Below are positions 1 through 61,658 of a stretch of DNA of 61,658 nucleotides, piece after piece. Within the stretch, counting starts at the first letter, position 1; each line of letters begins with the position of its first letter. The DNA is from Chloroflexota bacterium (GTDB lineage Bacteria > Chloroflexota > Anaerolineae > UBA4142): NCBI GenBank assembly GCA_016219275.1, contig JACRBM010000050.1:1-61658 (forward strand). Reading direction: 5' to 3'. The translations under genes were made by a program, and so were the position numbers. The notes beneath the pieces were generated by a model. The model did no database searches. It was given only the letters and a program-made list of their open reading frames with translations, and was not told the DNA's origin.

Positions 1-79
1 CACAACCGCATACCTGGGTATCGCCGGCGGAAAAGCGCAGTTTCGGTTCGGTTAGTTTGATGCGCCCTTCAAACGACAT
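1..79 (-). CDS. 5' end of an unidentified gene (runs off the window)
   Basis: An ATG at 79 opens a reading frame of 26 codons that stays open to the window edge. It begins MSFEGRIKLTEP and contains a C-G-C near the edge. It follows RACo by 28 bp in the same direction, so it could be the last or a later gene of the Wood-Ljungdahl operon. No strong Shine-Dalgarno sequence precedes the ATG. The fragment is too short to assign a family. Confidence 0.4.
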   Translation of the reverse strand, partial: MSFEGRIKLTEPKLRFSAGDTQVCGC

Positions 80-107
80 GCGCTTTCAAAACTCGTCTCA
101 AATTGGT

Positions 108-2063
108 TCATTTGCCTCTTGACTTTTTACCGCAAGTCTTTCCGACTAGTGTTGCCCTTTCTTGCCCTTCCAACACTTTCTGCACACTCGGAAACGCGGT
201 CAGGTCGGTATGCGGCAGGAACAGCGCCGCCATAAATTGATCGGTGAACGCGTTGTCCGCGGCGAGTTCGATGTACGTCATCTTGCGCGCAATGTCCGCA
301 ATCGCGTCGCGCGCATCGCGGCGAAGGAGCGCCATGTACGCGCCGCGCGCCGCCGTGTTGCCGAGAAAGTGAAAACGATCCCAGGGCAAATCGGGCAGCA
401 AACCGATCTCGACCGCTTTTTCAATGTTCAGGTACTGACCGAACGAACCGCCTATCAACATCTGCTCGACATCCGCGAGCGTCATGCCGACACTGCGCGC
501 AAGCATCACATAGCCCGCGTAAATCGCGGCTTTGGCGCGCAAGAGGTTGTCAATGTCCGGCTTGGTAACGACAATGTCCGCGCCAGTTTCGCTCTCACTC
601 GCCCACGCGATCACGTACTCGGAACCGTGTTCACCTTTGCGCACGCGCGGCGTCGGCAGATCGAGATTGATATTGCCCGCCTTGTCCATCACGCCGGTGA
701 TGAACATTTCCGCGAGCAGACTGATGAGACCCGAGCCGCACAAGCCGCGCGCATTGCCGCCGCCGATAACGCGAATCGTCGGTTCCTTCGTCTCGCCGTT
801 GATCCACACTTCTTCGATTGCGCCGGTCGTCGCGCGCATGCCGTGATACACGCCCGCGCCTTCGAACGCGGGACCCGCGCTGCACGCGCAGCTTACCAAC
901 CACTCGCGCGTGCCAAACACCATCTCGCCGTTCGTGCCGATGTCGAGGAACAACGTCACCTTGTCCGTGTCGTTCGTGCCCGACGACAACACACCCGCGG
1001 TAATGTCCGCGCCCATAAAACTCGCGACGCCGGGCAACGAGTCCACCGTCGCTTGTGGATGAATGTTGAGATTGATCTCGGTCGCCAACACCTGGGGCGG
1101 ATGATTGATCGTCGTGATGTACGGCGTCAGGCGAATCGGGTCGGGCGTGAGACCCAGCAAAATGTGCATCATCGTACTGTTGCCGACGATGGTCATTTTG
1201 TAAATATCGTGGGGATGAATTTTCCGGCGCAACGTCACGCGCTCGACAAGTTTGTTGATCGTCGTCGCGACGAGCGATTGCAACTCCATCAGTCCGCCGC
1301 CGTCTTTCGACGAGTAGATGATGCGCGAGATCACATCCTCGCCGCGCCGAATCTGCCCGTTGTAGTCCGCCGCGGTTTCGACGACTTCGCCGGTGAACAG
1401 ATCAACTAGGTACAGCGTGACCGTTGTCGTGCCAATGTCCACCGCCGCGCCGTACAGCGAAAACGATTGATCGCCGGGTTGCACATCCACGAGGCGCGGT
1501 TCATCGCCGGAGCGATCCACGACGACGGTGACGCGCCATTCCGCTTCGCGCAGAGTCCGCGCGAGGTTTCGCAACACGGGAAGCGGCACGCACAAATCGC
1601 GGATGTTGAATCGCCGCGTGAGTTCGCGCGAGAGCCGCGACACGTCGTCGGTGTTGTCCGCGAGCGAGGGCGGTTCGAGTTCGAGAAAATATTTGCCGAC
1701 CGTTTGATGTTCGCGCCAATCGTACTCGAACGGCACGCTGATTTTAGCGGCGGTCTTTTCGGTCGTGAGATGGCGCGTGATTTCTTCTTGCGGCGGGACG
1801 AATACTTGGAGGTCGCCCTCGACGACGGTCTGGCAGGCGAGCGCATACCCAGCTTCGAGATCGGACGCGCTGAGACGCATCGTCGAGCGACGCCGCGCAT
1901 TGCCGCGCTCGACGACGACCGCGCATCGCCCGCAGCGCCCCTGACCGCCACACGGCACGTTGATGTCTATGCCGGCTTGCTGCGCCGCATCTGAAATCAA
2001 CGCGCCGTGTTTGATCTCGACGGTTATATCTTGTGGCTTGAAATGAACTTGTTGGGTAGCGAT
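108..2063 (-). CDS. Corrinoid protein reductive activator (RACo/RamA-like, 2Fe-2S plus ASKHA ATPase fold)
   Basis: RACo uses ATP to return the oxidised Co(II) corrinoid of CFeSP to Co(I), which lets methyl transfer resume. The N-terminus has the plant-type ferredoxin pattern VPCGGQGRCGRC with a later Cys (YALACQT). The rest is the DUF4445/ASKHA region, with the phosphate loop AAVDIGTTTVTLYLVDL, a second loop TLFLDIGTNGEM and a terminal GGSFGQYLN motif. The start is odd. The only standard start codon in the open frame is a TTG at 2000, which would cut off the first ferredoxin strand. The frame continues upstream to a TGA at 2079-2081 and encodes QQVHFKPQDITVEIKHGA, a good ferredoxin N-terminus. 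An AGGAG lies at 2073-2077, nine bases before an ATC at 2061-2063. I chose that ATC as a tentative non-canonical start. Role in the pathway: high confidence; exact start: low. Confidence 0.9.
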   Translation of the reverse strand: MATQQVHFKPQDITVEIKHGALISDAAQQAGIDINVPCGGQGRCGRCAVVVERGNARRRSTMRLSASDLEAGYALACQTVVEGDLQVFVPPQEEITRHLTTEKTAAKISVPFEYDWREHQTVGKYFLELEPPSLADNTDDVSRLSRELTRRFNIRDLCVPLPVLRNLARTLREAEWRVTVVVDRSGDEPRLVDVQPGDQSFSLYGAAVDIGTTTVTLYLVDLFTGEVVETAADYNGQIRRGEDVISRIIYSSKDGGGLMELQSLVATTINKLVERVTLRRKIHPHDIYKMTIVGNSTMMHILLGLTPDPIRLTPYITTINHPPQVLATEINLNIHPQATVDSLPGVASFMGADITAGVLSSGTNDTDKVTLFLDIGTNGEMVFGTREWLVSCACSAGPAFEGAGVYHGMRATTGAIEEVWINGETKEPTIRVIGGGNARGLCGSGLISLLAEMFITGVMDKAGNINLDLPTPRVRKGEHGSEYVIAWASESETGADIVVTKPDIDNLLRAKAAIYAGYVMLARSVGMTLADVEQMLIGGSFGQYLNIEKAVEIGLLPDLPWDRFHFLGNTAARGAYMALLRRDARDAIADIARKMTYIELAADNAFTDQFMAALFLPHTDLTAFPSVQKVLEGQERATLVGKTCGKKSRGK

Positions 2064-2118
2064 AAGCGACTTCTCCTGTCAGAAAACCACCAAAGGGAGC
2101 TCGTCAGGCACCAACCTG

Positions 2119-3210
2119 CTATCTCAAAATGCTCGGCAAATACAAGCGATAGATGATACTCTCTACGATATGCACCAAATCTGGCGAGGTACTCATGACA
2201 AAAGCAGGGTCAGCATTATACACTGCGGAAAGCGTATGCGATCCTACCACAAGAGTCGAAGTGATGTATGTTGCGATCCCATTCGATAACGTCGTCGTAA
2301 TTAGCGGCGTAGCCCCGTCTTTGAAAGTAATACTCCCCGTGGGAATTTCAGAACCAGTTGGAGTAATGCTCACGGTTGCTGTTAAAGTTACGGATTGACT
2401 AATAATAGATGGGTTCGGAGAAGAGACCAATACCGTGTTGGTATTCTGTGCAGTTACTCCTTCGGTATGCGCGCCACTCGCGCCAGTCATTACATTATCG
2501 GTAGCACCGCACGAATCGTGGAAAGTTGTCGAGTTTTGAACTTCGTCCCAGTGCCACAGTGCCAGCGTATTGGCGTCACAGGTAAATGGATCGGATGGAA
2601 CTGTGAAATTTGCTGAATACCGTACATTATTTGAAATACGGAACTCGTCCATTTTTTGCGCGTATTTCAAGACAAGCGGTTGAGTAGATGTAAGTGGAGT
2701 TTGAATAACTTCATCAAGTTTTACGCCATTCCAAAAGAACATCCACTTGTTGTTTGGTTTGTCATAGACGTACGCAAAGTGGAACCACCCAGTCGGCATA
2801 CATGAATCCCACTCTGAACAAGAACTCCCAGTGTGGAGTGTTCCAACACCATTTCGCATCAGAGTAACATAGTAAGTATTAGTTCCTGGAAAGCCCAAAA
2901 GATATGTATGCCCAGTTTTCAAACTAAAACTCGAAAGCTTGGAAACTACATCCCAGGAACTGCTATTGCCATAGCCAAACGTTGGGCTATTGATCCATCC
3001 TTCAAGCGTGAAACTGGAAATACTGGGATCCAAACTGATTTCAGAATCGTAGGGGACTTGGGCATTGCCCCCATTAACGGCAAGCCATCCATTGAAAGAG
3101 TGCGTGGCATTTGGAAAACTCGCCTGAGTCATTATAGGTGGTTGAATTAAAAAGATAGCGCCCAACAACAAAAAAAATATTGTGCCAAGTCCTACAGTTC
3201 GAGTCTGCAT
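2119..3210 (-). CDS. Secreted LamG-fold lectin-like protein with Ig-like repeat
   Basis: The protein opens with a signal peptide or anchor (MQTRTVGLGTIFFLLLGAIF), then has a concanavalin A/LamG-like jellyroll at about residues 45-230. An Ig-like Big_3-type domain follows at about 255-345 (SVTLTATVSITPTG, GSITFKDGATPL). It ends with YRLYLPSILR, a short aromatic-Leu-Pro tail that I associate with secreted Chloroflexota proteins (recollection, not checked). An in-frame ATG six codons upstream (3228) exists; the ATG at 3210 better fits a signal peptide. It lies between acsC and RACo in the same direction but has no obvious pathway link. Its lower GC and different codon use suggest a later insertion. 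Function is probably cell-surface binding. Confidence 0.75.
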   Translation of the reverse strand: MQTRTVGLGTIFFLLLGAIFLIQPPIMTQASFPNATHSFNGWLAVNGGNAQVPYDSEISLDPSISSFTLEGWINSPTFGYGNSSSWDVVSKLSSFSLKTGHTYLLGFPGTNTYYVTLMRNGVGTLHTGSSCSEWDSCMPTGWFHFAYVYDKPNNKWMFFWNGVKLDEVIQTPLTSTQPLVLKYAQKMDEFRISNNVRYSANFTVPSDPFTCDANTLALWHWDEVQNSTTFHDSCGATDNVMTGASGAHTEGVTAQNTNTVLVSSPNPSIISQSVTLTATVSITPTGSEIPTGSITFKDGATPLITTTLSNGIATYITSTLVVGSHTLSAVYNADPAFVMSTSPDLVHIVESIIYRLYLPSILR

Positions 3211-3302
3211 TGATTTTTCCTGGACCACATTGTGGCAAACTGAATTTTTTCGGTTGTGTGTCTGTTACCGCGAGAGTCAAATCTGGATCGAAACCCAAGT
3301 AT

Positions 3303-3336
3303 CCAGGAGTCAGAATCTCTTGAATTCTGACCCCTG
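3303..3336 (-). terminator. Stem-loop just after acsC
   Basis: Arms CAGGGGTCAGAAT and ATTCTGACTCCTGG (minus strand) form a stem with two mismatches 10 bp after the acsC stop. No clear T-run follows, so it may be a processing or attenuating hairpin and not a full terminator. Confidence 0.45.
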
Positions 3337-3345
3337 AATTATTTC

Positions 3346-4695
3346 CTACGCTTTCAACTTCAAAAACGCCGGCACATCCACCGCTTCGCGCGGACCAACT
3401 TCGACTTTCCAACCCGCCAGCGCTTCTTCGACTTCACCCATCAACACGGCGACCGCGCCAGGGAGCACGATGCGTTTGGTGTTGATCTTGGATTCGATGC
3501 CCGTCGTCTTGACCGCTTTTGCGATGCGGTCCGAATCGAACTTGCCCGCCGCCCACGCGGTCAACACGCTCATGCCTTCCGCGTCCGCAACGAGCAACCA
3601 CGCGGGCAAGCCCGCGCCTTCGACCTCGTTCGAAATCGAGAAATACGTAATCGAGAAATTCGTCGTGACGAGCACGGGCGAATCCGGTTTCGGATTGTTG
3701 ATCTCGTACAACCCAGGTTGCACCTGGATCGGTTTTTGCGGATCGGTGTAAATGTTCTGGCGCAACACGAGCAGCGCGTACGCGCGCGCGGGCGTAAACG
3801 TATCGAGCACGACCAAGCCCGCGTATTTCGAAATCGCTTGCGCGGCGAGCGTTGGTTCTTCATCCGCCGATGCAACACCTTCGCCGGGAAACGCGATGAT
3901 CGGATAACCGAGCGGACGGAAATTCTTTTTGATCGCGAGCCGCCGAATCTGGGTCGCGGTCGTCAGCCCGCCGAGAAAATCACGCGTCCCAGGATCGAGC
4001 ACGATGTCTTCGACGCCCGCGGCTTTGACTGTTTCGGTGAGGTTCGCGAGCGATTGCAGCGTGCCATCGCCTTTGACCGCGAGCGGGGCTTTCGCCTTTT
4101 TTGCGACCGCCGCGAGCGCCGCCGCGTTCGAGGCGTCCGCCGCGTAGAGCAATGGCGCTTCACCCGGCAATTTCGCGAGCGCGGCTTCGAATGCCGCCGC
4201 GTCTTGCGCGATCAGGATGAGCGGCATCTTGGTCGCGCCGCGCACGGTTTCGACGGCTGCCGCGAATTTCGCCGCGTCGCCCGACGCGTTCTCGACCGCG
4301 ATGCCGTCGAGATGCAACTTGATGCCGACATAATCCACGACGAACGCGTCCATCTCTTTCACCGCCGCCGCGAGTTGATCGGCGGCTTGCGTGTCCTTGA
4401 CGCGCACGAACACGCCGGCGGGATGATAAAAAGTTTTCTCGTGGCGGAACAGGACGATCTCGTTGCCCGTCTCGACCTTTTTACTGTCCGCGCCGACGAG
4501 CGTGATCAAACGAATCGGCGGTTGCGACGCGGCTTCGAGTTGTTGCTTGGATCCTTCGCTAACGTACGGGCACGCGCTCAATTCCGCTTGCTTCGCGGCG
4601 AGTTTCATCGCGAACGCAAGGCAGGTTGGAAATCCGCATTCTTTGCAGTTTGTTTGCGGTAAGAGTTTGTAAATCTGCAAACCGGTTAATGCCAT
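3346..4695 (-). CDS. acsC: Acetyl-CoA decarbonylase/synthase gamma subunit (CFeSP large subunit)
   Basis: The large subunit of the corrinoid iron-sulfur protein carries the [4Fe-4S] cluster that reduces cobalt, and a TIM barrel and C-terminal corrinoid domain that accept the methyl group for ACS. The four cluster ligands are C17, C20, C25 and C42 (NCKECGFPTC and SACPY). The C-terminus ends in GPREAVDVPAFLKL, typical of the family, and 449 residues is normal length. I chose the ATG at 4695 (MALTGLQIYKLLP) because it matches family N-termini and is preceded by GGAGGAC; an upstream ATG at 4713 would add six unrelated residues. Upstream lie the ferritin-like and NifU-like genes; the partner acsD lies about 1.4 kb further upstream. 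Confidence 0.96.
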   Translation of the reverse strand: MALTGLQIYKLLPQTNCKECGFPTCLAFAMKLAAKQAELSACPYVSEGSKQQLEAASQPPIRLITLVGADSKKVETGNEIVLFRHEKTFYHPAGVFVRVKDTQAADQLAAAVKEMDAFVVDYVGIKLHLDGIAVENASGDAAKFAAAVETVRGATKMPLILIAQDAAAFEAALAKLPGEAPLLYAADASNAAALAAVAKKAKAPLAVKGDGTLQSLANLTETVKAAGVEDIVLDPGTRDFLGGLTTATQIRRLAIKKNFRPLGYPIIAFPGEGVASADEEPTLAAQAISKYAGLVVLDTFTPARAYALLVLRQNIYTDPQKPIQVQPGLYEINNPKPDSPVLVTTNFSITYFSISNEVEGAGLPAWLLVADAEGMSVLTAWAAGKFDSDRIAKAVKTTGIESKINTKRIVLPGAVAVLMGEVEEALAGWKVEVGPREAVDVPAFLKLKA

Positions 4696-4706
4696 GTTTG
4701 TCCTCC

Positions 4707-4787
4707 AGTGCAATAGTTGGATAGTGCAATAGTGCGATAGTGGCGTCCTTTAACTATCTCGCCAGAGCACTATCGCACTATCGAACT
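4707..4787. repeat. Snap-back spacer, word AGTGCAATAGTGCGAT
   Basis: The left half repeats AGTGC-AATAGT-type words and the right half is their reverse complement (CACTATCGCACTATCGAACT). It forms an imperfect long hairpin filling the gap between the ferritin-like gene and acsC. The same word family recurs at 7077-7157 and 14384-14472. Confidence 0.8.
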
Positions 4788-4989
4788 AAATGCCTTTCTT
4801 TTCGAGTTTGAGCAATTCGCCTTCGAGGATTTGCGCGTGGAACATTTCTTCTTGCATGAACCGTTCGAAGACCTTTTTCAATTCCGGCGTGTCCGCGAGA
4901 TTCATCGCCATTTCGTATTTTTTCTGCGCGCCATGTTCTTCCATGATCATCATTTTGAAGAACGTTTCCCAACTAGTTTTCGCGTCCAT
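4786..4989 (-). CDS. Small ferritin-like/rubrerythrin-like di-iron protein
   Basis: At 67 residues this is a two-helix half of a ferritin-like bundle. EEHGAQKKYE and EEMFHAQILEGEL supply ExxH-type iron ligands seen in rubrerythrin-like proteins, so a homodimer could build a full four-helix di-iron site. The start is the ATG at 4989, preceded by GGAG 4-5 bases upstream; the longer frame to 5043 is derived from repeat sequence. Its place between the NifU-like gene and acsC suggests protection of the oxygen-sensitive Fe-S/Ni/Co enzymes or iron handling for them. That role is inferred from position only. Confidence 0.75.
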   Translation of the reverse strand: MDAKTSWETFFKMMIMEEHGAQKKYEMAMNLADTPELKKVFERFMQEEMFHAQILEGELLKLEKKGI

Positions 4990-5007
4990 TCTAGCTCCTT
5001 GTCGAAT

Positions 5008-5057
5008 CAGTAAACAGTAAACAGTCTGCTGTTCACTGTTCACCGTTCACTGTTTAC
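5008..5057. repeat. Snap-back spacer, word AACAGTA
   Basis: CAGTAAACAGTAAACAG is followed directly by GTTCACTGTTCACCGTTCACTG, the inverted version of the same 8-base word. It occupies the junction between the NifU-like and ferritin-like genes. Confidence 0.8.
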
Positions 5058-5299
5058 TTTGCCTGCAATGCCTTGACCTCTTTCACTTTCGGGAAGAGAT
5101 CGCGCACTGTGCTTTCCACAACGCGGTGTAACGTCCACGGCATCAGCGGGCATTCTTCGCACGCGCCGCCCAGATGTACGACGACCGTCTCGCCGTCGAA
5201 CGATATCAAATCCACCCTACCGTTGTGATAGATTTCGGCATAGTGGCTGATCGTTGCGATTGTTTCTTGCATGCGTTCGAATTCATTTGGCGTTGACAT
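5054..5299 (-). CDS. NifU-like C-terminal domain protein (Fe-S scaffold)
   Basis: This 81-residue protein corresponds to the NifU C-terminal domain. The conserved pattern is GGACEECPLMPWTLHRVVE, with the CxxC that binds a transient [4Fe-4S] cluster, flanked by the usual beta strands (RVDLISFDGETVVVHL). It lies inside the CODH/ACS operon, between a membrane protein and the ferritin-like gene. A sensible inference is that it delivers iron-sulfur clusters to the many cluster-bearing subunits made from the same transcript. An in-frame alternative start is not evident; the ATG at 5299 has an AAGGAACG just upstream. Confidence 0.85.
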   Translation of the reverse strand: MSTPNEFERMQETIATISHYAEIYHNGRVDLISFDGETVVVHLGGACEECPLMPWTLHRVVESTVRDLFPKVKEVKALQAK

Positions 5300-5362
5300 T
5301 TAACGTTCCTTCTTTCGCCACAGAATTTTTTCCGTTTGCGGTTGGCGAGTATGGTCCTGCGG

Positions 5363-6031
5363 CTAACTTGCGACACGTTCACGCGCGAACAGAATCGCGA
5401 GCGCGCCGGTCGTGAGCACAATCGCGGCGTAAAATGCCTTGATCGCGATGGATTCCGAACCCAGGATCGGATCAATCGGATGCAAGATATTTGCCGCGCC
5501 ACGAAGCAGTATCAGCGCGATGGTCGCGTTCGCGATTGCCGCAACGGGCATCCACAACGAGCGCGCATCGCCCACCCAATGCGCCACGCCATAGACGAGC
5601 GCCGTAAACACCAGCACCCACAGCGCGCTCATCACGCGCGGCTCGGTCCACGAAATGCCACCCCACGCGAGCATTTGCGCGGGCAGACTCACGACAAACT
5701 GGATGAACCAAAACAGAATCGCGCTTTCCATCAGCGCACGCGACCAACGGGCAAACACCCCTCCCGCTCCCTCCTCTTGGTAAGGAGAGGGCTGGGGTGG
5801 GGTTACGCGTTTCGCAAAAAACGCTTGCAATGACAAATGCACAATGCCGAGCGCGCCGGCAATGAGATACGCGTACATCGCGACGCGCTGTGCCGCGCCG
5901 TGCGCGTACACCAACTTGACGACATTGCCCAGCGTCGCCTCTGCCGGCGAAAGCCAGAGCAACGCGCCAAGCAATACAACGAACGCGATGTAGAGTATCC
6001 AGTTTTGTCGCGCGCGACTGAGCGTAGCCAT
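5363..6031 (-). CDS. Polytopic membrane protein of unknown function
   Basis: Six or so hydrophobic segments are visible (for example WILYIAFVVLLGALLWL, VAMYAYLIAGALGIVHLSL, AILFWFIQFVVSLPAQML, VLVFTALVYGVAHWV, PVAAIANATIALILL, AFYAAIVLTTGALAILF). I do not recognise a family. The frame begins upstream at a TTG that lies in the adjacent snap-back repeat, so I prefer the ATG at 6031. About a third of the way in, the segment TPPQPSPYQEEGAGG is encoded by an inserted palindromic repeat (5756-5803) and probably forms an unstructured loop. It lies between acsD and the NifU-like gene in the Wood-Ljungdahl operon. Confidence 0.65.
   Translation of the reverse strand: MATLSRARQNWILYIAFVVLLGALLWLSPAEATLGNVVKLVYAHGAAQRVAMYAYLIAGALGIVHLSLQAFFAKRVTPPQPSPYQEEGAGGVFARWSRALMESAILFWFIQFVVSLPAQMLAWGGISWTEPRVMSALWVLVFTALVYGVAHWVGDARSLWMPVAAIANATIALILLRGAANILHPIDPILGSESIAIKAFYAAIVLTTGALAILFARERVAS
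5756..5803. repeat. C-rich/G-rich palindromic repeat inserted in frame in a gene
   Basis: CCCTCCCGCTCCCTCCTCT, a five-base loop, then AGGAGAGGGCTGGGGTGGGG form an imperfect inverted repeat. It is read in frame within the membrane protein. A related, longer copy lies at 11001-11097. Confidence 0.75.
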
Positions 6032-6033
6032 CA

Positions 6034-6090
6034 CAATTACCAACTACCAATTACCAATTACGTTTCTCGTAAATTGGTACTTGGTAATTT
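6034..6090. repeat. Snap-back spacer, word AATTACC
   Basis: CAATTACCAACTACCAATTACC is followed after a short loop by AAATTGGTACTTGGTAAT, the inverted form. It separates acsD from the membrane protein. Confidence 0.75.
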
Positions 6091-7058
6091 TATTTCCCCA
6101 TCAACTTGCCAATCATCGCCTTGACGCGCTTGAGCGCTTCGGGATGACGCATCACGAGTATGTTCGCGCCGGATTCGACGAGCGCGGACGCGGTGACGGT
6201 TTCCCAATGAATCGCGCGTTCCGCCCAATCACCCCACATCGCCGGCACATCGGTGCCGACCTTGGATTCTTTCACGCGCCACGCTTCTTCGCCGGGCGTG
6301 ACGAGCATCGGTTGTTGGGTCATGCCGTCGCCCTGCAACGCGGCGAGACGCAGACGCTCCATCACCGAGTAACCGTACTCGATGCCGTAGCCGAGCGCGC
6401 CGGTCGTCGGGTCCATCAAAATACGTTCGAGCGGCAAGCCCATATCGTGAATCAAAATCACGAGTTGCTTGGAGAGATTCACGTCCATCGGCGTGCGCGA
6501 GTTGACGAGGTGATCGTTCGCCAGCGCCGCCGCGACGAGCGTGCGATAATTCTTGTCTTCGCAAAGACCCAGGACGAGTCGTTCACCCTTCGCCGCTTCA
6601 GCGACGGGCACGAGCAATTCGTTGTCCAGGTCGGCTTGACCGGGACCGAACACGATCAACGGCAATCCGGTCGCGCCGAGCACATCCTTCGCAACCTTGA
6701 CCGCGTTCGCGGGCGTGTTCTTGGAACCGTCCGCCATCGTCGCATTGAGTTTGAGCAAAATCACATCCGCGCCGGCGGCTTGTGCGGCTTGCGCCCATTT
6801 CACCGGATCATCCGCGACCGCTTTCCACGCGTCGAGCAATACCGGCGACCAATCGCTTGGCTTGCGATCTTGAATTTCAATCGCGAGCGCCGGCGTGTTG
6901 GGGAACGCGCCTTCAAAGTGCATGAACGGCAACGCGTTCTCGCCGCCGATGGTCACGGTCTTGGCGCGCGTGCCGCCCTGTTCTTTCGTCGCGCCGAGCG
7001 TAATCTCTCGCACTTTACCGGCGTACTTGTCTTTGGGAATTTCAACTGTAACTGGCAT
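6090..7058 (-). CDS. acsD: Acetyl-CoA decarbonylase/synthase delta subunit (CFeSP small subunit)
   Basis: The small subunit forms the TIM-barrel half of the heterodimeric corrinoid iron-sulfur protein and helps hold the corrinoid and the methyltransferase. The family is clear from VEIPKDKYAGKVREITLGAT, TRAKTVTIGGENALPFMHFEG, LNATMADGSKNTP, DPTTGALGYGIEYGYSVMERLRLAAL and the closing RHPEALKRVKAMIG. At 322 residues it is full length. It lies between a small membrane protein and the unknown membrane protein. The ATG at 7058 is preceded by GGAGGCATA. Confidence 0.96.
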   Translation of the reverse strand: MPVTVEIPKDKYAGKVREITLGATKEQGGTRAKTVTIGGENALPFMHFEGAFPNTPALAIEIQDRKPSDWSPVLLDAWKAVADDPVKWAQAAQAAGADVILLKLNATMADGSKNTPANAVKVAKDVLGATGLPLIVFGPGQADLDNELLVPVAEAAKGERLVLGLCEDKNYRTLVAAALANDHLVNSRTPMDVNLSKQLVILIHDMGLPLERILMDPTTGALGYGIEYGYSVMERLRLAALQGDGMTQQPMLVTPGEEAWRVKESKVGTDVPAMWGDWAERAIHWETVTASALVESGANILVMRHPEALKRVKAMIGKLMGK

Positions 7059-7076
7059 TATGCCTCCATTTAATTC

Positions 7077-7157
7077 GATAGTGCGTTAGTGTGTTAGTGC
7101 AATAGTTGAGCAAGTGGATTTTAAACCACCGCACTATCGCACTATTGAACTAGTGCA
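7077..7157. repeat. Snap-back spacer, word AGTGCGTTAGTG
   Basis: Left half GTGCGTTAGTGTGTTAGTGC, right half CGCACTATCGCACTATTGAA. It fills the gap between the small membrane protein gene and acsD. Confidence 0.8.
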
Positions 7158-7346
7158 TTATTCAGGTTGATCGAATGCAACGAGCAAAAACAAAAACACG
7201 CCGATTGCCATCGCCACGAGTACGGCTTCGTGCGGCGCGTTGGTGAGATAGCGCACCAACACCGTCGCGATCAGAATGACCACCGACGCGCCGAGCAGAA
7301 TGTTCGTCGTGCGCGGGCTAAAGTGTTTTTCGTTCGACTGGGACAT
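7158..7346 (-). CDS. Small two-helix membrane protein
   Basis: Its 62 residues contain two predicted transmembrane segments, TNILLGASVVILIATVLV and EAVLVAMAIGVFLFLLVAF, joined by a short loop. The ATG at 7346 is preceded by GAGGTGAGA. It lies between the CBS-domain gene and acsD in the operon. No family recognised; it may anchor or assist a membrane-associated step. Confidence 0.55.
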   Translation of the reverse strand: MSQSNEKHFSPRTTNILLGASVVILIATVLVRYLTNAPHEAVLVAMAIGVFLFLLVAFDQPE

Positions 7347-7422
7347 TCTCACCTCTGCGCCCCCGCGCCTCTGCGCCTCTGCTAATTGCGCGGAAGCAGA
7401 GAAGCGGGGAGCAAAGAAAATA

Positions 7423-7842
7423 TCACTTGCGTTTTATCGGCGGCTCCGGTCGTTCCGGTTCCAAGCCCGCCATTTCGCGCACGAGCGCGCGCATCGTCAC
7501 CACCGCGCTCGGCTTGCCCGCGCCCGGATGTTCGTGCAAAACGAAAACCTGGTGTACTTTTTCGTCCATCATCATGTGCGCCACCGCGGTCGCGGCGGCA
7601 TCGGGCGGCACGGTGAGCACCTTGGAAGTCATCACATCTTTTGCCGTGAGCAACTCAAAGTTGCGCGGGTACGCGCGCACGAGGTCGCTTTGCGACACAA
7701 CGCCGCACGAACCCACCTCGTCCATCACGACGACGGCGTCCGCGTTTTCACGCGCCATGATCTTTGCGATTTCAGGTAGAGGCGTTTCCATCTCGCACAC
7801 CGGCACGCCAATTCGCATCACATCGCGCACGAATTTCGTCAT
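7423..7842 (-). CDS. CBS-domain pair protein
   Basis: This 139-residue protein consists of two CBS domains: VRDVMRIGVPVCEMETPLPEIAKIM...SCGVVSQSDLVRAY and AKDVMTSKVLTVPPDAAATAVAHMMMD...AVVTMRALVREM. Such pairs (Bateman modules) bind adenine nucleotides and report energy charge. The ATG at 7842 is preceded by GGGAGGATTCG; the longer open frame that reaches 8325 runs antisense-like through acsB and is rejected. It sits directly downstream of acsB, so energy-dependent control of ACS is a reasonable inference but unproven. Confidence 0.88.
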   Translation of the reverse strand: MTKFVRDVMRIGVPVCEMETPLPEIAKIMARENADAVVVMDEVGSCGVVSQSDLVRAYPRNFELLTAKDVMTSKVLTVPPDAAATAVAHMMMDEKVHQVFVLHEHPGAGKPSAVVTMRALVREMAGLEPERPEPPIKRK

Positions 7843-7854
7843 CGAATCCTCCCT

Positions 7855-7919
7855 CAACGAATTAGAACGAATCAGCGAATGAACGAATTGCCATCCGTTT
7901 ATCCGTTTCCATCCGTTGT
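7855..7919. repeat. Snap-back spacer, word AACGAAT / ATCCGTTT
   Basis: AACGAATTAGAACGAATCAG is followed by CCGTTTATCCGTTTCCATCC. The two halves are only partly complementary. It lies between acsB and the CBS gene. Confidence 0.55.
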
Positions 7920-10199
7920 TTACATCATCGGGTCCATCGTCAACGCGGGATGGTTTTTCGATTCGAGGTACGCGACGAGATCGGGCACTTCGGTACAAAC
8001 TCGTTCGTCCGCGATCTTTTCGATCAACTCTGGATCGCCGGCAAACTCGGCGGCTTTTTTGAACTCGTCCGCCATCGTTTGCTTGAGCACCGACGACATC
8101 CACACAACGCGCTTGAACCCGCCGTCCGCGCTCAAGAATTTTTTCGACGTGAGATAGTACTTGCCCACGCCCATCACGCCCGGCGTTTGCAAACCGCCGC
8201 CCGCCATACCCGCAAGCGTCGAGAACGTCATGCCAGCCGGCGTCATCGAAGTATCCTCGCGCGAAACGACCATCACGCCGTTCGCTTCGGGAATCACCAT
8301 CACGATGCACTCGAAACAACCGCACGCGGTCATCGGATTTTCCATAATCGAGTACATCGAAACGGTATCGAATTGCTGATGCGAATTCTGGTACAGGAAT
8401 TCGTTCGAGCCGCTAAAGTAACCCTTGACTGGGTCAATGATTTGTTTTTTAGGAATCGGCTGATTGGGACCGGTTGGATTGATTTGGAAACTTGCCTTGC
8501 AGTCGAGCCACGAGTACGCGCCGCACAAGCCAACCCGTTCCGGCGAAATGACGCAGAGGTGATTGGGCGCGAACGATTGGCAGAGCGTGCACGAGTAAAA
8601 TTCTTCGACCTGCTCGTCCACCATATCCGCGAGACGCACATTGCGTTTTTGGTACGCATCGCGCGCGACCTGAAGCATCGTGTTCACGTCAGCGGGATTA
8701 GTATAAATCGTGACTTGAATCTTGTCCACAATCGCGCCAAAGTCGGCGTGATAGCGCGCGTGCAAAACCTTGCCGATGTCTTGAAGACGGAACCCTTTTT
8801 CGAACGCAGCTTTCGATACGCGAATCCACGTAATGTCGCGCTGACCGACGTGTTGCACGCCGGACGCGCCGTTGACAAAGTGGTGAATCTGGCGTTCGAG
8901 CACCGGCTCGAAATCTTCTTGCATCTTGCGCCCAGCCACTTCGGCGACGATGCCCATATCGAACGCACCGCCTTCGGGCATCGCGTCCAAATCGGGACCG
9001 ATGACCGTGACCTTGCCGTCTTCGACCTTGTCCATCGGCAAATTGTAGAGATACTCGAAGCAACGCGCGCGCTTGCCGCCGGATTCGGCGCGCAAGTCGG
9101 CTTTGCGGACGACTTCGCCTTCAAACGCTGAGCCGTACGGAACTGGGATCGGCACTTCGGTCATCTTGATCTTGACGCCGCGTACTTCGATGCAACGCTG
9201 AACGAGTTTCTCGGCGCGTTCCAAATCGTCCTTGCCGGGAATTTCGTTGAACGGCATCGAAATGACGTGTTCGTAACTCGTGACGCCGGTCGGCAGAATT
9301 TCCGGAATGACTGTGTCGGCAATCGCGGGGAAGCCGTAGGAGATCGCGCCTGCGGCGGTCGCGTATTTCAAATCGTCCACTTCGCCGAGCGCGAGGACGA
9401 ACGCGAACACGCGCGCCTTGTTGTACAACAAAATCTCGCGCGACTGTCCGCCCTTCATGCCGCCGAAGGTCAACGCGGAACGCGTCGCAAAACCGATCGC
9501 GTAAATCGCGGAGAGCGTGTCGGTGCCGAACGGGACGATGAAGGTATCGTATCCCATCTCGACGCCTTCCTCTTGCAACTGATGAATGATCGAGCGACCA
9601 TTCACATTGCCGGCGAGAAAGATGAGGATGTTGCGCCGTTGCAGTTCGCGCACAATCTTGACCGCGACCTCGTTCGATTTCGCGCAACCAACAATCGCCG
9701 CGAAGCCGGGCATCCGACCGTCCACAAGTTGAATGCCCCACGAGCGCAGTTGAATGTCGTCAATCGGTCCGTTGAGGTGTCCGCCGCCGTTTCCTTTAGA
9801 AAACTCCGGCGACGTGAACGACGCCTGCGCGAGTTGAAATCCGGGGAGCGCCTCCGGTTGATCGCCGTACAGATAGCGCAACGCCATCAACGTTTCTTCT
9901 GCGAGCAAAGTCGCCACGCCGCTGTCGAGCGTTTCACCCAGGTACGGCGTCCATTTCGATTCCGCCGGGATGGGATGCATCAACGACTTGACATGATCCA
10001 TCACCGGAACGAGATCGCCGACGGTCTCGACCTTACGCCCAGTGAGTCCCATGATCGTCGGCAAAAAATACGCAGTGTTGGGAAAGCCAACCTTGGCATC
10101 CGCGCCTTTTTCATTCAATGCTTTTTGCAGATACGCATCCGTTTCGCGGACAATATTGTTCGCGCCGCGAATCGCCGATGTGGCAATGTAACGAGACAT
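7920..10199 (-). CDS. acsB: CO-methylating acetyl-CoA synthase (CODH/ACS beta subunit)
   Basis: ACS joins CO, the methyl group from CFeSP and CoA into acetyl-CoA at the nickel-iron A-cluster. The [4Fe-4S] ligands of that cluster are visible as C537, C540, C549 and C559 (SCTLCQSFAPNHLC, VGLCGAYSW), and the distal nickel site as C626-G-C628 (TACGCFE). At 759 residues it is the long bacterial type with the N-terminal CODH-binding domain (RYIATSAIRGANNIV, FPNTAYFLPTIMGLTG). It ends in HPALTMDPMM. An ATG at 10199 is preceded by GGAGGAACTGA. Neighbours are acsA and a GNAT gene upstream and the CBS gene downstream. No cooC/acsF-type nickel-insertion ATPase is visible in the window. Confidence 0.97.
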   Translation of the reverse strand: MSRYIATSAIRGANNIVRETDAYLQKALNEKGADAKVGFPNTAYFLPTIMGLTGRKVETVGDLVPVMDHVKSLMHPIPAESKWTPYLGETLDSGVATLLAEETLMALRYLYGDQPEALPGFQLAQASFTSPEFSKGNGGGHLNGPIDDIQLRSWGIQLVDGRMPGFAAIVGCAKSNEVAVKIVRELQRRNILIFLAGNVNGRSIIHQLQEEGVEMGYDTFIVPFGTDTLSAIYAIGFATRSALTFGGMKGGQSREILLYNKARVFAFVLALGEVDDLKYATAAGAISYGFPAIADTVIPEILPTGVTSYEHVISMPFNEIPGKDDLERAEKLVQRCIEVRGVKIKMTEVPIPVPYGSAFEGEVVRKADLRAESGGKRARCFEYLYNLPMDKVEDGKVTVIGPDLDAMPEGGAFDMGIVAEVAGRKMQEDFEPVLERQIHHFVNGASGVQHVGQRDITWIRVSKAAFEKGFRLQDIGKVLHARYHADFGAIVDKIQVTIYTNPADVNTMLQVARDAYQKRNVRLADMVDEQVEEFYSCTLCQSFAPNHLCVISPERVGLCGAYSWLDCKASFQINPTGPNQPIPKKQIIDPVKGYFSGSNEFLYQNSHQQFDTVSMYSIMENPMTACGCFECIVMVIPEANGVMVVSREDTSMTPAGMTFSTLAGMAGGGLQTPGVMGVGKYYLTSKKFLSADGGFKRVVWMSSVLKQTMADEFKKAAEFAGDPELIEKIADERVCTEVPDLVAYLESKNHPALTMDPMM

Positions 10200-10228
10200 T
10201 CAGTTCCTCCTTCGAGTTATCGAATGGT

Positions 10229-10298
10229 CAATTCAATTTTTGATTTTCGATTTTTGATTTTGGATTTGAAAATCGAAAATCCAAAATCGAAAATTCGT
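10229..10298. repeat. Snap-back spacer, word TCGATTTTTGATT
   Basis: TTTTTGATTTTCGATTTTTG is followed by GAAAATCGAAAATCCAAAAT, its inverted form. This word family recurs at 13527-13617, 20328-20400 and, in frame inside genes, at about 24050-24090 and 30798-30830. Confidence 0.85.
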
Positions 10299-10861
10299 TA
10301 GAATTCTTCTTTCTTCGAGGCAAGGCGCAAGACCAACACGACGACGTCTTGCGTCTCGCCATCGGGGTACATGAAATAATCGGTAAAGGTCGCGCGCAAT
10401 TCAAAGCCCAAACTCTGAAACGCGGCAATCGTCTTGACCTGATCGGCGATGACTTCGGCGACGAGTTGTTGCAAACCCAGTTTGCGCGCCACATCAATCA
10501 GCGTGCGCAACAACGCCACGCCCAAGCCGCGTCGCCGAAATTCCTTCGACAAAAAGATGCGGACGTCGGCAAGGTGTCGCCCAGGACCGGGACGAAAGTG
10601 CAGCGTCGCGTCGCCAACCACATGGTCGTTCACCACCGCAACGATGGGCAAGGTGCGACGATAGTCGAGATTCTCGATCCAGCTACTGACCACCTGCGGA
10701 TCGCGCACGTTGTTACGCATCAGTCTGAAATCATCGCTACTGACCGGCTGAAAAAGCGAGAGCAGTTCGGATTTGTCTTCCTTCGCGAGTGGACGGAACA
10801 AGACCCGCGTGCCATCGGCGAGGGTGACAATTTGGCGGTACTTGGCGATTTGGTCTAGCAT
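10298..10861 (-). CDS. GNAT-family N-acetyltransferase
   Basis: The protein of 187 residues has the GNAT acetyl-CoA loop (LSKEFRRRGLGVALLRTLIDVA) and the downstream strand-helix VIADQVKTIAAFQSLGFELRATFTDYF. Its N-terminus (ADGTRVLFRPLAKEDKSELLSLFQ) resembles the GNAT domain linked to protein acetylation. I chose the ATG at 10861 because GGAG lies six bases before it; an in-frame ATG at 10873 is possible. Sitting between acsA and acsB, it could acetylate a pathway enzyme in response to acetyl-CoA. That is inference from context. Confidence 0.85.
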   Translation of the reverse strand: MLDQIAKYRQIVTLADGTRVLFRPLAKEDKSELLSLFQPVSSDDFRLMRNNVRDPQVVSSWIENLDYRRTLPIVAVVNDHVVGDATLHFRPGPGRHLADVRIFLSKEFRRRGLGVALLRTLIDVARKLGLQQLVAEVIADQVKTIAAFQSLGFELRATFTDYFMYPDGETQDVVVLVLRLASKKEEF

Positions 10862-11000
10862 GGGTGTCTCCATGATTTCGATTGGATCCTTCCCAATCAC
10901 ATTGCCCCGCAATGGGCAGGTTGGTGCGCGCGACGTGCGTGCGTTGCCATTCTCACCACACAGCATAAAGAGCGGAGCACGACCCTGTGCGTCCGCTCGA

Positions 11001-11097
11001 CCTCACCCCCATCCCCCCGCCCCCCTTCCCCTCTCCTGATGAAGTTCAATCAGGAGAGGGGGAAGGGGTGTCCGAAGGACGGGGGAAGGGGGTGAGG
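11001..11097. repeat. Large C-rich/G-rich inverted repeat
   Basis: CCTCACCCCCATCCCCCCGC near 11001 pairs with GGGGGAAGGGGGTGAGG near 11097, with an inner stem CCCCTCTCCTGAT / ATCAGGAGAGGGG. It abuts the acsA stop codon and could act as a 3' stabiliser or partial terminator between acsA and the GNAT gene. Same family as 5756-5803. Confidence 0.8.
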
Positions 11098-13101
11098 TTA
11101 CTCCGCCGCGACCGGCAATCCGCCGTACAGCGCGGCTTGGCGATCTTTGAGCGACAACAATTCGCGCATGCGCTTGTCGCCGGACTTGCCCCACTTGGAC
11201 GCGTCGTAGATCGGCAGTTTGAGCGCGGCGCGTTTCGCGTCAATGTGCGCGAGCGAGCGACGCACGATCTCGGCGGGATCGGGCACGAATTCCATTTTGC
11301 CGCCGACAAGTTTTTCCCAGCCCTCGCTCATCAATTTTTCGACTTCTTCGCTGTTCGCCACCGGCGAATTGACGCCGAACAAGACGTACGCGCCGGACGC
11401 CGCAAAGTACGCGCCAATCGCGAGCGCCTTTTCGCTCATCCACTCGGGCGCGATACCAACACCCGGAATGTCGCTGATGTCCTCGCCGAGTCCGCCCTCG
11501 CTCGCCATTTCGGCGAGCACGGTGAGAATGCGCGTGTTGTCCACGCACGAACCCATGTGCAAGACCGGCGGAATGCCGATCGCTTCGCACACTTCGCGCA
11601 ACCCCGGACCCGCGTATTCGAGCGCGGCTTCGCCGGTAAGCAAACCATATTTTGCATTCGCCAGCGCGCCGCAACCGGTCTGGACGACGAGCACGTCGTT
11701 CTTCAACAATTCTTTCACGATGTAATTGTGTCCGGCATCCTGGGTCGTGCGCGGATTGTTGCAACCCACGACGCCCGCCACGCCGCGCAAACGCCCCGCC
11801 ATCACGGCATCGTTCAACGGGCGGAACGAGCCGCGATAATAACCGCCGAGCATGTAGCGAATGTACTCGTGCGAAAAACCTGGGACGAGGTCGGCGACGT
11901 GCGACGGAATCTGCACGTCCTTGCGATTGGGATAGTTGTCAATCGCGATCTTGACAATGTCGCGCGCGATGTTCAACGCTTCGTGTTCGTTGAACTCGAT
12001 GTGCGTCGCGCCGGTGATTTTCACTTTCGGCGACGTGGTGATGAACTTGGTGTGGAATTTCGACGCGAGGTCGGAAAGCGATTGCATGATGCACTGCACG
12101 TCCACGATCATCGCTTCGACCGCGCCGGTCATCACACACAATTCCTGATTCAGATCGTTGCCCGCGCTCGGCACGCCCTGGCGCATCAACGTTTCATTCG
12201 ACGTACAGCAAACGCCGGTCAAGTTGATGCCTTGCGCGCCTTTCGATTTTGCGTACTCGATCATCTCCGGTTCGTAGACCACACGCACGATCAACGCGGA
12301 GAGCGTCGGTTCGTGACCGTGAACGACGATGTTCACTTCGTCGGTTTTCAACACACCCAGGTTGACCTTGCTGACGAGCGGCGCGGGCGTGCCAAACAGC
12401 ACGTCCGAAATATCCGTCGCCATCATCGAGCCGCCCCAGCCATCCGCGAGCGCGGTGCGAAGCGAGCCGTGCAAAATGTGCTCGGCGTCCTGGTCGTCGC
12501 CCATGTGCGTGCGGTGCAACGTGTCCACGACTTCACGGTCCACGCCACGCGGCATCAAGCCCAGTTTGCGCCACAACTCGATACGCTTTTTCGGCGCGCG
12601 CGCGGTGTACTTGAGTTCGCCTTTTTGTCCCGCCATGTCGCCCAGCGCGACCGTCGCAATTTCGTGCGCGATCTTGCGCGCGTCTTTGCCGTCGGTCTGG
12701 ATGCCAAAGTACGCCGCGATGGTGCGGAGTTTATTTTCGTCGCGCAGTTCGTACCCTTGCGCTTCGTCTTCCGCGACGGCAAGCAACGTGAAAATCAGAT
12801 CGCGACCGTGATCGCTGTGCGCCGCGGTGCCCGCCGCGATGTGACGCGCCATGTTACGCGCGGCAACCGTCGCGCGTGTCGCGCCGCACACGCCAACTGG
12901 GTCGGGGTTCGCTTTCGTCGGGACGAGACGGCACGGACCCATGTTGCACATCTGGCAACACGCGCCTTCCGCACCGATGGGGCACGCCGCCATTTTCGCG
13001 GCGCGGCTAAATGCAGTCGAATATCCTAGTTGATCCGCGCGGTCGAGCATCTCGGCAACGGCGGGGTCAATCGTTTGAACGGTTGGTTTCTGGGTAGCCA
13101 T
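11098..13101 (-). CDS. acsA: Anaerobic carbon monoxide dehydrogenase catalytic subunit
   Basis: This nickel CODH reduces CO2 to CO for ACS or oxidises CO. The N-terminal cluster region gives C40 and C48 (bridging D-cluster) and C49, C52, C57 and C72 (B-cluster): ACPIGAEGACCQMCNMGPC and VGVCGAT. C-cluster regions such as VVGCNNPRTTQDAGHNYIVK, VQTGCGALANAKYGLL and LHMGSCVDNTRI are intact. Length, 667 residues, is normal. The ATG at 13101 is preceded by GGAGGAACC. Lack of a ferredoxin-like CooF neighbour and linkage to acsBCD point to the acetyl-CoA pathway form. Confidence 0.97.
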   Translation of the reverse strand: MATQKPTVQTIDPAVAEMLDRADQLGYSTAFSRAAKMAACPIGAEGACCQMCNMGPCRLVPTKANPDPVGVCGATRATVAARNMARHIAAGTAAHSDHGRDLIFTLLAVAEDEAQGYELRDENKLRTIAAYFGIQTDGKDARKIAHEIATVALGDMAGQKGELKYTARAPKKRIELWRKLGLMPRGVDREVVDTLHRTHMGDDQDAEHILHGSLRTALADGWGGSMMATDISDVLFGTPAPLVSKVNLGVLKTDEVNIVVHGHEPTLSALIVRVVYEPEMIEYAKSKGAQGINLTGVCCTSNETLMRQGVPSAGNDLNQELCVMTGAVEAMIVDVQCIMQSLSDLASKFHTKFITTSPKVKITGATHIEFNEHEALNIARDIVKIAIDNYPNRKDVQIPSHVADLVPGFSHEYIRYMLGGYYRGSFRPLNDAVMAGRLRGVAGVVGCNNPRTTQDAGHNYIVKELLKNDVLVVQTGCGALANAKYGLLTGEAALEYAGPGLREVCEAIGIPPVLHMGSCVDNTRILTVLAEMASEGGLGEDISDIPGVGIAPEWMSEKALAIGAYFAASGAYVLFGVNSPVANSEEVEKLMSEGWEKLVGGKMEFVPDPAEIVRRSLAHIDAKRAALKLPIYDASKWGKSGDKRMRELLSLKDRQAALYGGLPVAAE

Positions 13102-13119
13102 GGTTCCTCCTTGAATATC

Positions 13120-13182
13120 AGTGAACAGTATTCAGTATTCAGTATTCAGTATTCAGTCTGAATACTGATTACTGAATACTAG
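13120..13182. repeat. Snap-back spacer, word CAGTATT
   Basis: Four to five copies of CAGTATT are followed by CTGAATACTGATTACTGAAT. It lies between the HMA-like gene and acsA. Confidence 0.85.
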
Positions 13183-13508
13183 TATTTCCGGAACTCGCCC
13201 GACAATTGCAAATCCACTTGACTCGTCGTCGTCGCGCGCACGCCCAGTTTATCCCACGCCGGATCACCCGTAGCATACGGCGACTCGGCAACGACTTCGA
13301 GTTCGCCCGGCGCGTAACCTGCGCCCGTCAACACTTTCACGATAGCGGCTGACGTCGTCTTGGCGGGGTCGAATTCGATAAAGACTTCTTTGAACGCCGC
13401 GCTCGCCACCACATCTTCCACGCCCGCGATGGGCGCAAGCAATCGCTTGATGTTCGTGACATGATGATCGGCATAGAGCGCGGGGATGACGAGTGATAGT
13501 TGTTCCAT
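13179..13508 (-). CDS. HMA-fold protein lacking the metal-binding cysteines
   Basis: The first 70 residues follow the beta-alpha-beta pattern of heavy-metal-associated (Atx1-type) domains: LSLVIPALYADHHVTNIKRLLAPIAGVEDVVASAAFKEVFIEFDPAKTTSAAIVKVLTGAGY. At the place where the family has MxCxxC the sequence reads LYADHHVTN, which offers His-His but no Cys. A C-terminal tail (WDKLGVRATTTSQVDLQLSGEFRKY) is unlike HMA. The gene lies between the DUF166-like gene and acsA. A role in nickel delivery through the histidines is possible but speculative; it might instead only be a regulatory or protein-protein domain. Confidence 0.7.
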   Translation of the reverse strand: MEQLSLVIPALYADHHVTNIKRLLAPIAGVEDVVASAAFKEVFIEFDPAKTTSAAIVKVLTGAGYAPGELEVVAESPYATGDPAWDKLGVRATTTSQVDLQLSGEFRKY

Positions 13509-13526
13509 TTTTGAATCCCTCCGTTG

Positions 13527-13617
13527 GAATTTTGGATTTTCGATTTTCGATTTTCGATTTAGGAACGTCAGCGCGCGCTTTGCGAATTCAGAAATCCAAA
13601 ATCGAAAATCGAAAATC
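13527..13617. repeat. Snap-back spacer, word TTTTCGAT
   Basis: TTTTGGATTTTCGATTTTCG, a short unrelated loop (AGGAACGTCAGCGCGCGC), then AAATCCAAAATCGAAAATCG. It fills the junction between the DUF166-like and HMA-like genes. Confidence 0.85.
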
Positions 13618-14374
13618 AGTCCACGAAACCTTCTGGCTTGAAATAATGCACCTCGCGGTGCGGTTTGATCGCTTCGCTGAACGCATCGCGAAATAGATTA
13701 CCGCTGACGTGCAACAATGTATCGGCGTAATCTGGGTCAATGCCCATCGAGCAGAGGCAGGGATAGTGATGATGCAACATGCCCGCCTGGTATTCCACAT
13801 CGTCTAGCGTTACGCCGACGATGCCCTGCGCCACAAAGCGCATACACCCGCACGGCGCGTCGAGATCAACGTCTACGCGCGCAATCGTCTTGGCGTCTTC
13901 ATCCACCGCGACGCGTACACGCGGCTTGCCAAAATATCGCGCGAACTCGGCGATGAGCGGCTGAGTGTACTCGACGCGTTGTCCGCGCAGACTAAAGGAT
14001 TTTTCGGTAAGAGTGCAAAATGGTTTTGGGAAAACGCTGACAACGCCGACTTGTTTCATCCACTCGCGCAGTTGGTTCATCAGACCCTTTGGCAACCACT
14101 CGTTGCGGTCAATCGGCGCGATCATCGCTTTCGCGCCGGTCATTTGCGCGACATCGGGCAGCAGTTCGGCAACGCCGGAGGTTTCAGCGAGTGCGAGAAT
14201 CAAATCGGCGGGCGGGAGTGATGCGGGCAAAAAATCGCGCGGGTCTTCAATGACAATGGGAAAGTGCGAGGGTGCAGTCCATTCATTTACCGTCCAATCT
14301 TTCGGACCGTACTCACGCACGTTGTGGGCGATTCGTCGCCCGTATTCGCCTGTCACGACAGCGAGTATCTTCAT
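13616..14374 (-). CDS. DUF166-like protein
   Basis: At 252 residues, the N-terminus MKILAVVTGEYGRRIAHNVREYGP and the motif HFPIVIEDPRDFLPASLP match my memory of the DUF166 family, found mostly in methanogens and acetyl-CoA-pathway bacteria. The C-terminal half holds cysteines in DAPCGCMRF and HHHYPCLCSMGIDPDYADTLLH, which could bind a metal or cluster. The ATG at 14374 has no ideal Shine-Dalgarno sequence. Biochemical role unknown; the co-occurrence with CODH/ACS suggests a maturation or cofactor function. Confidence 0.7.
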   Translation of the reverse strand: MKILAVVTGEYGRRIAHNVREYGPKDWTVNEWTAPSHFPIVIEDPRDFLPASLPPADLILALAETSGVAELLPDVAQMTGAKAMIAPIDRNEWLPKGLMNQLREWMKQVGVVSVFPKPFCTLTEKSFSLRGQRVEYTQPLIAEFARYFGKPRVRVAVDEDAKTIARVDVDLDAPCGCMRFVAQGIVGVTLDDVEYQAGMLHHHYPCLCSMGIDPDYADTLLHVSGNLFRDAFSEAIKPHREVHYFKPEGFVD

Positions 14375-14383
14375 AGTGCAATA

Positions 14384-14472
14384 GTTCGTTAGTGCATTAG
14401 TGCGGCAGTTAGTGCGATAGTGCGGCAGTTTTCCAACTATCGCACTATCGCACTACCGCACTATCGCACTGC
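14384..14472. repeat. Snap-back spacer, word AGTGCGATAGTGCGGCAGTT
   Basis: Several copies of AGTGCGATAGTGCGGCAGTT-like words are followed by ACTATCGCACTATCGCACTA and similar. It is the longest of the AGTGCGAT family and lies between fhs and the DUF166-like gene. Confidence 0.85.
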
Positions 14473-16341
<1,869 letters not shown>

Positions 16342-16383
16342 CGTTGGCTCTCCTCCTTCGTTGCACCTGCGCGGAAATGGAAT

Positions 16384-16407
16384 AGCGGAGATTCGAGAAT
16401 CTCCGCT
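16384..16407. promoter_or_regulatory. Perfect inverted repeat at the fhs transcription start
   Basis: AGCGGAGATTC and its exact reverse complement are separated by two bases. The element begins four bases past the fhs -10 hexamer, so it covers the expected start of the transcript. It could be an operator or a 5' stabilising hairpin. A shorter element in the same position occurs at the cytochrome promoter. Confidence 0.65.
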
Positions 16408-16410
16408 GAA

Positions 16411-16443
16411 AGAATAACAACTAGCGGTCAAAATGAGGTCAAA
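16411..16443 (-). promoter_or_regulatory. fhs promoter with tandem TTTGACC boxes
   Basis: Reading the minus strand, TTTGACC occurs at 16437-16443 and again at 16426-16432, exactly 11 bp apart. After nine bases comes TATTCT (16411-16416), a weak -10. The layout equals that at 23131-23163 and 17776-17819 and resembles PhoB/OmpR-type activator sites that replace a -35. Confidence 0.7.
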
Positions 16444-16508
16444 AACATGTGCAACCTTTGTCCGAGTCTCAATTGGACATTCGTTTGTTCGTTTTTAGTG
16501 GTCAAGGT

Positions 16509-16537
16509 TTGGTCTTTCATAAAGTTCGTGTTAGAAT
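16509..16537 (+). promoter_or_regulatory. Promoter of the core-MetE gene
   Basis: TTGGTC, a 17-base spacer and TAGAAT precede the gene by about 30 bases. A GAGGAG ribosome-binding site follows at about 16551. Confidence 0.55.
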
Positions 16538-16565
16538 ACGGGCAATCTGACGAGGAGAAAAACCG

Positions 16566-17666
16566 ATGACCGAGTTTGTCCCCCGCGCGCTCGCGACCGG
16601 CGTTGGCAGTTTGCCGCATCCGGATCCACGCACCGCGATTGATTTGGTGCTCAAAACGTTTCCGACGATTCCGTTCTGGCCCCAACTGCCGCGCCGCGAT
16701 TTTCGTGAGAACATGTACGCGCAGTACAGCGATCATCTGCCGAGTGTGCAACTTGATCTGCCGCACGAGTGGATGGGCGCAGTCATCGGCGACGACAAAC
16801 TGGCGCAGGTCGAAGAATTTTACGTGCGCTACCTGACCGACGACCTTGAACTGTTCGCGATGAGCGCAGATTATGCCGCCGGTCTCTACGCGCTGCGCGA
16901 TTCGGCGAGCGCGCTGCGCGACACGGTGATGCTCAAAGGTCAGGTCACCGGTCCGATCAGTTTCGGCTTGAAGGTCGTTGACCAAACACTCAAGCCGATG
17001 TTGTACGATGAAGCATTACGCGACGTGCTGGTGAAACATCTCGCGCGCAAAGCCCAGTGGCAGGAAAAATTTTTGCAATCCGTGTTACAACCTTGCGAAG
17101 GTTCACGCTTCGCGCCTTCGCAAAGTTGCGATACCATCATTTTCATTGACGAACCTTCGCTCGCGCTCGTCGGCGCGTCGCTCGTCGCGCTCAATCGCGA
17201 GGAAGTCGTGCGCGATCTCGAAGAAGTTTTTTCCGCGTTGCAAGGATTGAAAGGGACGCACTGTTGCGGCAACACCGACTGGGGCATGTTGCTCGACACG
17301 TCTGTCAATGTGATTTCGTTCGACGCGTACACCTACGCCGAGAACCTCGCGCTCTTTGCCGACGAGGTGAAACACTTTTTGCATCGCGATGGCATTCTCG
17401 CCTGGGGCATCGTGCCGACCATCGCCGAACACATCGCGCGCGAAACGGCTGAATCGCTCGTCGCGCGGCTCGACGCGGCAATCGCGTTGCTCGTCAAAAA
17501 AGGAATTGACCGCGATACGCTCTACGCGCGCGCGCTCATCACCCCCGCGTGTGGACTTGGCACGATTTCAGAATCCGCCGCTGAACGCGCGCTCGAACTG
17601 ACGCGTCAAGTTTCTGCACGTGTTCGTGAACGCGAGTGGAAGTTAGTTGAATCGTTGAATCGTTGA
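16566..17666 (+). CDS. Core-MetE-type cobalamin-independent-family methionine synthase
   Basis: The protein matches only the C-terminal catalytic half of MetE. The zinc site is visible as H232-x-C234 (THCCGNTDW), a likely Glu at about 259 and C329 (TPACGLG). At 366 residues it lacks the N-terminal folate-binding half, as do the core-MetE proteins of Dehalococcoides and many archaea. Those use a methylated corrinoid protein as donor; in Dehalococcoides the donor is reported to be CFeSP (family knowledge). It diverges from fhs and the acs cluster, which makes CFeSP a likely donor here too. The ATG has GAGGAG eight bases upstream. About 14 codons near residues 176-188 derive from an inserted palindrome. 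Confidence 0.85.
   Translation: MTEFVPRALATGVGSLPHPDPRTAIDLVLKTFPTIPFWPQLPRRDFRENMYAQYSDHLPSVQLDLPHEWMGAVIGDDKLAQVEEFYVRYLTDDLELFAMSADYAAGLYALRDSASALRDTVMLKGQVTGPISFGLKVVDQTLKPMLYDEALRDVLVKHLARKAQWQEKFLQSVLQPCEGSRFAPSQSCDTIIFIDEPSLALVGASLVALNREEVVRDLEEVFSALQGLKGTHCCGNTDWGMLLDTSVNVISFDAYTYAENLALFADEVKHFLHRDGILAWGIVPTIAEHIARETAESLVARLDAAIALLVKKGIDRDTLYARALITPACGLGTISESAAERALELTRQVSARVREREWKLVESLNR
17088..17128. repeat. Palindromic repeat inserted in frame in the metE-like gene
   Basis: CAACCTTGCGAAGG, a 13-base loop, then CCTTCGCAAAGTTG form an inverted repeat. It encodes QPCEGSRFAPSQSC, which looks out of place in the family. Confidence 0.7.
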
Positions 17667-17768
17667 ATTGTTGGGCAGTTGGCTGGTTGAGAGGTCGGAT
17701 GATCCGGCGAATTGTGACGAACAAACTATGCAACGATCCAACGATCCAACCACCCAACTCTCCAACAA
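17646..17768. repeat. Snap-back spacer, word GTTGAATC / GATCCAAC
   Basis: GTTGAATCGTTGAATCGTTG and related words are followed after about 60 bases by CAACGATCCAACGATCCAAC, giving a long imperfect hairpin after the metE-like stop codon. It may serve as its transcription end. Confidence 0.75.
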
Positions 17769-17775
17769 ACCAGTT

Positions 17776-17819
17776 TTTGACCGTCCTTTGACTACCCTCT
17801 GACTTGCTCGTGATAATAT
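17776..17819 (+). promoter_or_regulatory. Signalling-operon promoter with three tandem boxes
   Basis: TTTGACC (17776), TTTGACT (17787) and TCTGACT (17798) lie exactly 11 bp apart. After nine bases comes TAATAT (17814-17819). Box period and box-to--10 distance equal those of the fhs and cytochrome promoters. Confidence 0.7.
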
Positions 17820-17903
17820 CTGCAAAGCAAACAAGCGAAAGCGTTCGGTGCATCAACGGCGATGACTGACCGATCACTGAATCTAAATGTCCAAAGGATC
17901 GCG

Positions 17904-18839
17904 ATGACCAAGCGAAAAATAGTTTTCAGCGCGATGATGGCGCTGGTCTTTTTGTTGTCCGCGCGCGCCGATGCATTCGCGCAAGACCCCAACCGTCTCA
18001 CATCGCTCAATATCTCCATTTGGCCCGAGTACGACCGCCCGACCGTGCTCGTGATCCTGAACGGCGTCTTTGCGGATAAAGGCACCCTGCCCCGCGAAGT
18101 CTCGGTGCTCGTCCCGGCGAAAGCCGAAGTGATCGTGACCACCTACGTTAATCCCGACGGCAGACAAGCGCCGGAACAAGTTTCGCGCAGCACTGATCTG
18201 GGTGATGGCTTCAAGCGCGTCACGTTTACGGTAGCGACCGCGGAATACTGGGTCGAGTACTATGACGATTTGTTGCGCGGTACGCCGGACAAGACGATGG
18301 ATTTTGCGCTCAAACTGGGTGCGCCCGCCGACCAAGTTGTGTTGGAAATTCAACAGCCCGCGCGCGCGACCAACTTCACTTCGACTCCGCCGACACAACT
18401 AACGCGCGTGGACCCCACCGATGGCTTGTCGTACTATGGCGCGCAGTTCGCGAACCTTGCCGCCGGGCAAAGCGTTAACGCGCAGATCAAATACACGCGG
18501 GCGGAAACTCGCTTGACCAAAGACATGCTCGCGGCAGCGCCGTCAGCGAGTAGCCCGGCGACCGCCGCGCCGCAACAACCCAGCGTTTGGCAAAACGCGT
18601 TTCTGGTTGCCGCCGCTGTCGTCCTGGGCTTGGTCGCGGTGTTCGGTGTTTTCATTTTGCGCCAGCGCCAAACCGCGCCGAATGCCGCGCGTCAAGCATC
18701 GCGGGTTCCGTCCAAAAAAGGGCGTCGCCCGCAACCGGCGAATGGAACCGCCGCCGCATTTTGTACCCAGTGCGGGCGCGCGTTGCGCGCGGAAGATAAT
18801 TTCTGCCCGCGCTGTGGAAATAAACGTCGGAGCGTATGA
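17904..18839 (+). CDS. Secreted/membrane protein with C-terminal zinc ribbon
   Basis: The ATG at 17904 starts a signal peptide (KRKIVFSAMMALVFLLSARADAFA) followed by a beta-rich extracytoplasmic domain of about 190 residues. A Pro/Ala-rich linker and one transmembrane helix (NAFLVAAAVVLGLVAVFGVFIL) follow. A cytoplasmic tail ends in a double-CxxC zinc ribbon (FCTQCGRALRAEDNFCPRCGNKR). The upstream frame to 17862 is less likely. Its stop overlaps the kinase start by four bases (ATGA), so the two are co-translated. It could be the sensing partner of the kinase; the family is unnamed to me. Confidence 0.75.
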   Translation: MTKRKIVFSAMMALVFLLSARADAFAQDPNRLTSLNISIWPEYDRPTVLVILNGVFADKGTLPREVSVLVPAKAEVIVTTYVNPDGRQAPEQVSRSTDLGDGFKRVTFTVATAEYWVEYYDDLLRGTPDKTMDFALKLGAPADQVVLEIQQPARATNFTSTPPTQLTRVDPTDGLSYYGAQFANLAAGQSVNAQIKYTRAETRLTKDMLAAAPSASSPATAAPQQPSVWQNAFLVAAAVVLGLVAVFGVFILRQRQTAPNAARQASRVPSKKGRRPQPANGTAAAFCTQCGRALRAEDNFCPRCGNKRRSV

Positions 18840-19720
18840 GCGTTTTTCCGCAAGCCAAGCCGCGCGCCGAGCAGTTACTCTCGCAACGCGTCGGCGTGCT
18901 CAAGCAACTCATCCCGTTGCTGATCGTCGCCATCGTCATGTTCTACGAAATCACGTCGCATCTCATTTTTGAGACGCAGTCGCATCCCTTGATGGTGGCG
19001 TTCGAGATGATCGTGTTTGGCATTGGCGGACCGGCGTTCACCTGGGTCGTGTTGAACTGGGTCGCGCGCGAGATCGCGAAACGCGAGCGCGCCGAAGGCG
19101 AAGCGGATGCGAGCAACGCGATGATGCAAGAGATGCATCATCGCATCAAGAACAATTTGCAAACCGTCGCCGATTTGCTCTCGCTCGAAATGTCGCGCAA
19201 CCCGCGCCCCGAAGTCCAGGAAAGTTTGCGCGACTCGATCACACGCATCAAAAGCATCGCGGCATCGCACCAAATGCTCTCGCTCGAAAGCGTAGGCGCA
19301 ACGGACATCACCGCGCTCGCACAACTCATCGGCGACCAGGCGCGGCGCAGTATGGTGCGTCCCAATCAACACATTACCGTGAACGTGCAAGGTCCCAGCA
19401 TCTTGCTCAATTCGAAACAGGCGACCGCGTTCTCGCTGGTGCTGAACGAACTGGTTTGCAACGCGATGGAACACGGCTTGCGCGACCGCACCGCGGGTCA
19501 CATCGAAATCGAACTCGATTGGGATGGCGATGAAATTCTTCTGCGCGTGCAGGACGACGGCGCCGGCTTGCCGGAGGAATTCGATTTGGCAACCTCGCGC
19601 GGGCTGGGTCTGCAAATCGCGCGCACGCTCGTCGAAAAAGATTTGCGCGGCAGAATGGGCATTGCCAACGGCGAAGGTTGTACGACCGCGTGGGTCCGCA
19701 TCCAACGCGGCGGCGCGTAG
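18836..19720 (+). CDS. Membrane sensor histidine kinase, HisKA_2 type
   Basis: Two transmembrane helices (LIPLLIVAIVMFYEITSHLIF and VAFEMIVFGIGGPAFTWVVL) are followed by the phospho-acceptor box QEMHHRIKNNLQTVADLLSLE, characteristic of HisKA_2 kinases. The ATPase domain has the N box LNELVCNAMEHGL and the G boxes DDGAGLP and GLGLQIA. There is almost no extracytoplasmic loop, so input probably comes from the membrane or from the zinc-ribbon partner. This kinase type often pairs with ANTAR regulators such as the next gene. Confidence 0.9.
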   Translation: MSVFPQAKPRAEQLLSQRVGVLKQLIPLLIVAIVMFYEITSHLIFETQSHPLMVAFEMIVFGIGGPAFTWVVLNWVAREIAKRERAEGEADASNAMMQEMHHRIKNNLQTVADLLSLEMSRNPRPEVQESLRDSITRIKSIAASHQMLSLESVGATDITALAQLIGDQARRSMVRPNQHITVNVQGPSILLNSKQATAFSLVLNELVCNAMEHGLRDRTAGHIEIELDWDGDEILLRVQDDGAGLPEEFDLATSRGLGLQIARTLVEKDLRGRMGIANGEGCTTAWVRIQRGGA

Positions 19721-19748
19721 CACATACTTTAGTTGATACGAGGTGAAT

Positions 19749-20327
19749 ATGGAACCGCTCCGCATTTTGATTGCCGACGACGAAAGTCTGCGTGTGATGA
19801 GTCTCAAGGGTCAATTGGAATCGTTGGGACACAAGGTCATCGGCGAAGCCGGCAACGGCAAAGAAGCCGTTCATCTGGCGAACGAACTCAAGCCCGATCT
19901 CGCGATTCTCGACATCAAGATGCCTGAAATGGATGGCATCGAAGCCGCCGAGACGATCACGCGCGAACGCCCGATCCCGATCATCTTGCTCACCGCGTAT
20001 AGCGAGCAAGAACTCGCCGAGCGCGCCGCTAGCGCGAACGTCGCGGCGTACTTGATGAAGCCGATCTCGGAGAACGATCTGTTGCCCGCGATTGCGCTCG
20101 CCGTGTCGCGTTTCAAGGAATTCCAATCCTTGCACCGCGAGGTGGACGATCTGCGCGACGCGCTCGAAACGCGCAAACTCGTCGAGCGCGCCAAGGGTAT
20201 CTTGATGCGCCGACTGAATCTCACCGAAGAAGAAGCGTTCCGCCGGATGCAACGCCGCAGTCAAAACGAAAACAAGAAACTCGGCGAAATCGCGCAAGCG
20301 ATTATCACTGCAGACGGAATGTTGTAG
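19749..20327 (+). CDS. Response regulator with ANTAR RNA-binding output domain
   Basis: The receiver domain has IADDE and the phospho-Asp in LAILDIKMPEMDG, plus TAYSE and the Lys in YLMKPI. The C-terminus is an ANTAR three-helix unit (VERAKGILMRRLNLTEEEAFRRMQRRSQNENKKLGEIAQAII), which binds paired RNA hairpins and prevents termination. The start is the ATG at 19749 with GAGGTG five bases upstream; a GTG at 19743 is less likely. It follows the kinase by 28 bp. The RNA targets are not identified here. Confidence 0.92.
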   Translation: MEPLRILIADDESLRVMSLKGQLESLGHKVIGEAGNGKEAVHLANELKPDLAILDIKMPEMDGIEAAETITRERPIPIILLTAYSEQELAERAASANVAAYLMKPISENDLLPAIALAVSRFKEFQSLHREVDDLRDALETRKLVERAKGILMRRLNLTEEEAFRRMQRRSQNENKKLGEIAQAIITADGML

Positions 20328-20400
20328 GAATTTTCGATTTTCGATTTTCGATTTGTGGTCGCGGCATTCTCGGCAATTTGAAATCGAAAATCCAAAATTC
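20328..20400. repeat. Snap-back spacer, word TTTTCGAT
   Basis: TTTTCGATTTTCGATTTTCG, a loop of about 28 bases, then AAATCGAAAATCCAAAATTC. It lies between the ANTAR regulator and the V4R gene. Confidence 0.8.
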
Positions 20401-20416
20401 CCCCGGGGGCAATGTT

Positions 20417-20878
20417 GTGCTCGACGAAGATCAGGTCATTCAACTCATACGCGATGAATCGGTCTTGATTGATCGCGGCATTATTGGCGAACTGTACGAG
20501 ACGGGTCTCAAGTTTTTGGGCATCGGGATTGGCGGTATTTTGTACACCGCCGGCAAAAAAGGCGGCGCGCGCGGCGCGCAGATGTTGAGCCAGCGTCTCA
20601 CCATCCACGGCGAAGACCTGCTCGTCGCCGCGCTTCTCGCGTTCACCCAGGCGCATTGGGGCGTCGGCACGCTCGTGCGCGAGAACGGCAAAACGTGTAT
20701 CGAAGTCCGCGACTCAGTGCTCGCGGCTTCCGTCCCGCGTCAAAAGAAACCGATCTGTCATCCGCTCGCCGGCTACATCGCCGGGTTTTGGGAAGAGGCG
20801 TGGCACAAATCCGCCAAGGTCAAAGAAACCCATTGCATCGCCGTCGGCGATCCATGTTGTGTGTTCGAGATCGAGTGA
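20417..20878 (+). CDS. V4R (4-vinyl reductase) domain protein
   Basis: V4R domains bind small hydrophobic or tetrapyrrole-like ligands and often serve as sensors. The conserved C-terminal signature is present: CHPLAGYIAGFWEEAW and KETHCIAVGDPCCVFEI. The open frame begins at a TTG inside the repeat; I prefer the GTG at 20417 (VLDEDQVIQLIRDESVLI). About 154 residues is normal for a stand-alone V4R. Being last in the kinase/ANTAR operon, it may supply a ligand signal to the pathway. Confidence 0.85.
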   Translation: MLDEDQVIQLIRDESVLIDRGIIGELYETGLKFLGIGIGGILYTAGKKGGARGAQMLSQRLTIHGEDLLVAALLAFTQAHWGVGTLVRENGKTCIEVRDSVLAASVPRQKKPICHPLAGYIAGFWEEAWHKSAKVKETHCIAVGDPCCVFEIE

Positions 20879-20902
20879 CCTGGCACGATTGAACATAAAG
20901 AA

Positions 20903-20936
20903 AACCTCGGTTGATGAGTCATCATCAACCGAGGTT
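20903..20936 (+). terminator. Terminator hairpin after the V4R gene
   Basis: AACCTCGGTTGATGA, a four-base loop, then the perfect complement TCATCAACCGAGGTT, followed by TTCCATTTT. It lies 24 bp after the stop codon. Confidence 0.8.
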
Positions 20937-20976
20937 TCCATTTTGCAGGCAGGAGTTTGGTGGAGGGTCCGCCAGA

Positions 20977-21006
20977 AACCAGGTTTCTTTAAGAAACCGG
21001 TTTTTT
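20977..21006. terminator. Second hairpin between convergent genes
   Basis: AACCAGGTTTCT, a three-base loop, AGAAACCGGTT and a T-run. The cytochrome gene converges from the other side, so it can serve both strands. Confidence 0.65.
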
Positions 21007-21058
21007 GCGCCAGCCAGAGGTTTCTATTTTGCCATCGGCAATTTGCGATCCGCGATCT

Positions 21059-22993
21059 CTACGACGGTAGATGACACGCCTTGCACGTATCGTCCGCGCG
21101 TCCTGCGTGGTCCGCCGGGGGCTTGGGTCCCACACCGGCTTGATGGCACGCCAAGCAAATGACGCGCCCCGCGTGATCGGCAGGTTGTTTCTTGATGCCG
21201 CCTGCCGCCGGTTGCGCTGATTGGGACGCGGATGGTGTCGCGGTCGCATCCCCAGGTCCGGCAGCTTTATGACAGGTCAAGCAATTGTTGTTGGTGAAGC
21301 CAAAATCCTTGTGGAACTGTGTGATCTGTGGAATGCTGGCAGTCCCAGTCCCGTGACATCCCAGGCATTGCGTCCGCCCCGCGGTACTGTGCGGAATTTT
21401 TGGTGGACCGCCCGACGCCGCGCCGGGCACAGGAGTTGTTACCGCAACGGCTACCGCGGGCTTGTGGCAACCCAGGCAAGTCGAATTCGGACGATTGGTG
21501 TGATCCACCGGATAGGGAAACGCCAGAGCATTCGGCGCGTGACAAATTTGACAATCCGGATTCCCACCAACCGGATGCGGAACCGTTCGCGGCGTCGAGC
21601 CAGGCGCAGAGACCGGGCGAATCGGCGCTTTGACGATTTCGGCGAGCTTGGGCGCGTTCAGACCGGCAAACTTCCATTCGATACCGTGACACGCGCTATT
21701 CGAACAGAAGGACGTGTTGTCTTTGCCGCCGGCGTTGTTCGTATCGTGACACACCTGGCATGAGGTGTTGAATTGCGTACGATGCTCGGCGAGCCAGGTC
21801 GTCGTCTTGTGCGATGGCGGTTCATCCGTGCGCGAGAGAGACAAAAGCGCCGCGCCGCCATTAGCCGTCGTCACTTCGGGAATCGCATGACAGACATTGC
21901 ATTCGAGTCGAATGGATTCTTTGCGGTCGGGCGTAAAGTGTTTGCCGTCGTGACAGCGAAAACAGCCGGGCCAATCCTTGTGTCCGACGTTATCTGGATG
22001 CGTCGTCCAGTCCAGTTCTTGATCGCGATAATAAATCTTCGGATACAAGTCCTGGAGATACTTGATGGTTTTCTGAATCGTCGCATTGTTCCGCGTATAG
22101 TAGGCGGAATAATTCTGTTTGTAGAATTGATCGAGATTGCCAATCGCTTGCTTGGCTTCGGCGTCAGTTTTATAGTGCGGGGTCAGGACTTCGATGCCCT
22201 TTTTCTTGATTTCCGGAATCGCTTCGTCAACGAGTTTGTTCTGCAATGCCGCATCCACCGCTTGATCCGGCGACATGAATGTGTGCGAAACGCGATTGTG
22301 GCAATCAATGCAATCCATTAGTCGCGTGGGCAAACCGGCGAGCTGACTAGCGGTCATGGTTTTTTCGATGTCGGTGTAGATCGTCTTGGTTCCATCCGCA
22401 TTCGTAACGGAAATCCAGGGAATCTCCTGTTGCAACTTGTCGGTGTACTTGAACTCGATGATATTTTCGATGTGCCAGTGGATGCCGCGTCCCAGCCCGG
22501 TGCGCGCGGAACCACCGCCCGTTTTCATCACGAGTGTCGTGGCGACCTGGGTATTCTTCTCGTTCGTCTGGTAATCCGCGAGCGTGATGACCTTGTCCCA
22601 GGAAAATTTTTCGGGCCAATGACATTTCTCGCACGATTCGCGCGCCGGCTGCAAACCCTTGGCGTGGATCGGATATTCATAATTGCCGGTCAAATACGCC
22701 CACACGAATTGGGCATCCACCGCTTTGCGCGTAAATGCCACGCCGATAAAGGTGCGTCCGATATGACATTCGGTGCATTGAACCCGCGCGTGAGGAGAGC
22801 GTTGATAGGAATCATAGTGCGGCGGCATCGTGTGGCACTGGGTGCCGCAAAAAGCGGCGCTGTTCGTATAATCCCACGCGTACGAAGCGCCCAGAAAGAG
22901 GATGAATAAAACGACGAGTGTAACAAACCCCAGGAACCACTGTCGAGGTTTGATCGAGCGAATCCCTTGCCAGAATTTGCGTAGGAAGGACAT
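21059..22993 (-). CDS. Multiheme cytochrome c with NapC/NirT-like membrane anchor
   Basis: One N-terminal transmembrane helix (WFLGFVTLVVLFILFLGASYAW) leads to a NapC/NirT-like region and then a long periplasmic heme chain, 644 residues in all. I count 12 CxxCH sites plus two variants: CGTQCH (CX3CH) at the first heme and CSNSACH (CX4CH) in the middle. That would make 14 hemes if all are filled. Pro/Ala-rich linkers separate the last five sites. The start at 22993 (MSFLRKFWQG) has GGAGG upstream. It likely carries electrons from the quinone pool to an outer acceptor or reductase; none is encoded next to it. No neighbouring cytochrome maturation genes are seen. Confidence 0.92.
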   Translation of the reverse strand: MSFLRKFWQGIRSIKPRQWFLGFVTLVVLFILFLGASYAWDYTNSAAFCGTQCHTMPPHYDSYQRSPHARVQCTECHIGRTFIGVAFTRKAVDAQFVWAYLTGNYEYPIHAKGLQPARESCEKCHWPEKFSWDKVITLADYQTNEKNTQVATTLVMKTGGGSARTGLGRGIHWHIENIIEFKYTDKLQQEIPWISVTNADGTKTIYTDIEKTMTASQLAGLPTRLMDCIDCHNRVSHTFMSPDQAVDAALQNKLVDEAIPEIKKKGIEVLTPHYKTDAEAKQAIGNLDQFYKQNYSAYYTRNNATIQKTIKYLQDLYPKIYYRDQELDWTTHPDNVGHKDWPGCFRCHDGKHFTPDRKESIRLECNVCHAIPEVTTANGGAALLSLSRTDEPPSHKTTTWLAEHRTQFNTSCQVCHDTNNAGGKDNTSFCSNSACHGIEWKFAGLNAPKLAEIVKAPIRPVSAPGSTPRTVPHPVGGNPDCQICHAPNALAFPYPVDHTNRPNSTCLGCHKPAVAVAVTTPVPGAASGGPPKIPHSTAGRTQCLGCHGTGTASIPQITQFHKDFGFTNNNCLTCHKAAGPGDATATPSASQSAQPAAGGIKKQPADHAGRVICLACHQAGVGPKPPADHAGRADDTCKACHLPS

Positions 22994-23108
22994 TGTTTCC
23001 CTCGCCTCCTTGAAAGAGAAATTAAAAAGCCAATCGTCGCTTACGTGTAACGTCGAAAGGCAATCCGTCACCTTCCGTAACGCATTTCAACAGCAGCTTC
23101 ACTGTCAA

Positions 23109-23127
23109 CGATAAGTCATGCTTATCG
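23109..23127. promoter_or_regulatory. Inverted repeat at the cytochrome transcription start
   Basis: CGATAAG, five bases, CTTATCG. It begins three bases past the -10, the same place as the longer palindrome at the fhs promoter. Confidence 0.5.
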
Positions 23128-23130
23128 CCG

Positions 23131-23163
23131 ATTATAAAGAAACTAGGTCAAAATAGGGTCAAA
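23131..23163 (-). promoter_or_regulatory. Cytochrome c promoter with tandem TTTGACC boxes
   Basis: On the minus strand TTTGACC occurs at 23157-23163 and at 23146-23152, 11 bp apart. After nine bases comes a consensus TATAAT (23131-23136). A leader of about 130 bases follows before the ATG at 22993. Confidence 0.75.
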
Positions 23164-23211
23164 TCTTTGTTCGAGTTACGTAAGAGCAACGACGCGCCAT
23201 TCGCGCTTTGA

Positions 23212-25356
23212 TTATTCGCTCTTCAACAACCGAGACGAGTTCACAAAGACCGCGACGTCGGGAAACGATTGCGCTGCCGCCGCCATCACCGGCGTCAACA
23301 CGCCGAGCGAGGCGAGCGACAAGCCCACAACGTTGAACAACAAACCGAACGCGATGTTTTGTTGAATCGTGCGAAACGTCCGGCGCGCCAATCGAATCGC
23401 GACGGGGATGTGCGCCCAGTCATCCGTCATCAGCGCGACGTGCGCCGCGTCCATCGCGACGTCGGTTCCCGCCACGCCCATCGCGATGCCGACATCCGCT
23501 TGCGCGAGCGCGGGCGCATCGTTGATTCCATCGCCGATCATCGCGACGCGATGTCCGGCAGATTGGAGTTCGCGCACGAACGCGATTTTGTCTTCGGGCA
23601 ACATCTCGGCGCGATACTCGACCCCCAGTTGTTGCGCGAGCGCCGCCGCGACGCGCGCATTATCGCCGGTGAGCAAGATCATCCGGTGAATGCCGATGCG
23701 CCGGAGTTCCTCCATCGCTTGCGGCGCCTCTTCGCGCACCACATCCGCCACCGCGATCAAACCGCTGACGTGATGATTGTCGGACAGAACCATCACCGTC
23801 TTGCCGGCGCGTTCCAATTCGTCCGCGCGTTGCGCGAGCGCGTCGTCGAGCGCGATCCCCTGCTCATCCATGAGTCGGCGATTGCCAAACGTAATCGCGT
23901 GACTGTTCCAGCGCGCAACGACACCTTGCCCCGCCATCACCTCGAACGATTCGGGCGATTCAATCGCGATGCCGCGCGCGTTCGCCTCGTCCAAAATCGC
24001 GGACGCGAGCGGATGCTCGGAGAATTTTTCCGCGCTCGCGGCAAGCCGGAGAATTTTCGATTTCTGAATTTCGATTTTCGATTTATCCAAATCCGCGATC
24101 TGCCATCTGCCCTCTGCCATCTCCACGTCGGTAACTTTCGGTCGTCCAAACGTCAACGTGCCGGTCTTGTCCATCACCAACGTGTCCACACGCGCCAACG
24201 CTTCGAGATACAAACCACCTTTGATGAGAATGCCGCGACTCGCCGCGCGACCGACGCCCGCAACGACGGCAAGCGGAGTCGCCAACGCAATCGCGCACGG
24301 ACACGCGACGAGAAGGACGGCAATCGCGTTTACCGGATTGCGCGTGATGAGAAAAGTAAGGAACGCAACGCCAAGGACGACGGGCAAATAAATCATGCTG
24401 TATCGGTCGGCGAATTTTTGGACTGGCGCTTTGGCGGCTTCGGCTTCTTCGACCAAGCGAACGATCTTGCCGAGCATCGAATCGCGCCCGACGCGCGTCA
24501 CGCGCACCTGGAGCGCGCCGCGTTGATTGATACTCGCGGCGTACACGCCATCCCCGGCGCGCTTGTCCACCGGCAACGATTCGCCGGTGATGGGCGATTG
24601 GTCCACCGCGCTCGCACCGACAATCACTTGCCCGTCCGCCGGCAAACGTTCGCCCGGTCGCACGACGATCACATCGCCGACGGTTAACGCTTCAATCGGC
24701 ATTTCGATTTCCGCGCCGTCGCGCAACACGCGCGCGGTCTTTGGCGCGAGCGCGACCAAGTGTCGAATCGCCGCACGCGATTTTTCGGTCGTGAAGTGTT
24801 CGAGGAAATGCGCGACGCTCATAAAGAACACGATGAGCGCGGCGGAGAGAAATTCCCCGATCACGCACGCCGCGCCAATCGCGATGCTCATCAACAAATC
24901 CGCGTTGATCTGCCGCGCGCGGACACCGGCGAGCGCACTGCGAAAAATCGGCAAACCGCCGACGAGTACCGCCAGCCCGAACACCGGCGTGGGAATCTGT
25001 TCGACAATGCGATTGAACAGACCCAGCCGCTCGACCAGCAAACTCGCGAGCGCCAACACCGCGACGACCGCGACAAACGCAAAGCGCGCCGCGCCGGCAA
25101 GTTCGCCGATCTTTTGTCGCGCCTCGACCTGCCGCGTCGCATTCGGCGACTCGACGCGATAACCCAGTTCCTCAATCGCGCGAACGAACGCGGCGGGTTC
25201 CGCACGCTCCGAATCGAACGAGACCACGCCGCGTTCCGCCGTCAAGAACACCTTGACCGAAGCAACGCCGGCAATCTTGCCGATGCGTTCTTCGACGTGC
25301 ACCGCACATTCCGCACAATCCATTCCGCGAATGGCTAGTTCCACTGTTTCTGTCAT
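23212..25356 (-). CDS. Heavy-metal P1B-type ATPase (Zn/Cd/Co exporter type)
   Basis: The pump has an N-terminal HMA domain with GMDCAEC (C14, C17), the membrane metal site CPCAIALATP, the phosphorylation site DKTGTLTFG, SEHPLASAI and the hinge GDGINDAPALAQADVGIAMG, in 714 residues. Linkage to a CadC-like repressor and the CPC-type membrane site fit divalent soft-metal export; copper cannot be excluded. Between KVTDVEMAEGRWQIAD and LRLAASAEKF, about 15 residues (DKSKIEIQKSKI) come from an inserted TCGATTTT repeat in the P/N-domain boundary. It follows arsR by 23 bp, forming one operon. Confidence 0.93.
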   Translation of the reverse strand: MTETVELAIRGMDCAECAVHVEERIGKIAGVASVKVFLTAERGVVSFDSERAEPAAFVRAIEELGYRVESPNATRQVEARQKIGELAGAARFAFVAVVAVLALASLLVERLGLFNRIVEQIPTPVFGLAVLVGGLPIFRSALAGVRARQINADLLMSIAIGAACVIGEFLSAALIVFFMSVAHFLEHFTTEKSRAAIRHLVALAPKTARVLRDGAEIEMPIEALTVGDVIVVRPGERLPADGQVIVGASAVDQSPITGESLPVDKRAGDGVYAASINQRGALQVRVTRVGRDSMLGKIVRLVEEAEAAKAPVQKFADRYSMIYLPVVLGVAFLTFLITRNPVNAIAVLLVACPCAIALATPLAVVAGVGRAASRGILIKGGLYLEALARVDTLVMDKTGTLTFGRPKVTDVEMAEGRWQIADLDKSKIEIQKSKILRLAASAEKFSEHPLASAILDEANARGIAIESPESFEVMAGQGVVARWNSHAITFGNRRLMDEQGIALDDALAQRADELERAGKTVMVLSDNHHVSGLIAVADVVREEAPQAMEELRRIGIHRMILLTGDNARVAAALAQQLGVEYRAEMLPEDKIAFVRELQSAGHRVAMIGDGINDAPALAQADVGIAMGVAGTDVAMDAAHVALMTDDWAHIPVAIRLARRTFRTIQQNIAFGLLFNVVGLSLASLGVLTPVMAAAAQSFPDVAVFVNSSRLLKSE
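24046..24122. repeat. Repeat words inserted in frame in the P-type ATPase gene
   Basis: TTTTCGATTTCTGAATTTCG and GATTTTCGATTT belong to the TCGATTTT family, followed by CTGCCATCTGCCCTCTGCCA. They encode Lys/Ile-rich filler between conserved ATPase motifs. Confidence 0.75.
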
Positions 25357-25379
25357 TGGCTAAATCCTCACGAAAAATT

Positions 25380-25745
25380 TCAAGGACGCGTGTGCTGGAG
25401 GTGATCGAGCACTTGCGTCAATAACTCGCTGGCATGTTCATCCTCGACAGTATAAAACGCCAGGCGTCCTTCTTTGCGATACTTGACCAGACCCAGGTGA
25501 CGAAGCACCCGCAGTTGATGCGATACCGCGGAGACCGTCATCTCTAACAGCGCGGCAAGGTCGCACACGCACAGCTCGGCTTGCGCCAACGCGGCGATGA
25601 TCCGCACGCGCGTCGGATCGCCCAGCGCGGCGAAGATTTCCGCGGCTTGCATGACGCGGTCTATTGCCGGCATGTGTTTGCCCGCGCGCTTGACCTGCGC
25701 GGTACTCACGTACAGCACGTCGCAGACATCGGCTCGTTTACGCAT
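25380..25745 (-). CDS. ArsR/SmtB-family metal-responsive repressor (CadC-like)
   Basis: The winged-helix core is AALGDPTRVRIIAALAQAELCVCDLAALLEMTVSAVSHQLRVLRHLGLVKYRKEGRLAFYTV. ELCVCDL carries the CxC of the alpha-3 metal site, an N-terminal Cys (ADVCDV) may complete it as in CadC, and DEHASELLTQVLDHLQH holds the alpha-5 type ligands. I use the ATG at 25745; a GTG two codons earlier is possible. A palindromic operator lies just upstream. It would repress itself and the ATPase until Cd, Zn or Pb binds. Confidence 0.92.
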   Translation of the reverse strand: MRKRADVCDVLYVSTAQVKRAGKHMPAIDRVMQAAEIFAALGDPTRVRIIAALAQAELCVCDLAALLEMTVSAVSHQLRVLRHLGLVKYRKEGRLAFYTVEDEHASELLTQVLDHLQHTRP

Positions 25746-25759
25746 CGTCACCTAGATAG

Positions 25760-25775
25760 TTGAATGATTGCTCAA
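25760..25775. promoter_or_regulatory. ArsR-family operator
   Basis: TTGAGCAATCATTCAA (minus strand) is an imperfect palindrome of the TGA-N-CA-N-TTCA type bound by ArsR/SmtB repressors. It lies between the -10 and the arsR start codon. Confidence 0.7.
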
Positions 25776-25783
25776 GTGTTTCT

Positions 25784-25812
25784 ACTATACCATTCCCGTT
25801 CAAACTTGTCAA
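25784..25812 (-). promoter_or_regulatory. arsR-ATPase promoter
   Basis: TTGACA (25807-25812), a 17-base spacer and TATAGT (25784-25789) make a near-consensus sigma-70 promoter. Confidence 0.8.
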
Positions 25813-25927
25813 TGCTCCCACCACGGATGTCGCGATGACAATCGGGGCTTGACTCTATGAAAATTGCCTCCAGTGCGCGATTGGAATATACTCGCAAGCA
25901 TTGAACAGTAAACCACAGCGAGGAACC

Positions 25928-26734
25928 ATGAGCACAAACGACTATGTTCACGGGTATTCTGGGCGAGAAAGCGACCGTTTGCTCGACCAAGCGAACACAC
26001 TCGCCGAATTATTGCATCACGACACAATCTATCCGGCAGATAGCCAAGTGTTGGAAGCCGGCTGTGGGGTCGGCGCGCAAACGATTATCCTGGCTCAGCA
26101 GAGTCCTCAGGCGCATTTCACATCGGTTGATGTTTCGCCCGAGTCCGTCGAAACAGCGCGGGCACGCGTCGCGCAACAAGGTTTGACAAATGTCACCTTT
26201 CGTACGGAAGATATTTTCGATCTCCCATTTGATGCAAACAGTTTTGATCACATCTTTGTTTGCTTTGTGTTGGAACATCTGCGGCAACCGCTCGAAGCGT
26301 TGGCGCGATTGAAGGTTGTCGTGAAACCTGGGGGGACGCTCACCGTCATCGAAGGCGATCATGCGTCCGCCTATTTTTATCCAGAGAGTCCATTCGCGCA
26401 GCAAACGATTGATTGTTTGGTCAAGATTCAAGCGAGCATGGGCGGCAATGCGTTGATCGGCAGACAACTCTATCCCTTGCTCAAACGCGCGGGATTCAAA
26501 AACATTCGCGTCACGCCGCGCCAGGTCTATGCCGATTCGAGCAGACCCGAATGGGTTGAAGGATTTACCAAGAATACATTCACCGCGATGGTCAATGGCG
26601 CACGAGAGCAGGCGCTCAAACAGGGATTGCTCGATCTTGAGACCTGGGAACGCGGCATCGCCGATTTGCACGCGACCGCCGGCGAAGATGGAACGTTCAG
26701 CTACACCTTTTTCAAAGGCGTCGCGGTCAAGTAG
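25928..26734 (+). CDS. SAM-dependent class I methyltransferase
   Basis: The SAM-binding motif I is VLEAGCGVGAQTI, motif II acidic residue lies in FTSVDVSPESVE, and post-motifs FDHIFVCFVLEHL and LKPGGTLTVIEGDH (here VVKPGGTLTVIEGDH) follow. At 268 residues from the ATG at 25928 it resembles UbiE-like small-molecule methyltransferases. The substrate is not evident. It is followed by a hairpin and an aminotransferase gene. Confidence 0.88.
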   Translation: MSTNDYVHGYSGRESDRLLDQANTLAELLHHDTIYPADSQVLEAGCGVGAQTIILAQQSPQAHFTSVDVSPESVETARARVAQQGLTNVTFRTEDIFDLPFDANSFDHIFVCFVLEHLRQPLEALARLKVVVKPGGTLTVIEGDHASAYFYPESPFAQQTIDCLVKIQASMGGNALIGRQLYPLLKRAGFKNIRVTPRQVYADSSRPEWVEGFTKNTFTAMVNGAREQALKQGLLDLETWERGIADLHATAGEDGTFSYTFFKGVAVK

Positions 26735-26801
26735 CGTATTGGCGAACGACCTCGCGCCACCGATTCATCGTTTAGAGCGAATTCCTATTGCGTTTACGGG
26801 A

Positions 26802-26833
26802 GACCTGTCAGGTTTTTAGAAACCTGATAGGTC
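26802..26833. terminator. Hairpin between methyltransferase and aminotransferase
   Basis: GACCTGTCAGGTTT, a four-base loop, then AAACCTGATAGGTC; one mismatch. It resembles a dispersed palindromic repeat and may end the methyltransferase transcript. Confidence 0.6.
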
Positions 26834-26889
26834 TTGAATGCGTCATATCACCATAAATCAGAGCGGAATCCGCTCCAAGGGGAACATCC

Positions 26890-28005
26890 ATGCAAATCGC
26901 GCCGTTCAAACTCGAACGCTATTTTGCCGAGTACGAATTCAAGGCACAGTACCTGCTCTGCCCATCCGATTGCGAGAGTTTATCTCTGCTCGAACTGCTT
27001 CAGATGGCGGACCCGGATGGTCTCGCGTTGTGGGAAAACCTGGGTCTGGGGTACACCGAAACGCCGGGACATCCACTCTTGCGCGCTGAGGTTGCGCGGA
27101 TGTACGAAACGATGACGCCGGACGATGTGCTGATCGCCGCGCCGGAAGAAGCGATTTTTATCGCGATGCACACCTTGCTCAAGCCGGGCGATCATGTCGT
27201 CGCGATTTCTCCGGCGTACCAATCGCTGTCCGAAATCGCGCACGCCATCGGTGGCGATGTCACGCCTTGGTCATTTGAATTGCGCGATAACCACTGGCAG
27301 CTCGACCTCGATCAGTTGGCGCGCTTGCTCACCGAGCGCACTCGCTTGATCGTCCTCAACTTTCCGCACAATCCCACCGGCTATTTGCCGACACGCGACG
27401 AGCTGGACACGATGGTGGATTTGGCGCGGCAACGTGGCGCGCACATTTTCAGCGACGAAATGTACCGCTTGCTCGAATACGATCCGGCGCGCCGCTTGCC
27501 GGCGATGTGCGATCTGTACGAGAAAGGCATTTCATTGTCCGGCTTGTCCAAGACCTTCGCGCTGCCCGGTCTCCGCATCGGCTGGCTCGCCACGCGCGAG
27601 CGCGCGATTCTGGACGCGTGTCAACGTTTCAAGGATTACACGACGATCTGCAACAGCGCGCCAAGCGAAATTCTGGGCATCATCGCGCTACGCGCCAAAG
27701 AAAAAATCATCGCGCGCAATCTCACCATCATTCACAATAATCTAGAAATCGCCGCACAGTTTTTCGCCGAGCACGCGAATCGCTTTACCTGGCTCAAGCC
27801 GCACGCCGGTTCCGTTGCGTTTCCGCGCTGGATTGGCGGAACGTCGGTCGAACAATTTTGTGCAGACATGCGCGAACGACAAAGTGTGATGATCGTCCCA
27901 GGAAGCATTTTTGATTTTCCCGGCGATCATTTTCGGGTGGGATTGGGACGGAGAAATTTCGTGGAGGCGATTGAGCGGGTAGCAGAGTATTTGCAAATGT
28001 GGTAA
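26890..28005 (+). CDS. PLP-dependent aminotransferase, class I/II
   Basis: Fold-type I aminotransferase of 371 residues. The PLP lysine is in SLSGLSKTFALPGLRIGWLA, the PLP-phosphate and ring contacts are seen in LNFPHNPTGYLPTRDEL and HIFSDEMYRLLEYD, and the C-terminal substrate arginine in DHFRVGLGRRNF. The N-terminus FKLERYFAEYEFKAQYLLCPSDCESLSLLELL matches aspartate-aminotransferase-like proteins that act on unusual amino acids. GGGGAAC precedes the ATG. The substrate cannot be assigned. Confidence 0.9.
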   Translation: MQIAPFKLERYFAEYEFKAQYLLCPSDCESLSLLELLQMADPDGLALWENLGLGYTETPGHPLLRAEVARMYETMTPDDVLIAAPEEAIFIAMHTLLKPGDHVVAISPAYQSLSEIAHAIGGDVTPWSFELRDNHWQLDLDQLARLLTERTRLIVLNFPHNPTGYLPTRDELDTMVDLARQRGAHIFSDEMYRLLEYDPARRLPAMCDLYEKGISLSGLSKTFALPGLRIGWLATRERAILDACQRFKDYTTICNSAPSEILGIIALRAKEKIIARNLTIIHNNLEIAAQFFAEHANRFTWLKPHAGSVAFPRWIGGTSVEQFCADMRERQSVMIVPGSIFDFPGDHFRVGLGRRNFVEAIERVAEYLQMW

Positions 28006-28087
28006 AAGAGATCGCGCTTCAATCAGCCAGACCTCTCGTTTTCATTTCGCAACCTTCGTGCACCTTGAGCAAAGTCGAAGGGTCGCG

Positions 28088-28320
28088 TTATTCGCGTTCC
28101 AAACTTTCCGCCACCAACTCCGCAATATCCTTGCGCGCGATCTTTTCGTCCACGCTCAACGCCTTCGCGCCATCGTCGAGCATCGTCATGCAGAACGGAC
28201 ACGCGGACACGACCGTTTGCGCGTTCACTGCAATCACATACTCGACGCGTTTGTTGTTGATGTGCGTCCCAGTGTTTTCTTCAAGCCACATCTGTCCGCC
28301 GCCACAACACAAACCGTTAG
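28088..28320 (-). pseudogene. Orphan 3' fragment of the DsrM/HdrD-like iron-sulfur reductase gene
   Basis: This piece encodes NGLCCGGGQMWLEENTGT, then NNKR, then a V-A-V-N-A-Q stretch and the CPFCMTMLDDGAKALSVDE tail, nearly the same as the last 75 residues of the full gene at 35905. I count about seven differences. Similarity stops right after AACACAAACCGTT, and 14 bp further the LuxR promoter begins. It has no start region or ribosome-binding site. It is a gene remnant in the same orientation as the complete copy 7.6 kb away. Confidence 0.85.
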
Positions 28321-28333
28321 GTTTTGCCGTTTT

Positions 28334-28363
28334 TTGAATTTTGATGTGTGTGTGTGTTATAAT
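28334..28363 (+). promoter_or_regulatory. LuxR-gene promoter
   Basis: TTGAAT, an 18-base spacer rich in GT repeats, and TATAAT. The -10 ends seven bases before the ATG at 28370, so the mRNA would be leaderless or nearly so; no Shine-Dalgarno sequence fits. Confidence 0.7.
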
Positions 28364-28369
28364 TGATCC

Positions 28370-31027
28370 ATGTCTACGCCAGTTCTAGCCACCAAACTTT
28401 ATATCCCCCCACCGCGTCCTAAAGTTGTCCTCCGCCCCCGCTTGATCGAGCGGCTGAACGCAGGTCTCTCTTCGGGTTGCAAGTTGACCCTCATCTCGGC
28501 TCCTGCCGGTTTTGGCAAAACCGCGTTGGTCAGCGAATGGGTCGCCGGTTGCGAGCGACCAGTCGCTTGGTTGTCGCTGGACGAAGGGGATAGCGACTCC
28601 ACACGCTTTCTGACTTACTTGATCGTTGCTTTGCAGACGATTATGGCGAACATTGGAGCAGGGGTGTTGGGTGTGCTCCAAGCCCCTCAACCGCCATCCA
28701 TCGAAGCGAATCTGACGGCTCTGCTCAATGAAATCACGACCATTCCCCGTGCCGGCAATTTCATCCTCGTCCTTGATGACTACCATGCGATTGATGCCAA
28801 ATCGATTGACAATGCCCTCATCTTTCTGATTGAGCACTTGCCACCACAGATGCACCTGGTGATTGCCACGCGTGAGGATCCACATCTACCCCTGGCTCGA
28901 TTACGCGCCCGGGACCAATTGATCGAACTGCGCGCCGCCGACTTGCGTTTTACTTCCATCGAAGCCGCAGGATTTCTCAACCAGGTGATGGGATTAAGTC
29001 TCTCGGCAGAAAACATCGCCGCACTGGAAACCCGCACCGAAGGATGGATCGCTGGGTTGCAACTCGCCGCGCTTTCAATGCAGGGACATCAAGACACGAC
29101 CGGCTTTATCAAGTCGTTCACCGGCAGTCATCGTTTCGTCCTGGATTATTTGCTCGCCGAAGTTCTGCAACGACAATCCGAAAGCGTTCAATTTTTTTTG
29201 CTACGCACTTCTATTCTCGACCGGATTTGTGGTTCTCTGTGTGATGCCGTTCTGCGCGACTCGGCTGTTGCCGGGCAAGCCACTCTGGAATATCTTGAGC
29301 GCGCCAACTTGTTCATTGTCCCGCTGGATAACGAACGGCATTGGTACCGCTATCATCATCTCTTTGGAGATTTGTTGCGGAAACGGCTGGGATCAAGTCT
29401 CGCCCCTGAAGGAAACGCCGAACTGCATATTCGTGCCAGTGAATGGTATGAAAACAACGGACTGGCGTTTGAAGCCTTTCGTCATGCAACTGCCGCCAAG
29501 GATGTCGAGCGCGCAACGAGATTGATTGAGGGTGAACGGATGCCGCTTCACTTTCCCGGCGCGGTGAACACAATTTTGGATTGGCTGAATGCACTGCCCA
29601 GGCAAGTATTGGATGCAAGACCCGCGTTGTGGTGGCGTTCTGCCGCATTGTCATTGATTGTTGGAATCACCACCGGCGTTCAAGAAAAGTTGCAATCTGC
29701 CGAGAACGGATTGCAAGGCGCGGAGCCGACGGACAAGACGCGCAACCTTATCGGGCGGATTGCCACCGCGCGCGCGACGTTAGCGCTGACGCGTTACGAG
29801 ACTGAAACCATTCTCGTCCAGTCAAAGCGCGCGTTGGAATATCTTGATGCGGACAATTTGTCGGATCGCACTTCGGCGTACTGGACACAGAGTATCGCTT
29901 ATTTTTTTCAAGGCGAGCGCGCCGCCGCCCGCGACGCGGTGAATAACGCCTTGACGCTCGCACAAGCATCGGCGAGTAACTTTGCGCTACTCTTGGCGAC
30001 AAGCACTTTAGCCACGCTACAAGAGATCGAAAACGAACTCGCGCGCGCGGCGGAAACGTATCGGCGCGCGCTCCAGCTTGCCGGGAATCCTCCGCTCGCA
30101 TTCGCTTCTGGCGCGCATCTTGGGCTGGCGCACATTTTTTACGAATGGAACGATTTGGACGCGGCGCAACATCACGGAGAAAACAGTCTCAACCTGGCGC
30201 GGCAGTATGACCGGGTGATTGACCGTTTTATTATCAGCCAAGTCTTCCTAGCCCGCTTGAAACTGGCTCAAGGCGATGTGGATGGTGCGGCGGCAATGTT
30301 GGCGCAGTCCGAACAATCTGCGCGCCAGGAAAACTTTCTCCTGCGCCTGCCGGAAATCGCTACCGCGCAGGTGCCGGTTCTGCTTCGCCAGGGTCAGGTT
30401 GCCACAGCCGCTCAACTGGCTCTGCAATATGAACTCCCGCTCAGCCAGGTACGCGTGCTCATCGCCCAGAACGACCCATCCGCCGCGTTAGCAGTGCTGG
30501 AACCATTTCGCCAAAAAATGGAAGCAAAAGGTTGGGCAGATGAACGACTCAGGGCAATGGTGTTGCAGGCGATCGCTCTGTATGCACACGGCGAAAAGGA
30601 CAAGGCGATGCAAGTTCTGGGCGACGCGCTGGCACTGGCTGAGCCGGGCGGTTTGATTCGTCTCTTTGTGGATGAAGGCGAGCCGATGCGATTGATGATT
30701 TTAGATTTTCGAATTTGTATTGAAAAACAATCGCGCGGCGGAGACAATAAACAGGTTGATTACATAGAAAAACTCTTGTCAGCGTTTCCACAACCTGAAT
30801 CGAAAATCGAAAATCGAAAATCGAAAATTCTTGTAGAGCCATTAAGCGCGCGCGAGTTAGAAGTACTAAAACTGATCGCGCAAGGGCTTTCGAATCGCGA
30901 GATTAGCGAGCGACTGTTCCTCGCCTTGAGTACAATCAAAGGGCACAGCCGCATCATCTTCGACAAGCTCCAAGTTCGCAATCGCACCGAAGCGGTCGCG
31001 CGCGGACGCGCGCTGGGTCTCTTGTAA
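28370..31027 (+). CDS. MalT-type LuxR-family ATP-dependent transcription regulator
   Basis: The STAND-type architecture is clear over 885 residues. The N-terminus LATKLYIPPPRPKVVLRPRL is followed by Walker A APAGFGKTALVSEW (about residues 43-56), the Walker B region FILVLDDYHAI, a long TPR-like array (about 380-760) and a C-terminal LuxR HTH (PLSARELEVLKLIAQGLSNREISERLFLALSTIKGHSRIIFDKL). Between the TPRs and the HTH lies a stretch including ENRKSKIL encoded by a TCGATTTT-family repeat. It is first in a plus-strand block with the NAD(P)-binding, DUF4386, selenoprotein and MDR genes, which it may control. The inducer is unknown. Confidence 0.92.
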   Translation: MSTPVLATKLYIPPPRPKVVLRPRLIERLNAGLSSGCKLTLISAPAGFGKTALVSEWVAGCERPVAWLSLDEGDSDSTRFLTYLIVALQTIMANIGAGVLGVLQAPQPPSIEANLTALLNEITTIPRAGNFILVLDDYHAIDAKSIDNALIFLIEHLPPQMHLVIATREDPHLPLARLRARDQLIELRAADLRFTSIEAAGFLNQVMGLSLSAENIAALETRTEGWIAGLQLAALSMQGHQDTTGFIKSFTGSHRFVLDYLLAEVLQRQSESVQFFLLRTSILDRICGSLCDAVLRDSAVAGQATLEYLERANLFIVPLDNERHWYRYHHLFGDLLRKRLGSSLAPEGNAELHIRASEWYENNGLAFEAFRHATAAKDVERATRLIEGERMPLHFPGAVNTILDWLNALPRQVLDARPALWWRSAALSLIVGITTGVQEKLQSAENGLQGAEPTDKTRNLIGRIATARATLALTRYETETILVQSKRALEYLDADNLSDRTSAYWTQSIAYFFQGERAAARDAVNNALTLAQASASNFALLLATSTLATLQEIENELARAAETYRRALQLAGNPPLAFASGAHLGLAHIFYEWNDLDAAQHHGENSLNLARQYDRVIDRFIISQVFLARLKLAQGDVDGAAAMLAQSEQSARQENFLLRLPEIATAQVPVLLRQGQVATAAQLALQYELPLSQVRVLIAQNDPSAALAVLEPFRQKMEAKGWADERLRAMVLQAIALYAHGEKDKAMQVLGDALALAEPGGLIRLFVDEGEPMRLMILDFRICIEKQSRGGDNKQVDYIEKLLSAFPQPESKIENRKSKILVEPLSARELEVLKLIAQGLSNREISERLFLALSTIKGHSRIIFDKLQVRNRTEAVARGRALGLL

Positions 31028-31076
31028 GGGCAAGCATTTTTTTCGCCTGAACTGCGGCGAAAAAAATGCTTCGCCC
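31028..31076. terminator. Long hairpin after the LuxR gene
   Basis: GGGCAAGCATTTTTTTCGC and GCGAAAAAAATGCTTCGCCC pair almost fully around a 10-base loop, immediately after the stop codon. It looks like a dispersed repeat that doubles as a terminator. Confidence 0.75.
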
Positions 31077-31142
31077 ATCCCCCAAAACAATACCTCCGAA
31101 CAATACTTTAGTATCTACCCATCAATACCGTCGAGCAGATAT

Positions 31143-31176
31143 ATTGGCTGTGCATTGAACAAATGGCACAGCCAAT
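31143..31176. promoter_or_regulatory. Hairpin in the leader of the NAD(P)-binding protein gene
   Basis: ATTGGCTGTGC and GCACAGCCAAT are perfect 11-bp arms, followed by TTTTG. It lies 25 bp before the ATG at 31202 and could be a terminator/attenuator. Confidence 0.55.
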
Positions 31177-31201
31177 TTTGTGTCGCCGAAGGGAGATCAA
31201 A

Positions 31202-31891
31202 ATGAAAAAAGTTTGTATCGTAGGTGCTTCTGGAAAACTTGGGCAGTACATGGTGCAACACGCGCTTGACCGGGGCTATGAGGTAGTTGGTGTGTGTCGC
31301 GAACGCAGTGTGAGCAAGCTCGACACATTCAAAGCGCGCATTACGATCATTCCCGGCGCGACGAACGACCGCGCGGTGATCAAGCAAGCAGTCGCCGGGT
31401 GTGATGGAGTGCTCACGGTGCTGGTGCCGTGGGGCAATCAGCATTACTCGACCGGGACCGCGCAAGCCGTACTCGATTACGCACAACCTGGCGCGCGCCT
31501 CATTTTTTCTTGCGGCTGGCACATCACACGCGATGGCAAAGACGTGTACCCGCCATCGTTAAAAAGAGAGGAAAAGATCGCCCGCTGGCTCACACGGATT
31601 GTTCCCTTCATTGATCTTGATGATCAGGTAGAAGCGTGCCGGCGGATTTTTGCCAGCGACACCCGGTGGACGGTCGTGCGTGGGAGCGACCTTGAAGAGG
31701 GCGTGAGCCAGGGATTGCCGGTGTGGAGCAAGCATGTGGGCGATCCAATTCTTGCGAGCAACATGACGCGCCGCGTGGACTATGCGCTGTTCATGGTAGA
31801 TGCGCTTGAGAATGACGAACTCGTTCACCAAGCGCCGGCAATCGTCGGTTGCCAAACTCCTTCGGCGCGCGCTGTACAAACGCACGCCTAA
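31202..31891 (+). CDS. NAD(P)-binding Rossmann protein, NmrA-like
   Basis: A short-chain/NmrA-type protein of 229 residues with the dinucleotide loop KVCIVGASGKLGQYMVQHAL and the strand ending in DGVLTVLVPWG. The active-site Tyr-x-x-x-Lys of classical SDRs is not evident, so it may be a sensor-type or atypical reductase. GGGAG lies eight bases before the ATG at 31202; the frame upstream is less likely. It is followed closely by a small protein gene. Confidence 0.8.
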   Translation: MKKVCIVGASGKLGQYMVQHALDRGYEVVGVCRERSVSKLDTFKARITIIPGATNDRAVIKQAVAGCDGVLTVLVPWGNQHYSTGTAQAVLDYAQPGARLIFSCGWHITRDGKDVYPPSLKREEKIARWLTRIVPFIDLDDQVEACRRIFASDTRWTVVRGSDLEEGVSQGLPVWSKHVGDPILASNMTRRVDYALFMVDALENDELVHQAPAIVGCQTPSARAVQTHA

Positions 31892-31934
31892 GATTTTTGG
31901 GGATGTTGATTCACAGATCAACGAGCAAACCAAA

Positions 31935-32192
31935 ATGCCAAACGAACATGAACCAAGCCAATCACAAGTCTACCAGATCAGAATCAAGGGACATTTGGAT
32001 TCTCAATGGGCAGACTGGTTTGAGGGCATGACCATCACGCTAGAAGAAAACGGCGATACGCTTTTGACCGGCGCGGTGGTTGATCAAGCCGCGTTGCACG
32101 GCTTGCTCAAAAAAGTGCGTGATTTGGGAATGCCATTGGTCTCGGTCAATCGCGTCGAACCCGGGCATCCGACTACGCTTGGGACAAGCTAG
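31935..32192 (+). CDS. Small conserved protein of unknown function
   Basis: An 85-residue protein with a clear pattern: YQIRIKGHLDSQWADWFEGMTITLEENGDTLLTGAVVDQAALHGLLKKVRDLGMPLVSVNRVE. I recall similar small proteins in many Chloroflexota and Actinobacteria genomes, without an assigned function. The fold looks like alpha-beta with a GxVxDQAALHGLL core. It starts at the ATG at 31935, 43 bp after the previous gene. Confidence 0.75.
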   Translation: MPNEHEPSQSQVYQIRIKGHLDSQWADWFEGMTITLEENGDTLLTGAVVDQAALHGLLKKVRDLGMPLVSVNRVEPGHPTTLGTS

Positions 32193-32220
32193 GCAGATGT
32201 GTCAAAGGTCAAATCGTAAA

Positions 32221-32247
32221 TTGGCGTAGGCGGCTTGTTTACGCCAA
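32221..32247. terminator. Small hairpin before the DUF4386 gene
   Basis: TTGGCGTA and TACGCCAA with an 11-base loop, lying between the small-protein gene and DUF4386. Confidence 0.45.
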
Positions 32248-32270
32248 ATCAATCACAACAAGGAGAAAAA

Positions 32271-32993
32271 ATGAACACCAAATCAAGTCCCCATGAGACA
32301 AACAGAACGACCGCAACAATTGTGGGCGTGCTGTACATTATTGGGACGGTTTCAGGTATTCTCAGCGTGGTTTTCACACAATCCATTCTAACGGATCCGG
32401 ATTATCTGCGCCAAGTCGCTGTCCATGAAAATCAAATCATCATCGGACTCCTCTTTGTATTGACGATGGCATTGGCATTGGCGATGGTTCCGGTGATGCT
32501 GTTCCCAATCTTAAAAAAATACAATGAAGTCCTGGCTCTCGGGTATCTTATCTTTCGGGGGGCACTTGAAACGGTTGCCTATATTGCCATGATAGTCACA
32601 CGACTATTCCTAATCATTGTTAGTCAGCAATCTACAGGGGCGGGAACTCAAGCTTCATATTTTCAAACCTTGGGCGCGGTACTCCAATCCGGACATGATT
32701 CGATCAATACTCTGTTGATCATCGTTTTCAGTTTGGATGCGCTAATGCTTTACAGCGTCTTCTATCAATCCAAACTCATCCCGCGCTGGATATCCATTTG
32801 GGGCTTGATCGCGATTGTGATGCACGTGAGCACCGCCTTTTTGATTTTGTTCCGCGTCGTCGCGCCTGGTATGTCGCCGGTTATTTTCGTGATCAACTTT
32901 CCCATCCTCGTTCAAGAAATGGTGATGGCGGTCTGGTTGATCGTAAAAGGATTCAATCCGGCGGCAATCGCAAGTCTGCTTAAAGAGACGTAA
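32271..32993 (+). CDS. DUF4386 membrane protein
   Basis: A 240-residue protein with about six transmembrane helices and family signatures ATIVGVLYIIGTVSGILS, YLIFRGALETVAYIA and YQSKLIPRWISIWGLI. DUF4386 proteins have no known activity. AAGGAG precedes the ATG at 32271. It lies 29 bp before the probable selenoprotein gene in the same operon. AT content is higher than in the Wood-Ljungdahl genes. Confidence 0.88.
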   Translation: MNTKSSPHETNRTTATIVGVLYIIGTVSGILSVVFTQSILTDPDYLRQVAVHENQIIIGLLFVLTMALALAMVPVMLFPILKKYNEVLALGYLIFRGALETVAYIAMIVTRLFLIIVSQQSTGAGTQASYFQTLGAVLQSGHDSINTLLIIVFSLDALMLYSVFYQSKLIPRWISIWGLIAIVMHVSTAFLILFRVVAPGMSPVIFVINFPILVQEMVMAVWLIVKGFNPAAIASLLKET

Positions 32994-33022
32994 ATAATCG
33001 CGCGACACAAGGAGTCGAAACG

Positions 33023-33877
33023 ATGATCGCTCAAGAGAAAAAAATCTCGGCGTTGGGAACGGTCCGAACATTTCTGAAGGAAGGAACCTGATCGCAAACA
33101 ATTATGGGGGTCGTTGACCGCTCATTCGATCAGCCGTTGAAACTTGAAGAGTGCGCCGTTATGCAATTAGCCGGCGGAATAATGGGTAACGGCTATCAAT
33201 GTGGAATGTTGTGGGGCGGAGCACTCGCCGCCGGCGCGCAAGCATATCGGCTTTATGGCGCGGGCGCGCGCGCAGAAGTTGAGGCATTGCTGGCATCGCA
33301 AAAACTTGTCGAAGCGTTTCACACGCGCGCTAAAGAAATCAATTGCGCTGAAATCACCGAGATGGAATGGAAGAAACCATCCAAAGGTCAGGTGGTCAAG
33401 TTTCTCGCCAAAGGCGGACCGATTGGTTGTTTTCGTTTGGCGGCGGATTACGCGCAGATTGCATTCGATACGATTAACCACACGCTTGGCGAAAAGCAGA
33501 TCAATATGCCAACTCAGCCGGTCAGTTGCGCGGCAATGCTGGCGCAGAAGATGGGCGTATCAGAAATGCACGTGGTCATGGCGGCAGGACTTGCCGGTGG
33601 CATCGGTCTAAGCGGTGGCGCGTGTGGCGTATTGGGCGCCGCAATTTGGTTCAAAGGAATCAACACGCTCAAGAATGGCGGCAAACAAAGTTTCAATCTC
33701 ACGGCTCCTTCAGCCGAGTTGGAAAAATTCCTGACGGCTTCCGACTATGAATTCGAATGTGCCAAAATCGTTGGGCGCAAGTTTGAGAATGTAGCCGACC
33801 ACGCGAGTTATGTGCGCGATGGTGGTTGTGCGAAAATCATACAAGAACTCGCCGCGTGTTTGGCAACACAAATATAA
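33023..33877 (+). CDS. Probable selenoprotein of the C_GCAxxG_C_C redox family (tandem domains)
   Basis: An ATG at 33023 with AAGGAG seven bases upstream opens a frame through MIAQEKKISALGTVRTFLKEGT to a TGA at 33089-33091. The same frame then continues SQTIMGVVDRSFDQPLKLEEC to 33877, giving 284 residues if TGA is read as selenocysteine 23. The protein is two tandem C_GCAxxG_C_C units: unit 1 has U23 and the LAGGIMGNGYQCG region (C60), unit 2 has C169 (PVSCAAML) and AAGLAGGIGLSGGACGVLG (C201). Aligning the units puts U23 on C169. A SECIS-like hairpin follows the TGA. A start at the internal ATG 33104 lacks a ribosome-binding site and would lose the first redox residue. Other Cys residues (C44, C108, C136 and C-terminal ones) also fit the family. 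Alternatives are a Cys-to-stop mutation or a sequencing error. Confidence 0.75.
33089..33132 (+). promoter_or_regulatory. Candidate bacterial SECIS element
   Basis: The TGA begins a hairpin. TGATCG (33089-33094) pairs with CGATCA (33127-33132), ATG (33104-33106) with CAT (33123-33125), and GGTC (33109-33112) with GACC (33116-33119) around a GTT loop. The apical loop starts 21 bases after the TGA and its first base is G. These values fit the known bacterial SECIS pattern of a short upper stem, a small G-containing loop and a 16-37 base spacing. Confidence 0.65.
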
Positions 33878-33892
33878 ACGTAGGGAATTCCA

Positions 33893-34828
33893 ATGAAAGC
33901 AGTCGTGTACAAAAAGTTTGGTTCGCCAGATGTTCTCGAACTCAAAGAGATCGAGAAACCAACGCCGAAGGATCAAGAGGTGTCAGTCAAAATTCATGCC
34001 ACCACCGTCACCATCGGCGACACGATCATGCGGAGTTTCAATCTACCGAACATCTCTGGCTGGCAGAAATTCATGGCGCGTCTGATCCTGGGATGGCGCA
34101 AACCCAAACATCCGATCCTGGGAATGGAACTCGCCGGAGAAATTGAGTCCGTGGGGAAAAAAGTGACGCGCTTTAAACCGGGCGACCCAGTTTTCGCGTC
34201 CACCTTCGCCGTGAATTTTGGTGGGCATGCCGAGTACAAATGCCTGCCCGAAAACGGGGTGATCGCGATCAAATCAGCAAACCTCACTTACGACCAAGCC
34301 GCCGCCGTCCCAGGCGCGGGGCAGACGGCTCTGCAATGTCTCAAAAAGGGAAAAATCCGGCGCGGACAAAAAATTCTGATCTATGGCGCGTCCGGCGCGG
34401 TCGGCACGTATGCAGTGCAGATTGCCAGCCGCCACTTTGGGGCGGAAGTGACCGGCGTATGCAGTGGCGCAAACCTGGAACTGGTGAAATCGCTGGGAGC
34501 GAACCAGGTGATGGATTATACCCGGCAGGATTTCACGCAAAGCGGCGAGAGGTACGATGTGATTTTCGACGCGGTTGGTAAACTTTCACCAGCGCAGGGA
34601 AAAAAGGCGCTCAAGCCGGGCGGCGTCTACCTCAACGTCCATGCCGACTCGGACGGCGGCGATAATCTCGAAAACCTACTCGCGCTCAAAGGATTGGTCG
34701 AGGCGGGCAAGCTCAAACCGGTTATTGACCGGGTTTATCCGTTGGAACAAATTGTCGAGGCGCATCGCTATGTTGAGCAAGGGCATAAAAAAGGCAATGT
34801 GGTCATCACTTTGGAGGAACACTCATGA
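33893..34828 (+). CDS. MDR-family zinc-independent quinone oxidoreductase-like NAD(P)H protein (1)
   Basis: A 311-residue medium-chain dehydrogenase/reductase. It has the GroES-like N-terminus [23 protein letters not shown] and the cofactor loop [19 protein letters not shown]. The zinc ligands of alcohol dehydrogenases are absent, which fits NADPH:quinone or enone reductases. Its stop overlaps the start of the next gene by four bases (ATGA). The two proteins are clear paralogues, indicating tandem duplication. Confidence 0.9.
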
Positions 34829-35814
34829 AAGCAATCGTTTACACAAAATATGGATCTCCCGATGTTCTTGAATTAAAAGAGGTGGAAAAACCGACCCCGC
34901 TGGACGATGAAGTCTTAATCAAAGTTCATGCGGCGTCGGTAAATGCCTATGACTGGCATTTCCTGACCGCAGACATATTCCTGCTTCGCTTGATGGGTGG
35001 AGGATTGCTCAAACCCAAAAACACGCGACTCGGCGCTGACATAGCGGGGCGAGTTGAAGCGGTTGGCAGAAACGTCAAGCAGTTTCAGCTGGGTGATGAG
35101 GTGTTCGGGGATATCGGCGCATTTGGGAATGGCAGTTTTGCCGAATATGTATCTGTTCCCGAAAGAGCGTTAACGCTGAAACCGGCAAATCTATCGTTTG
35201 AGGAAGCCGCGGCGGTACCCATGGCAGCTCTCACTGCCCTGCAGGGTCTGCGCGATGAAGGACAAATTCATCCTGGGCAAAAAGTATTAATTCAAGGTGC
35301 GTCGGGTGGGGTGGGAACGTTTGCAGTGCAGATTGCCAATTCGTTCGGCGCTCAAGTCACTGCTGTGTGCAGTACCCGGAATTTTGATCAGGCACGCTCA
35401 CTTGGGGCAGACCATGTCATTGACTACACCAAAGAAGATTTCACCAAAAACGGGCAACAGTATGACCTGATTCTGGCGGCGAATGGTTATCATCCGCTTT
35501 CAGCTTACAAGCGCGCCCTCACGCCAAAGGGCATCTATGTCATGGCAGGAGGTTCCCCAACTCAGATCTTCCAGGCAATGCTCCTGGGAACCTGGATGTC
35601 GGAAAACGGGGGTAGGAAGCTGGGAGGTTTCACGGCGAAAGCAAACCAGAAAGATTTGCTTTTTATGAAAGAACTTTTAGAAGCCGGCAAAGTAAAACCG
35701 GTCATGGATAGATGTTACCCGTTAAGTGAAACGGCGGAAGCTCTCCGCTATCTTGGAGCAGGACACGCTCGCGGAAAAGTCGTCATCACTGTGGAGCATA
35801 ATAGCAAAGCATGA
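34825..35814 (+). CDS. MDR-family quinone oxidoreductase-like NAD(P)H protein (2)
   Basis: Paralogue of the preceding gene: [30 protein letters not shown] at the start, [29 protein letters not shown] as cofactor loop and [31 protein letters not shown] at the end. At 329 residues it is full length and, like the first, lacks the zinc sites. The substrate is unknown; quinones or alpha-beta unsaturated carbonyls are typical. It ends the plus-strand block at a strong bidirectional terminator. Confidence 0.9.
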
Positions 35815-35833
35815 CATGGTTGATGATTTTACG

Positions 35834-35863
35834 AGAGAGGCGAGTCGAATGACTCGCCTCTCT
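35834..35863. terminator. Bidirectional terminator between convergent operons
   Basis: AGAGAGGCGAGTC, loop GAAT, then the perfect 13-base complement, followed by TATTTTCTTTC on the plus strand. Confidence 0.9.
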
Positions 35864-35904
35864 TATTTTCTTTCGCGATTTTCGCGTCTATTGCAAGTTC
35901 CGCG

Positions 35905-37953
35905 CTATAACGCCTCCGCCACTAACTCGGCGATATCCTTGCGCGCGATCTGTTCATCCACACTCAACGCTTTCGCGCCATCGTCCAACATCGTCATGCA
36001 AAACGGACACGCCGAGGCAACCGTCTGCGCGTTCACCGCGATCACATCTTCGAAACGTTTGTTGTTGATCCGCGTCCCGGTATTTTCTTCCAACCACATT
36101 CTGCCACCGCCACCGCCGCAACACAAACCATTCGCGCGCGCGCGTCTCATCTCGACCAAGTTCGCACCGACCGCTTGCAACACATGGCGTTGCGGATCGA
36201 AAATGCCGTTGTAGCGTCCCAGGTAGCACGAATCGTGATACGTGACACGTGATTCATTCATCCGCTTTGGGCTTATCCGTTTATCCGCTATCAGTCCGTT
36301 TATGAGCTCCGTGTGATGCACAACCTCGAACTTGCCATCAAACTGCGGGTACTCGTTCTTGATTGTATTCAAACAGTGCGGGCATGTTGTGACGATGCGC
36401 TTGAACTTGTACTGCTTGAGTGATTCGACGATTTCCATCGTCGCCATCTGATACAAGTACTCGTTGCCGAGCCGCCGCGCCGATTCGCAGTTACAGCGTT
36501 CCTCTTGCATCACCGCGAACTTGATGCCCGCCGTTTGCAAAATCTTGACAAACGCTTTCGAGATTTTTTGCGCGCGCTGATCGTACGCGCCCGCGCATCC
36601 AACCCAGAACAGCACGTCGTACTCGGTGTCGCTATCCGCGAACGGCACATCGAGTCCTTGCATCCACTTGTGCCGATCCTGCTTGGGAAACCCGTACGGA
36701 TTCCCCTGCCGCTCCATCGAATTCATCGCGCCCGCGCCGGACGGTTGCACCGAACCTTCGGAGAGCGTGAGATAACGACGCAGGTCAATGATCGTGCCAA
36801 GTTGGTCAATCGAAACCGGGCACGCGTTGACACATCCCATGCACGTCGTGCAATCCCACAACTCTTGCGCGTCAATCACCTCGTTGTGAATCGCGCCCGG
36901 CGTTTTCGCGTTCGATACCTCGAACAATTTCACGATGACGTTTTTCGGCGACAACGCCTTGCCGGTCAACGCGGCGGGACATGCGTCCTGGCATCGTCCG
37001 CAACGCGTGCACGCGTCGAAATCGAGCAACTGTTTCCACGTGAATTCTTCGAGCTTGCTGATGCCGAATGATTCCTGGTTCTCAATATCCTGAATCTTGG
37101 GAATCGCGCCAGCAGGTTCGAGCTTTTTGAAGAATGTGTTGACACTCGAAACGACAAAGTGCGACATCTTGGTGAACGACACGGTGCCGATCAACGTCAA
37201 CGCCGCGACCGCGTGCAAAATCCAAATCGAAACGTGCAATCCTTTGAGCGTGTTGAGATCAATTCCGGCAAACAGTTGCGCGAGCGGAAAACCGATCACC
37301 GAGCAGGTCGTGCAGTACATTACCGTCTCTCTGAGTTTCTGCGTTTCGGCGGGTTGACCCGCGAGACGCAATGCTTCAATCAGAAAACCGGTGACGACGA
37401 TCAAGAGCAGTGCGCCGATGATCCACAAATCTTCGCGAAAGTACTTTTTGCCGGATCGCCCGTCGAGTCGTTCGGGCTTGACGCCGTAGCGAATGACGAA
37501 CGCGATGGTGAGTCCAATCAGCGCAAGGAGTCCAAAAATATCGAGGACAACTTTATAAAGGAAATAAAAGTCGCCCTGTAACAATCGCCATTGCTTGCCG
37601 TCAATCAGCGGCTTGGTAATGTCCCAGTCAATCGTCGCGAGTGCGGTGCCGATGAACAGGATAATCATGCCCCACATCAAACTCACGTGCATCGCGCCGG
37701 CGGGCTGATGATCGAGCGCGACCTTTTTCGTCGCGACGCCCATCACGAGCCATTGCTTGAGGCGTTCACCAAGCGGCTGGTACGAAAACGTGCCCTTGCC
37801 TTTGCGCCAATGTTGAACGCGCAACCACAAGCCGTACGCGAAAATCAAAATGGCTACTAAACCGCCAAGATAGACGGCGATCTGCAGCCATTCGGGAATG
37901 TTCCAAAACGTGGGACGACAAACGAGACCGGGGGGACACGCGAATTCGGGCAT
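35905..37953 (-). CDS. Membrane-bound iron-sulfur reductase (NarI/DsrM-like domain fused to HdrD/DsrK-like domain)
   Basis: The N-terminal 270 residues hold about six transmembrane helices of a NarI/DsrM-like di-heme cytochrome b type. Next come two 4Fe-4S motifs, CTRCGRCQDACP and CTTCMGCVNACP. Two CCG domains follow (WVGCAGAYDQRAQ, TTCPHCLNTIKNEYP; HDSCYLGRYN, NGLCCGGGGGRMW), as in HdrD and DsrK, which hold a non-cubane cluster for disulfide or thiol chemistry. Length is 682 residues from the ATG at 37953, which has GGAG six bases upstream. DKRISPKRM in the middle comes from a repeat insertion. As last gene of the nuo-like operon it could link the peripheral arm to quinone. Its 3' end is duplicated at 28088. 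Confidence 0.88.
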   Translation of the reverse strand: MPEFACPPGLVCRPTFWNIPEWLQIAVYLGGLVAILIFAYGLWLRVQHWRKGKGTFSYQPLGERLKQWLVMGVATKKVALDHQPAGAMHVSLMWGMIILFIGTALATIDWDITKPLIDGKQWRLLQGDFYFLYKVVLDIFGLLALIGLTIAFVIRYGVKPERLDGRSGKKYFREDLWIIGALLLIVVTGFLIEALRLAGQPAETQKLRETVMYCTTCSVIGFPLAQLFAGIDLNTLKGLHVSIWILHAVAALTLIGTVSFTKMSHFVVSSVNTFFKKLEPAGAIPKIQDIENQESFGISKLEEFTWKQLLDFDACTRCGRCQDACPAALTGKALSPKNVIVKLFEVSNAKTPGAIHNEVIDAQELWDCTTCMGCVNACPVSIDQLGTIIDLRRYLTLSEGSVQPSGAGAMNSMERQGNPYGFPKQDRHKWMQGLDVPFADSDTEYDVLFWVGCAGAYDQRAQKISKAFVKILQTAGIKFAVMQEERCNCESARRLGNEYLYQMATMEIVESLKQYKFKRIVTTCPHCLNTIKNEYPQFDGKFEVVHHTELINGLIADKRISPKRMNESRVTYHDSCYLGRYNGIFDPQRHVLQAVGANLVEMRRARANGLCCGGGGGRMWLEENTGTRINNKRFEDVIAVNAQTVASACPFCMTMLDDGAKALSVDEQIARKDIAELVAEAL

Positions 37954-37982
37954 CTTCAACTCCATTGTTGAAAAGTTTGCGC

Positions 37983-38056
37983 TAATTCCTTCATTTCCTT
38001 CAGTTCCCTCAGTTCCCTTGAATCCGTCAAGGGAACTGAGGGAACTGAAGGAAATT
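37983..38056. repeat. Snap-back spacer, word TTCCTTCAG / CTGAAGGAA
   Basis: CCTTCAGTTCCCTCAGTTCC, loop GAATCCGTC, then AAGGGAACTGAGGGAACTGA and more: near-perfect complementary halves. It lies between nuoI and the iron-sulfur reductase gene. Confidence 0.85.
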
Positions 38057-38576
38057 ATTGCTCAACTCCGCCTTTGATCGGTGGAATCGCGGCGTAGAGA
38101 TTTCCTGGGTCAGCCAGCGCGCGCGGCGTGGCTTGATCGGGCGCGGGCGGCGCGACGAGCAGTTTGTCTTTCGTGATGATCGCATCGCGGCGATTATAGT
38201 ACGACAGTTCGTACTGGTGTTCGAGCACGATGGCACCGGTCGGACATGCCTCTTCGCAGAATCCGCAAAAGATACAGCGAATCAGATTGATCTCGTATCG
38301 TTTGGCATAGCGTTCGCCCGGCGAATAACGTTCCGCGTCGGTCTGCTCCGCCGGTTCGACGTAGATCGCATCGGCGGGACACGCGGCGGCGCACAACGAA
38401 CAGCCGATACATTTTTCAAGACCGTCCGCGTGCCGCTTCAATTCGTGCCGTCCGCGAAAACGCGGTGCGACCGGCCGTTTGACTTCGGGATATTGAATCG
38501 TGACCGGCGGCGTGAACATCTCACGCAGCGTCACGGACATGCCTTTTACAATTGCGCCAAGATCGGGGAAAGCCAT
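38055..38576 (-). CDS. nuoI: NADH-quinone oxidoreductase subunit I
   Basis: The TYKY-type subunit carries clusters N6a and N6b, shown by [19 protein letters not shown] and [19 protein letters not shown]. It passes electrons from NuoG to NuoB. The ATG at 38576 has a weak AGG upstream. A 20-base gap separates it from the HEPN gene upstream. The tail ([20 protein letters not shown]) is longer than usual. Length 173 residues is normal. Confidence 0.96.
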
Positions 38577-38596
38577 TTTCAAACCTCAGACAATTA

Positions 38597-38986
38597 TCAC
38601 GTGTTCAATCCGAGCCGTGCGCGGACGAATTGGCGAACTTGTTTCATCGCGGCAACTGCATCGCGTGCGTCGTCTTTCGTCAGCGGCAAACCTGGGTAGC
38701 GCGCGTCAATTGCAAATTGATTGAGCAACAACAAAGAATCGGTCAGTAAATCGAATGCGCGGTCTAACTCAATACACTGTCGTCGCAATTCTCGTAAATC
38801 ATGCGTCTTGCGAAAAACGACGTGGTGGCGAACAAGAAACGCCTTGAGATATTTCTCAGCACTCTGTTGAGCATGAAAACATGCGCTGTTATACGCAGGA
38901 TACTTGCGTTGACGCAAGGCTACTTGCGATTGGCAAAAATCCTCTTCCGCTCTTTCGATCCATTGTGGCAGAACGTCATCGAGCAT
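38597..38986 (-). CDS. HEPN-domain protein (toxin-like partner of MNT)
   Basis: A 129-residue all-alpha HEPN protein: WIERAEEDFCQSQVALRQRKYPAYNSACFHAQQSAEKYLKAFLVRHHVVFRKTHDLRELRRQ. The FHAQQSAEKYLKA helix is the hallmark. It has an R-K-T-H segment where RNase-active HEPN toxins carry Rx4-6H, so RNase activity is uncertain. The ATG at 38986 overlaps the end of the MNT gene, so the pair is co-translated. It sits between nuoG and nuoI. Confidence 0.88.
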   Translation of the reverse strand: MLDDVLPQWIERAEEDFCQSQVALRQRKYPAYNSACFHAQQSAEKYLKAFLVRHHVVFRKTHDLRELRRQCIELDRAFDLLTDSLLLLNQFAIDARYPGLPLTKDDARDAVAAMKQVRQFVRARLGLNT

Positions 38987-39386
38987 ATAACAAGCGACCC
39001 CGCTGAACAATCTCACGCATGAAATAATCTTGCATATCAATCCGACTCTGGATTTCCTGCGGTGTTCGCACTAGGACATCAAGCGGAAAGGGGACATCTA
39101 ACAATTGGTTTAGTATTTTGACTCCACGTCGCGCGCGATGTTCCTCGCTCTCCATCACGACTAGCAAATCCACGTCACTATCAATCGTCGGTTTGCCATA
39201 CGCGTACGAGCCGAACAAGATTATTTTTTCGGGATTGAATTCATCCACGATCTTGCGTACAACCGCGTTGATCTGCCGGCGCGTGACACGTTTGAACTTG
39301 GGTTGAGTGGCAACCGCCGCTTTGTACGTTGCAGGGCGTTCATGCACGGTTTTCTTCACGCGAGTTCGAACGCGTTCGCGCGTCAT
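38976..39386 (-). CDS. MNT-type nucleotidyltransferase (antitoxin-like partner of HEPN)
   Basis: The nucleotidyltransferase signature GSYAYGKPTIDSDVDLLVV has the GS and D-x-D residues for metal and NTP binding. In MNT/HEPN pairs such proteins AMPylate and neutralise the HEPN partner. A basic N-terminal extension (MTRERVRTRVKKTVHERP) precedes the domain. It starts two bases after the nuoG stop codon, so it is embedded in the nuo-type operon. Confidence 0.88.
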   Translation of the reverse strand: MTRERVRTRVKKTVHERPATYKAAVATQPKFKRVTRRQINAVVRKIVDEFNPEKIILFGSYAYGKPTIDSDVDLLVVMESEEHRARRGVKILNQLLDVPFPLDVLVRTPQEIQSRIDMQDYFMREIVQRGRLLYAR

Positions 39387-39388
39387 CG

Positions 39389-42046
39389 CTACACCTTTTC
39401 GATCTTCACCCGCGCACCCATCGGCAACGCGGCGGTGCCATCGAGATTGTTCGGCATCAACACGACACCTGGCGGGATGTGACCATCCATGTGCGTGTTC
39501 ACTTCGATCACGCGCGTATCGAACGACACGCGCACACGCGCGCCACGCTCCGCGGCAATACCCAGTTCTTCCGCATCCTGGGAATTGATTTCGATGTACG
39601 GCGATGGCACGCGCGGCTGAATGATTTGCGATCTGTTTACAAGCGTCCCGCGATCAAACAACGACCTCGCCACCGCCAACGAATACTGTTGACTGTTGAC
39701 TGTTGACTGTTGACTCGGCTCATTCCAAATCAATTCGAACTTCGCCGCCGCATCGCGCTCCGCGACGCTCGCCCATGCTTTGCCGCTCGAAACATTTTCG
39801 AGATCGCCCATCGCGATGTCGGTCGGCTCGTCGCTGGGATTGCCCTGCCCGTACGGCGCGCGCGGCATTTTCACATTCTCCGCGAGTGTGGCGTAGGTCA
39901 TTCCTTTGTAAAGCGGAACGGTCGTTGCGATTTCATCCATCACGGCTGACGCGTTCGCGTACATCCAGGTCGCGCCCAGTCGCCTGGCGATTTCAGAAAC
40001 GATCCACCAATCGGTTTTCGCTTCACCGACCGGTTTGATTGCCGCGCGGAACAATTGCACGCGGCGTTCCGTGTTCGTGAATGTGCCGTCGCGTTCGGCA
40101 ACTGATTGCGCCGGCAACACCACATCTGCTTGCTTTGCCGTTTCGGTCAGGAACAAATCTTGCACGACGAGAAAATCGGGCTTGACGAATCCACCATCCG
40201 ATGCTGGGTCGCACGCCATCACGTACAATCCGCGCACCTTGCCCGCGATCAAATCGCGCGCCCACAAACCTTTTGCATCCACTTGAGCGCGACCGACGCC
40301 GTGATCCGAAATCAAACCGAAATCGAACGCGCCGGTCGAATTGTTGTGCGGATACAACGCGACGAGACCGTTATTCGTTTTGCCGACGTGCCCGGTGATG
40401 AGCAACAAGGTCGCGATGCCGGACGCAACCGCTTGGTCATACTGTTGCGACCACATCGCCTCGCGTCCGTAGAGAATCACACCGTGGGGCGATGATGCAA
40501 ACGCGCGCGCCACGTCGCGAATCTTGTCCGCTTTGACGTGCGCGATCGCGGCGCATTGCTCGACCGTGAACTTTTCGAGCGATTGTTTGAACGCGTCGAA
40601 TTTCTGAACGCGCGCGGCGATGAACTCTTTATTTTCGAGACCTTCGTCGAGAATCGCGCGCACGACGCCGAGCAAAAAGTACGCTTCGGTTCCGAAATTG
40701 TAAATGACCGATTGTTTCGCGTGTGCGGCGAGTTTGGTCACGCGCGGATTCGCGACGAGCAAGTTCGCGCCAAACGCGCGCGCACTGTGCGACAGTCGCA
40801 AGCGAATGACTGGTTGCTCTTCTTCCGGATCCGCACCGACGACGAGAATCGCAACATCCTTGTCGAGCGCACTCAGATTCGTGTCAATGCCCGCACCGAA
40901 CAAGCGCACCAAGTCCGCACCCAGGTTCGTCGCGCTCCACCCGACGCGATGTTCGAGATTGGGTGAGCCGAGCACCTGGCGGAATAATTTTTGAAACACG
41001 TACAAATCTTCATTCGACGCGCGGTCGCCGCCGAAACCGCCGAGCGCGTTCGCGCCTGATTGTTTTTTGATTTCACTGAACTTTGACGCAACTAAATCGA
41101 GCGCCTCATTCCAACTTCCAACTTCCAACTTCCCATTTCTACGAATGAGTGGCTTGGTCAATCGCTCGGATGATGTCGTAAAGTGATGCGCGAAACGTCC
41201 CTTATCGCACAGCCAAATCTCGTTGACGAGTTCGTTCTCGCGCGGGACGATGCGTTTGATCGCGTGATCGCGCTCGCCGATCAAAATGTTGCATCCGACC
41301 GAACAGTGTGCGCATACACTCGGAGAATCTTTTACTTCCCAGACCCGCGCGCTCAAACGAAAATCGCGCGAGGTGAGCGCGCCGACCGGACAAATATCAA
41401 TCGTGTTGCCGCTGTACTTGCTATCGAACGGCGGCTCCGAAATCGAAACGATTTCCAAGCCGCGTCCGCGCGCGTTGAAACCCAGGACGTGATCGTCCGC
41501 GATTTCGTCTTGAAAGCGAATGCAACGCGAGCATTGGATGCACCGCTCGCGATCAAGCATGATCAAATCGCCGAGCGGTACGCGCTTTTCATTGTGAAAT
41601 TTCGATTCGACGGGGAAACGCGACTGCCCAGGTCCGTACGCCATCGTGAGATTTTGCAGAGGACATTCGCCGCCCTTGTCGCAAATCGGACAATCGAGCG
41701 GATGACTTGTCAGCAAAAACTCGACAATCGCGCGACGCGCTTCGGCGACGGGCGCGCTGTTCGTGCGAATCGTCATCCCCTCGGAGACGACCGTCGTGCA
41801 GCCGGTCTGCAGTTTGGGCATCCACGCGATCACATCGTTGCCGTTCGCGTCTTTTTCGATCTGCCCATCCTTGCCACGTCGCGGCGTGCCAACTTCGACG
41901 AGACACATGCGGCACATGCCGACCGGCGAGAGTTTCGGGTGATAGCAAAATACCGGAATCTCGATGCCAGCTTGTTTCGCCGCTTCGACGACGAGCGTGC
42001 CGTTGGAGACTAGAACTTTTTTGTTATCAATGATTACTTGAGGCAT
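39389..42046 (-). CDS. nuoG: NADH-quinone oxidoreductase subunit G
   Basis: The N-terminus carries the [2Fe-2S] N1b ligands (FCYHPKLSPVGMCRMCLVEV, TGC), then HPLDCPICDKGGECPLQ (N5/N4 region), CIQCSRCIRFQ and CSVGCN, followed by a molybdopterin-like domain without evident cofactor. Length 885 residues. Two short insertions encoded by snap-back words are visible: GKLEVGSWNEALDL near residue 310 (from CCAACTTCCAACTTCCAAC) and QQSTVNSQQY near 780 (from ACTGTTGACTGTTGACTG). Upstream is a broken small gene after the RelE pair, downstream the MNT gene. Confidence 0.96.
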   Translation of the reverse strand: MPQVIIDNKKVLVSNGTLVVEAAKQAGIEIPVFCYHPKLSPVGMCRMCLVEVGTPRRGKDGQIEKDANGNDVIAWMPKLQTGCTTVVSEGMTIRTNSAPVAEARRAIVEFLLTSHPLDCPICDKGGECPLQNLTMAYGPGQSRFPVESKFHNEKRVPLGDLIMLDRERCIQCSRCIRFQDEIADDHVLGFNARGRGLEIVSISEPPFDSKYSGNTIDICPVGALTSRDFRLSARVWEVKDSPSVCAHCSVGCNILIGERDHAIKRIVPRENELVNEIWLCDKGRFAHHFTTSSERLTKPLIRRNGKLEVGSWNEALDLVASKFSEIKKQSGANALGGFGGDRASNEDLYVFQKLFRQVLGSPNLEHRVGWSATNLGADLVRLFGAGIDTNLSALDKDVAILVVGADPEEEQPVIRLRLSHSARAFGANLLVANPRVTKLAAHAKQSVIYNFGTEAYFLLGVVRAILDEGLENKEFIAARVQKFDAFKQSLEKFTVEQCAAIAHVKADKIRDVARAFASSPHGVILYGREAMWSQQYDQAVASGIATLLLITGHVGKTNNGLVALYPHNNSTGAFDFGLISDHGVGRAQVDAKGLWARDLIAGKVRGLYVMACDPASDGGFVKPDFLVVQDLFLTETAKQADVVLPAQSVAERDGTFTNTERRVQLFRAAIKPVGEAKTDWWIVSEIARRLGATWMYANASAVMDEIATTVPLYKGMTYATLAENVKMPRAPYGQGNPSDEPTDIAMGDLENVSSGKAWASVAERDAAAKFELIWNEPSQQSTVNSQQYSLAVARSLFDRGTLVNRSQIIQPRVPSPYIEINSQDAEELGIAAERGARVRVSFDTRVIEVNTHMDGHIPPGVVLMPNNLDGTAALPMGARVKIEKV

Positions 42047-42051
42047 AGTTC

Positions 42052-42105
42052 AATTTCCGATTTGCGATTTGCGATTTAGGAATTGCGAATTGCGAGTTGC
42101 GAATT
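42052..42105. repeat. Snap-back-type spacer, word TTGCGATT / AATTGCGA
   Basis: TTTGCGATTTGCGATT followed by AATTGCGAATTGCGAGTTGC between nuoG and the broken small gene. Confidence 0.7.
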
Positions 42106-42372
42106 AGGGAACTTGGCGTCTGAATACTGTGACCAATCCTCGTTCAGAATTTATTGGTTCCCAACCTCCGGATAGCAATCTTCCCACTAATTTTGCCCGT
42201 TCCTCAAGCAATTTTTCTCTTCACCTTGAGAGTAACGAAATTCAGGGGTTTCATCAATCGCTTGTTCGCCATTTGGTGTATCAAGAACAGCAACATCCTT
42301 TCCAAATTCAAAACCCATAAATCCCTTTACACGACAAACGTGTTTGATTCTACACACTTCCCATAATGCCAT
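42104..42372 (-). pseudogene. Small gene with a one-base frameshift
   Basis: An ATG at 42372 with GGAG upstream opens MALWEVCRIKHVCRVKGFMG, continuing to YSQGEEK. In that frame it soon meets TAG. Shifting -1 at a run of five A gives LLEERAKLVGRLLSGGWEPI followed by NSERGLVTVFRRQ and a TAA at 42104-42106. The joined product of about 88 residues reads as a sensible protein, so this is a frameshifted gene or, less likely, programmed slippage at the A-run. It lies just after the RelE gene. Family not recognised. Confidence 0.6.
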
Positions 42373-42392
42373 TTTGCGCCTCCGCTTTGCTT

Positions 42393-42659
42393 CTACGGAA
42401 AATATCGGTAGAGGTCTTTGCGATGCAAAAAGCGAACCAGGATAACGGTATCGTTGTCTAGAATCAAACCGATGCGATAATCTCCGATGCGAATGCGATA
42501 GTAACGGTCGCCACCCTTGAGTTTCTTGATGTCGCTCATTTCTTGAAGCGACTGAACTCGTTCAATCAGTTCAAGCGTTTCTTTGACTTGCCTTTGCAGA
42601 TTGGCGTCGCGGATTTTCCGCAAGTCTTTGGCGAAACTGCTCTTGAACAGAGTCTTCAC
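42393..42659 (-). CDS. RelE/ParE-family toxin
   Basis: An 88-residue toxin-fold protein: FAKDLRKIRDANLQRQVKETLELIERVQSLQEMSDIKKLKGGDRYYRIRIGDYRIGLILDNDTVILVRFLHRKDLYRYFP. The RYYRIRIGDYRIGL strand pair and the HRKDLYR end are typical of RelE mRNA interferases. It starts at a GTG that overlaps the antitoxin stop codon (GTGA). It lies between nuoF and nuoG. Confidence 0.92.
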   Translation of the reverse strand: MKTLFKSSFAKDLRKIRDANLQRQVKETLELIERVQSLQEMSDIKKLKGGDRYYRIRIGDYRIGLILDNDTVILVRFLHRKDLYRYFP

Positions 42660-42865
42660 GCCCCGCTCCCAAGAATCTCAAAAATCTCTGAACGACTGAC
42701 CGGCTCGTCGGCTTCGCCCTCACGAATCGCATTGACCAGCGCGGCATCTTCGATGACTTCGGCAAACAAATCGTAGAATACATCTTTGCGTTCGACGAGC
42801 AATTCAAGCATTGCTTGCTTGAACAATTCTTTGAGGTGACTTTCATCGAGAGTTGTGGTAGTCAT
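42656..42865 (-). CDS. Antitoxin of the RelE-type pair
   Basis: An acidic 69-residue protein (MTTTTLDESHLKELFKQAMLELLVERKDVFYDLFAEVIEDAALVNAIREGEADEPVSRSEIFEILGSGA) encoded directly before, and overlapping, the toxin gene. The start at 42865 is the ATG after GAGAGTATGCCA; an in-frame ATG two codons earlier exists. The family is not a classic RelB by eye, but length, order, acidity and overlap support the role. No separate promoter was identified within the nuoF-antitoxin gap. Confidence 0.8.
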   Translation of the reverse strand: MTTTTLDESHLKELFKQAMLELLVERKDVFYDLFAEVIEDAALVNAIREGEADEPVSRSEIFEILGSGA

Positions 42866-42922
42866 TGGCATACTCTCTTTCTATTCGTTGTGGACAATTC
42901 ACCATCCACGAACCACTCGCCA

Positions 42923-44200
42923 CTATTTCTTCGCCCAGCATCCGCGCTCTTTGATGTGGCGTTCATATTCCTCGCGGAACAACTTGACGCTACCCAGCAC
43001 CGGCGACGTGGCGAAATCGCCGAGCGGACACAAGGTGCGACCGACGATTTGATTCGCGACATTCGTGAGTAAGTCAATGTCCGCACGCGTCCCGATGCCC
43101 TCGTCAATGCGTTCCAACATTCGCAACAACCAGTACGTGCCTTCGCGACACGGCGTGCATTTGCCGCACGACTCGTTCTTAAAAAAGTGCGTCATCTTTT
43201 TCGCCGCCCACACGATGCACGTGTCTTCGTCCAACACGATCACGGACGCCGAACCGAGCGTCGAGCCAAAGGGCGCGAGCGCCTCATAATCAAGTTTCAC
43301 ATCGAGCACCGCTTCGTTCACGAGCGGGCTGACCATCGGACCGCTCGCGCCCGCCGGTAAAATCGCTTTCAACTTTTTGCCGCCGCGCACGCCGCCGCCC
43401 AAATCGTAAATCAAATCGCGAAACGAAATCGAACCGAACGCGGCTTCGTAATTGCCAGGACGATTGACGTGCCCGCTCAAGCAAAACACTTTGGGTCCGG
43501 TAGATTTCGGCGTGCCGATTTTGGCGTACCACTCCGCGCCGCGTTCGATAATCACCGGCACGTTCGCGAGCGTCTCGACGTTGTTGATGACGGTCGGCTT
43601 GTTGTAAAGACCGACACTTGCCGGGAACGGCGGTTTGACGCGCGGCTGACCCAGTTTGCCTTCCATACTTTCGAGCAGCGCGGTCTCTTCACCGCAGATG
43701 TACGCGCCTGCGCCGCGATGAACGGTAATTTGTAAATGGAAATCGGAGCCGACGATATGATTGCCGAGATAGCCGCGTTGCTCGGCTGATGCAATCGCGC
43801 GTTCGAGACACTCTGCCGCGTACGGGAATTCGCCGCGAATGTAGATGAAGGCGTGATGACACTGAATCGCATACGACGCAATTGCGATGCCTTCGATCAG
43901 TTGGTGCGCGTTACATTCCATGATCTGCCGGTCTTTGAACGTCCCTGGTTCCGACTCATCCGCGTTCACGACGAGATAGCGCGGAAAGACACCTTTGGGC
44001 AGAAAACTCCACTTGACGCCGGCAGGAAAACCCGCGCCGCCGCGTCCGCGCAAACCAGACACCTTGACCATATCCGTCACCTGGTCGGGCGTCATTTCTT
44101 TGATCGCCTTGCGCAACGCGCCGTACCCGCCGTGCTGTTCGTAAACGGTAATGTCTTTGAGGTTTTCGATATCGAGATCGCGCAGAATGAGATGTTCCAT
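42923..44200 (-). CDS. nuoF: NADH-quinone oxidoreductase subunit F
   Basis: This flavoprotein oxidises NADH. It has the NADH/FMN region SGLRGRGGAGFPAGVKWSFLP and VVNADESEPGTFKDR, the glycine-rich FIYIRGEFPYAAECLERAI, and the [4Fe-4S] N3 ligands ESCGKCTPCREG with the distal Cys in GRTLCPLGDFA. Length 425 residues. The usual partner NuoE is not encoded next to it. A snap-back repeat separates it from nuoCD. Confidence 0.96.
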   Translation of the reverse strand: MEHLILRDLDIENLKDITVYEQHGGYGALRKAIKEMTPDQVTDMVKVSGLRGRGGAGFPAGVKWSFLPKGVFPRYLVVNADESEPGTFKDRQIMECNAHQLIEGIAIASYAIQCHHAFIYIRGEFPYAAECLERAIASAEQRGYLGNHIVGSDFHLQITVHRGAGAYICGEETALLESMEGKLGQPRVKPPFPASVGLYNKPTVINNVETLANVPVIIERGAEWYAKIGTPKSTGPKVFCLSGHVNRPGNYEAAFGSISFRDLIYDLGGGVRGGKKLKAILPAGASGPMVSPLVNEAVLDVKLDYEALAPFGSTLGSASVIVLDEDTCIVWAAKKMTHFFKNESCGKCTPCREGTYWLLRMLERIDEGIGTRADIDLLTNVANQIVGRTLCPLGDFATSPVLGSVKLFREEYERHIKERGCWAKK

Positions 44201-44212
44201 CGTTAAGTTCCG

Positions 44213-44279
44213 GTTTCAGATTGATGATTTCAGATTTCAGATTGAAAAATCATAAATCTGAAATCTGAAATCTGAAATT
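44213..44279. repeat. Snap-back spacer, word TTTCAGAT
   Basis: GATGATTTCAGATTTCAGAT, a short A/T loop, then AATCTGAAATCTGAAATCTG. Arms are almost perfectly complementary. Lies between nuoCD and nuoF. Confidence 0.85.
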
Positions 44280-46072
44280 CATCGGTCCACGTCTCCCAAA
44301 ATAATATCCGTCATCGCGATGATACCAACCAAGTCCGCGATGTAATAACCCTTGGAGATCAACGGCAGGATTTGCAGATTCGCAAACGAAGGTGTCCGCA
44401 CGCGCACACGATGCGGCATGTTGCTACCATTGCTCGAAACGAGCATACCCAGCTCGCCGCGCGGCGATTCGACTGCCGCGTACGCATAACCGACCGGCGG
44501 CTTGAATCCTTCCGTCCACAATTTGAAATGATGGATCAGCGACTCCATCGAAGTTTGCAATTCTTGTTTCGGCGGCGGCGCGACCTTGCGATTGTTCGTG
44601 ACGTGCGGTTGACCCTTGGTCTTTGCCAATTTATCCAGCGCCTGCTCGATGATGCGGAGACTCTGGCGAATTTCTTCCATGCGAATGTAGTAGCATTCGA
44701 GCACATCCGCTTTCGCGCGCGTGCTCACCGGCACATCGAACTCGTACTGCTCGTAGCCCATGTACGGCGCAGCTTTACGCAAATCCCAGTTCACGCCGGT
44801 CGCACGCAACATCGGACCGGTCACGCTGTAAGCAAGCGCGTCTTCCTGGGTGTACTCGGCAATGCCGCGCGTGCGTTCGAGCCAGATCGGATTTTTGTTG
44901 AGCAGGTCTTCGTACTCTTTGAGGCGCGGTGGAATGGTCTTGATATATTCGCGCACGGCGTCAGAGAATCCCGCCGGCAAATCGAGCGCTAGTCCGCCGA
45001 ATCGGAAGTACGAGGTCATCATGCGCGCGCCGCTCACCATCTCGAAAATATCGAGCGCGCTCTCGCGTTCGCGGAACGCGTATGTCATTACCGTCACCGC
45101 GCCAATGTCCATCGCCTGCGAGCCAACCGCGATCAGGTGCGACGTGACGCGTTGAAGTTCGCACAGGATCACCCGCGCGATTTGCGCGCGTTCGGGTACA
45201 TCCACCTCCATCAACTTTTCGACCGCGAGGACATACGTCAGATTGTTGAAGAACACGCCGAGGTAATCCATGCGGTCGAACAATGGAATTGCTTTGAGAT
45301 ACGTTTTGTTCTCCGCCGTCTTTTCGATGCCCGTGTGCAAGTAGCCAATATCCGGCAATGCGTTGACGATACGCTCGCCATCCACTTCGAGTGCGACGCG
45401 CAGAACGCCGTGCGTGGACGGGTGATGTGGTCCCATGTTGATGAGCAACGTATCCGAATCTTCCGCCGACCAGGGCGTTTGTGGATCGGGCAAGCCGACC
45501 GGAATTTCGACCGGCGAGCCGCGCACGCTACCCAACAATTTTTGCGCTTGCGGCGGCGGGATCGCGCTTGGCTTGTCCGGCTGAATCTCGTCGTACGTGT
45601 GGGTGAACTCGACCGGCTCGTAACCGAGCGGATGATCTTTGCGAAGCGGATGCCCGGTCACGTAATCGGGCAAGAGGATGCGATGCAAAAAGGGATGATC
45701 GGTGAACGCGATCCCGAACAAGTCGTAGACTTCGCGTTCGTAGAAATTCGCGCCCGTGTAAACCGGCGTGACCGACGGCACATTCGCGTCGTCCCCGGCG
45801 AGAAGCACGCGCAAGCGAATGCGCGTGTTGCTCGGCAGCGCGAGCAAATAGTACAGAACCTCAAAGCGCGGCTCGCGCGGGAACCAATCGAGCGCGGTAA
45901 TGTCGAGGAGCATTTGGAAACGCGGCTCGCACTCGTCGCGCAGAAAGCGAGTCACGGTGAGCAACGCATCGCGCGGAATCGTCACGCGCGTCTCGCCGTG
46001 AAATTCGGAAATGTCGTTGAGCGCGTTGGGAAAACGCGCGCGCAGGTGACTGATTGTGGTTTCGATGGACAT
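44279..46072 (-). CDS. nuoCD: NADH-quinone oxidoreductase subunits C and D, fused
   Basis: Residues 1-150 are the NuoC domain (FQMLLDITALDWFPREPRFEVLYYLL, TGANFYEREVYDLFGI, HPLRKDHPL) and about 200-597 the NuoD domain (NMGPHHPSTHGVLRVALEVDGERI, DIGYLHTGIEK, SPRGELGMLVSSNGS). NuoD forms the quinone pocket with NuoB, and the conserved His of GPHHPSTHG is present. The fusion is known in several lineages. The linker includes IPPPQAQKLLGSVRGSP. The ATG at 46072 lies nine bases after the DUF2283 stop codon. Confidence 0.96.
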   Translation of the reverse strand: MSIETTISHLRARFPNALNDISEFHGETRVTIPRDALLTVTRFLRDECEPRFQMLLDITALDWFPREPRFEVLYYLLALPSNTRIRLRVLLAGDDANVPSVTPVYTGANFYEREVYDLFGIAFTDHPFLHRILLPDYVTGHPLRKDHPLGYEPVEFTHTYDEIQPDKPSAIPPPQAQKLLGSVRGSPVEIPVGLPDPQTPWSAEDSDTLLINMGPHHPSTHGVLRVALEVDGERIVNALPDIGYLHTGIEKTAENKTYLKAIPLFDRMDYLGVFFNNLTYVLAVEKLMEVDVPERAQIARVILCELQRVTSHLIAVGSQAMDIGAVTVMTYAFRERESALDIFEMVSGARMMTSYFRFGGLALDLPAGFSDAVREYIKTIPPRLKEYEDLLNKNPIWLERTRGIAEYTQEDALAYSVTGPMLRATGVNWDLRKAAPYMGYEQYEFDVPVSTRAKADVLECYYIRMEEIRQSLRIIEQALDKLAKTKGQPHVTNNRKVAPPPKQELQTSMESLIHHFKLWTEGFKPPVGYAYAAVESPRGELGMLVSSNGSNMPHRVRVRTPSFANLQILPLISKGYYIADLVGIIAMTDIILGDVDR

Positions 46073-46081
46073 TCGTGGAAC

Positions 46082-46324
46082 CTATTGAGCCGGAATTGGG
46101 AGTTGCAAATCTATTTCACCGACCTTGGGCAATTGCAGATGGATGTGCGAAAAATCCGCGTCGGCAAACATTTCACTCGCAAAAAGAATTTCGACACCCC
46201 TCAAGTTTTCATCCGCGTCCAAATCCACCATCACGTGATTGGAAACACGGACTGTCTTGGCAACATCTTTTTCACTTAGATAAATGTACATCGCATCGGC
46301 ATCTTTGTCGTATGTGATTCGCAT
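46082..46324 (-). CDS. DUF2283 protein (antitoxin-like)
   Basis: An 80-residue protein with the classic DUF2283 opening MRITYDKDADAMYIYLSE and the core VMVDLDADENLRGVEIL. DUF2283 genes commonly lie directly after DUF4258 toxin-like genes, as here. GAGTGAGGTGATC precedes the ATG at 46324. It sits between nuoB and nuoCD. Confidence 0.92.
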   Translation of the reverse strand: MRITYDKDADAMYIYLSEKDVAKTVRVSNHVMVDLDADENLRGVEILFASEMFADADFSHIHLQLPKVGEIDLQLPIPAQ

Positions 46325-46334
46325 TACGATCACC

Positions 46335-46568
46335 TCACTCTATCATTACCGTTATGATCTTGATACCGTCGGGAATAGATTGATACACAACCATCACCAC
46401 TCGCGGGCTTATTCGTTTCGTCGCGATGATTTCATCGTCTTCACCGTGGTACCAATTATCGGGCGTATACAGGACCGCTTAAACCTGCTCCGCTGTGACC
46501 TTGCGCTCAATCATTCTTTGGCGCGCGTGTTTAGTATAGATGAGTTTGGTATCTAGCGGCAAAGCCAT
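46335..46568 (-). pseudogene. DUF4258 toxin-like gene with an in-frame TAA
   Basis: The ATG at 46568 (GAGGTGAC upstream) opens MALPLDTKLIYTKHARQRMI and ERKVTAEQV, then meets TAA at 46479-46481. The frame continues AVLYTPDNWYHGEDDEIIAT through VVMVVYQSIPDGIKIITVMI to a TGA at 46335. The KHARQRMIERKVT start and the VYQ..DGIKIITV end fit DUF4258. A single G-to-T change (GAA to TAA) explains the stop. The toxin is probably dead while its DUF2283 partner remains intact. Confidence 0.8.
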
Positions 46569-46599
46569 TCGTCACCTCAACCTGTCACCCGATCTACTA

Positions 46600-47154
46600 T
46601 TATCCGCGCAGACCAAACCCTTCGATCTTGATCTGCCCTTTCGGCGCGCCGTTCTTGATTTTATCGTGTAACATCAAGATGCCGTCCATCAACGCCTCAG
46701 GACGCGGCGGGCAACCGGCGACGTACACATCCACCGGAATAATTTCGTCCACGCCCTGCAGAATCGCGTAATTGTTGTAGATGCCGCCGCACGCCGCGCA
46801 ATCGCCCATCGCGATGACCCACTTGGGTTCCATCATCTGATCGTATAGTTGCCGCACGACGGGCGCCATCTTGCGCGAGACGCGCCCAGCGACAAACATC
46901 AAGTCGGCTTGGCGCGGCGACGCGCGGTACACTTCCATCCCAAAGCGCGAGAGATCGAAACGCGGCATGTAGACCGCCATCATTTCAATCGCGCAACACG
47001 CGAGACCGAACAGCAGGGGCCACATCGAACCGGTGCGCGCCCAGCGCACGACGTCGTCGAGTTTCGCAAACACAATCCCAGGTTGTCCCGATTTCGACGC
47101 GGGATCGTCGCGCGCGACCGGAATATCACTTGCCTTTATCGTTTGAGCGTCCAT
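46600..47154 (-). CDS. nuoB: NADH-quinone oxidoreductase subunit B
   Basis: NuoB carries cluster N2, next to the quinone site. The ligands are in [12 protein letters not shown], the MGDCAACGG motif and [16 protein letters not shown]. The N-terminal 30 residues are longer than in many homologues. AAGGAG lies ten bases before the ATG. It is the first gene of the operon; nuoA, which usually comes before it, is absent, and the upstream neighbour is an unrelated efflux operon. Confidence 0.96.
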
Positions 47155-47258
47155 AGGTTTTCGCTCCTTAAGGAAAAATCACGTACATAAGGAAACAAGT
47201 AGTAAGCCACTAAAGCACGATTTATTTCTGGTGTACTTGCTACCTGTTTATGCTTGCC

Positions 47259-47287
47259 ATTATATCACATCGTTAAGCATATCACAA
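47259..47287 (-). promoter_or_regulatory. Promoter of the nuo-like operon
   Basis: TTGTGA (47282-47287), a 17-base spacer and consensus TATAAT (47259-47264), with a leader of about 100 bases to nuoB. Confidence 0.7.
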
Positions 47288-47311
47288 ACTTTCGGGCGCG
47301 CGCATTAAAAG

Positions 47312-47340
47312 ACCCTATGGGTTTTGTGAACCCATAGGGT
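47312..47340 (-). terminator. Terminator of the ABC efflux operon
   Basis: ACCCTATGGGTT, a five-base loop and its perfect complement, followed on the minus strand by CTTTT. It lies six bases after the adaptor stop codon. Confidence 0.85.
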
Positions 47341-47346
47341 CGCTTT

Positions 47347-48468
47347 CTACTTGCCGATACTGACTTTCGCGGTCATGTTCCAACGCAGACGCTCATCTTG
47401 TTTGTCAAGCGCGACCGTGACGGAGTATACGATGTCGCCTTGACGATTCTCGCCGAACCCTTTGATGCGCGTCACCTTGCCGATTAACTCTAGTCCCGAA
47501 ATCGCGTCGAGCGTGACGGTGACTGGGTCGCCTTCTTTCACGCTAACGATGTTGATCTCGGTGAGGTCGGTCGTTTCGACTTGCCACTGCGCTGTGTCGG
47601 CAATGCGCGCAACCACCGCGTTCGGCGCGGCGAATTCGCCGACGCGCAAATCAATCGCGGTGATGACGCCATCGAACGGTGCGGCGAGTTTCGTGTTCTT
47701 TAAATTTTCCGCGGCAAGATCGCGCGCGGCAGTCGCCGTTTTCACCGCGGCTTCAGCGGCGGCAATGTCCTCTGCTTGCGGCGTCAATTTCGAGAGACCA
47801 TTGCGCGCGTTTTGTATCGCGGAGATCGCCGCTTCGACCTGGCTCTTGGGCGGAGTGATCTTCAAGTTGTACGCGGATAATGCTTTTTGATAATCGAGCC
47901 ACGCCTGTTGTAGTTGCATGCGTTCGAGCGTCATGTTGGCGAACGGATTCGAATCACCGCCGATGCGGTCGTACGCGGCTTGCGCGCGGTCCACGGCGGC
48001 TTTCGCCTTTTCAATGTCCGCTTTGATCCCGATCATTTCGTTTGGATCGGGCGTAAGCAAATTGTTGTATGCGGCTTCGGCAGACTTGACACTCTGTTGG
48101 GCAGCAGATAGGTCTGATGCGATCGGACCGCGCTTGAGTTGATCGAGCTTGGCTTTGGCAGACGCGAGGTTGCCTTCGGCTTGGTCAAGTTGCAGTTGGA
48201 ACTGCTTCGCATCGAGTTGCGCGAGCACTTGACCGGCTTGCACCTTGTCGCCCACTTGAGCCGGCGCTTGCGCGATAATTCCACCGACCTGAAAACCGAT
48301 TGCCGCGCTTTTCACCGGCACGATCTTACCTTCGGCAACCACTTTGCTGCTTGCTTTGACTACTGAAATCGCCGCCGTTGGTTTCGGCGTGGGCGTTGGC
48401 GCGCCGCCGCACGCGAGCAGACCGAACGCAATCAAAATCAAAGTAGTGATCAGAAATAAGCGTCTCAC
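47347..48468 (-). CDS. Periplasmic adaptor lipoprotein of an ABC efflux pump (HlyD/MacA-like)
   Basis: A lipoprotein signal (LILIAFGLLACGG, lipid Cys about 20) is followed by a Thr/Pro spacer, a biotinyl-lipoyl half-motif (GKIVPVKSAAIGFQVGGIIAQ), a long alpha hairpin rich in Ala/Lys/Gln (about 100-245) and the second lipoyl half and beta barrel (KLAAPFDGVITAIDLRVGEF, VKEGDPVTVTLDAI). At 373 residues it is typical. With the downstream-encoded partners it would form a MacAB-like system. In a single-membrane or atypical envelope it may act as an outer-face adaptor. Confidence 0.9.
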   Translation of the reverse strand: MRRLFLITTLILIAFGLLACGGAPTPTPKPTAAISVVKASSKVVAEGKIVPVKSAAIGFQVGGIIAQAPAQVGDKVQAGQVLAQLDAKQFQLQLDQAEGNLASAKAKLDQLKRGPIASDLSAAQQSVKSAEAAYNNLLTPDPNEMIGIKADIEKAKAAVDRAQAAYDRIGGDSNPFANMTLERMQLQQAWLDYQKALSAYNLKITPPKSQVEAAISAIQNARNGLSKLTPQAEDIAAAEAAVKTATAARDLAAENLKNTKLAAPFDGVITAIDLRVGEFAAPNAVVARIADTAQWQVETTDLTEINIVSVKEGDPVTVTLDAISGLELIGKVTRIKGFGENRQGDIVYSVTVALDKQDERLRWNMTAKVSIGK

Positions 48469-48534
48469 AGTGTTCTCCTTGAATCAATGTTTCGTCATGC
48501 GTGAGCCGTGAAATCTCAATTCACGCATCAAGTT

Positions 48535-50966
48535 TTATTCGTAAGCCAAAATCTCGCGGACGGTCAACCGCGAGGCGTTGTGCGCCGGCAAGATACTCGC
48601 CAGCACCGAAAGTACGCCGACCAAAATCATCCAGACTAGTACACCGGCAATCGAAAATTGATAACTGAGCGATTGCTGGAACAATGCCACGCCAACACCT
48701 TCCGCGATCAACTTGCCAATTGGGTACGCCAGCGCCGACGCCAGCAATCCACTCAAGATGCCGATGAACATCCCTTCGACGAGCACCACGCCGCGCACCG
48801 CGCCATTCGACGCGCCGACCGCGCGCATCACGCCGATCTCGCGCGTCCGTTCGATGACGTTGAGTGACATCGTGCCCATCAGACCCAGCCCGCCGACCAT
48901 CGCCATCAAGACCGCCATCGCGAGCAAGAGCGCGGCGATGATGTTGAAGAATACTTCATTCGACGTGCGAATGTCGCCGCTCGTCATCCCAAAGCCGACG
49001 CGAATCCCGGCTTTTTTGAATCGCTCCTCCAAATTTTTCTTCACCTGGGCTTGAAAAACCGGATCGTGTTTTTCGGTTTCCAACTGCAGACTCGCGGCGC
49101 GTCCCGTCTCGCCGACCGCGTACGCATAATAATCGCGATTGACATACGCGACTCCGCCCGCGCCAAAGCGCGCGTTCACCACCCCAACCACGCGCCATTT
49201 GTGTTCGCGGTTCGAAATCTTGAGTGTGATTTCGTCGCCCAGGTTGACATCCGGTTCGGTCTGGAGAAACGTATTGCTGACGACGATTGCATTTTCGTCG
49301 TCGGGCAAAAGCCAGCGTCCGCGCATTACGGTCGGTTCAAGCATCGTCGTGCCCTGTGATGGCGCAAAGAGAATCACGCTGTCGCTTTCGCTGCCGTCCG
49401 CGCGCAATCGCCGCACACTGCTAAAGCCCCACATCTCGACGCGCACGACGCCGGGCAAATCGCGTACGATCTGTTCGATTTCTTCGATGCGGCGCGGGCG
49501 CGCAAAGGTTTCGAGCACGTCGAACTTCCAATACTTGAGCAGGTCTTCGAGCGTCTGCCCCATCGAATCGCGCGCGCTCAACACCGAAATGAAAATCGTG
49601 CCGCCCAGGATCAGGGTGAGCAATGTGAGAGCAAGGCGTCCTTTGCGGCGAAACGTATTGCGCAACGACAAGCGCATCGGACGCGACAAGGCGCGCACGC
49701 TCATCAACAAACGGTCGAACCAACCGGGCTTGGTTTGCTGACTGATTCCATAATCGCTGATCGCTTGACGAATCGTTACACGCGTGCCGGTCAGCACGGG
49801 CAACAATCCGGCGACCAGCGGCACGATCAACCCAATCGCGATTTCGAGCGCGATCACGTTCGTGGGAATCGTGAACGGCGGAAAATCGGTGTTGATGAAA
49901 CCGGCGAGATATTGGCTCAACTGACCGGCGGTCATTACACTCAACGGCACCGCCAAGACAAGCGCCATCACGCCGAACATTAGAATCATCACGAGATACA
50001 ACAACACGATTTGACGCGCGCGCGCGCCAATCGCTTTCATCATCCCAATTTGACGAACCTGTTGACTCAACAGCGCGGAGATCGTGTTGACGACGAGAAA
50101 GCCGCTAAGGATCAACGACGCGAAACCGAGCGAGTTCAAGAGCAAGAGCAAACCGGCGAACAAATCTTGCAACGGATGTTTGCCCGGCTCCGGTACCTGA
50201 ACGGCATAGACGGTTAGTCCACCACTCTCCATTTTTTCTTTGACGCGATTCGCTATCGCCGTAACGCCATTCTTGTCAAGCGTTTTGTCCGCGACGATGA
50301 TCATCAACATATCCGGTTTACGCGAATCGGTCAACCACTCTTGCGTATCGAGCGTCACGTAGCCGTACGCTTGACTCATGAATGTCGCGGGGAAATTGGT
50401 CTCTTCGTGCGCCAACCCGGCAATCCGCAACATGCGCCTGGGTCCGCGCGTCGTTTCCACTTCGAGAAAATCGCCCACCTTGACCCCGGGCGGTAGTAAG
50501 CCGGGCAATAGCAAGGATGACCGTTCGAGAACAATCGCGTGGTCGGCGGGGGGCCATTCGCCGCGCTCCGCGCCGAAACTCGGTGCGGGACTATAATGAC
50601 CCTGCGGCACAACTTGGTTGATCCGAATATCGTTGAAATTTGGCACGGCGTACACGCCGAGCGATTTCCATTCATCGGGACCGACCCGCAAGCGAAGCGT
50701 AAGCGAGGTTCGCGCTTCGACCTCCGCAATACCCGGCATGCGGCGGATGGTTTCCAGGAGCGTATCGTCAAACGCGTCCGCGTAAATCGTCGCGCTTGCC
50801 GGACGCGCTTTGGGATAATTCGCCATCATTTCGTCTTGCACGGTCGTGAACGTGTGCGTTACCGTACCCACGCCGAACACGCCAACGGCAATCGAAAGGA
50901 CGACGAGAAGCGTGCGCGTCTTGTTGAGCCAGAGGTCGCGCAAAATTTTCCGCCAGCGCGGACCGA

Positions 50967-50970
<4 letters not shown>
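48535..50970 (-). CDS. ABC transporter permease with two FtsX domains
   Basis: An 811-residue permease with two FtsX-type four-helix regions. The first has [41 protein letters not shown], the second [28 protein letters not shown]-like sequence (here [21 protein letters not shown]) and [18 protein letters not shown]. Large extracytoplasmic MacB-like domains lie between. This layout is of the lipoprotein/peptide extrusion type (LolCDE/MacB-like long permeases). It overlaps the ATPase stop codon by four bases. Confidence 0.93.
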
Positions 50971-52103
<1,133 letters not shown>

Positions 52104-52113
52104 CGTTTGCTCC

Positions 52114-52125
52114 TCACACGTGTGA
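52114..52125. promoter_or_regulatory. Palindrome before the ABC ATPase gene
   Basis: TCACACGTGTGA, a perfect 12-bp palindrome directly upstream of the GAGGAG ribosome-binding site. A possible operator; no matching regulator lies nearby. Confidence 0.4.
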
Positions 52126-52372
52126 CATGCCGTTCTTTGCGTTTTGCTCTTGACGGGGATGAGCATAACACACTTCAACAATTCGCGCATCCCCCAAAAG
52201 AATGACGGACAGAATAGATTCAAACAGACGCGCAATAGTATTTACGAACGACACGCCGTGTAGTTACAAACTAAACCGCGCTTCGGGTTCCACCAGCGGA
52301 CAACCAGGCAACCTGCTCGCGTGGACGAGGCAGGCAGAACATCCAGACCGATTATACTCCCGCACAGGCATT
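52126..52372. other. Intergenic region between the ABC operon and tRNA-Thr
   Basis: I see no supported gene here. It should contain the ABC operon promoter on the minus strand, but no good -35/-10 pair stands out; TATGCT near 52150 is a weak -10 candidate. Confidence 0.5.
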
Positions 52373-52400
52373 TTGCAAAAAACGCAAAGTGTGGTATATT
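52373..52400 (+). promoter_or_regulatory. tRNA-Thr promoter
   Basis: TTGCAA, a 16-base spacer and TATATT, ending 19 bases before the tRNA 5' end. Confidence 0.6.
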
Positions 52401-52419
52401 CCCACCCGAAAAGATTCGC

Positions 52420-52492
52420 GCCACCTTAGCTCAATCGGTAGAGCAGCCGCATCGTAAGCGGCCGGTTTTCAGTTCAAGTCTGAAAGGTGGCT
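52420..52492 (+). tRNA. tRNA-Thr (anticodon CGT)
   Basis: All four arms fold. Acceptor GCCACCT pairs with AGGTGGC. The D stem is GCTC/GAGC. The anticodon stem GCCGC/GCGGC has loop ATCGTAA, giving anticodon CGT for codon ACG. The T stem TTCAG/CTGAA has loop TTCAAGT. The 73 bases lack an encoded CCA. Confidence 0.95.
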
Positions 52493-52604
52493 TTACGAAT
52501 GAACAGAGGTGTTCAAACGAGGGATTCTATTTGTCTAGGACTGCAAAGGATCTCCAATGGTCCCAAGTCCAATTAAACCTGGGACAGTTCCAAAGGTTTG
52601 AAAG

Positions 52605-52646
52605 TGCACGGACCGTGTTTTGATCTGTGGGAACACGGTCTGTGCA
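52605..52646 (+). terminator. Hairpin downstream of tRNA-Thr
   Basis: TGCACGGACCGTGTT and AACACGGTCTGTGCA pair at 14 of 15 positions around a 12-base loop. Confidence 0.6.
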
Positions 52647-52820
52647 TATCTACCGCTTGAACGATTTTTCAATCGCGCACAAGCGGCGCTCGATCCGAAC
52701 TAACAAGTTCCCGATCGCGCAGAGCACGTTCACCATTACCATCAATACGACGGTGCTCTCGCTCATGGACTCCCCTTCAAGATAATTTTGCTCAGTAAAC
52801 CACAGGAGAGCCAATCCTAC

Positions 52821-52889
52821 AATCACGGAAACTGGTGATTTTGCCGTGATTTCTATATCACGGATTTCCGTTACCGTGTTTCCGTGATA
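52821..52889. repeat. Alternating ATCACGG repeats
   Basis: Four ATCACGG copies alternate in orientation (52822, 52844, 52857, 52882). They form two hairpins, AATCACGG/CCGTGATT and TATCACGGA/TCCGTGATA. Confidence 0.7.
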
Positions 52890-52895
52890 CGATAG

Positions 52896-52921
52896 AAAAG
52901 AAAAAGGGGCTTTTCAGCCCC
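52896..52921 (-). terminator. Rho-independent terminator on the minus strand
   Basis: On the minus strand GGGGCTGAAAAGCCCC is followed by TTTTTCTTTT. It would end a transcript coming from the RHH gene at 53316. Confidence 0.85.
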
Positions 52922-52928
52922 AGGAAAT

Positions 52929-53055
52929 GCAAATACAAGCAATACCGCAAAAGTCACTTTAGGAAAAGCCGCCCTGTAGAGAATCGCGGCTCAAACGCCT
53001 GAAAACGGGTGCTTTTGTGCATCCCAAAGTGAGTTTTGCGCTATTGCAAATACAA
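52929..53055. mobile_element. MITE-like inverted-repeat element
   Basis: Arms at 52939-52963 and 53023-53047 are 25 bases long and match at 22 positions, with a 59-base centre. The 10-base word GCAAATACAA lies at both outer edges, like a target duplication overlapping the arm by two bases on the right side. Confidence 0.5.
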
Positions 53056-53133
53056 TGATAGTACGACTGCTCGTGGTGGGGGCTATACCACTGCGGGCAG
53101 AGGGCGAATGAGTGCTGCTAACACTCGTTTGCC

Positions 53134-53316
53134 CTATTTTTTATTCAGTTCTTCTTCGACAATCCGAATAACGCGTTCGTCGCCACGTGCCAATGCTTGT
53201 AGCACTGACCGAACAACAAATGAGATCGTCCAACCTTTTCGTTTGGCTACTTTTGCGCTGTCATTGCGCAGTTTTTTTTCAATCCTGATAGGCGAAAGCA
53301 TCACATCTTTTGTCAT
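53134..53316 (-). CDS. Small ribbon-helix-helix-like protein
   Basis: A 60-residue protein: MTKDVMLSPIRIEKKLRNDSAKVAKRKGWTISFVVRSVLQALARGDERVIRIVEEELNKK. The pattern strand (SPIRIEKKL), helix, GWTIS turn and helix (FVVRSVLQALARG) fits RHH DNA-binding proteins such as RelB/CopG-type antitoxins. No toxin partner follows; the next element is a terminator 210 bp on. The near-consensus promoter places the transcription start at or next to the ATG, so it is probably leaderless. It may be an orphan antitoxin or regulator. Confidence 0.7.
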   Translation of the reverse strand: MTKDVMLSPIRIEKKLRNDSAKVAKRKGWTISFVVRSVLQALARGDERVIRIVEEELNKK

Positions 53317-53323
53317 CTTCTAC

Positions 53324-53352
53324 AGTTTATCCCCGTATATACATTTTGTCAA
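53324..53352 (-). promoter_or_regulatory. Promoter of the RHH gene with internal palindrome
   Basis: TTGACA (53347-53352), 17-base spacer, TAAACT (53324-53329). GTATATAC in the spacer is a perfect palindrome and a possible self-regulatory operator. Confidence 0.65.
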
Positions 53353-53482
53353 GATGGCTTTTTCAGCTTTTGGCGTTCCCTTCAATGTGTCAGAGCGCAA
53401 GCCCCAGACACTTCTGGGTTCGGCGAATGCTCGAGCAGGTCAGAGATAGGCATTCCCCAGTTTGATAAGCCACACACTGGTT

Positions 53483-53510
53483 TTGTAAAATCAACTACAG
53501 AGAGTATAAT
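53483..53510 (+). promoter_or_regulatory. Promoter of the defence locus
   Basis: TTGTAA, a 16-base spacer and TATAAT, about 158 bases before the helicase ATG. The 53353-53482 stretch holds nothing else I can name. Confidence 0.55.
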
Positions 53511-53667
53511 GTAGAACAAAAGCCCCGCGGAGTTTTCGCAGAACCCGCGAGGCATTGTCCGAGGTGAGAGACCACCAGGGACGGTCGAGAGTGTAGCACG
53601 AATGCCCGCTCTGGTCAAATGGATACCAGGGCGGGTGTTTGTTTTCATTCCAATCGAGGATACCGCA

Positions 53668-56600
53668 ATGCCGCGAATCTTTGACAACATTCGACAGTAC
53701 CTTGCGCCAGCACTCAAAGAAACATTGCATGTTGCTAACCGCGCTGATTTTTGTGTCGGCTATTTCAACTTGCGAGGATGGAAAGAACTTGACGCCTATA
53801 TTGAACGCTGGGCGGGCGGCGAAGAAAATCGCTGTCGCTTGCTCGTTGGTATGCAGAAGTTACCGCAGGACGAATTGCGCGAGTCCATCGGACTCATTGA
53901 ATCAAGCGGCATTGATAATCAAACCACAATCCGCCTGAAAAAGAAACTCGCCGAAGATTTCCGCGAACAATTGACCATCGGCGCGCCGACGAGCGCAGAT
54001 GAAGCCGGCTTGCGTCGTCTTGCAAAACAAATCCGCGCCAAGCAAGTCGTCGTCAAACTTTTTTTGCGTCACCAACTCCACGCCAAACTGTATCTCCTCT
54101 TTCGTTCCGATCCCATCAACCCCATCATTGGCTACCTCGGTAGTAGCAACCTCACGATGGCAGGTCTCTCCAAGCAAGGTGAATTGAATGTAGACGTGCT
54201 CGACCTAGATGCATGCCAGAAACTTGGCGCATGGTTCGAGGAACAGTGGAGCGACCGATTCTGCGTGGACATTTCGGACGAACTCGCGACGATCATCGAG
54301 CAATCCTGGGCACGCGAAGAGATGATTCCGCCGTATCACATCTACCTCGATATGGCATACCACCTTTCGCAAGAAGCGCGCGCTGGGCTTGCCGAATTCA
54401 GCGTCCCCGCACGCTTTGAACGTGAGTTGTTTGAATTTCAAAAAGCGGCGGTCAAGATCGCGGCACATCACTTGAATAAACGGGGTGGCGTCCTCATCGG
54501 TGACGTGGTTGGCTTGGGCAAGACTCTGATGGCGACCGCAGTCGCGAGCATCATGGAGAACGATCAGTTCCTCGAAACGCTGGTTATTTGTCCCAAAAAC
54601 CTGGTCAAGATGTGGAATGATTATCGGATGCGGTACGGCTTGCGCGCGACGGTTATGTCGCTGAGCCAGGTTCAGAATCAGTTAATGCGTCTCCCGCGGC
54701 ATCGTTTGCTCATTCTGGATGAAAGCCATAACTTGCGGAACCGCGAGGGCAAGCGGTACAAAGTCATCGAACAGTACATCGAAAAGAACGAGTGCAAGGT
54801 GATGATGCTCACCGCGACACCGTACAACAAGACCTACCTGGATCTCTCGAATCAATTGCGTTTGTTTGTGCCCGAGGACAAGGACATTGGCATTCGCCCC
54901 GAACGCTTGATTGGCGAGATTGGCGAAACGGAATTTATCCGCCGGCATCAATGCGGCTTGCGCACGCTTGCCGCGTTCGAGAAAAGCGATTCTACCGAAG
55001 ACTGGCGCGAGTTGATGCGCTTGTATCTCGTGCGGCGCACACGCGGCTTCATCCAGACGAATTACGCGAACCAGGACGAGCACGGACGTCGGTATCTCAC
55101 CTTTGCGGACGGGCGACGATCCTACTTTCCAACGCGCTTGCCGCGCAAAGTGCCATTCAAGATTGACGATGCCGATCCGAACGATCAGTACGCACGCATG
55201 TATGCGCCCGACGTGGTGGACACGATCAATAATTTGTGCTTGCCCCGCTATGGCATGGGCAACTATGCGGATCCGCCGCGTGTGCTCCTAACACCGGCTG
55301 AGGATGCAATTCTGCAAGACCTGTCCCGCGCGGGCAAACGCTTGATGGGTTTCTGCCGGACGAACCTGTTCAAGCGTTTGGAAAGTAGCGGTTCGGCGTT
55401 CGTGCAATCGGTCGAGCGGCACATTCTTCGTAATTATATTTTCCTGCACGCACTCGCAAACGATTTGCCGATTCCGCTGGGTACGCAAGGCGCAGAACTG
55501 CTCGATGCGCGCGTGAACGATGCGGACGAGGATAGCGGCGCGCAAGCGGAATTGTTTGACGATGAGAATGGCGAAGCGCAAGGCGTGATGCCGGGGAATG
55601 CGCTGCGCACCGAAACCGATTTCAAACAACGCGCCGCAGAAATCTACAATCAGTATGCGACGCAATACAAAACGCGCTTCAAGTGGTTGCGTTCCGCACT
55701 GTTCAAGAATCAATCGGCAAAGAAATCACGCGCCAAAGACATGGATTTGGTCGCCGATTTGCAGAGCGATGCCAACGCGTTACTACGGATTCTCACGCTG
55801 TGCCGCGATTGGGATCCGGCGCGCGATGCGAAATTGAACGCGCTCGAAAAACTATTGACGAAAAAACATCCGCGCGACAAGGTGCTCATCTTCACCCAGT
55901 TCGCCGATACAGTCTACTATCTCGAAGCACAGTTGAAAGCGCGCGGTCTGAAAAAACTCATGGGCGCAACGGGTGATTCGGCGGACCCGACCGAGTTGGC
56001 GTGGCGCTTTAGCCCGGTCAGCAACAATCAACGCGAGTACATCAAACCAGAGGACGAACTGCGCGTACTGGTCGCGACGGATGTGTTGAGCGAAGGTCAA
56101 AACTTGCAGGACTGTAACATCGTCGTGAATTACGATTTGCCCTGGGCGATCATTCGCCTCATCCAGCGAGCCGGACGCGTGGACCGCATTGGACAATTGG
56201 CGGAAGAGATACTGTGCTACTCATTTCTACCAGCCGATGGTGTCGAGCGCATCATTCGCTTGCGTTCGCGCGTGCGCCAACGCTTGCAAGAGAATGCCGA
56301 AGTGGTTGGCACGGATGAAATGTTTTTTGAAGACGACCGTAACGATCAAACCGTGCGCGACTTGTTCACGGAAAAGTCTGGTATCCTCGACGGTGAAGCG
56401 GATACCGAGGTGGATTTGGCATCGTACGCGTACCAGATTTGGAAAAACGCAACTGACGCCGACCCAGCACTCAAAACGACAATCCCGAATTTGCCACCCA
56501 TTGCGTTCTCAACGCGAGCACATACGTCTACGGCGCAGGCGCCTGAAGGCGTGCTGGTCTATCTCCGCACAGCCGAAGGTAATGATGCGCTCACATGGGT

Positions 56601-57078
56601 AGACCAGGATGGCAAGAGTGTCACCGAATCGCAGTATGCCATTCTCAAAGCGGCGGAGTGTTCAGCGGACACGCCGGCAATACCACGCGATGAAAAGCAC
56701 CACGACCTAGTTCGGCAGGGCGTCGAGAAAATTGTGCGCGATGAAAAAACGGTGGGCGGACAATTGGGGCGACCGTCCGGCGCGCGCTTCCGCACGTACG
56801 AACGCTTGAAGCGGTACGCCGAAAGCATCCAAGGCACATTGTTCGAGACGCAAGAATTATTGAAAGCGATTGATGAAATCTATCGCTATCCTTTGCGCTC
56901 ATCGGCGGTAGATGCGCTCAATCGCCAACTGCGCGCGAGTATTCCCGATGAACGACTCGCGGAAATTGTCATCAGTTTGCGCGAAGATGATCGGCTGTGC
57001 ATCGTCGAAGAGGAACAACAGACCCAGGAACCGCGCATCATTTGCTCGTTGGGATTGAGGGAGTTGGCGCGTGAGTGA
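53668..57078 (+). CDS. PLD-nuclease/SNF2-helicase fusion protein (defence or restriction)
   Basis: Residues 1-200 form a phospholipase-D-like nuclease domain with one HxK motif (HAKLYLLF, 138-145) and GSSNLT (158-163). From about 255 comes an SF2/SNF2 helicase: Walker A GDVVGLGKT (278-286), DESH box ILDESHNLRN, motif III LTATPYNK, and the C-terminal motifs VATDVLSEGQNLQDC and QRAGRVDRIGQ. The tail of about 250 residues is unassigned. The ATG at 53668 has GAGGAT upstream; a start at 53602 is less likely. Total 1136 residues. Together with the adenine methylase downstream it resembles a split ATP-dependent restriction system or a reduced DISARM-like set (DrmC-like PLD joined to a DrmD-like helicase). 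Confidence 0.9.
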   Translation: MPRIFDNIRQYLAPALKETLHVANRADFCVGYFNLRGWKELDAYIERWAGGEENRCRLLVGMQKLPQDELRESIGLIESSGIDNQTTIRLKKKLAEDFREQLTIGAPTSADEAGLRRLAKQIRAKQVVVKLFLRHQLHAKLYLLFRSDPINPIIGYLGSSNLTMAGLSKQGELNVDVLDLDACQKLGAWFEEQWSDRFCVDISDELATIIEQSWAREEMIPPYHIYLDMAYHLSQEARAGLAEFSVPARFERELFEFQKAAVKIAAHHLNKRGGVLIGDVVGLGKTLMATAVASIMENDQFLETLVICPKNLVKMWNDYRMRYGLRATVMSLSQVQNQLMRLPRHRLLILDESHNLRNREGKRYKVIEQYIEKNECKVMMLTATPYNKTYLDLSNQLRLFVPEDKDIGIRPERLIGEIGETEFIRRHQCGLRTLAAFEKSDSTEDWRELMRLYLVRRTRGFIQTNYANQDEHGRRYLTFADGRRSYFPTRLPRKVPFKIDDADPNDQYARMYAPDVVDTINNLCLPRYGMGNYADPPRVLLTPAEDAILQDLSRAGKRLMGFCRTNLFKRLESSGSAFVQSVERHILRNYIFLHALANDLPIPLGTQGAELLDARVNDADEDSGAQAELFDDENGEAQGVMPGNALRTETDFKQRAAEIYNQYATQYKTRFKWLRSALFKNQSAKKSRAKDMDLVADLQSDANALLRILTLCRDWDPARDAKLNALEKLLTKKHPRDKVLIFTQFADTVYYLEAQLKARGLKKLMGATGDSADPTELAWRFSPVSNNQREYIKPEDELRVLVATDVLSEGQNLQDCNIVVNYDLPWAIIRLIQRAGRVDRIGQLAEEILCYSFLPADGVERIIRLRSRVRQRLQENAEVVGTDEMFFEDDRNDQTVRDLFTEKSGILDGEADTEVDLASYAYQIWKNATDADPALKTTIPNLPPIAFSTRAHTSTAQAPEGVLVYLRTAEGNDALTWVDQDGKSVTESQYAILKAAECSADTPAIPRDEKHHDLVRQGVEKIVRDEKTVGGQLGRPSGARFRTYERLKRYAESIQGTLFETQELLKAIDEIYRYPLRSSAVDALNRQLRASIPDERLAEIVISLREDDRLCIVEEEQQTQEPRIICSLGLRELARE
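57032..57068. repeat. 37-bp direct repeat, copy 1 (in the helicase 3' end)
   Basis: This copy begins CGCGCATCATTTG and ends GGATTGAGGGAGTTGGC. It matches 57864-57900 with two mismatches. Confidence 0.85.
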
Positions 57079-57685
57079 TCTGGTTTTGATGCAGGGCGTG
57101 TTTGACGAAGCTGGGGATACGGGACACAGCGCGCGTTCCTCGCGCTATCTGGTGGTCGCCGGGATTGTGTGCAGTAATCTGGAACCTTTGCGACGAGTCG
57201 TTACGCGCACGCGCAAAAGTTTGGGTAAAGAGTTGCGCGAAATTCCCGAAATCAAAGCGTGGCACAGTCCGCCCAAACTCATTTTTCAGATGTTGAACCG
57301 GCTGGCGCAGTTGGACATTCAAATTTACGCGGCGATTTTGGACAAACAAGCGGCGCGCGTGCCGGACGATCCGGAAGATTGGTACCGCGCGACGTGCGCC
57401 GAGTGTGTGCGGCTGGTTCTGGCACAGCACTCGCGCGTAATTTTGACGATGGATCGCCGTTACACCAAAGCGAGTTTGTGGGATAAACTGGCGAACACGA
57501 TTGTGAACGCGCAACCGGTAGGAAGCACGTTGACATTCGTAAATGCAGACTCGCGGAACGAAAGAGCATTGCAAGCGGCGGACGTGGTCGCGTGGAGCAT
57601 CTTTCAAAAATACGCGCATGAGGATGACACGTACTACCGAGTCATTGAGGACAAGCAAGTGGGGGAATCAGTCATCGGATTCTGA
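57071..57685 (+). CDS. DUF3800 protein (RNase H-like fold)
   Basis: A 204-residue protein with DUF3800 landmarks: GVFDEAGDTGHS with the first acidic residues, LTMDRRYTK, and the C-terminal ERALQAADVVAWSIFQKY. DUF3800 is a predicted RNase H-like nuclease common in defence loci. It starts at a GTG overlapping the helicase end by eight bases, so translation is coupled. It is bracketed by the 37-bp direct repeats, which suggests that this gene was added to a two-gene helicase-methylase locus. Confidence 0.88.
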   Translation: MSDLVLMQGVFDEAGDTGHSARSSRYLVVAGIVCSNLEPLRRVVTRTRKSLGKELREIPEIKAWHSPPKLIFQMLNRLAQLDIQIYAAILDKQAARVPDDPEDWYRATCAECVRLVLAQHSRVILTMDRRYTKASLWDKLANTIVNAQPVGSTLTFVNADSRNERALQAADVVAWSIFQKYAHEDDTYYRVIEDKQVGESVIGF

Positions 57686-57912
57686 AAAAGAAAAACCGGC
57701 TCACCCTGGGAGTTGATTCTCACCGTCTAGCTTGCGCTGACGGAGTAGCACCGACTTACATCGGAGCAACAGGTCCAGGACTTACAAGTCCGGTCAATCA
57801 TCATTATACGGCATTCATAGTTTAGCGTCAAGCGCGTAAAATGCCCAATCAAATCGCAGTCATCGCGCATCATTTGTTCGCTGGGATTGAGGGAGTTGGC
57901 TGAAAGGGTGAA
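57686..57912. other. Intergenic gap with second direct-repeat copy
   Basis: It contains small hairpins (GGACTTACAAGTCC near 57777) and, at 57864-57900, the second copy of the helicase 3' end. No gene is supported. The second copy ends 12 bases before the next ATG. Confidence 0.6.
57864..57900. repeat. 37-bp direct repeat, copy 2
   Basis: Near-identical to 57032-57068 (35 of 37 bases). Confidence 0.85.
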
Positions 57913-58107
57913 ATGACTCAATCGAAAAAATCTACACCCGGCGCATCGGTGGACGAATTCTTCAACGAGCAAATGAAGAATCCGAAATTTCGCCGCGCGT
58001 ATGTGCAACTCGAACCCGAGTTTGCGCTCATTAAACAAGCCATCGAACGTCGCATCAAGCGCAAGCAAGCGCGCAAGTCGCGAAAACCTGGGGCGGTGAA
58101 GAAATGA
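57913..58107 (+). CDS. Small protein resembling the N-terminus of XRE-type antitoxins
   Basis: The first 47 residues (SVDEFFNEQMKNPKFRRAYVQLEPEFALIKQAIERRIK) resemble the arm that precedes the helix-turn-helix in many HigA/XRE antitoxins. Here a basic tail (RKQARKSRKPGAVKK) replaces the DNA-binding domain and the protein stops at 64 residues. AAAGGGTGAA precedes the ATG. It lies 23 bp upstream of the methylase. It may be a truncated antitoxin or a small accessory factor. Confidence 0.6.
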   Translation: MTQSKKSTPGASVDEFFNEQMKNPKFRRAYVQLEPEFALIKQAIERRIKRKQARKSRKPGAVKK

Positions 58108-58130
58108 AAATGATTACGGGGTGTAGATAA

Positions 58131-61100
58131 ATGCCGATCAACAAACCACTTGCCAAACGTTATCTCAAAGCATTTGATTTCTGCGCGCTCTTTATCGAAG
58201 AGTTGGGCTGGGATAAAAGCACCACGCGGCTCGCTCTGCGTGTCGAGGTGGATGGTCACGCGGAGCGGTACGAACTTGTCGCCGTCGCGCAGAAACGCGG
58301 GTTCGGTGTGTTCACGTGCACGCCGACCGACAGTCGCGCGATTCCGAATTATGCGATGCGGCGCAAGATTGATTCCCTGGTCGTCAAATCGGCGCACGAG
58401 CATCTGATTATCTTTACCGATGCGGCGCAGACGACCCAGGTTTGGCAATGGGTCAAGCGTGAAGCGGGCAAACCTGCCGCGTGCAGCGAGCATCATTTCA
58501 GCAAAGCGCAAGATGGCGAGCCGTTAATTCAGAAATTGGAGGCGTTGGCATTCTCGCTCGCGCAAGAAGAAGATTTGTCGATTGTGCAGGTGGCAGGCGC
58601 GGTGCGGGCGGGTCTTGACCTGGAGCGCGTGACCAAAAAGTTCTATGAGCGTTTCAAAACCGAGCACGCCGCGTTCCTAAAATTCGTCAAGGGTATCTCG
58701 GATGAAGCGGACGAACGCTGGTATGCGTCGGTGATGCTCGACCGCTTGATGTTCATCTATTTTATTCAGCGCAAAACTTTTCTGGACGGGGATGTCCATT
58801 ATTTGCGGAATCGTCTCGCAACAAGCAAGAAGAGCGGCGCGGATCGGTTCTATTCCCATTTTCTCACGACGTTATTCTTTGAGGGTTTTGCGAAAAAAGC
58901 GAGCGAACGTTCGGCGGCGACGAATACATTGCTTGGCAAGGTTCCGTATCTCAACGGTGGCTTGTTCACCAAACATCCGCTGGAAGAACGCTACGGCAAG
59001 GACATTGACATCGCCGATGCCGCGTTCGCCAAGGTGTTTGCTTTCTTCGACGAATACCAGTGGCATCTCGACGAGCGACCTCTGCGCGATGACAAGGAAA
59101 TCAATCCCGATGTGCTGGGTTATATTTTTGAAAAGTACATCAATCAAAAGCAGATGGGCGCGTTCTATACCAAAGAGGACATCACGGGATACATCGGCGA
59201 AGAGACGATTATTCCGCACCTGTTCGATGCGGCGGGGATTGGCGCGGCGCGGATCGCACCCATTTTGCAAGCCAATCCCAATCGCTACATTTATGATGCG
59301 ATAAAGCACGGCGTTGACCAGTCGCTACCCAAAGAGATTGCGGCGGGCATCAAGGATGTGGCAAAGCGAACTGAATGGAACAGGTCTGCGCCTGCTGAAG
59401 TTGCCTTGCCGACAGAAACGTGGCGCGAGGTCGTCGCGCGGCGCAATCGTTACGCCGAGTTGAAATCGAAAATTGAGAATCGCGAAATCCAAAACGTCAA
59501 TGATCTGATCACATTCAATCTGGACATTCGCCAATTGGCGCAAGATGTGATTGAGCACATTGAAGATCCTGATCAACTCCGCGCGTTGTGGCACGCGCTC
59601 GAAATTCTGGCAGTGCTCGATCCAACGGTTGGGTCGGGTGCGTTTCTGTTTGCTGCGTTGAATATCTTGGAAGCGTTGTACGAAGCGTGTTTGGATCGAA
59701 TGCAAGTGTTCCTGGATGAGTTGGAGCGTTCGGGCGAAAAGAGTCGTCCCGAAAAGTTCGGCGATTTCAAAGAGGTGTTGGCACGCGTTGCCGAACATCC
59801 GAATCGCCGCTATTTCATTTTGAAATCCATCATCGTCAACAATCTATACGGCGTGGACATTATGGGCGAGGCGGTGGAAATTTGTAAACTGCGCTTGTTC
59901 CTCAAACTCGTCGCCCAGATTGAACGCGCTGAAGACATTGAGCCGCTACCTGATATTGATTTCAATATCCGTGCAGGTAATTCGCTGGTTGGCTTTGCGA
60001 CGTACGACGAAGTGCGGAAAGCGGTGCTGGGCGACACACAAGGCAGAATGGATCTCGACGACGATATGACGCGGATTGACGAACGCGCCGAATTGGTGGA
60101 CCGCGCGTTCAAGATGTTCCGTGAGCAACAAACCAGGTTGGGTGGAACAGTCACGCCTGCCGACAAACAGAATTTGCGCGACCGCTTGAGCACGTTGGAA
60201 GCGGAACTCAATCGCTATCTTGCCAAGCAGTACGGCGTTGACCCGAACAAAAAAGCGACAGTCGAAAAATGGCGTGCGGCGCATCAACCGTTCCATTGGT
60301 TCATCGAGTTCTACGGCATCTTGAAACGAGGTGGCTTCGATGTGATCATCGGCAATCCACCGTATGTAGAGTACGGCAAGGTCAAGGGTGATTACACCGT
60401 GCGTGGATATAAAACTGAAGATTGCGGTAATCTGTATGCAAATGTGATTGAACGAAGCCTCAATCTATTGCAAAGTAAGGGTTGTCTCAGTATGATTGTT
60501 CCTGTCTCCCTTGTTGCAACACCCGGCTATCACTCAATTCGAGAACTGGTGCTTGAGTCAGGAACGTGCTTTGTCAGTTCATTCAATATACACCCAAGTT
60601 GCCTGTTCGAGGGTGCGAATCCGCGATTATGCATACCAATAGTTTTGCGCGGAAGGCAAAACGAGTTGTTTACAACATATTATCAGAAATGGTATGCACA
60701 GGAACGAAGTTTGCTATTTCAACGACTCACATACACGCGAATCCCTCGGCAAATTACGAGTGCAGTGGTTAAACGTGCAATCCCAAAAATTGGCAGTCAA
60801 ACAGGGCTTGATGTATTCACAAAACTAGTAGATGTAAAAAAGACCCTAACCGAGTTTGTTACTGTCAAATCGCGAACAAGTGGTACGATTTACTATCGTC
60901 GAACTTTCGGTGCATTTGTGCTCTTTTACGACTGCCCACCAAAAATGTTTGATGAGCACGAGCGTCCAATGTTACCAACAGAATTAAAGGAAATATATTT
61001 TTCCGCGCAATACGCCGATTTGATGTTGGCGATCTACTTTTCAAACGCCTACTATCTTTATACATACCTGATGTCTGATTGTCGGAATATGAATCGTCCC

Positions 61101-61163
61101 GAGGTTGAAACGTTCCCGATAAACCTTGGTATTCTGGATGCCAAAGTCACAGAGCAGCTGTAA
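58131..61163 (+). CDS. Eco57I-type adenine-specific DNA methylase, C-terminus truncated by an IS
   Basis: A class I N6-adenine methyltransferase. Motif I is DPTVGSGAFLFAAL (about 496), and motif IV GNPPYVEYG is near 742. The N-terminal 350 residues (KPLAKRYLKAFDFCALFIEELGWD; FIYFIQRKTFLDGD; GYIFEKYINQKQMGAFYTKEDIT) are typical of large Eco57I/type IIG-like proteins. The target-recognition region follows motif IV and stops abruptly at LGILDAKVTEQL. Homologues I recall continue about 80-100 residues to a conserved end. The TAA lies in the first bases of the IS at about 61159, so the stop is probably supplied by the insertion. Codon use becomes AT-richer from about 60400. Confidence 0.9.
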   Translation: MPINKPLAKRYLKAFDFCALFIEELGWDKSTTRLALRVEVDGHAERYELVAVAQKRGFGVFTCTPTDSRAIPNYAMRRKIDSLVVKSAHEHLIIFTDAAQTTQVWQWVKREAGKPAACSEHHFSKAQDGEPLIQKLEALAFSLAQEEDLSIVQVAGAVRAGLDLERVTKKFYERFKTEHAAFLKFVKGISDEADERWYASVMLDRLMFIYFIQRKTFLDGDVHYLRNRLATSKKSGADRFYSHFLTTLFFEGFAKKASERSAATNTLLGKVPYLNGGLFTKHPLEERYGKDIDIADAAFAKVFAFFDEYQWHLDERPLRDDKEINPDVLGYIFEKYINQKQMGAFYTKEDITGYIGEETIIPHLFDAAGIGAARIAPILQANPNRYIYDAIKHGVDQSLPKEIAAGIKDVAKRTEWNRSAPAEVALPTETWREVVARRNRYAELKSKIENREIQNVNDLITFNLDIRQLAQDVIEHIEDPDQLRALWHALEILAVLDPTVGSGAFLFAALNILEALYEACLDRMQVFLDELERSGEKSRPEKFGDFKEVLARVAEHPNRRYFILKSIIVNNLYGVDIMGEAVEICKLRLFLKLVAQIERAEDIEPLPDIDFNIRAGNSLVGFATYDEVRKAVLGDTQGRMDLDDDMTRIDERAELVDRAFKMFREQQTRLGGTVTPADKQNLRDRLSTLEAELNRYLAKQYGVDPNKKATVEKWRAAHQPFHWFIEFYGILKRGGFDVIIGNPPYVEYGKVKGDYTVRGYKTEDCGNLYANVIERSLNLLQSKGCLSMIVPVSLVATPGYHSIRELVLESGTCFVSSFNIHPSCLFEGANPRLCIPIVLRGRQNELFTTYYQKWYAQERSLLFQRLTYTRIPRQITSAVVKRAIPKIGSQTGLDVFTKLVDVKKTLTEFVTVKSRTSGTIYYRRTFGAFVLFYDCPPKMFDEHERPMLPTELKEIYFSAQYADLMLAIYFSNAYYLYTYLMSDCRNMNRPEVETFPINLGILDAKVTEQL

Positions 61164-61658
61164 AGTCCATTAAGGTTCGACCCCCAACAGTCCAGCGATA
61201 ACCGTACCCCCTGTTGAGGACGGTGATATAGTTTTTCTCAGAGGAATCAAGTCTCCTCAAGGAGAGAACTATGTCACACCGTACTGTGTTGACCGTTGCG
61301 CAGCGAGAATCTATATATCGCGAAAAACTAGCTGGGCACTCTATCCACGAGTTGGCGCAACAACAGCACTGCTCGGAAAGTTGTGTCCGCTGGTGGTGGC
61401 GGGTTGGACGCGACCACGGCGTCGCTGGTTTGCACCAGACTCGCGCCGCACGACCTGGGATAGGTGCCTTGAGTTCGTTTGATCCGATCGTCGCTGAACA
61501 CACTCTGCTTTTGAAACGGCTTCATCCCAAGCGGGGGGCGACGCGTATTTTGCATGACCTGGGCAACGATCCCGCACTTGCGGGACATCTATTACCCAAA
61601 CGCAGTAGTCTTGCCGAATTCTTTCATCAGCGTTGTCCCGAGCTGCTCCATGCCTATC
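61159..61658 (+). mobile_element. Left part of an insertion sequence (IS481-like)
   Basis: The element probably begins TGTAAAGTCC at 61159 within the methylase and runs off the window. A noncoding left end of about 110 bases includes a hairpin (TAGTTTTTCTC with GAGAGAACTA) before the transposase ATG. The right end is not in view, so the terminal repeat cannot be confirmed. Confidence 0.7.
61271..61658 (+). CDS. Transposase, N-terminal part (partial)
   Basis: An ATG at 61271 with AAGGAGAG nine bases upstream opens a frame to the window edge (129 codons). MSHRTVLTVAQRESIYREKL and the following AGHSIHELAQQQHCSESCVRWWWR form a homeodomain-like helix-turn-helix. LKRLHPKRGATRILHDLG and LPKRSSLAEFFHQ match the second helical segment of IS481-type transposases. 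The DDE catalytic domain lies beyond the window. Confidence 0.85.
   Translation, partial: MSHRTVLTVAQRESIYREKLAGHSIHELAQQQHCSESCVRWWWRVGRDHGVAGLHQTRAARPGIGALSSFDPIVAEHTLLLKRLHPKRGATRILHDLGNDPALAGHLLPKRSSLAEFFHQRCPELLHAY

Follow-up and report, generated by a model that had tools for sequence, protein, structure and literature searches.

A four-box promoter array upstream of one-carbon and redox genes in Anaerolineae and a candidate OmpR/PhoB-type regulator

The window analysed here, a whole stretch of 61,658 nucleotides from a Chloroflexota bacterium of the class Anaerolineae (GCA_016219275.1, contig JACRBM010000050.1), holds three transcription units whose promoters look alike. The first opens on the minus strand with fhs, encoding formate--tetrahydrofolate ligase (14473..16341; PF01268, E 3e-260), whose start codon lies 69 bp after the -10. 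It is followed on the same strand by a run of genes (108..14374) in which Pfam matches identify DUF166 (13616-14374), the CODH catalytic subunit (11098-13101), a GNAT protein (10298-10900), ACS/CODH beta (7920-10199), a CdhD-family protein (6090-7058), a CdhD plus FeS protein (3346-4695) and RACo (108-1880), together with a gene to which no name was given (13179-13508); we infer that the whole run is co-transcribed from the fhs promoter. The second unit, a kinase/ANTAR operon on the plus strand (17904..20878, from Pfam and gene calls), comprises a secreted zinc-ribbon protein (17904-18839), a membrane histidine kinase with a HisKA_2 domain (18836-19720), a response regulator with ANTAR (19743-20327) and a small closing gene (20417-20878). 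The third encodes on the minus strand a multiheme c-type cytochrome (21059..22993) with a NapC/NirT N-terminus by Pfam and 12 CxxCH motifs by count.

Direct reading and pattern search gave the same core for the fhs promoter (minus strand, 16443 to 16411: TTTGACC tcat TTTGACC gctagttgt TATTCT) and for the cytochrome promoter (minus strand, 23163 to 23131: TTTGACC ctat TTTGACC tagtttctt TATAAT), and the kinase operon has a third box in line (plus strand, 17776 to 17819: TTTGACC gtcc TTTGACT accc TCTGACT tgctcgtga TAATAT). All three thus keep the 11-bp heptamer spacing, with the last box ending 9 bp before the -10, that a sequence-only reading had described. That reading counted two or three boxes per promoter; the boxes it reported are real, but the usual array has four, the outer two being weaker. 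In full, the fhs array (16411..16465) carries TCGGACA (16465-16459), TTGCACA (16454-16448), TTTGACC (16443-16437), TTTGACC (16432-16426), N9 and the -10 TATTCT (16416-16411). The kinase operon array (17765..17819) carries ACAAACC (17765), TTTGACC (17776), TTTGACT (17787), TCTGACT (17798), N9 and TAATAT (17814-17819). In the cytochrome array (23131..23185) there is no clear box at -22, counted upstream from the core, and TCGAACA stands at -11 (23174-23168), ahead of TTTGACC (23163-23157), TTTGACC (23152-23146), N9 and TATAAT (23136-23131).

The promoter observation is confirmed, and is stronger than first noted. Within its own genome, TTTGACC-N4-TTTGACC with at most one mismatch occurs at 16 sites, against a single site for the reversed control, and the gap is 4 in 10 of 14 exact TTTGACY pairs when gaps of 0-16 are considered. 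Adding the -10 to the pattern, again with at most one mismatch, leaves 13 sites genome-wide against 1 for the control. Enrichment is lost when three mismatches are allowed in the genome scan (49 vs 42), a list that served only for leads to inspect, and a loose search (up to 3 mismatches) of the window alone found 9 sites where 5.5 were expected, which is not significant. A matrix trained on 60 arrays, all from other genomes, separates the three promoters sharply: the held-out scores are 52.8 for the fhs array, 42.1 for the cytochrome array and 37.6 for the kinase array, whereas the next independent site in the window scores 4.5 and the best among 30 simulated windows 12.0. When TAnnnT was searched after the 16 one-mismatch sites, with no extra boxes required, it stood at phase 9 in only 5, so the -10 is matched less well than the boxes are. 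Others of these sites need GATAAT-like or TATAAC -10s.

Across the genomes scanned, 68 exact arrays were found in 22 genomes, and 66 of them are intergenic. Sites as common inside genes as upstream of them would have spoken against promoters, and the scan gave the opposite. A downstream gene was called for 62 arrays, and in 57 of these cases its start is no more than 227 bp away; both the intergenic status and the distances rest on a simple hexamer-model ORF caller. The boxes are also conserved in relatives, since fhs lies downstream of an array in 14 genomes of two families, that of the window included. G001 (L309) has the kinase operon array in the corresponding position, and homologs of the first gene of that operon are preceded by arrays in G005, G015, G016 and G017; G001 also has an array before a homologous multiheme cytochrome. 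The upstream register, which played no part in selection, can be followed by its AC: of 41 distinct cores, 33 have it in place in the -11 box and 26 in the -22 box, yet only 2 at -33; in the wider set of 68 arrays the counts are 57 at -11 and 46 at -22. Four boxes per array follow from a register that is kept at -11 and -22 and lost at -33. The units are direct repeats in every array listed, not the inverted repeat that makes up an FNR/CRP-type operator. An extended -10 (TGn) occurs in 37 of the 68 arrays, and the absence of a normal -35 noted in the window is general, the best TTGACA match at spacers 16-18 reaching no more than 2 of 6 positions in 67 of the 68. Array targets include c-type cytochrome maturation, NuoE, multiheme cytochromes, a sigma factor and kinases, and no phosphate-acquisition gene appears among the first downstream genes that were annotated or clustered, which are a subset of the targets. 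Some targets lie off the redox theme (an ABC permease on contig C2, a MerR-like gene on C88).

As the sequence-only reading had it, no OmpR-type gene lies in the window (none of 29 PF00486 matches falls on its contig, C50), and the co-conserved winged-helix response regulator that it advised looking for has a good candidate elsewhere in the genome. The best one is an OmpR/PhoB-type response regulator of 230 aa on contig C85 (L249:8141-8833), with a receiver and a Trans_reg_C domain (PF00072 + PF00486), whose nearest solved relatives by sequence are PhoP and KdpE of M. tuberculosis, and whose gene is overlapped by 4 bp by that of a PAS-HisKA-HATPase kinase. Orthologs at 60% identity or more, a cut set after the data were seen, occur in 24 of 249 genomes of the class, and these include 18 of the 19 array-bearing ones. 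Exact arrays are thus present in 18 of 24 regulator genomes vs 1 of 225 others (Fisher 2e-21) and, outside its own order, in 6 of 10 vs 1 of 225 (7e-9), values that overstate independence because the genomes are related. The sole array genome without the regulator, G092, has a single site, inside a gene. Six regulator genomes hold no exact array (G014, G019, G024, G150, G167 and G182), and in at least G014, G019, G024, G150 and G182 the recognition helix is nearly unchanged. That helix, Y[VI]KRY[IV]W[YH]LR, is kept in all 17 aligned array-bearing orthologs, in an alignment covering 28 of 30 loci (L273 and L281 are missing). A control response regulator, on C80 and likewise conserved in the genomes compared at first, has no strong ortholog outside its own order. 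In the class sample this atypical protein, rejected as a candidate, occurs in all eight genomes of its own family and in six of the sister family; beyond the order its matches are limited to 37-41% in 8 genomes, of which G030 alone has arrays.

Gene neighbourhoods in several families point the same way. In its own genome the C85 regulator gene adjoins no array and its operon is not preceded by one, but the order kinase, response regulator, ccmE, array, sigma factor recurs in G006, G007 and G012, and an array lies near the regulator in G005. In G014 and G016-G019 the gene after the regulator is a CBS gene, a homolog of the array-controlled one of the own genome; in G091, G135 and G153 it is followed by a radical-SAM gene, array-controlled in G004; and in G030 it lies 2.7 kb from an array preceding a 4-CxxCH and a 5-CxxCH gene.

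With the intergenic scan and the co-conserved regulator, the sequences lend support to the proposal that a single PhoB/OmpR-type activator serves the three promoters. We consider it likely that the boxes are the operator of the C85 regulator, which would activate, rather than repress, a redox and one-carbon energy regulon. The PAS histidine kinase of the overlapping gene would probably phosphorylate the regulator, which may bind as head-to-tail dimers to four half-sites that recur with each turn of the helix (11 bp). The half-site beside the -10 would sit where the -35 is missing, and the regulator, once bound, would recruit RNA polymerase to the -10, which in many cases is extended (TGn). The predicted regulon takes in fhs, probably the Wood-Ljungdahl cluster, metV/metF, cytochrome c maturation and multiheme cytochromes, as well as NuoE/F-type genes, a sigma factor and further kinases, a set that makes redox state or electron-acceptor supply the most likely signal.

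The same kind of operator could be read by another OmpR-type response regulator, such as C13:27060 or C16:84175, an unlikely alternative: both are reciprocal best hits at 76-86% identity in all four genomes compared (G004, G006, G007 and G016; for G016, 24 of 28 matches were used, C9, C179, C107 and C15:21703, among the weakest there, being left out). Neither has an array nearby in its own genome or at ortholog loci in the scanned set; co-distribution and repeated neighbourhoods speak for the C85 regulator. Our first favourite, an OmpR-type response regulator encoded on C103, has become very improbable. Its gene is the divergent neighbour of a four-box array that precedes a divergent CBS gene, an adjacency conserved in L096-L098. 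Its distribution largely refutes it: G004 and G007 lack an ortholog and G011 has a match of just 40% identity, although these genomes hold 3, 4 and 5 exact arrays, and no match exceeds 46% outside its own family. SARP/BTAD-type activators came into question because SARPs, known from Streptomyces, also use directly repeated heptamers that stand 4 bp apart and close to the -10, and a BTAD protein (C13, L084:3788-6889) is encoded directly upstream of an array-controlled kinase; unlike the candidate regulator, SARPs are devoid of a receiver domain. Close orthologs of that one BTAD protein (57-60% identity) are absent from array-bearing G004, G006, G007, G012 and G013, which largely refutes it and leaves such a reader only a slim chance. 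That the boxes are chance or ordinary sigma-70 promoters is least credible of all, for in spite of the resemblance of TTGACC to TTGACA and the non-significant loose search of the window, the distance from core box to -10 is 9 or 20 bp and not 16-18, a spacing that rules out an ordinary -35, and the enrichment within and across genomes, the intergenic placement of 66 of 68 arrays and the fhs arrays of 14 genomes speak against it.

Even for cultured acetogens, little is known of how the Wood-Ljungdahl pathway is switched on. Our full-text literature search found no report on its regulation in Chloroflexota, and a search for the bare heptamer gave nothing relevant among the matches listed. A somewhat better than even case can be made that one kinase-regulator pair and its four-site operator form a dedicated master switch that, in several Anaerolineae families, ties this pathway to the genes of respiration, among them those for cytochrome maturation, multiheme cytochromes, hydrogenase and NuoE/F-type proteins, and to a sigma factor. 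The switch would be old enough for the fhs operator to occur in two distinct families. A defined operator with a named kinase-regulator pair allows targets to be predicted in about 20 uncultured genomes, links genes of unknown function to energy metabolism, and makes the question of regulation testable in vitro without culturing the organism.

The arrays share two features with OmpR/PhoB class II activator promoters: heptamer repeats of 11-bp period, and a last repeat some 10 bp before the -10 with no -35. PHO boxes, too, stand in the place of the -35. In them PhoB and PhoP recognise two or more 11-nt direct repeats of seven conserved and four variable bases (PMC4415409), the same heptamer-plus-four layout as in the arrays. 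The C85 candidate also shares the two domains of PhoB/PhoP. The array consensus, however, is TTTGACC and not the CTGTCAT or GTTCACC given for PHO boxes (PMC4415409). Moreover, the arrays usually have four boxes and, unlike those of the Pho regulon, their annotated targets are one-carbon, cytochrome and redox genes, with no phosphate-uptake gene. By target set alone, the candidate pair resembles ResD-ResE of Bacillus, in which an OmpR-type regulator with a PAS kinase controls the maturation of cytochrome c as well as anaerobic respiration; Bacillus ResD is not known to control a Wood-Ljungdahl operon. For Clostridium autoethanogenum a report describes a motif, Pcauto, common to Wood-Ljungdahl and other autotrophy genes, and a TetR-family activator, CAETHG_0459, that binds RNA polymerase directly, the housekeeping sigma factor also activating from Pcauto (PMC6873888). 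The arrays are in the same way a promoter motif common to Wood-Ljungdahl and other genes, but the candidate is a two-component regulator acting on direct repeats and belongs to an unrelated protein family. The architecture is PhoB-like, while the motif, the regulon and the regulator pairing appear to be new.

The sequence-only reading had singled out three promoters with TTTGACC-type heptamers at 11-bp spacing, those of fhs (16411-16465, minus strand), the 12-CxxCH multiheme cytochrome (23131-23185, minus strand) and the kinase/ANTAR operon (17765-17819, plus strand), and sequence reading and pattern search agree on them. The last box indeed ends exactly 9 bp before the -10 in the three cases (TATTCT, TATAAT and TAATAT), and a normal -35 is missing as claimed, with a TTGACA-like hexamer at 16-18 bp in none of the three promoters and a best TTGACA match there of at most 2/6 in 67 of 68 arrays. 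The fhs array reads TCGGACA-TTGCACA-TTTGACC-TTTGACC, the kinase array has ACAAACC ahead of its three boxes, and the cytochrome array keeps three recognisable boxes. At the sites inspected elsewhere in the genome, arrays reach four boxes with N9 to the -10 unchanged. In an unselected test on 41 distinct exact two-box cores, an AC in register occurred in the -11 box of 33 and the -22 box of 26, falling to background (2/41) at the -33 position, and therefore the operator is made of four half-sites, of which the outer pair is weaker. Moreover, a TGn precedes the -10 in 37/68 arrays, which would fit activator-dependent promoters lacking a -35.

A loose pattern in the window alone is unremarkable (9 found, 5.5 expected). 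Genome-wide (6.16 Mb in 107 contigs), TTTGACC-N4-TTTGACC with at most one mismatch gave 16 sites versus 1 for the reversed pattern, and 13 versus 1 with the -10 included; the enrichment was lost when three mismatches were allowed (49 versus 42). With 0-16 bp permitted between the boxes, 14 exact TTTGACY pairs turned up, 10 of them with a gap of 4 (reversed control, 5 matches). A held-out matrix of 55 positions, built from 60 intergenic arrays with the own genome excluded, scored the window arrays at 52.8, 42.1 and 37.6, against 4.5 for the next independent window site and 12.0 for the top of 30 first-order simulated windows.

The boxes are conserved in relatives. A search for two exact boxes with their -10 was positive in 16 of 60 genomes, the own one included (own family 11/14, sister family 4/6, others 1/40; reversed control, no match in any of the 60), and in 19 of 249 class genomes, where the reversed control gave single matches in 6 other genomes. 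All sites of both samples were fetched and their first downstream genes clustered: 66 of 68 sites in 22 genomes are intergenic, the two inside genes lying in G092 and at one G010 site. The array precedes fhs in 11 own-family genomes and in G091, G135 and G153 of a different family, 14 in all, and other recurring downstream genes are the kinase-operon gene, NuoE, ccmE, kinases, multiheme cytochromes and metV-like genes. One relative (G001) keeps the window order fhs, 366-aa gene, kinase operon with both arrays and one small gene more.

Besides the genes of the three window promoters, putative targets of arrays in the own genome are ccmE-ccmF (contig C94), NuoE/NuoF-like genes (C33), a cache-domain histidine kinase and a Fer4/cupredoxin protein (both C13), a 103-aa protein with ccmE (C36), a 9-CxxCH cytochrome with cytochrome b561 (C24), a MerR-like gene (C88), an ABC permease (C2) and, with a weak score of 14.6, a C24 gene assigned by eye as ArsR-like. 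Arrays in phase with a weak proximal pair precede metV/metF (C102) and a CBS-domain gene (C103). A further target is a sigma-70-type factor with regions 1.2 to 4 (C36:52336-53331; L077:4337-5332), also preceded by an array in G006, G007 and G012, and thus the regulon may feed a second control layer. Behind the array at C78:10254-10308 (L081; score 31.9) the same strand has no called gene, and a small RNA or short gene could lie there. An MtrC-like cytochrome with 9 CxxCH has upstream boxes (C28:4350-4416; L083) that are out of register and followed by a sigma-70-like promoter, TTGACT-N17-TATATT, perhaps a variant arrangement. The array-controlled Fer4/cupredoxin membrane protein lies behind a reductive-dehalogenase-like protein and a small gene (C13:11537-15501; L084).

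As the sequence-only reading had noted for the window, its contig encodes no OmpR-type regulator, and the co-conserved winged-helix response regulator that it proposed to look for was found on contig C85. The genome has 29 matches to PF00486, the DNA-binding domain of such regulators; comparison with those of four other genomes (12/12 in G004, 17/17 in G006, 17/17 in G007, 24/28 matches in G016) left four with reciprocal best hits in all of them, C85:17152, C13:27060, C16:84175 and C80:27102, of which C85 and C80 were followed class-wide and C13:27060 and C16:84175 stand as rival candidates. The C85 protein is the most striking of these: 38/249 class genomes have a match at E ≤1e-75, 24 of which reach at least 60% identity, and 18 of the 24 bear arrays, versus 1 of the remaining 225 (G092, with its site inside a gene); outside the own order the figures are 6/10 versus 1/225, statistics that are inflated by the relatedness of the genomes. 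An exact-pattern scan found no array in 6 regulator-bearing genomes. For the C80 protein, no ortholog outside the order reached 49% in the 249 genomes, even at a laxer cut of 1e-40, and only G030 among its eight weak matches there bears arrays; its gene (C80:27093-27743), which both families of the order retain, encodes an OmpR-like protein without the acidic pocket normal for a receiver. For the C103 OmpR-type regulator, which lies beside an array, the closest named records come from Anaerolineales and Chloroflexi MAGs, which points to the class Anaerolineae for the organism. This regulator is absent from G004 and G007, both of which bear arrays, and reaches just 40% identity in G011. In L096, L097, L098 and L076:5555-7016 a four-box array separates an OmpR-type regulator from a divergent CBS gene, an arrangement under strong conservation; elsewhere the distribution of this regulator departs from that of the motif. 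A BTAD/SARP protein adjoining another array was discarded, not being co-distributed with arrays.

The neighbourhood of the C85-type regulator is in agreement. Gene order in G006, G007 and G012 is kinase, regulator, ccmE, array, sigma factor; of these neighbours, the sigma factor is present in G004, ccmE in G002, and ccmE plus an array in G005. In G014 and G016-G019 it is followed by a CBS gene resembling the own array-controlled one, while the gene behind it in G091, G135 and G153 is a radical-SAM gene that has an array in G004. In G030, where arrays were first seen outside the order, an array 2.7 kb from the regulator precedes a 4-CxxCH gene and a 5-CxxCH gene. The own C85 gene has no array nearby, and no array-controlled gene was seen beside the regulator in G000 (the own genome), G001, G015, G132 and G185. 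In 21/28 aligned loci a kinase frame lies directly against the regulator or overlaps it (-32 to +11 bp), 20 of the 21 being of the same type in appearance, and Pfam gave PAS, HisKA and HATPase on two of them. The array-controlled window kinase (18836-19720) has, by eye, a two-helix membrane N-terminus like that of the C85-paired kinase, hinting at a common input.

No description of the motif or of a Wood-Ljungdahl regulator in Chloroflexota appeared in the literature searched, and the known Wood-Ljungdahl regulation found, as far as excerpts of the sources go, concerns Clostridium (PMC6873888; PMC10458427; PMC8748961). The kinds of target genes point to a redox or electron-acceptor signal, and the missing -35 suggests that the arrays activate rather than repress. 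PhoB contacts polymerase at the position normally taken by the -35. In a similar way, two tandem dimers of the phosphorylated C85 candidate would occupy the four half-sites and contact polymerase at the place of the missing -35, a PhoB-like arrangement for which the comparison used the PHO box definition in an excerpt of PMC4415409. The nearest solved relatives of the C85 regulator are M. tuberculosis PhoP and KdpE.

Follow-up and report, generated by a model that had tools for sequence, protein, structure and literature searches.

A gene of a Chloroflexota bacterium very probably uses an in-frame UGA codon to place selenocysteine (Sec) in a protein built of two tandem C_GCAxxG_C_C domains. 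The gene lies in the window, by which we mean the whole stretch of 61,658 nucleotides that was analyzed, and the codon in question begins at position 33089. Recoding of this UGA as selenocysteine, which the original prediction had proposed from the letters of the DNA, is strongly supported by the sel genes of the organism, the conservation of the TGA among homologues, the alignment of the recoded position with cysteine, and the covariation and synonymous constraint of a hairpin that follows the codon. The features of the gene are as follows.

33009 to 33014, plus strand: Shine-Dalgarno sequence AAGGAG, seen in the sequence; an AGGAG- or GGAG-like motif is equally spaced before the start in nearly all homologues
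33023 to 33877, plus strand: predicted coding sequence of the tandem C_GCAxxG_C_C selenoprotein, 284 residues including Sec23, TAA stop
33089 to 33091, plus strand: in-frame UGA, proposed Sec23; TGA in 13 other tandem homologues, aligned with the first cysteine of the family
33050 to 33487 (borders approximate), plus strand: domain 1, with Sec23, Cys60, Cys108, and Cys136; Pfam stretch 23 to 147, cysteines invariant
33509 to 33865 (borders approximate), plus strand: domain 2, with Cys169, Cys201, Cys246, and Cys269; NCBIfam stretch 175 to 275, cysteines invariant, alignment

The reading frame continues through the UGA codon

The ATG at 33023 opens a frame in which TGA is codon 23, and 261 sense codons then lead to the TAA at 33875 to 33877. 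An ATG with AAGGAG ahead of it, a TGA at codon 23, and a two-domain frame beyond had been read from the sequence originally, and our translation and domain searches confirmed all the coordinates and both PF09719 stretches. Judged from base composition, an open run of 262 codons following a random TGA has a probability of about 3e−5. The Pfam model PF09719 (C_GCAxxG_C_C) matches the product in these two stretches (6.1e−18; 65.5 bits against a cut-off of 27) and is matched by 9/9 members of one homologue alignment. The NCBIfam model TIGR01909, named "C-GCAxxG-C-C family (seleno)protein," gives 47.3 bits, just under its curated cut-off of 47.4, a marginal shortfall that is expected because the tandem form is divergent.

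The bias toward differences at the third codon position is strong on both sides of the TGA when the gene is compared with 12 homologues. Summed over the 14 codons preceding the TGA, the differences at codon positions 1, 2, and 3 number 34, 16, and 87; the codons ahead of the TGA are thus translated and conserved.

The UGA codon is conserved and takes the place of a cysteine

Searches of the relatives' genomes, of genome contigs, and at the level of the class yielded 13 other tandem homologues in other Chloroflexota genomes, 12 of them full length and one (L104, in genome G564) cut by a contig end. The tandem homologues are 50 to 85% identical, and all 13 have TGA at precisely the codon-23 position, with cysteine there in none (0/13). 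One of them, L036 from Chloroflexi bacterium RBG_16_57_11, came from the search of genome contigs. A 14th copy (L105/L016; G146:C102) looks degraded, being interrupted by frame shifts and a single TAG and carrying an insertion, and it is unreadable at the Sec position. No cysteine version of the Sec/Cys tandem family was found among 149 relatives, 400 genomes of the phylum, and 396 genomes of the class, which are overlapping samples.

All eight Cys/Sec positions, U23/C60/C108/C136 and C169/C201/C246/C269, are invariant in 12 aligned sequences. A further alignment brought together domain 1, domain 2, the single-domain paralogue from the same genome, an all-Cys tandem protein, and single-domain relatives. 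Its four cysteine columns coincide, and domain 1 has U in the first of them (column letters UCCUUUUUCC). The residue aligned with U23 is cysteine in domain 2, the paralogue, and the all-Cys tandem proteins; in single-domain relatives it is likewise U. The TGA thus falls where it had been said to fall, at the position of the first redox cysteine of domain 2, and cysteine is conserved there in homologous domains. In the class, many single-domain PF09719 genes (L017 and L084 to L091) likewise have TGA at the codon of the first cysteine, and the family's use of Sec is widespread in Anaerolineae-type genomes; hence, Sec at this site is a habit of the family, and the Sec/Cys tandem protein is one architecture within a Sec-using PF09719 family.

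A hairpin behind the UGA codon is conserved as RNA

33104 to 33125, plus strand: SECIS-like hairpin of 9 bp with one bulge and the loop GUU; unguided RNAalifold consensus, compensatory pair, synonymous constraint
33113 to 33115, plus strand: apical loop GTT, with G first, 21 nt past the UGA; sequence, with limits from PMC13188914

Published limits for bacterial SECIS elements are a loop of 3 to 9 nt with G among the first two, a distance of 16 to 37 nt, and a free energy of −7.5 kcal/mol or lower (PMC13188914). The hairpin of the window, with GGTC-GTT-GACC at 33109 to 33119, lies within these limits (loop GUU, 21 nt, −8.3 kcal/mol for the upper hairpin at 33104 to 33125), as originally proposed. 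This agreement is not distinctive, however: our own implementation of the limits also accepts 39% of 500 TGAs drawn at random from the window, and the mere presence of a hairpin is therefore weak evidence. The evidential weight of the hairpin rests on covariation and synonymous constraint instead.

With no input but 48 bases of each of 13 tandem sequences, counted from the TGA, RNAalifold arrives unguided at a consensus that is the upper hairpin, in which columns 16 to 24 pair with columns 28 to 37 and 91.5% of the cells are paired. A compensatory change is seen at pair 21-31, where six sequences have C-G and five have G-C. Since some of the changes at this pair alter the protein (G..R to S..D), the RNA is preserved at a cost to the amino acid sequence. 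Covariation scores 0.228 compared with a shuffled mean of 0.151, and 0/500 shuffles reach 0.228, although related sequences can exceed shuffles. Sliding the partners by 1 to 3 columns lowers the pairing to 18 to 54%. Codons that specify the same amino acid differ at a rate of 0.16 in the hairpin and 0.50 elsewhere. Two homologues, L037 and L103, have a common shifted hairpin of different sequence that is fully re-paired (GTTGAG-AGTT-CTCAAC), and the hairpin of L012 is weak. The window's minimum free energy fold also has a lower stem in which the TGA is base-paired, but this stem is not conserved among homologues, and we rejected it. Hence, of the structure first described, the GGTC/GACC upper stem and the G-first loop at 21 nt are retained, and the stem starting at the TGA is given up.

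The organism has the machinery to decode UGA as selenocysteine

The host genome (6.16 Mb in 107 contigs, 98% complete) contains selA, selB, selC, and selD, spread over four contigs, so that the whole set whose presence the prediction called for was found together. SelA scores 585 bits, SelB 335 bits (above the cut-off), and SelD 366 bits, and the tRNA-Sec was found with Rfam (70.6 bits) and with ARAGORN (tRNA-SeC, anticodon tca). The host SelD gene (L030, 1482 to 2500) has an in-frame TGA of its own and reads MCAGUASKLG, the Sec-type enzyme, which we take as an independent sign that this organism decodes UGA as Sec. SelA is above the cut-off in 11/13 screened genomes that carry the tandem TGA gene; the two carriers without a detected selA, G555 (87% complete) and G564 (70%), are incomplete genomes. 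Relatives that lack the tandem gene often have SelA too, so that it shows capacity and not a specific association. In the window, TGA terminates 12/36 long stop-to-stop frames, so that the recoding is a local exception to the use of UGA as a stop.

Could the UGA at 33089 nevertheless be a true stop? The gene would then start at the ATG at 33104, five codons past the TGA, which opens a frame of 257 amino acids that a standard gene finder would call, and the 22 codons upstream would be a leader or a remnant. These codons, however, are conserved as protein, with third-position bias, in 12 homologues, and they are preceded by a ribosome-binding site, of which there is none before the ATG at 33104. 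In 13 homologues the TGA is never replaced by another stop or by a sense codon, a constancy that a plain stop would not require, and a start at 33104 would cost domain 1 the first of its four conserved cysteine positions. We consider a true stop highly improbable. The draft state of the source genome, an assembly in 107 contigs, might suggest a nonsense mutation, an assembly error, or a pseudogene, to which we give next to no credence: 13 other genomes have TGA at this codon, with purifying selection on both sides, which refutes mutation or error and also disposes of a misread base at 33089. Reading of the UGA as an amino acid other than Sec, by suppression or an altered genetic code, would keep the frame open just as well, since any code in which UGA is a residue does so. 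It is scarcely credible given that TGA ends a third of the long frames in the window, that the Sec system is complete, that the aligned position has cysteine, and that the hairpin is conserved.

With UGA 33089 read as selenocysteine, SelB, guided by the hairpin at 33104 to 33125, would deliver selenocysteinyl-tRNA to the codon. The product would be a cytoplasmic selenoprotein of 284 residues with two tandem C_GCAxxG_C_C domains, in which Sec would occupy the position of the first active cysteine of domain 1 and domain 2 would retain its four cysteines.

The gene lies among conserved neighbors

28370 to 31027, plus strand: MalT-like LuxR-family regulator, conserved neighbor; Pfam TPR_MalT and GerE, relatives in 6 other loci
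31163 to 31891, plus strand: NAD(P)-binding (NmrA/NAD_binding_10) protein, conserved neighbor; Pfam, relatives in 3 other loci
31800 to 32192, plus strand: protein of 130 amino acids, conserved neighbor; no Pfam match or family, relatives in 7 other loci
32235 to 32993, plus strand: DUF4386 protein, conserved neighbor; ends 29 bases before the start codon of the selenoprotein gene, relatives in 6 other loci
33893 to 34828, plus strand: zinc-binding-dehydrogenase/quinone-oxidoreductase-like enzyme 1; begins 15 bases past the TAA
34825 to 35814, plus strand: zinc-binding-dehydrogenase/quinone-oxidoreductase-like enzyme 2; overlaps enzyme 1 by 4 bases

Relatives of the oxidoreductases occur near tandem homologues in 9 other loci, and DUF6326 is also present in some of the homologue neighborhoods. 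The two quinone-oxidoreductase-like enzymes are probably cotranscribed with the tandem gene. An operon link with the neighbors is suggestive only, because the neighbor families are common. Searches of plasmids and viral contigs gave no match to the tandem gene, which by those searches is neither mobile nor viral.

Elsewhere, the window contains an Rfam DUF3800-III RNA on the minus strand (57693 to 57796; 67 bits against a gathering score of 43.8), a tRNA-Thr with the anticodon cgt (52420 to 52492), and a methyltransferase gene (25901 to 26734). NCBIfam places the methyltransferase nearest to models for selenoprotein methyltransferases (NF047649 and others), but at scores far under their cut-offs, and it is probably an ordinary methyltransferase.

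Possible function of the two domains

The AlphaFold2 model of the tandem protein is all-helical (mean pLDDT 76.9, pTM 0.82). A plain Foldseek search of the model against the PDB returned nothing significant, and no sequence match was found among solved structures. No signal peptide, Tat motif, or CxxCH heme motif is evident in the translation, and hence a soluble cytoplasmic redox role would fit best. The function is moderately constrained and presumably is a redox function with NAD(P)H-dependent partners, possibly with an iron center like that of the distantly related split-Soret cytochrome c. We infer the actual insertion of selenium and, more weakly, a role as a redox or electron-transfer protein. 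Sec23 with Cys60, Cys108, and Cys136 would form one redox or iron-binding site and Cys169, Cys201, Cys246, and Cys269 another, and both might work with the NAD(P)H-dependent quinone-oxidoreductase-like enzymes under the MalT/LuxR-type regulator.

An alternative to a selenol/thiol function, which leaves the insertion of Sec untouched, is that each domain binds an iron center as in split-Soret cytochrome c and that Sec23 ligates or neighbors the metal. The iron center of the split-Soret structure 1h21 is presumably a cluster of the iron-sulfur type with non-heme cysteines as ligands. Split-Soret-like proteins of the same genomes exceed the PF09719 cut-off and match 1h21 with the four cysteine positions aligned; the one in the host genome (G000:C40) scores 44.6 bits with PF09719 and matches 1h21 at 9e−32, with all four C_GCAxxG_C_C cysteines aligned. 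The model of the tandem protein compares with 1h21 at a modest Z of 8.0, within the range below about 13 that may be chance for helical proteins, the Foldseek result was not significant, and a direct profile comparison with the split-Soret-like proteins is weak (probability 4.7), if in register at the GCAxxG motif. We regard this alternative to selenol/thiol chemistry as unlikely. A more far-reaching version is more doubtful and is offered as speculation: the C_GCAxxG_C_C domain would be an iron-center fold common with split-Soret cytochrome c, Sec would be a ligand or direct partner of the iron center, a second, all-Cys center would lie in the same chain, and the two would form a selenium/sulfur electron relay for NAD(P)H-dependent oxidoreductases.

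In another genome, a split-Soret-like C_GCAxxG protein (L093; G028:C3:7500-9300, minus strand) also has an in-frame TGA, reading GAUMYGAF, where the relatives L080 and L083 have cysteine (GACCYGAF and DACCYGAF). L093 is likely a selenocysteine form of a split-Soret-cytochrome-like protein.

Relation to known selenoproteins

Reviews already catalogue two kinds of C-GCAxxG-C-C family selenoprotein, form 1 and form 2, with a single Sec in each (PMC13188914, PMC9312934); the use of Sec in the PF09719 family is already known and not new. WP_012158890.1 and MGD8741185.1 are accessions of the catalogued forms. The catalogued forms (PF09719/TIGR01909) share the Pfam domain and the single Sec with the tandem protein. 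The tables give no motif or architecture for them, whereas the tandem protein has Sec in domain 1 and an all-Cys domain 2 and occurs in Anaerolineae-type Chloroflexota. Two C_GCAxxG_C_C domains per chain are also found in the all-Cys PF09719 tandem proteins L075 to L078 from the same class, but these are distant from the Sec/Cys tandem protein (hhalign probability 47), lack the TGA, and are not its cysteine orthologues. Domain 2 matches the DVU_1555 family (NF045669) at 6.9e−11; this is a single-domain model of 140 positions, and the 42 bits are below its curated cut-off of 103. Split-Soret cytochrome c (PDB 1h21) has a common PF09719-type domain and may have a common fold, but the split-Soret relatives that we saw have heme motifs and an export signal, and the tandem protein has neither.

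The original prediction knew of no described selenoprotein in this tandem form. We found no description of it in the open-access literature searched, and primary papers outside that search may contain one; the claim stands to that extent for the tandem form and does not extend to the family, whose selenoproteins are in the catalogues. What appears to be new is the conserved tandem Sec/Cys architecture with its strictly conserved TGA, its hairpin, its lineage, and its neighborhood.

Gene finders likely misannotate such genes by starting past the UGA, which makes it easy to overlook the family and its operon. A chain that combines a Sec domain with a Cys domain offers a natural comparison of selenium and sulfur within one fold. 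If the link to split-Soret cytochrome c is true, it would give the uncharacterized C_GCAxxG_C_C selenoproteins a testable chemical role, either in an iron center or in selenol/thiol redox chemistry.
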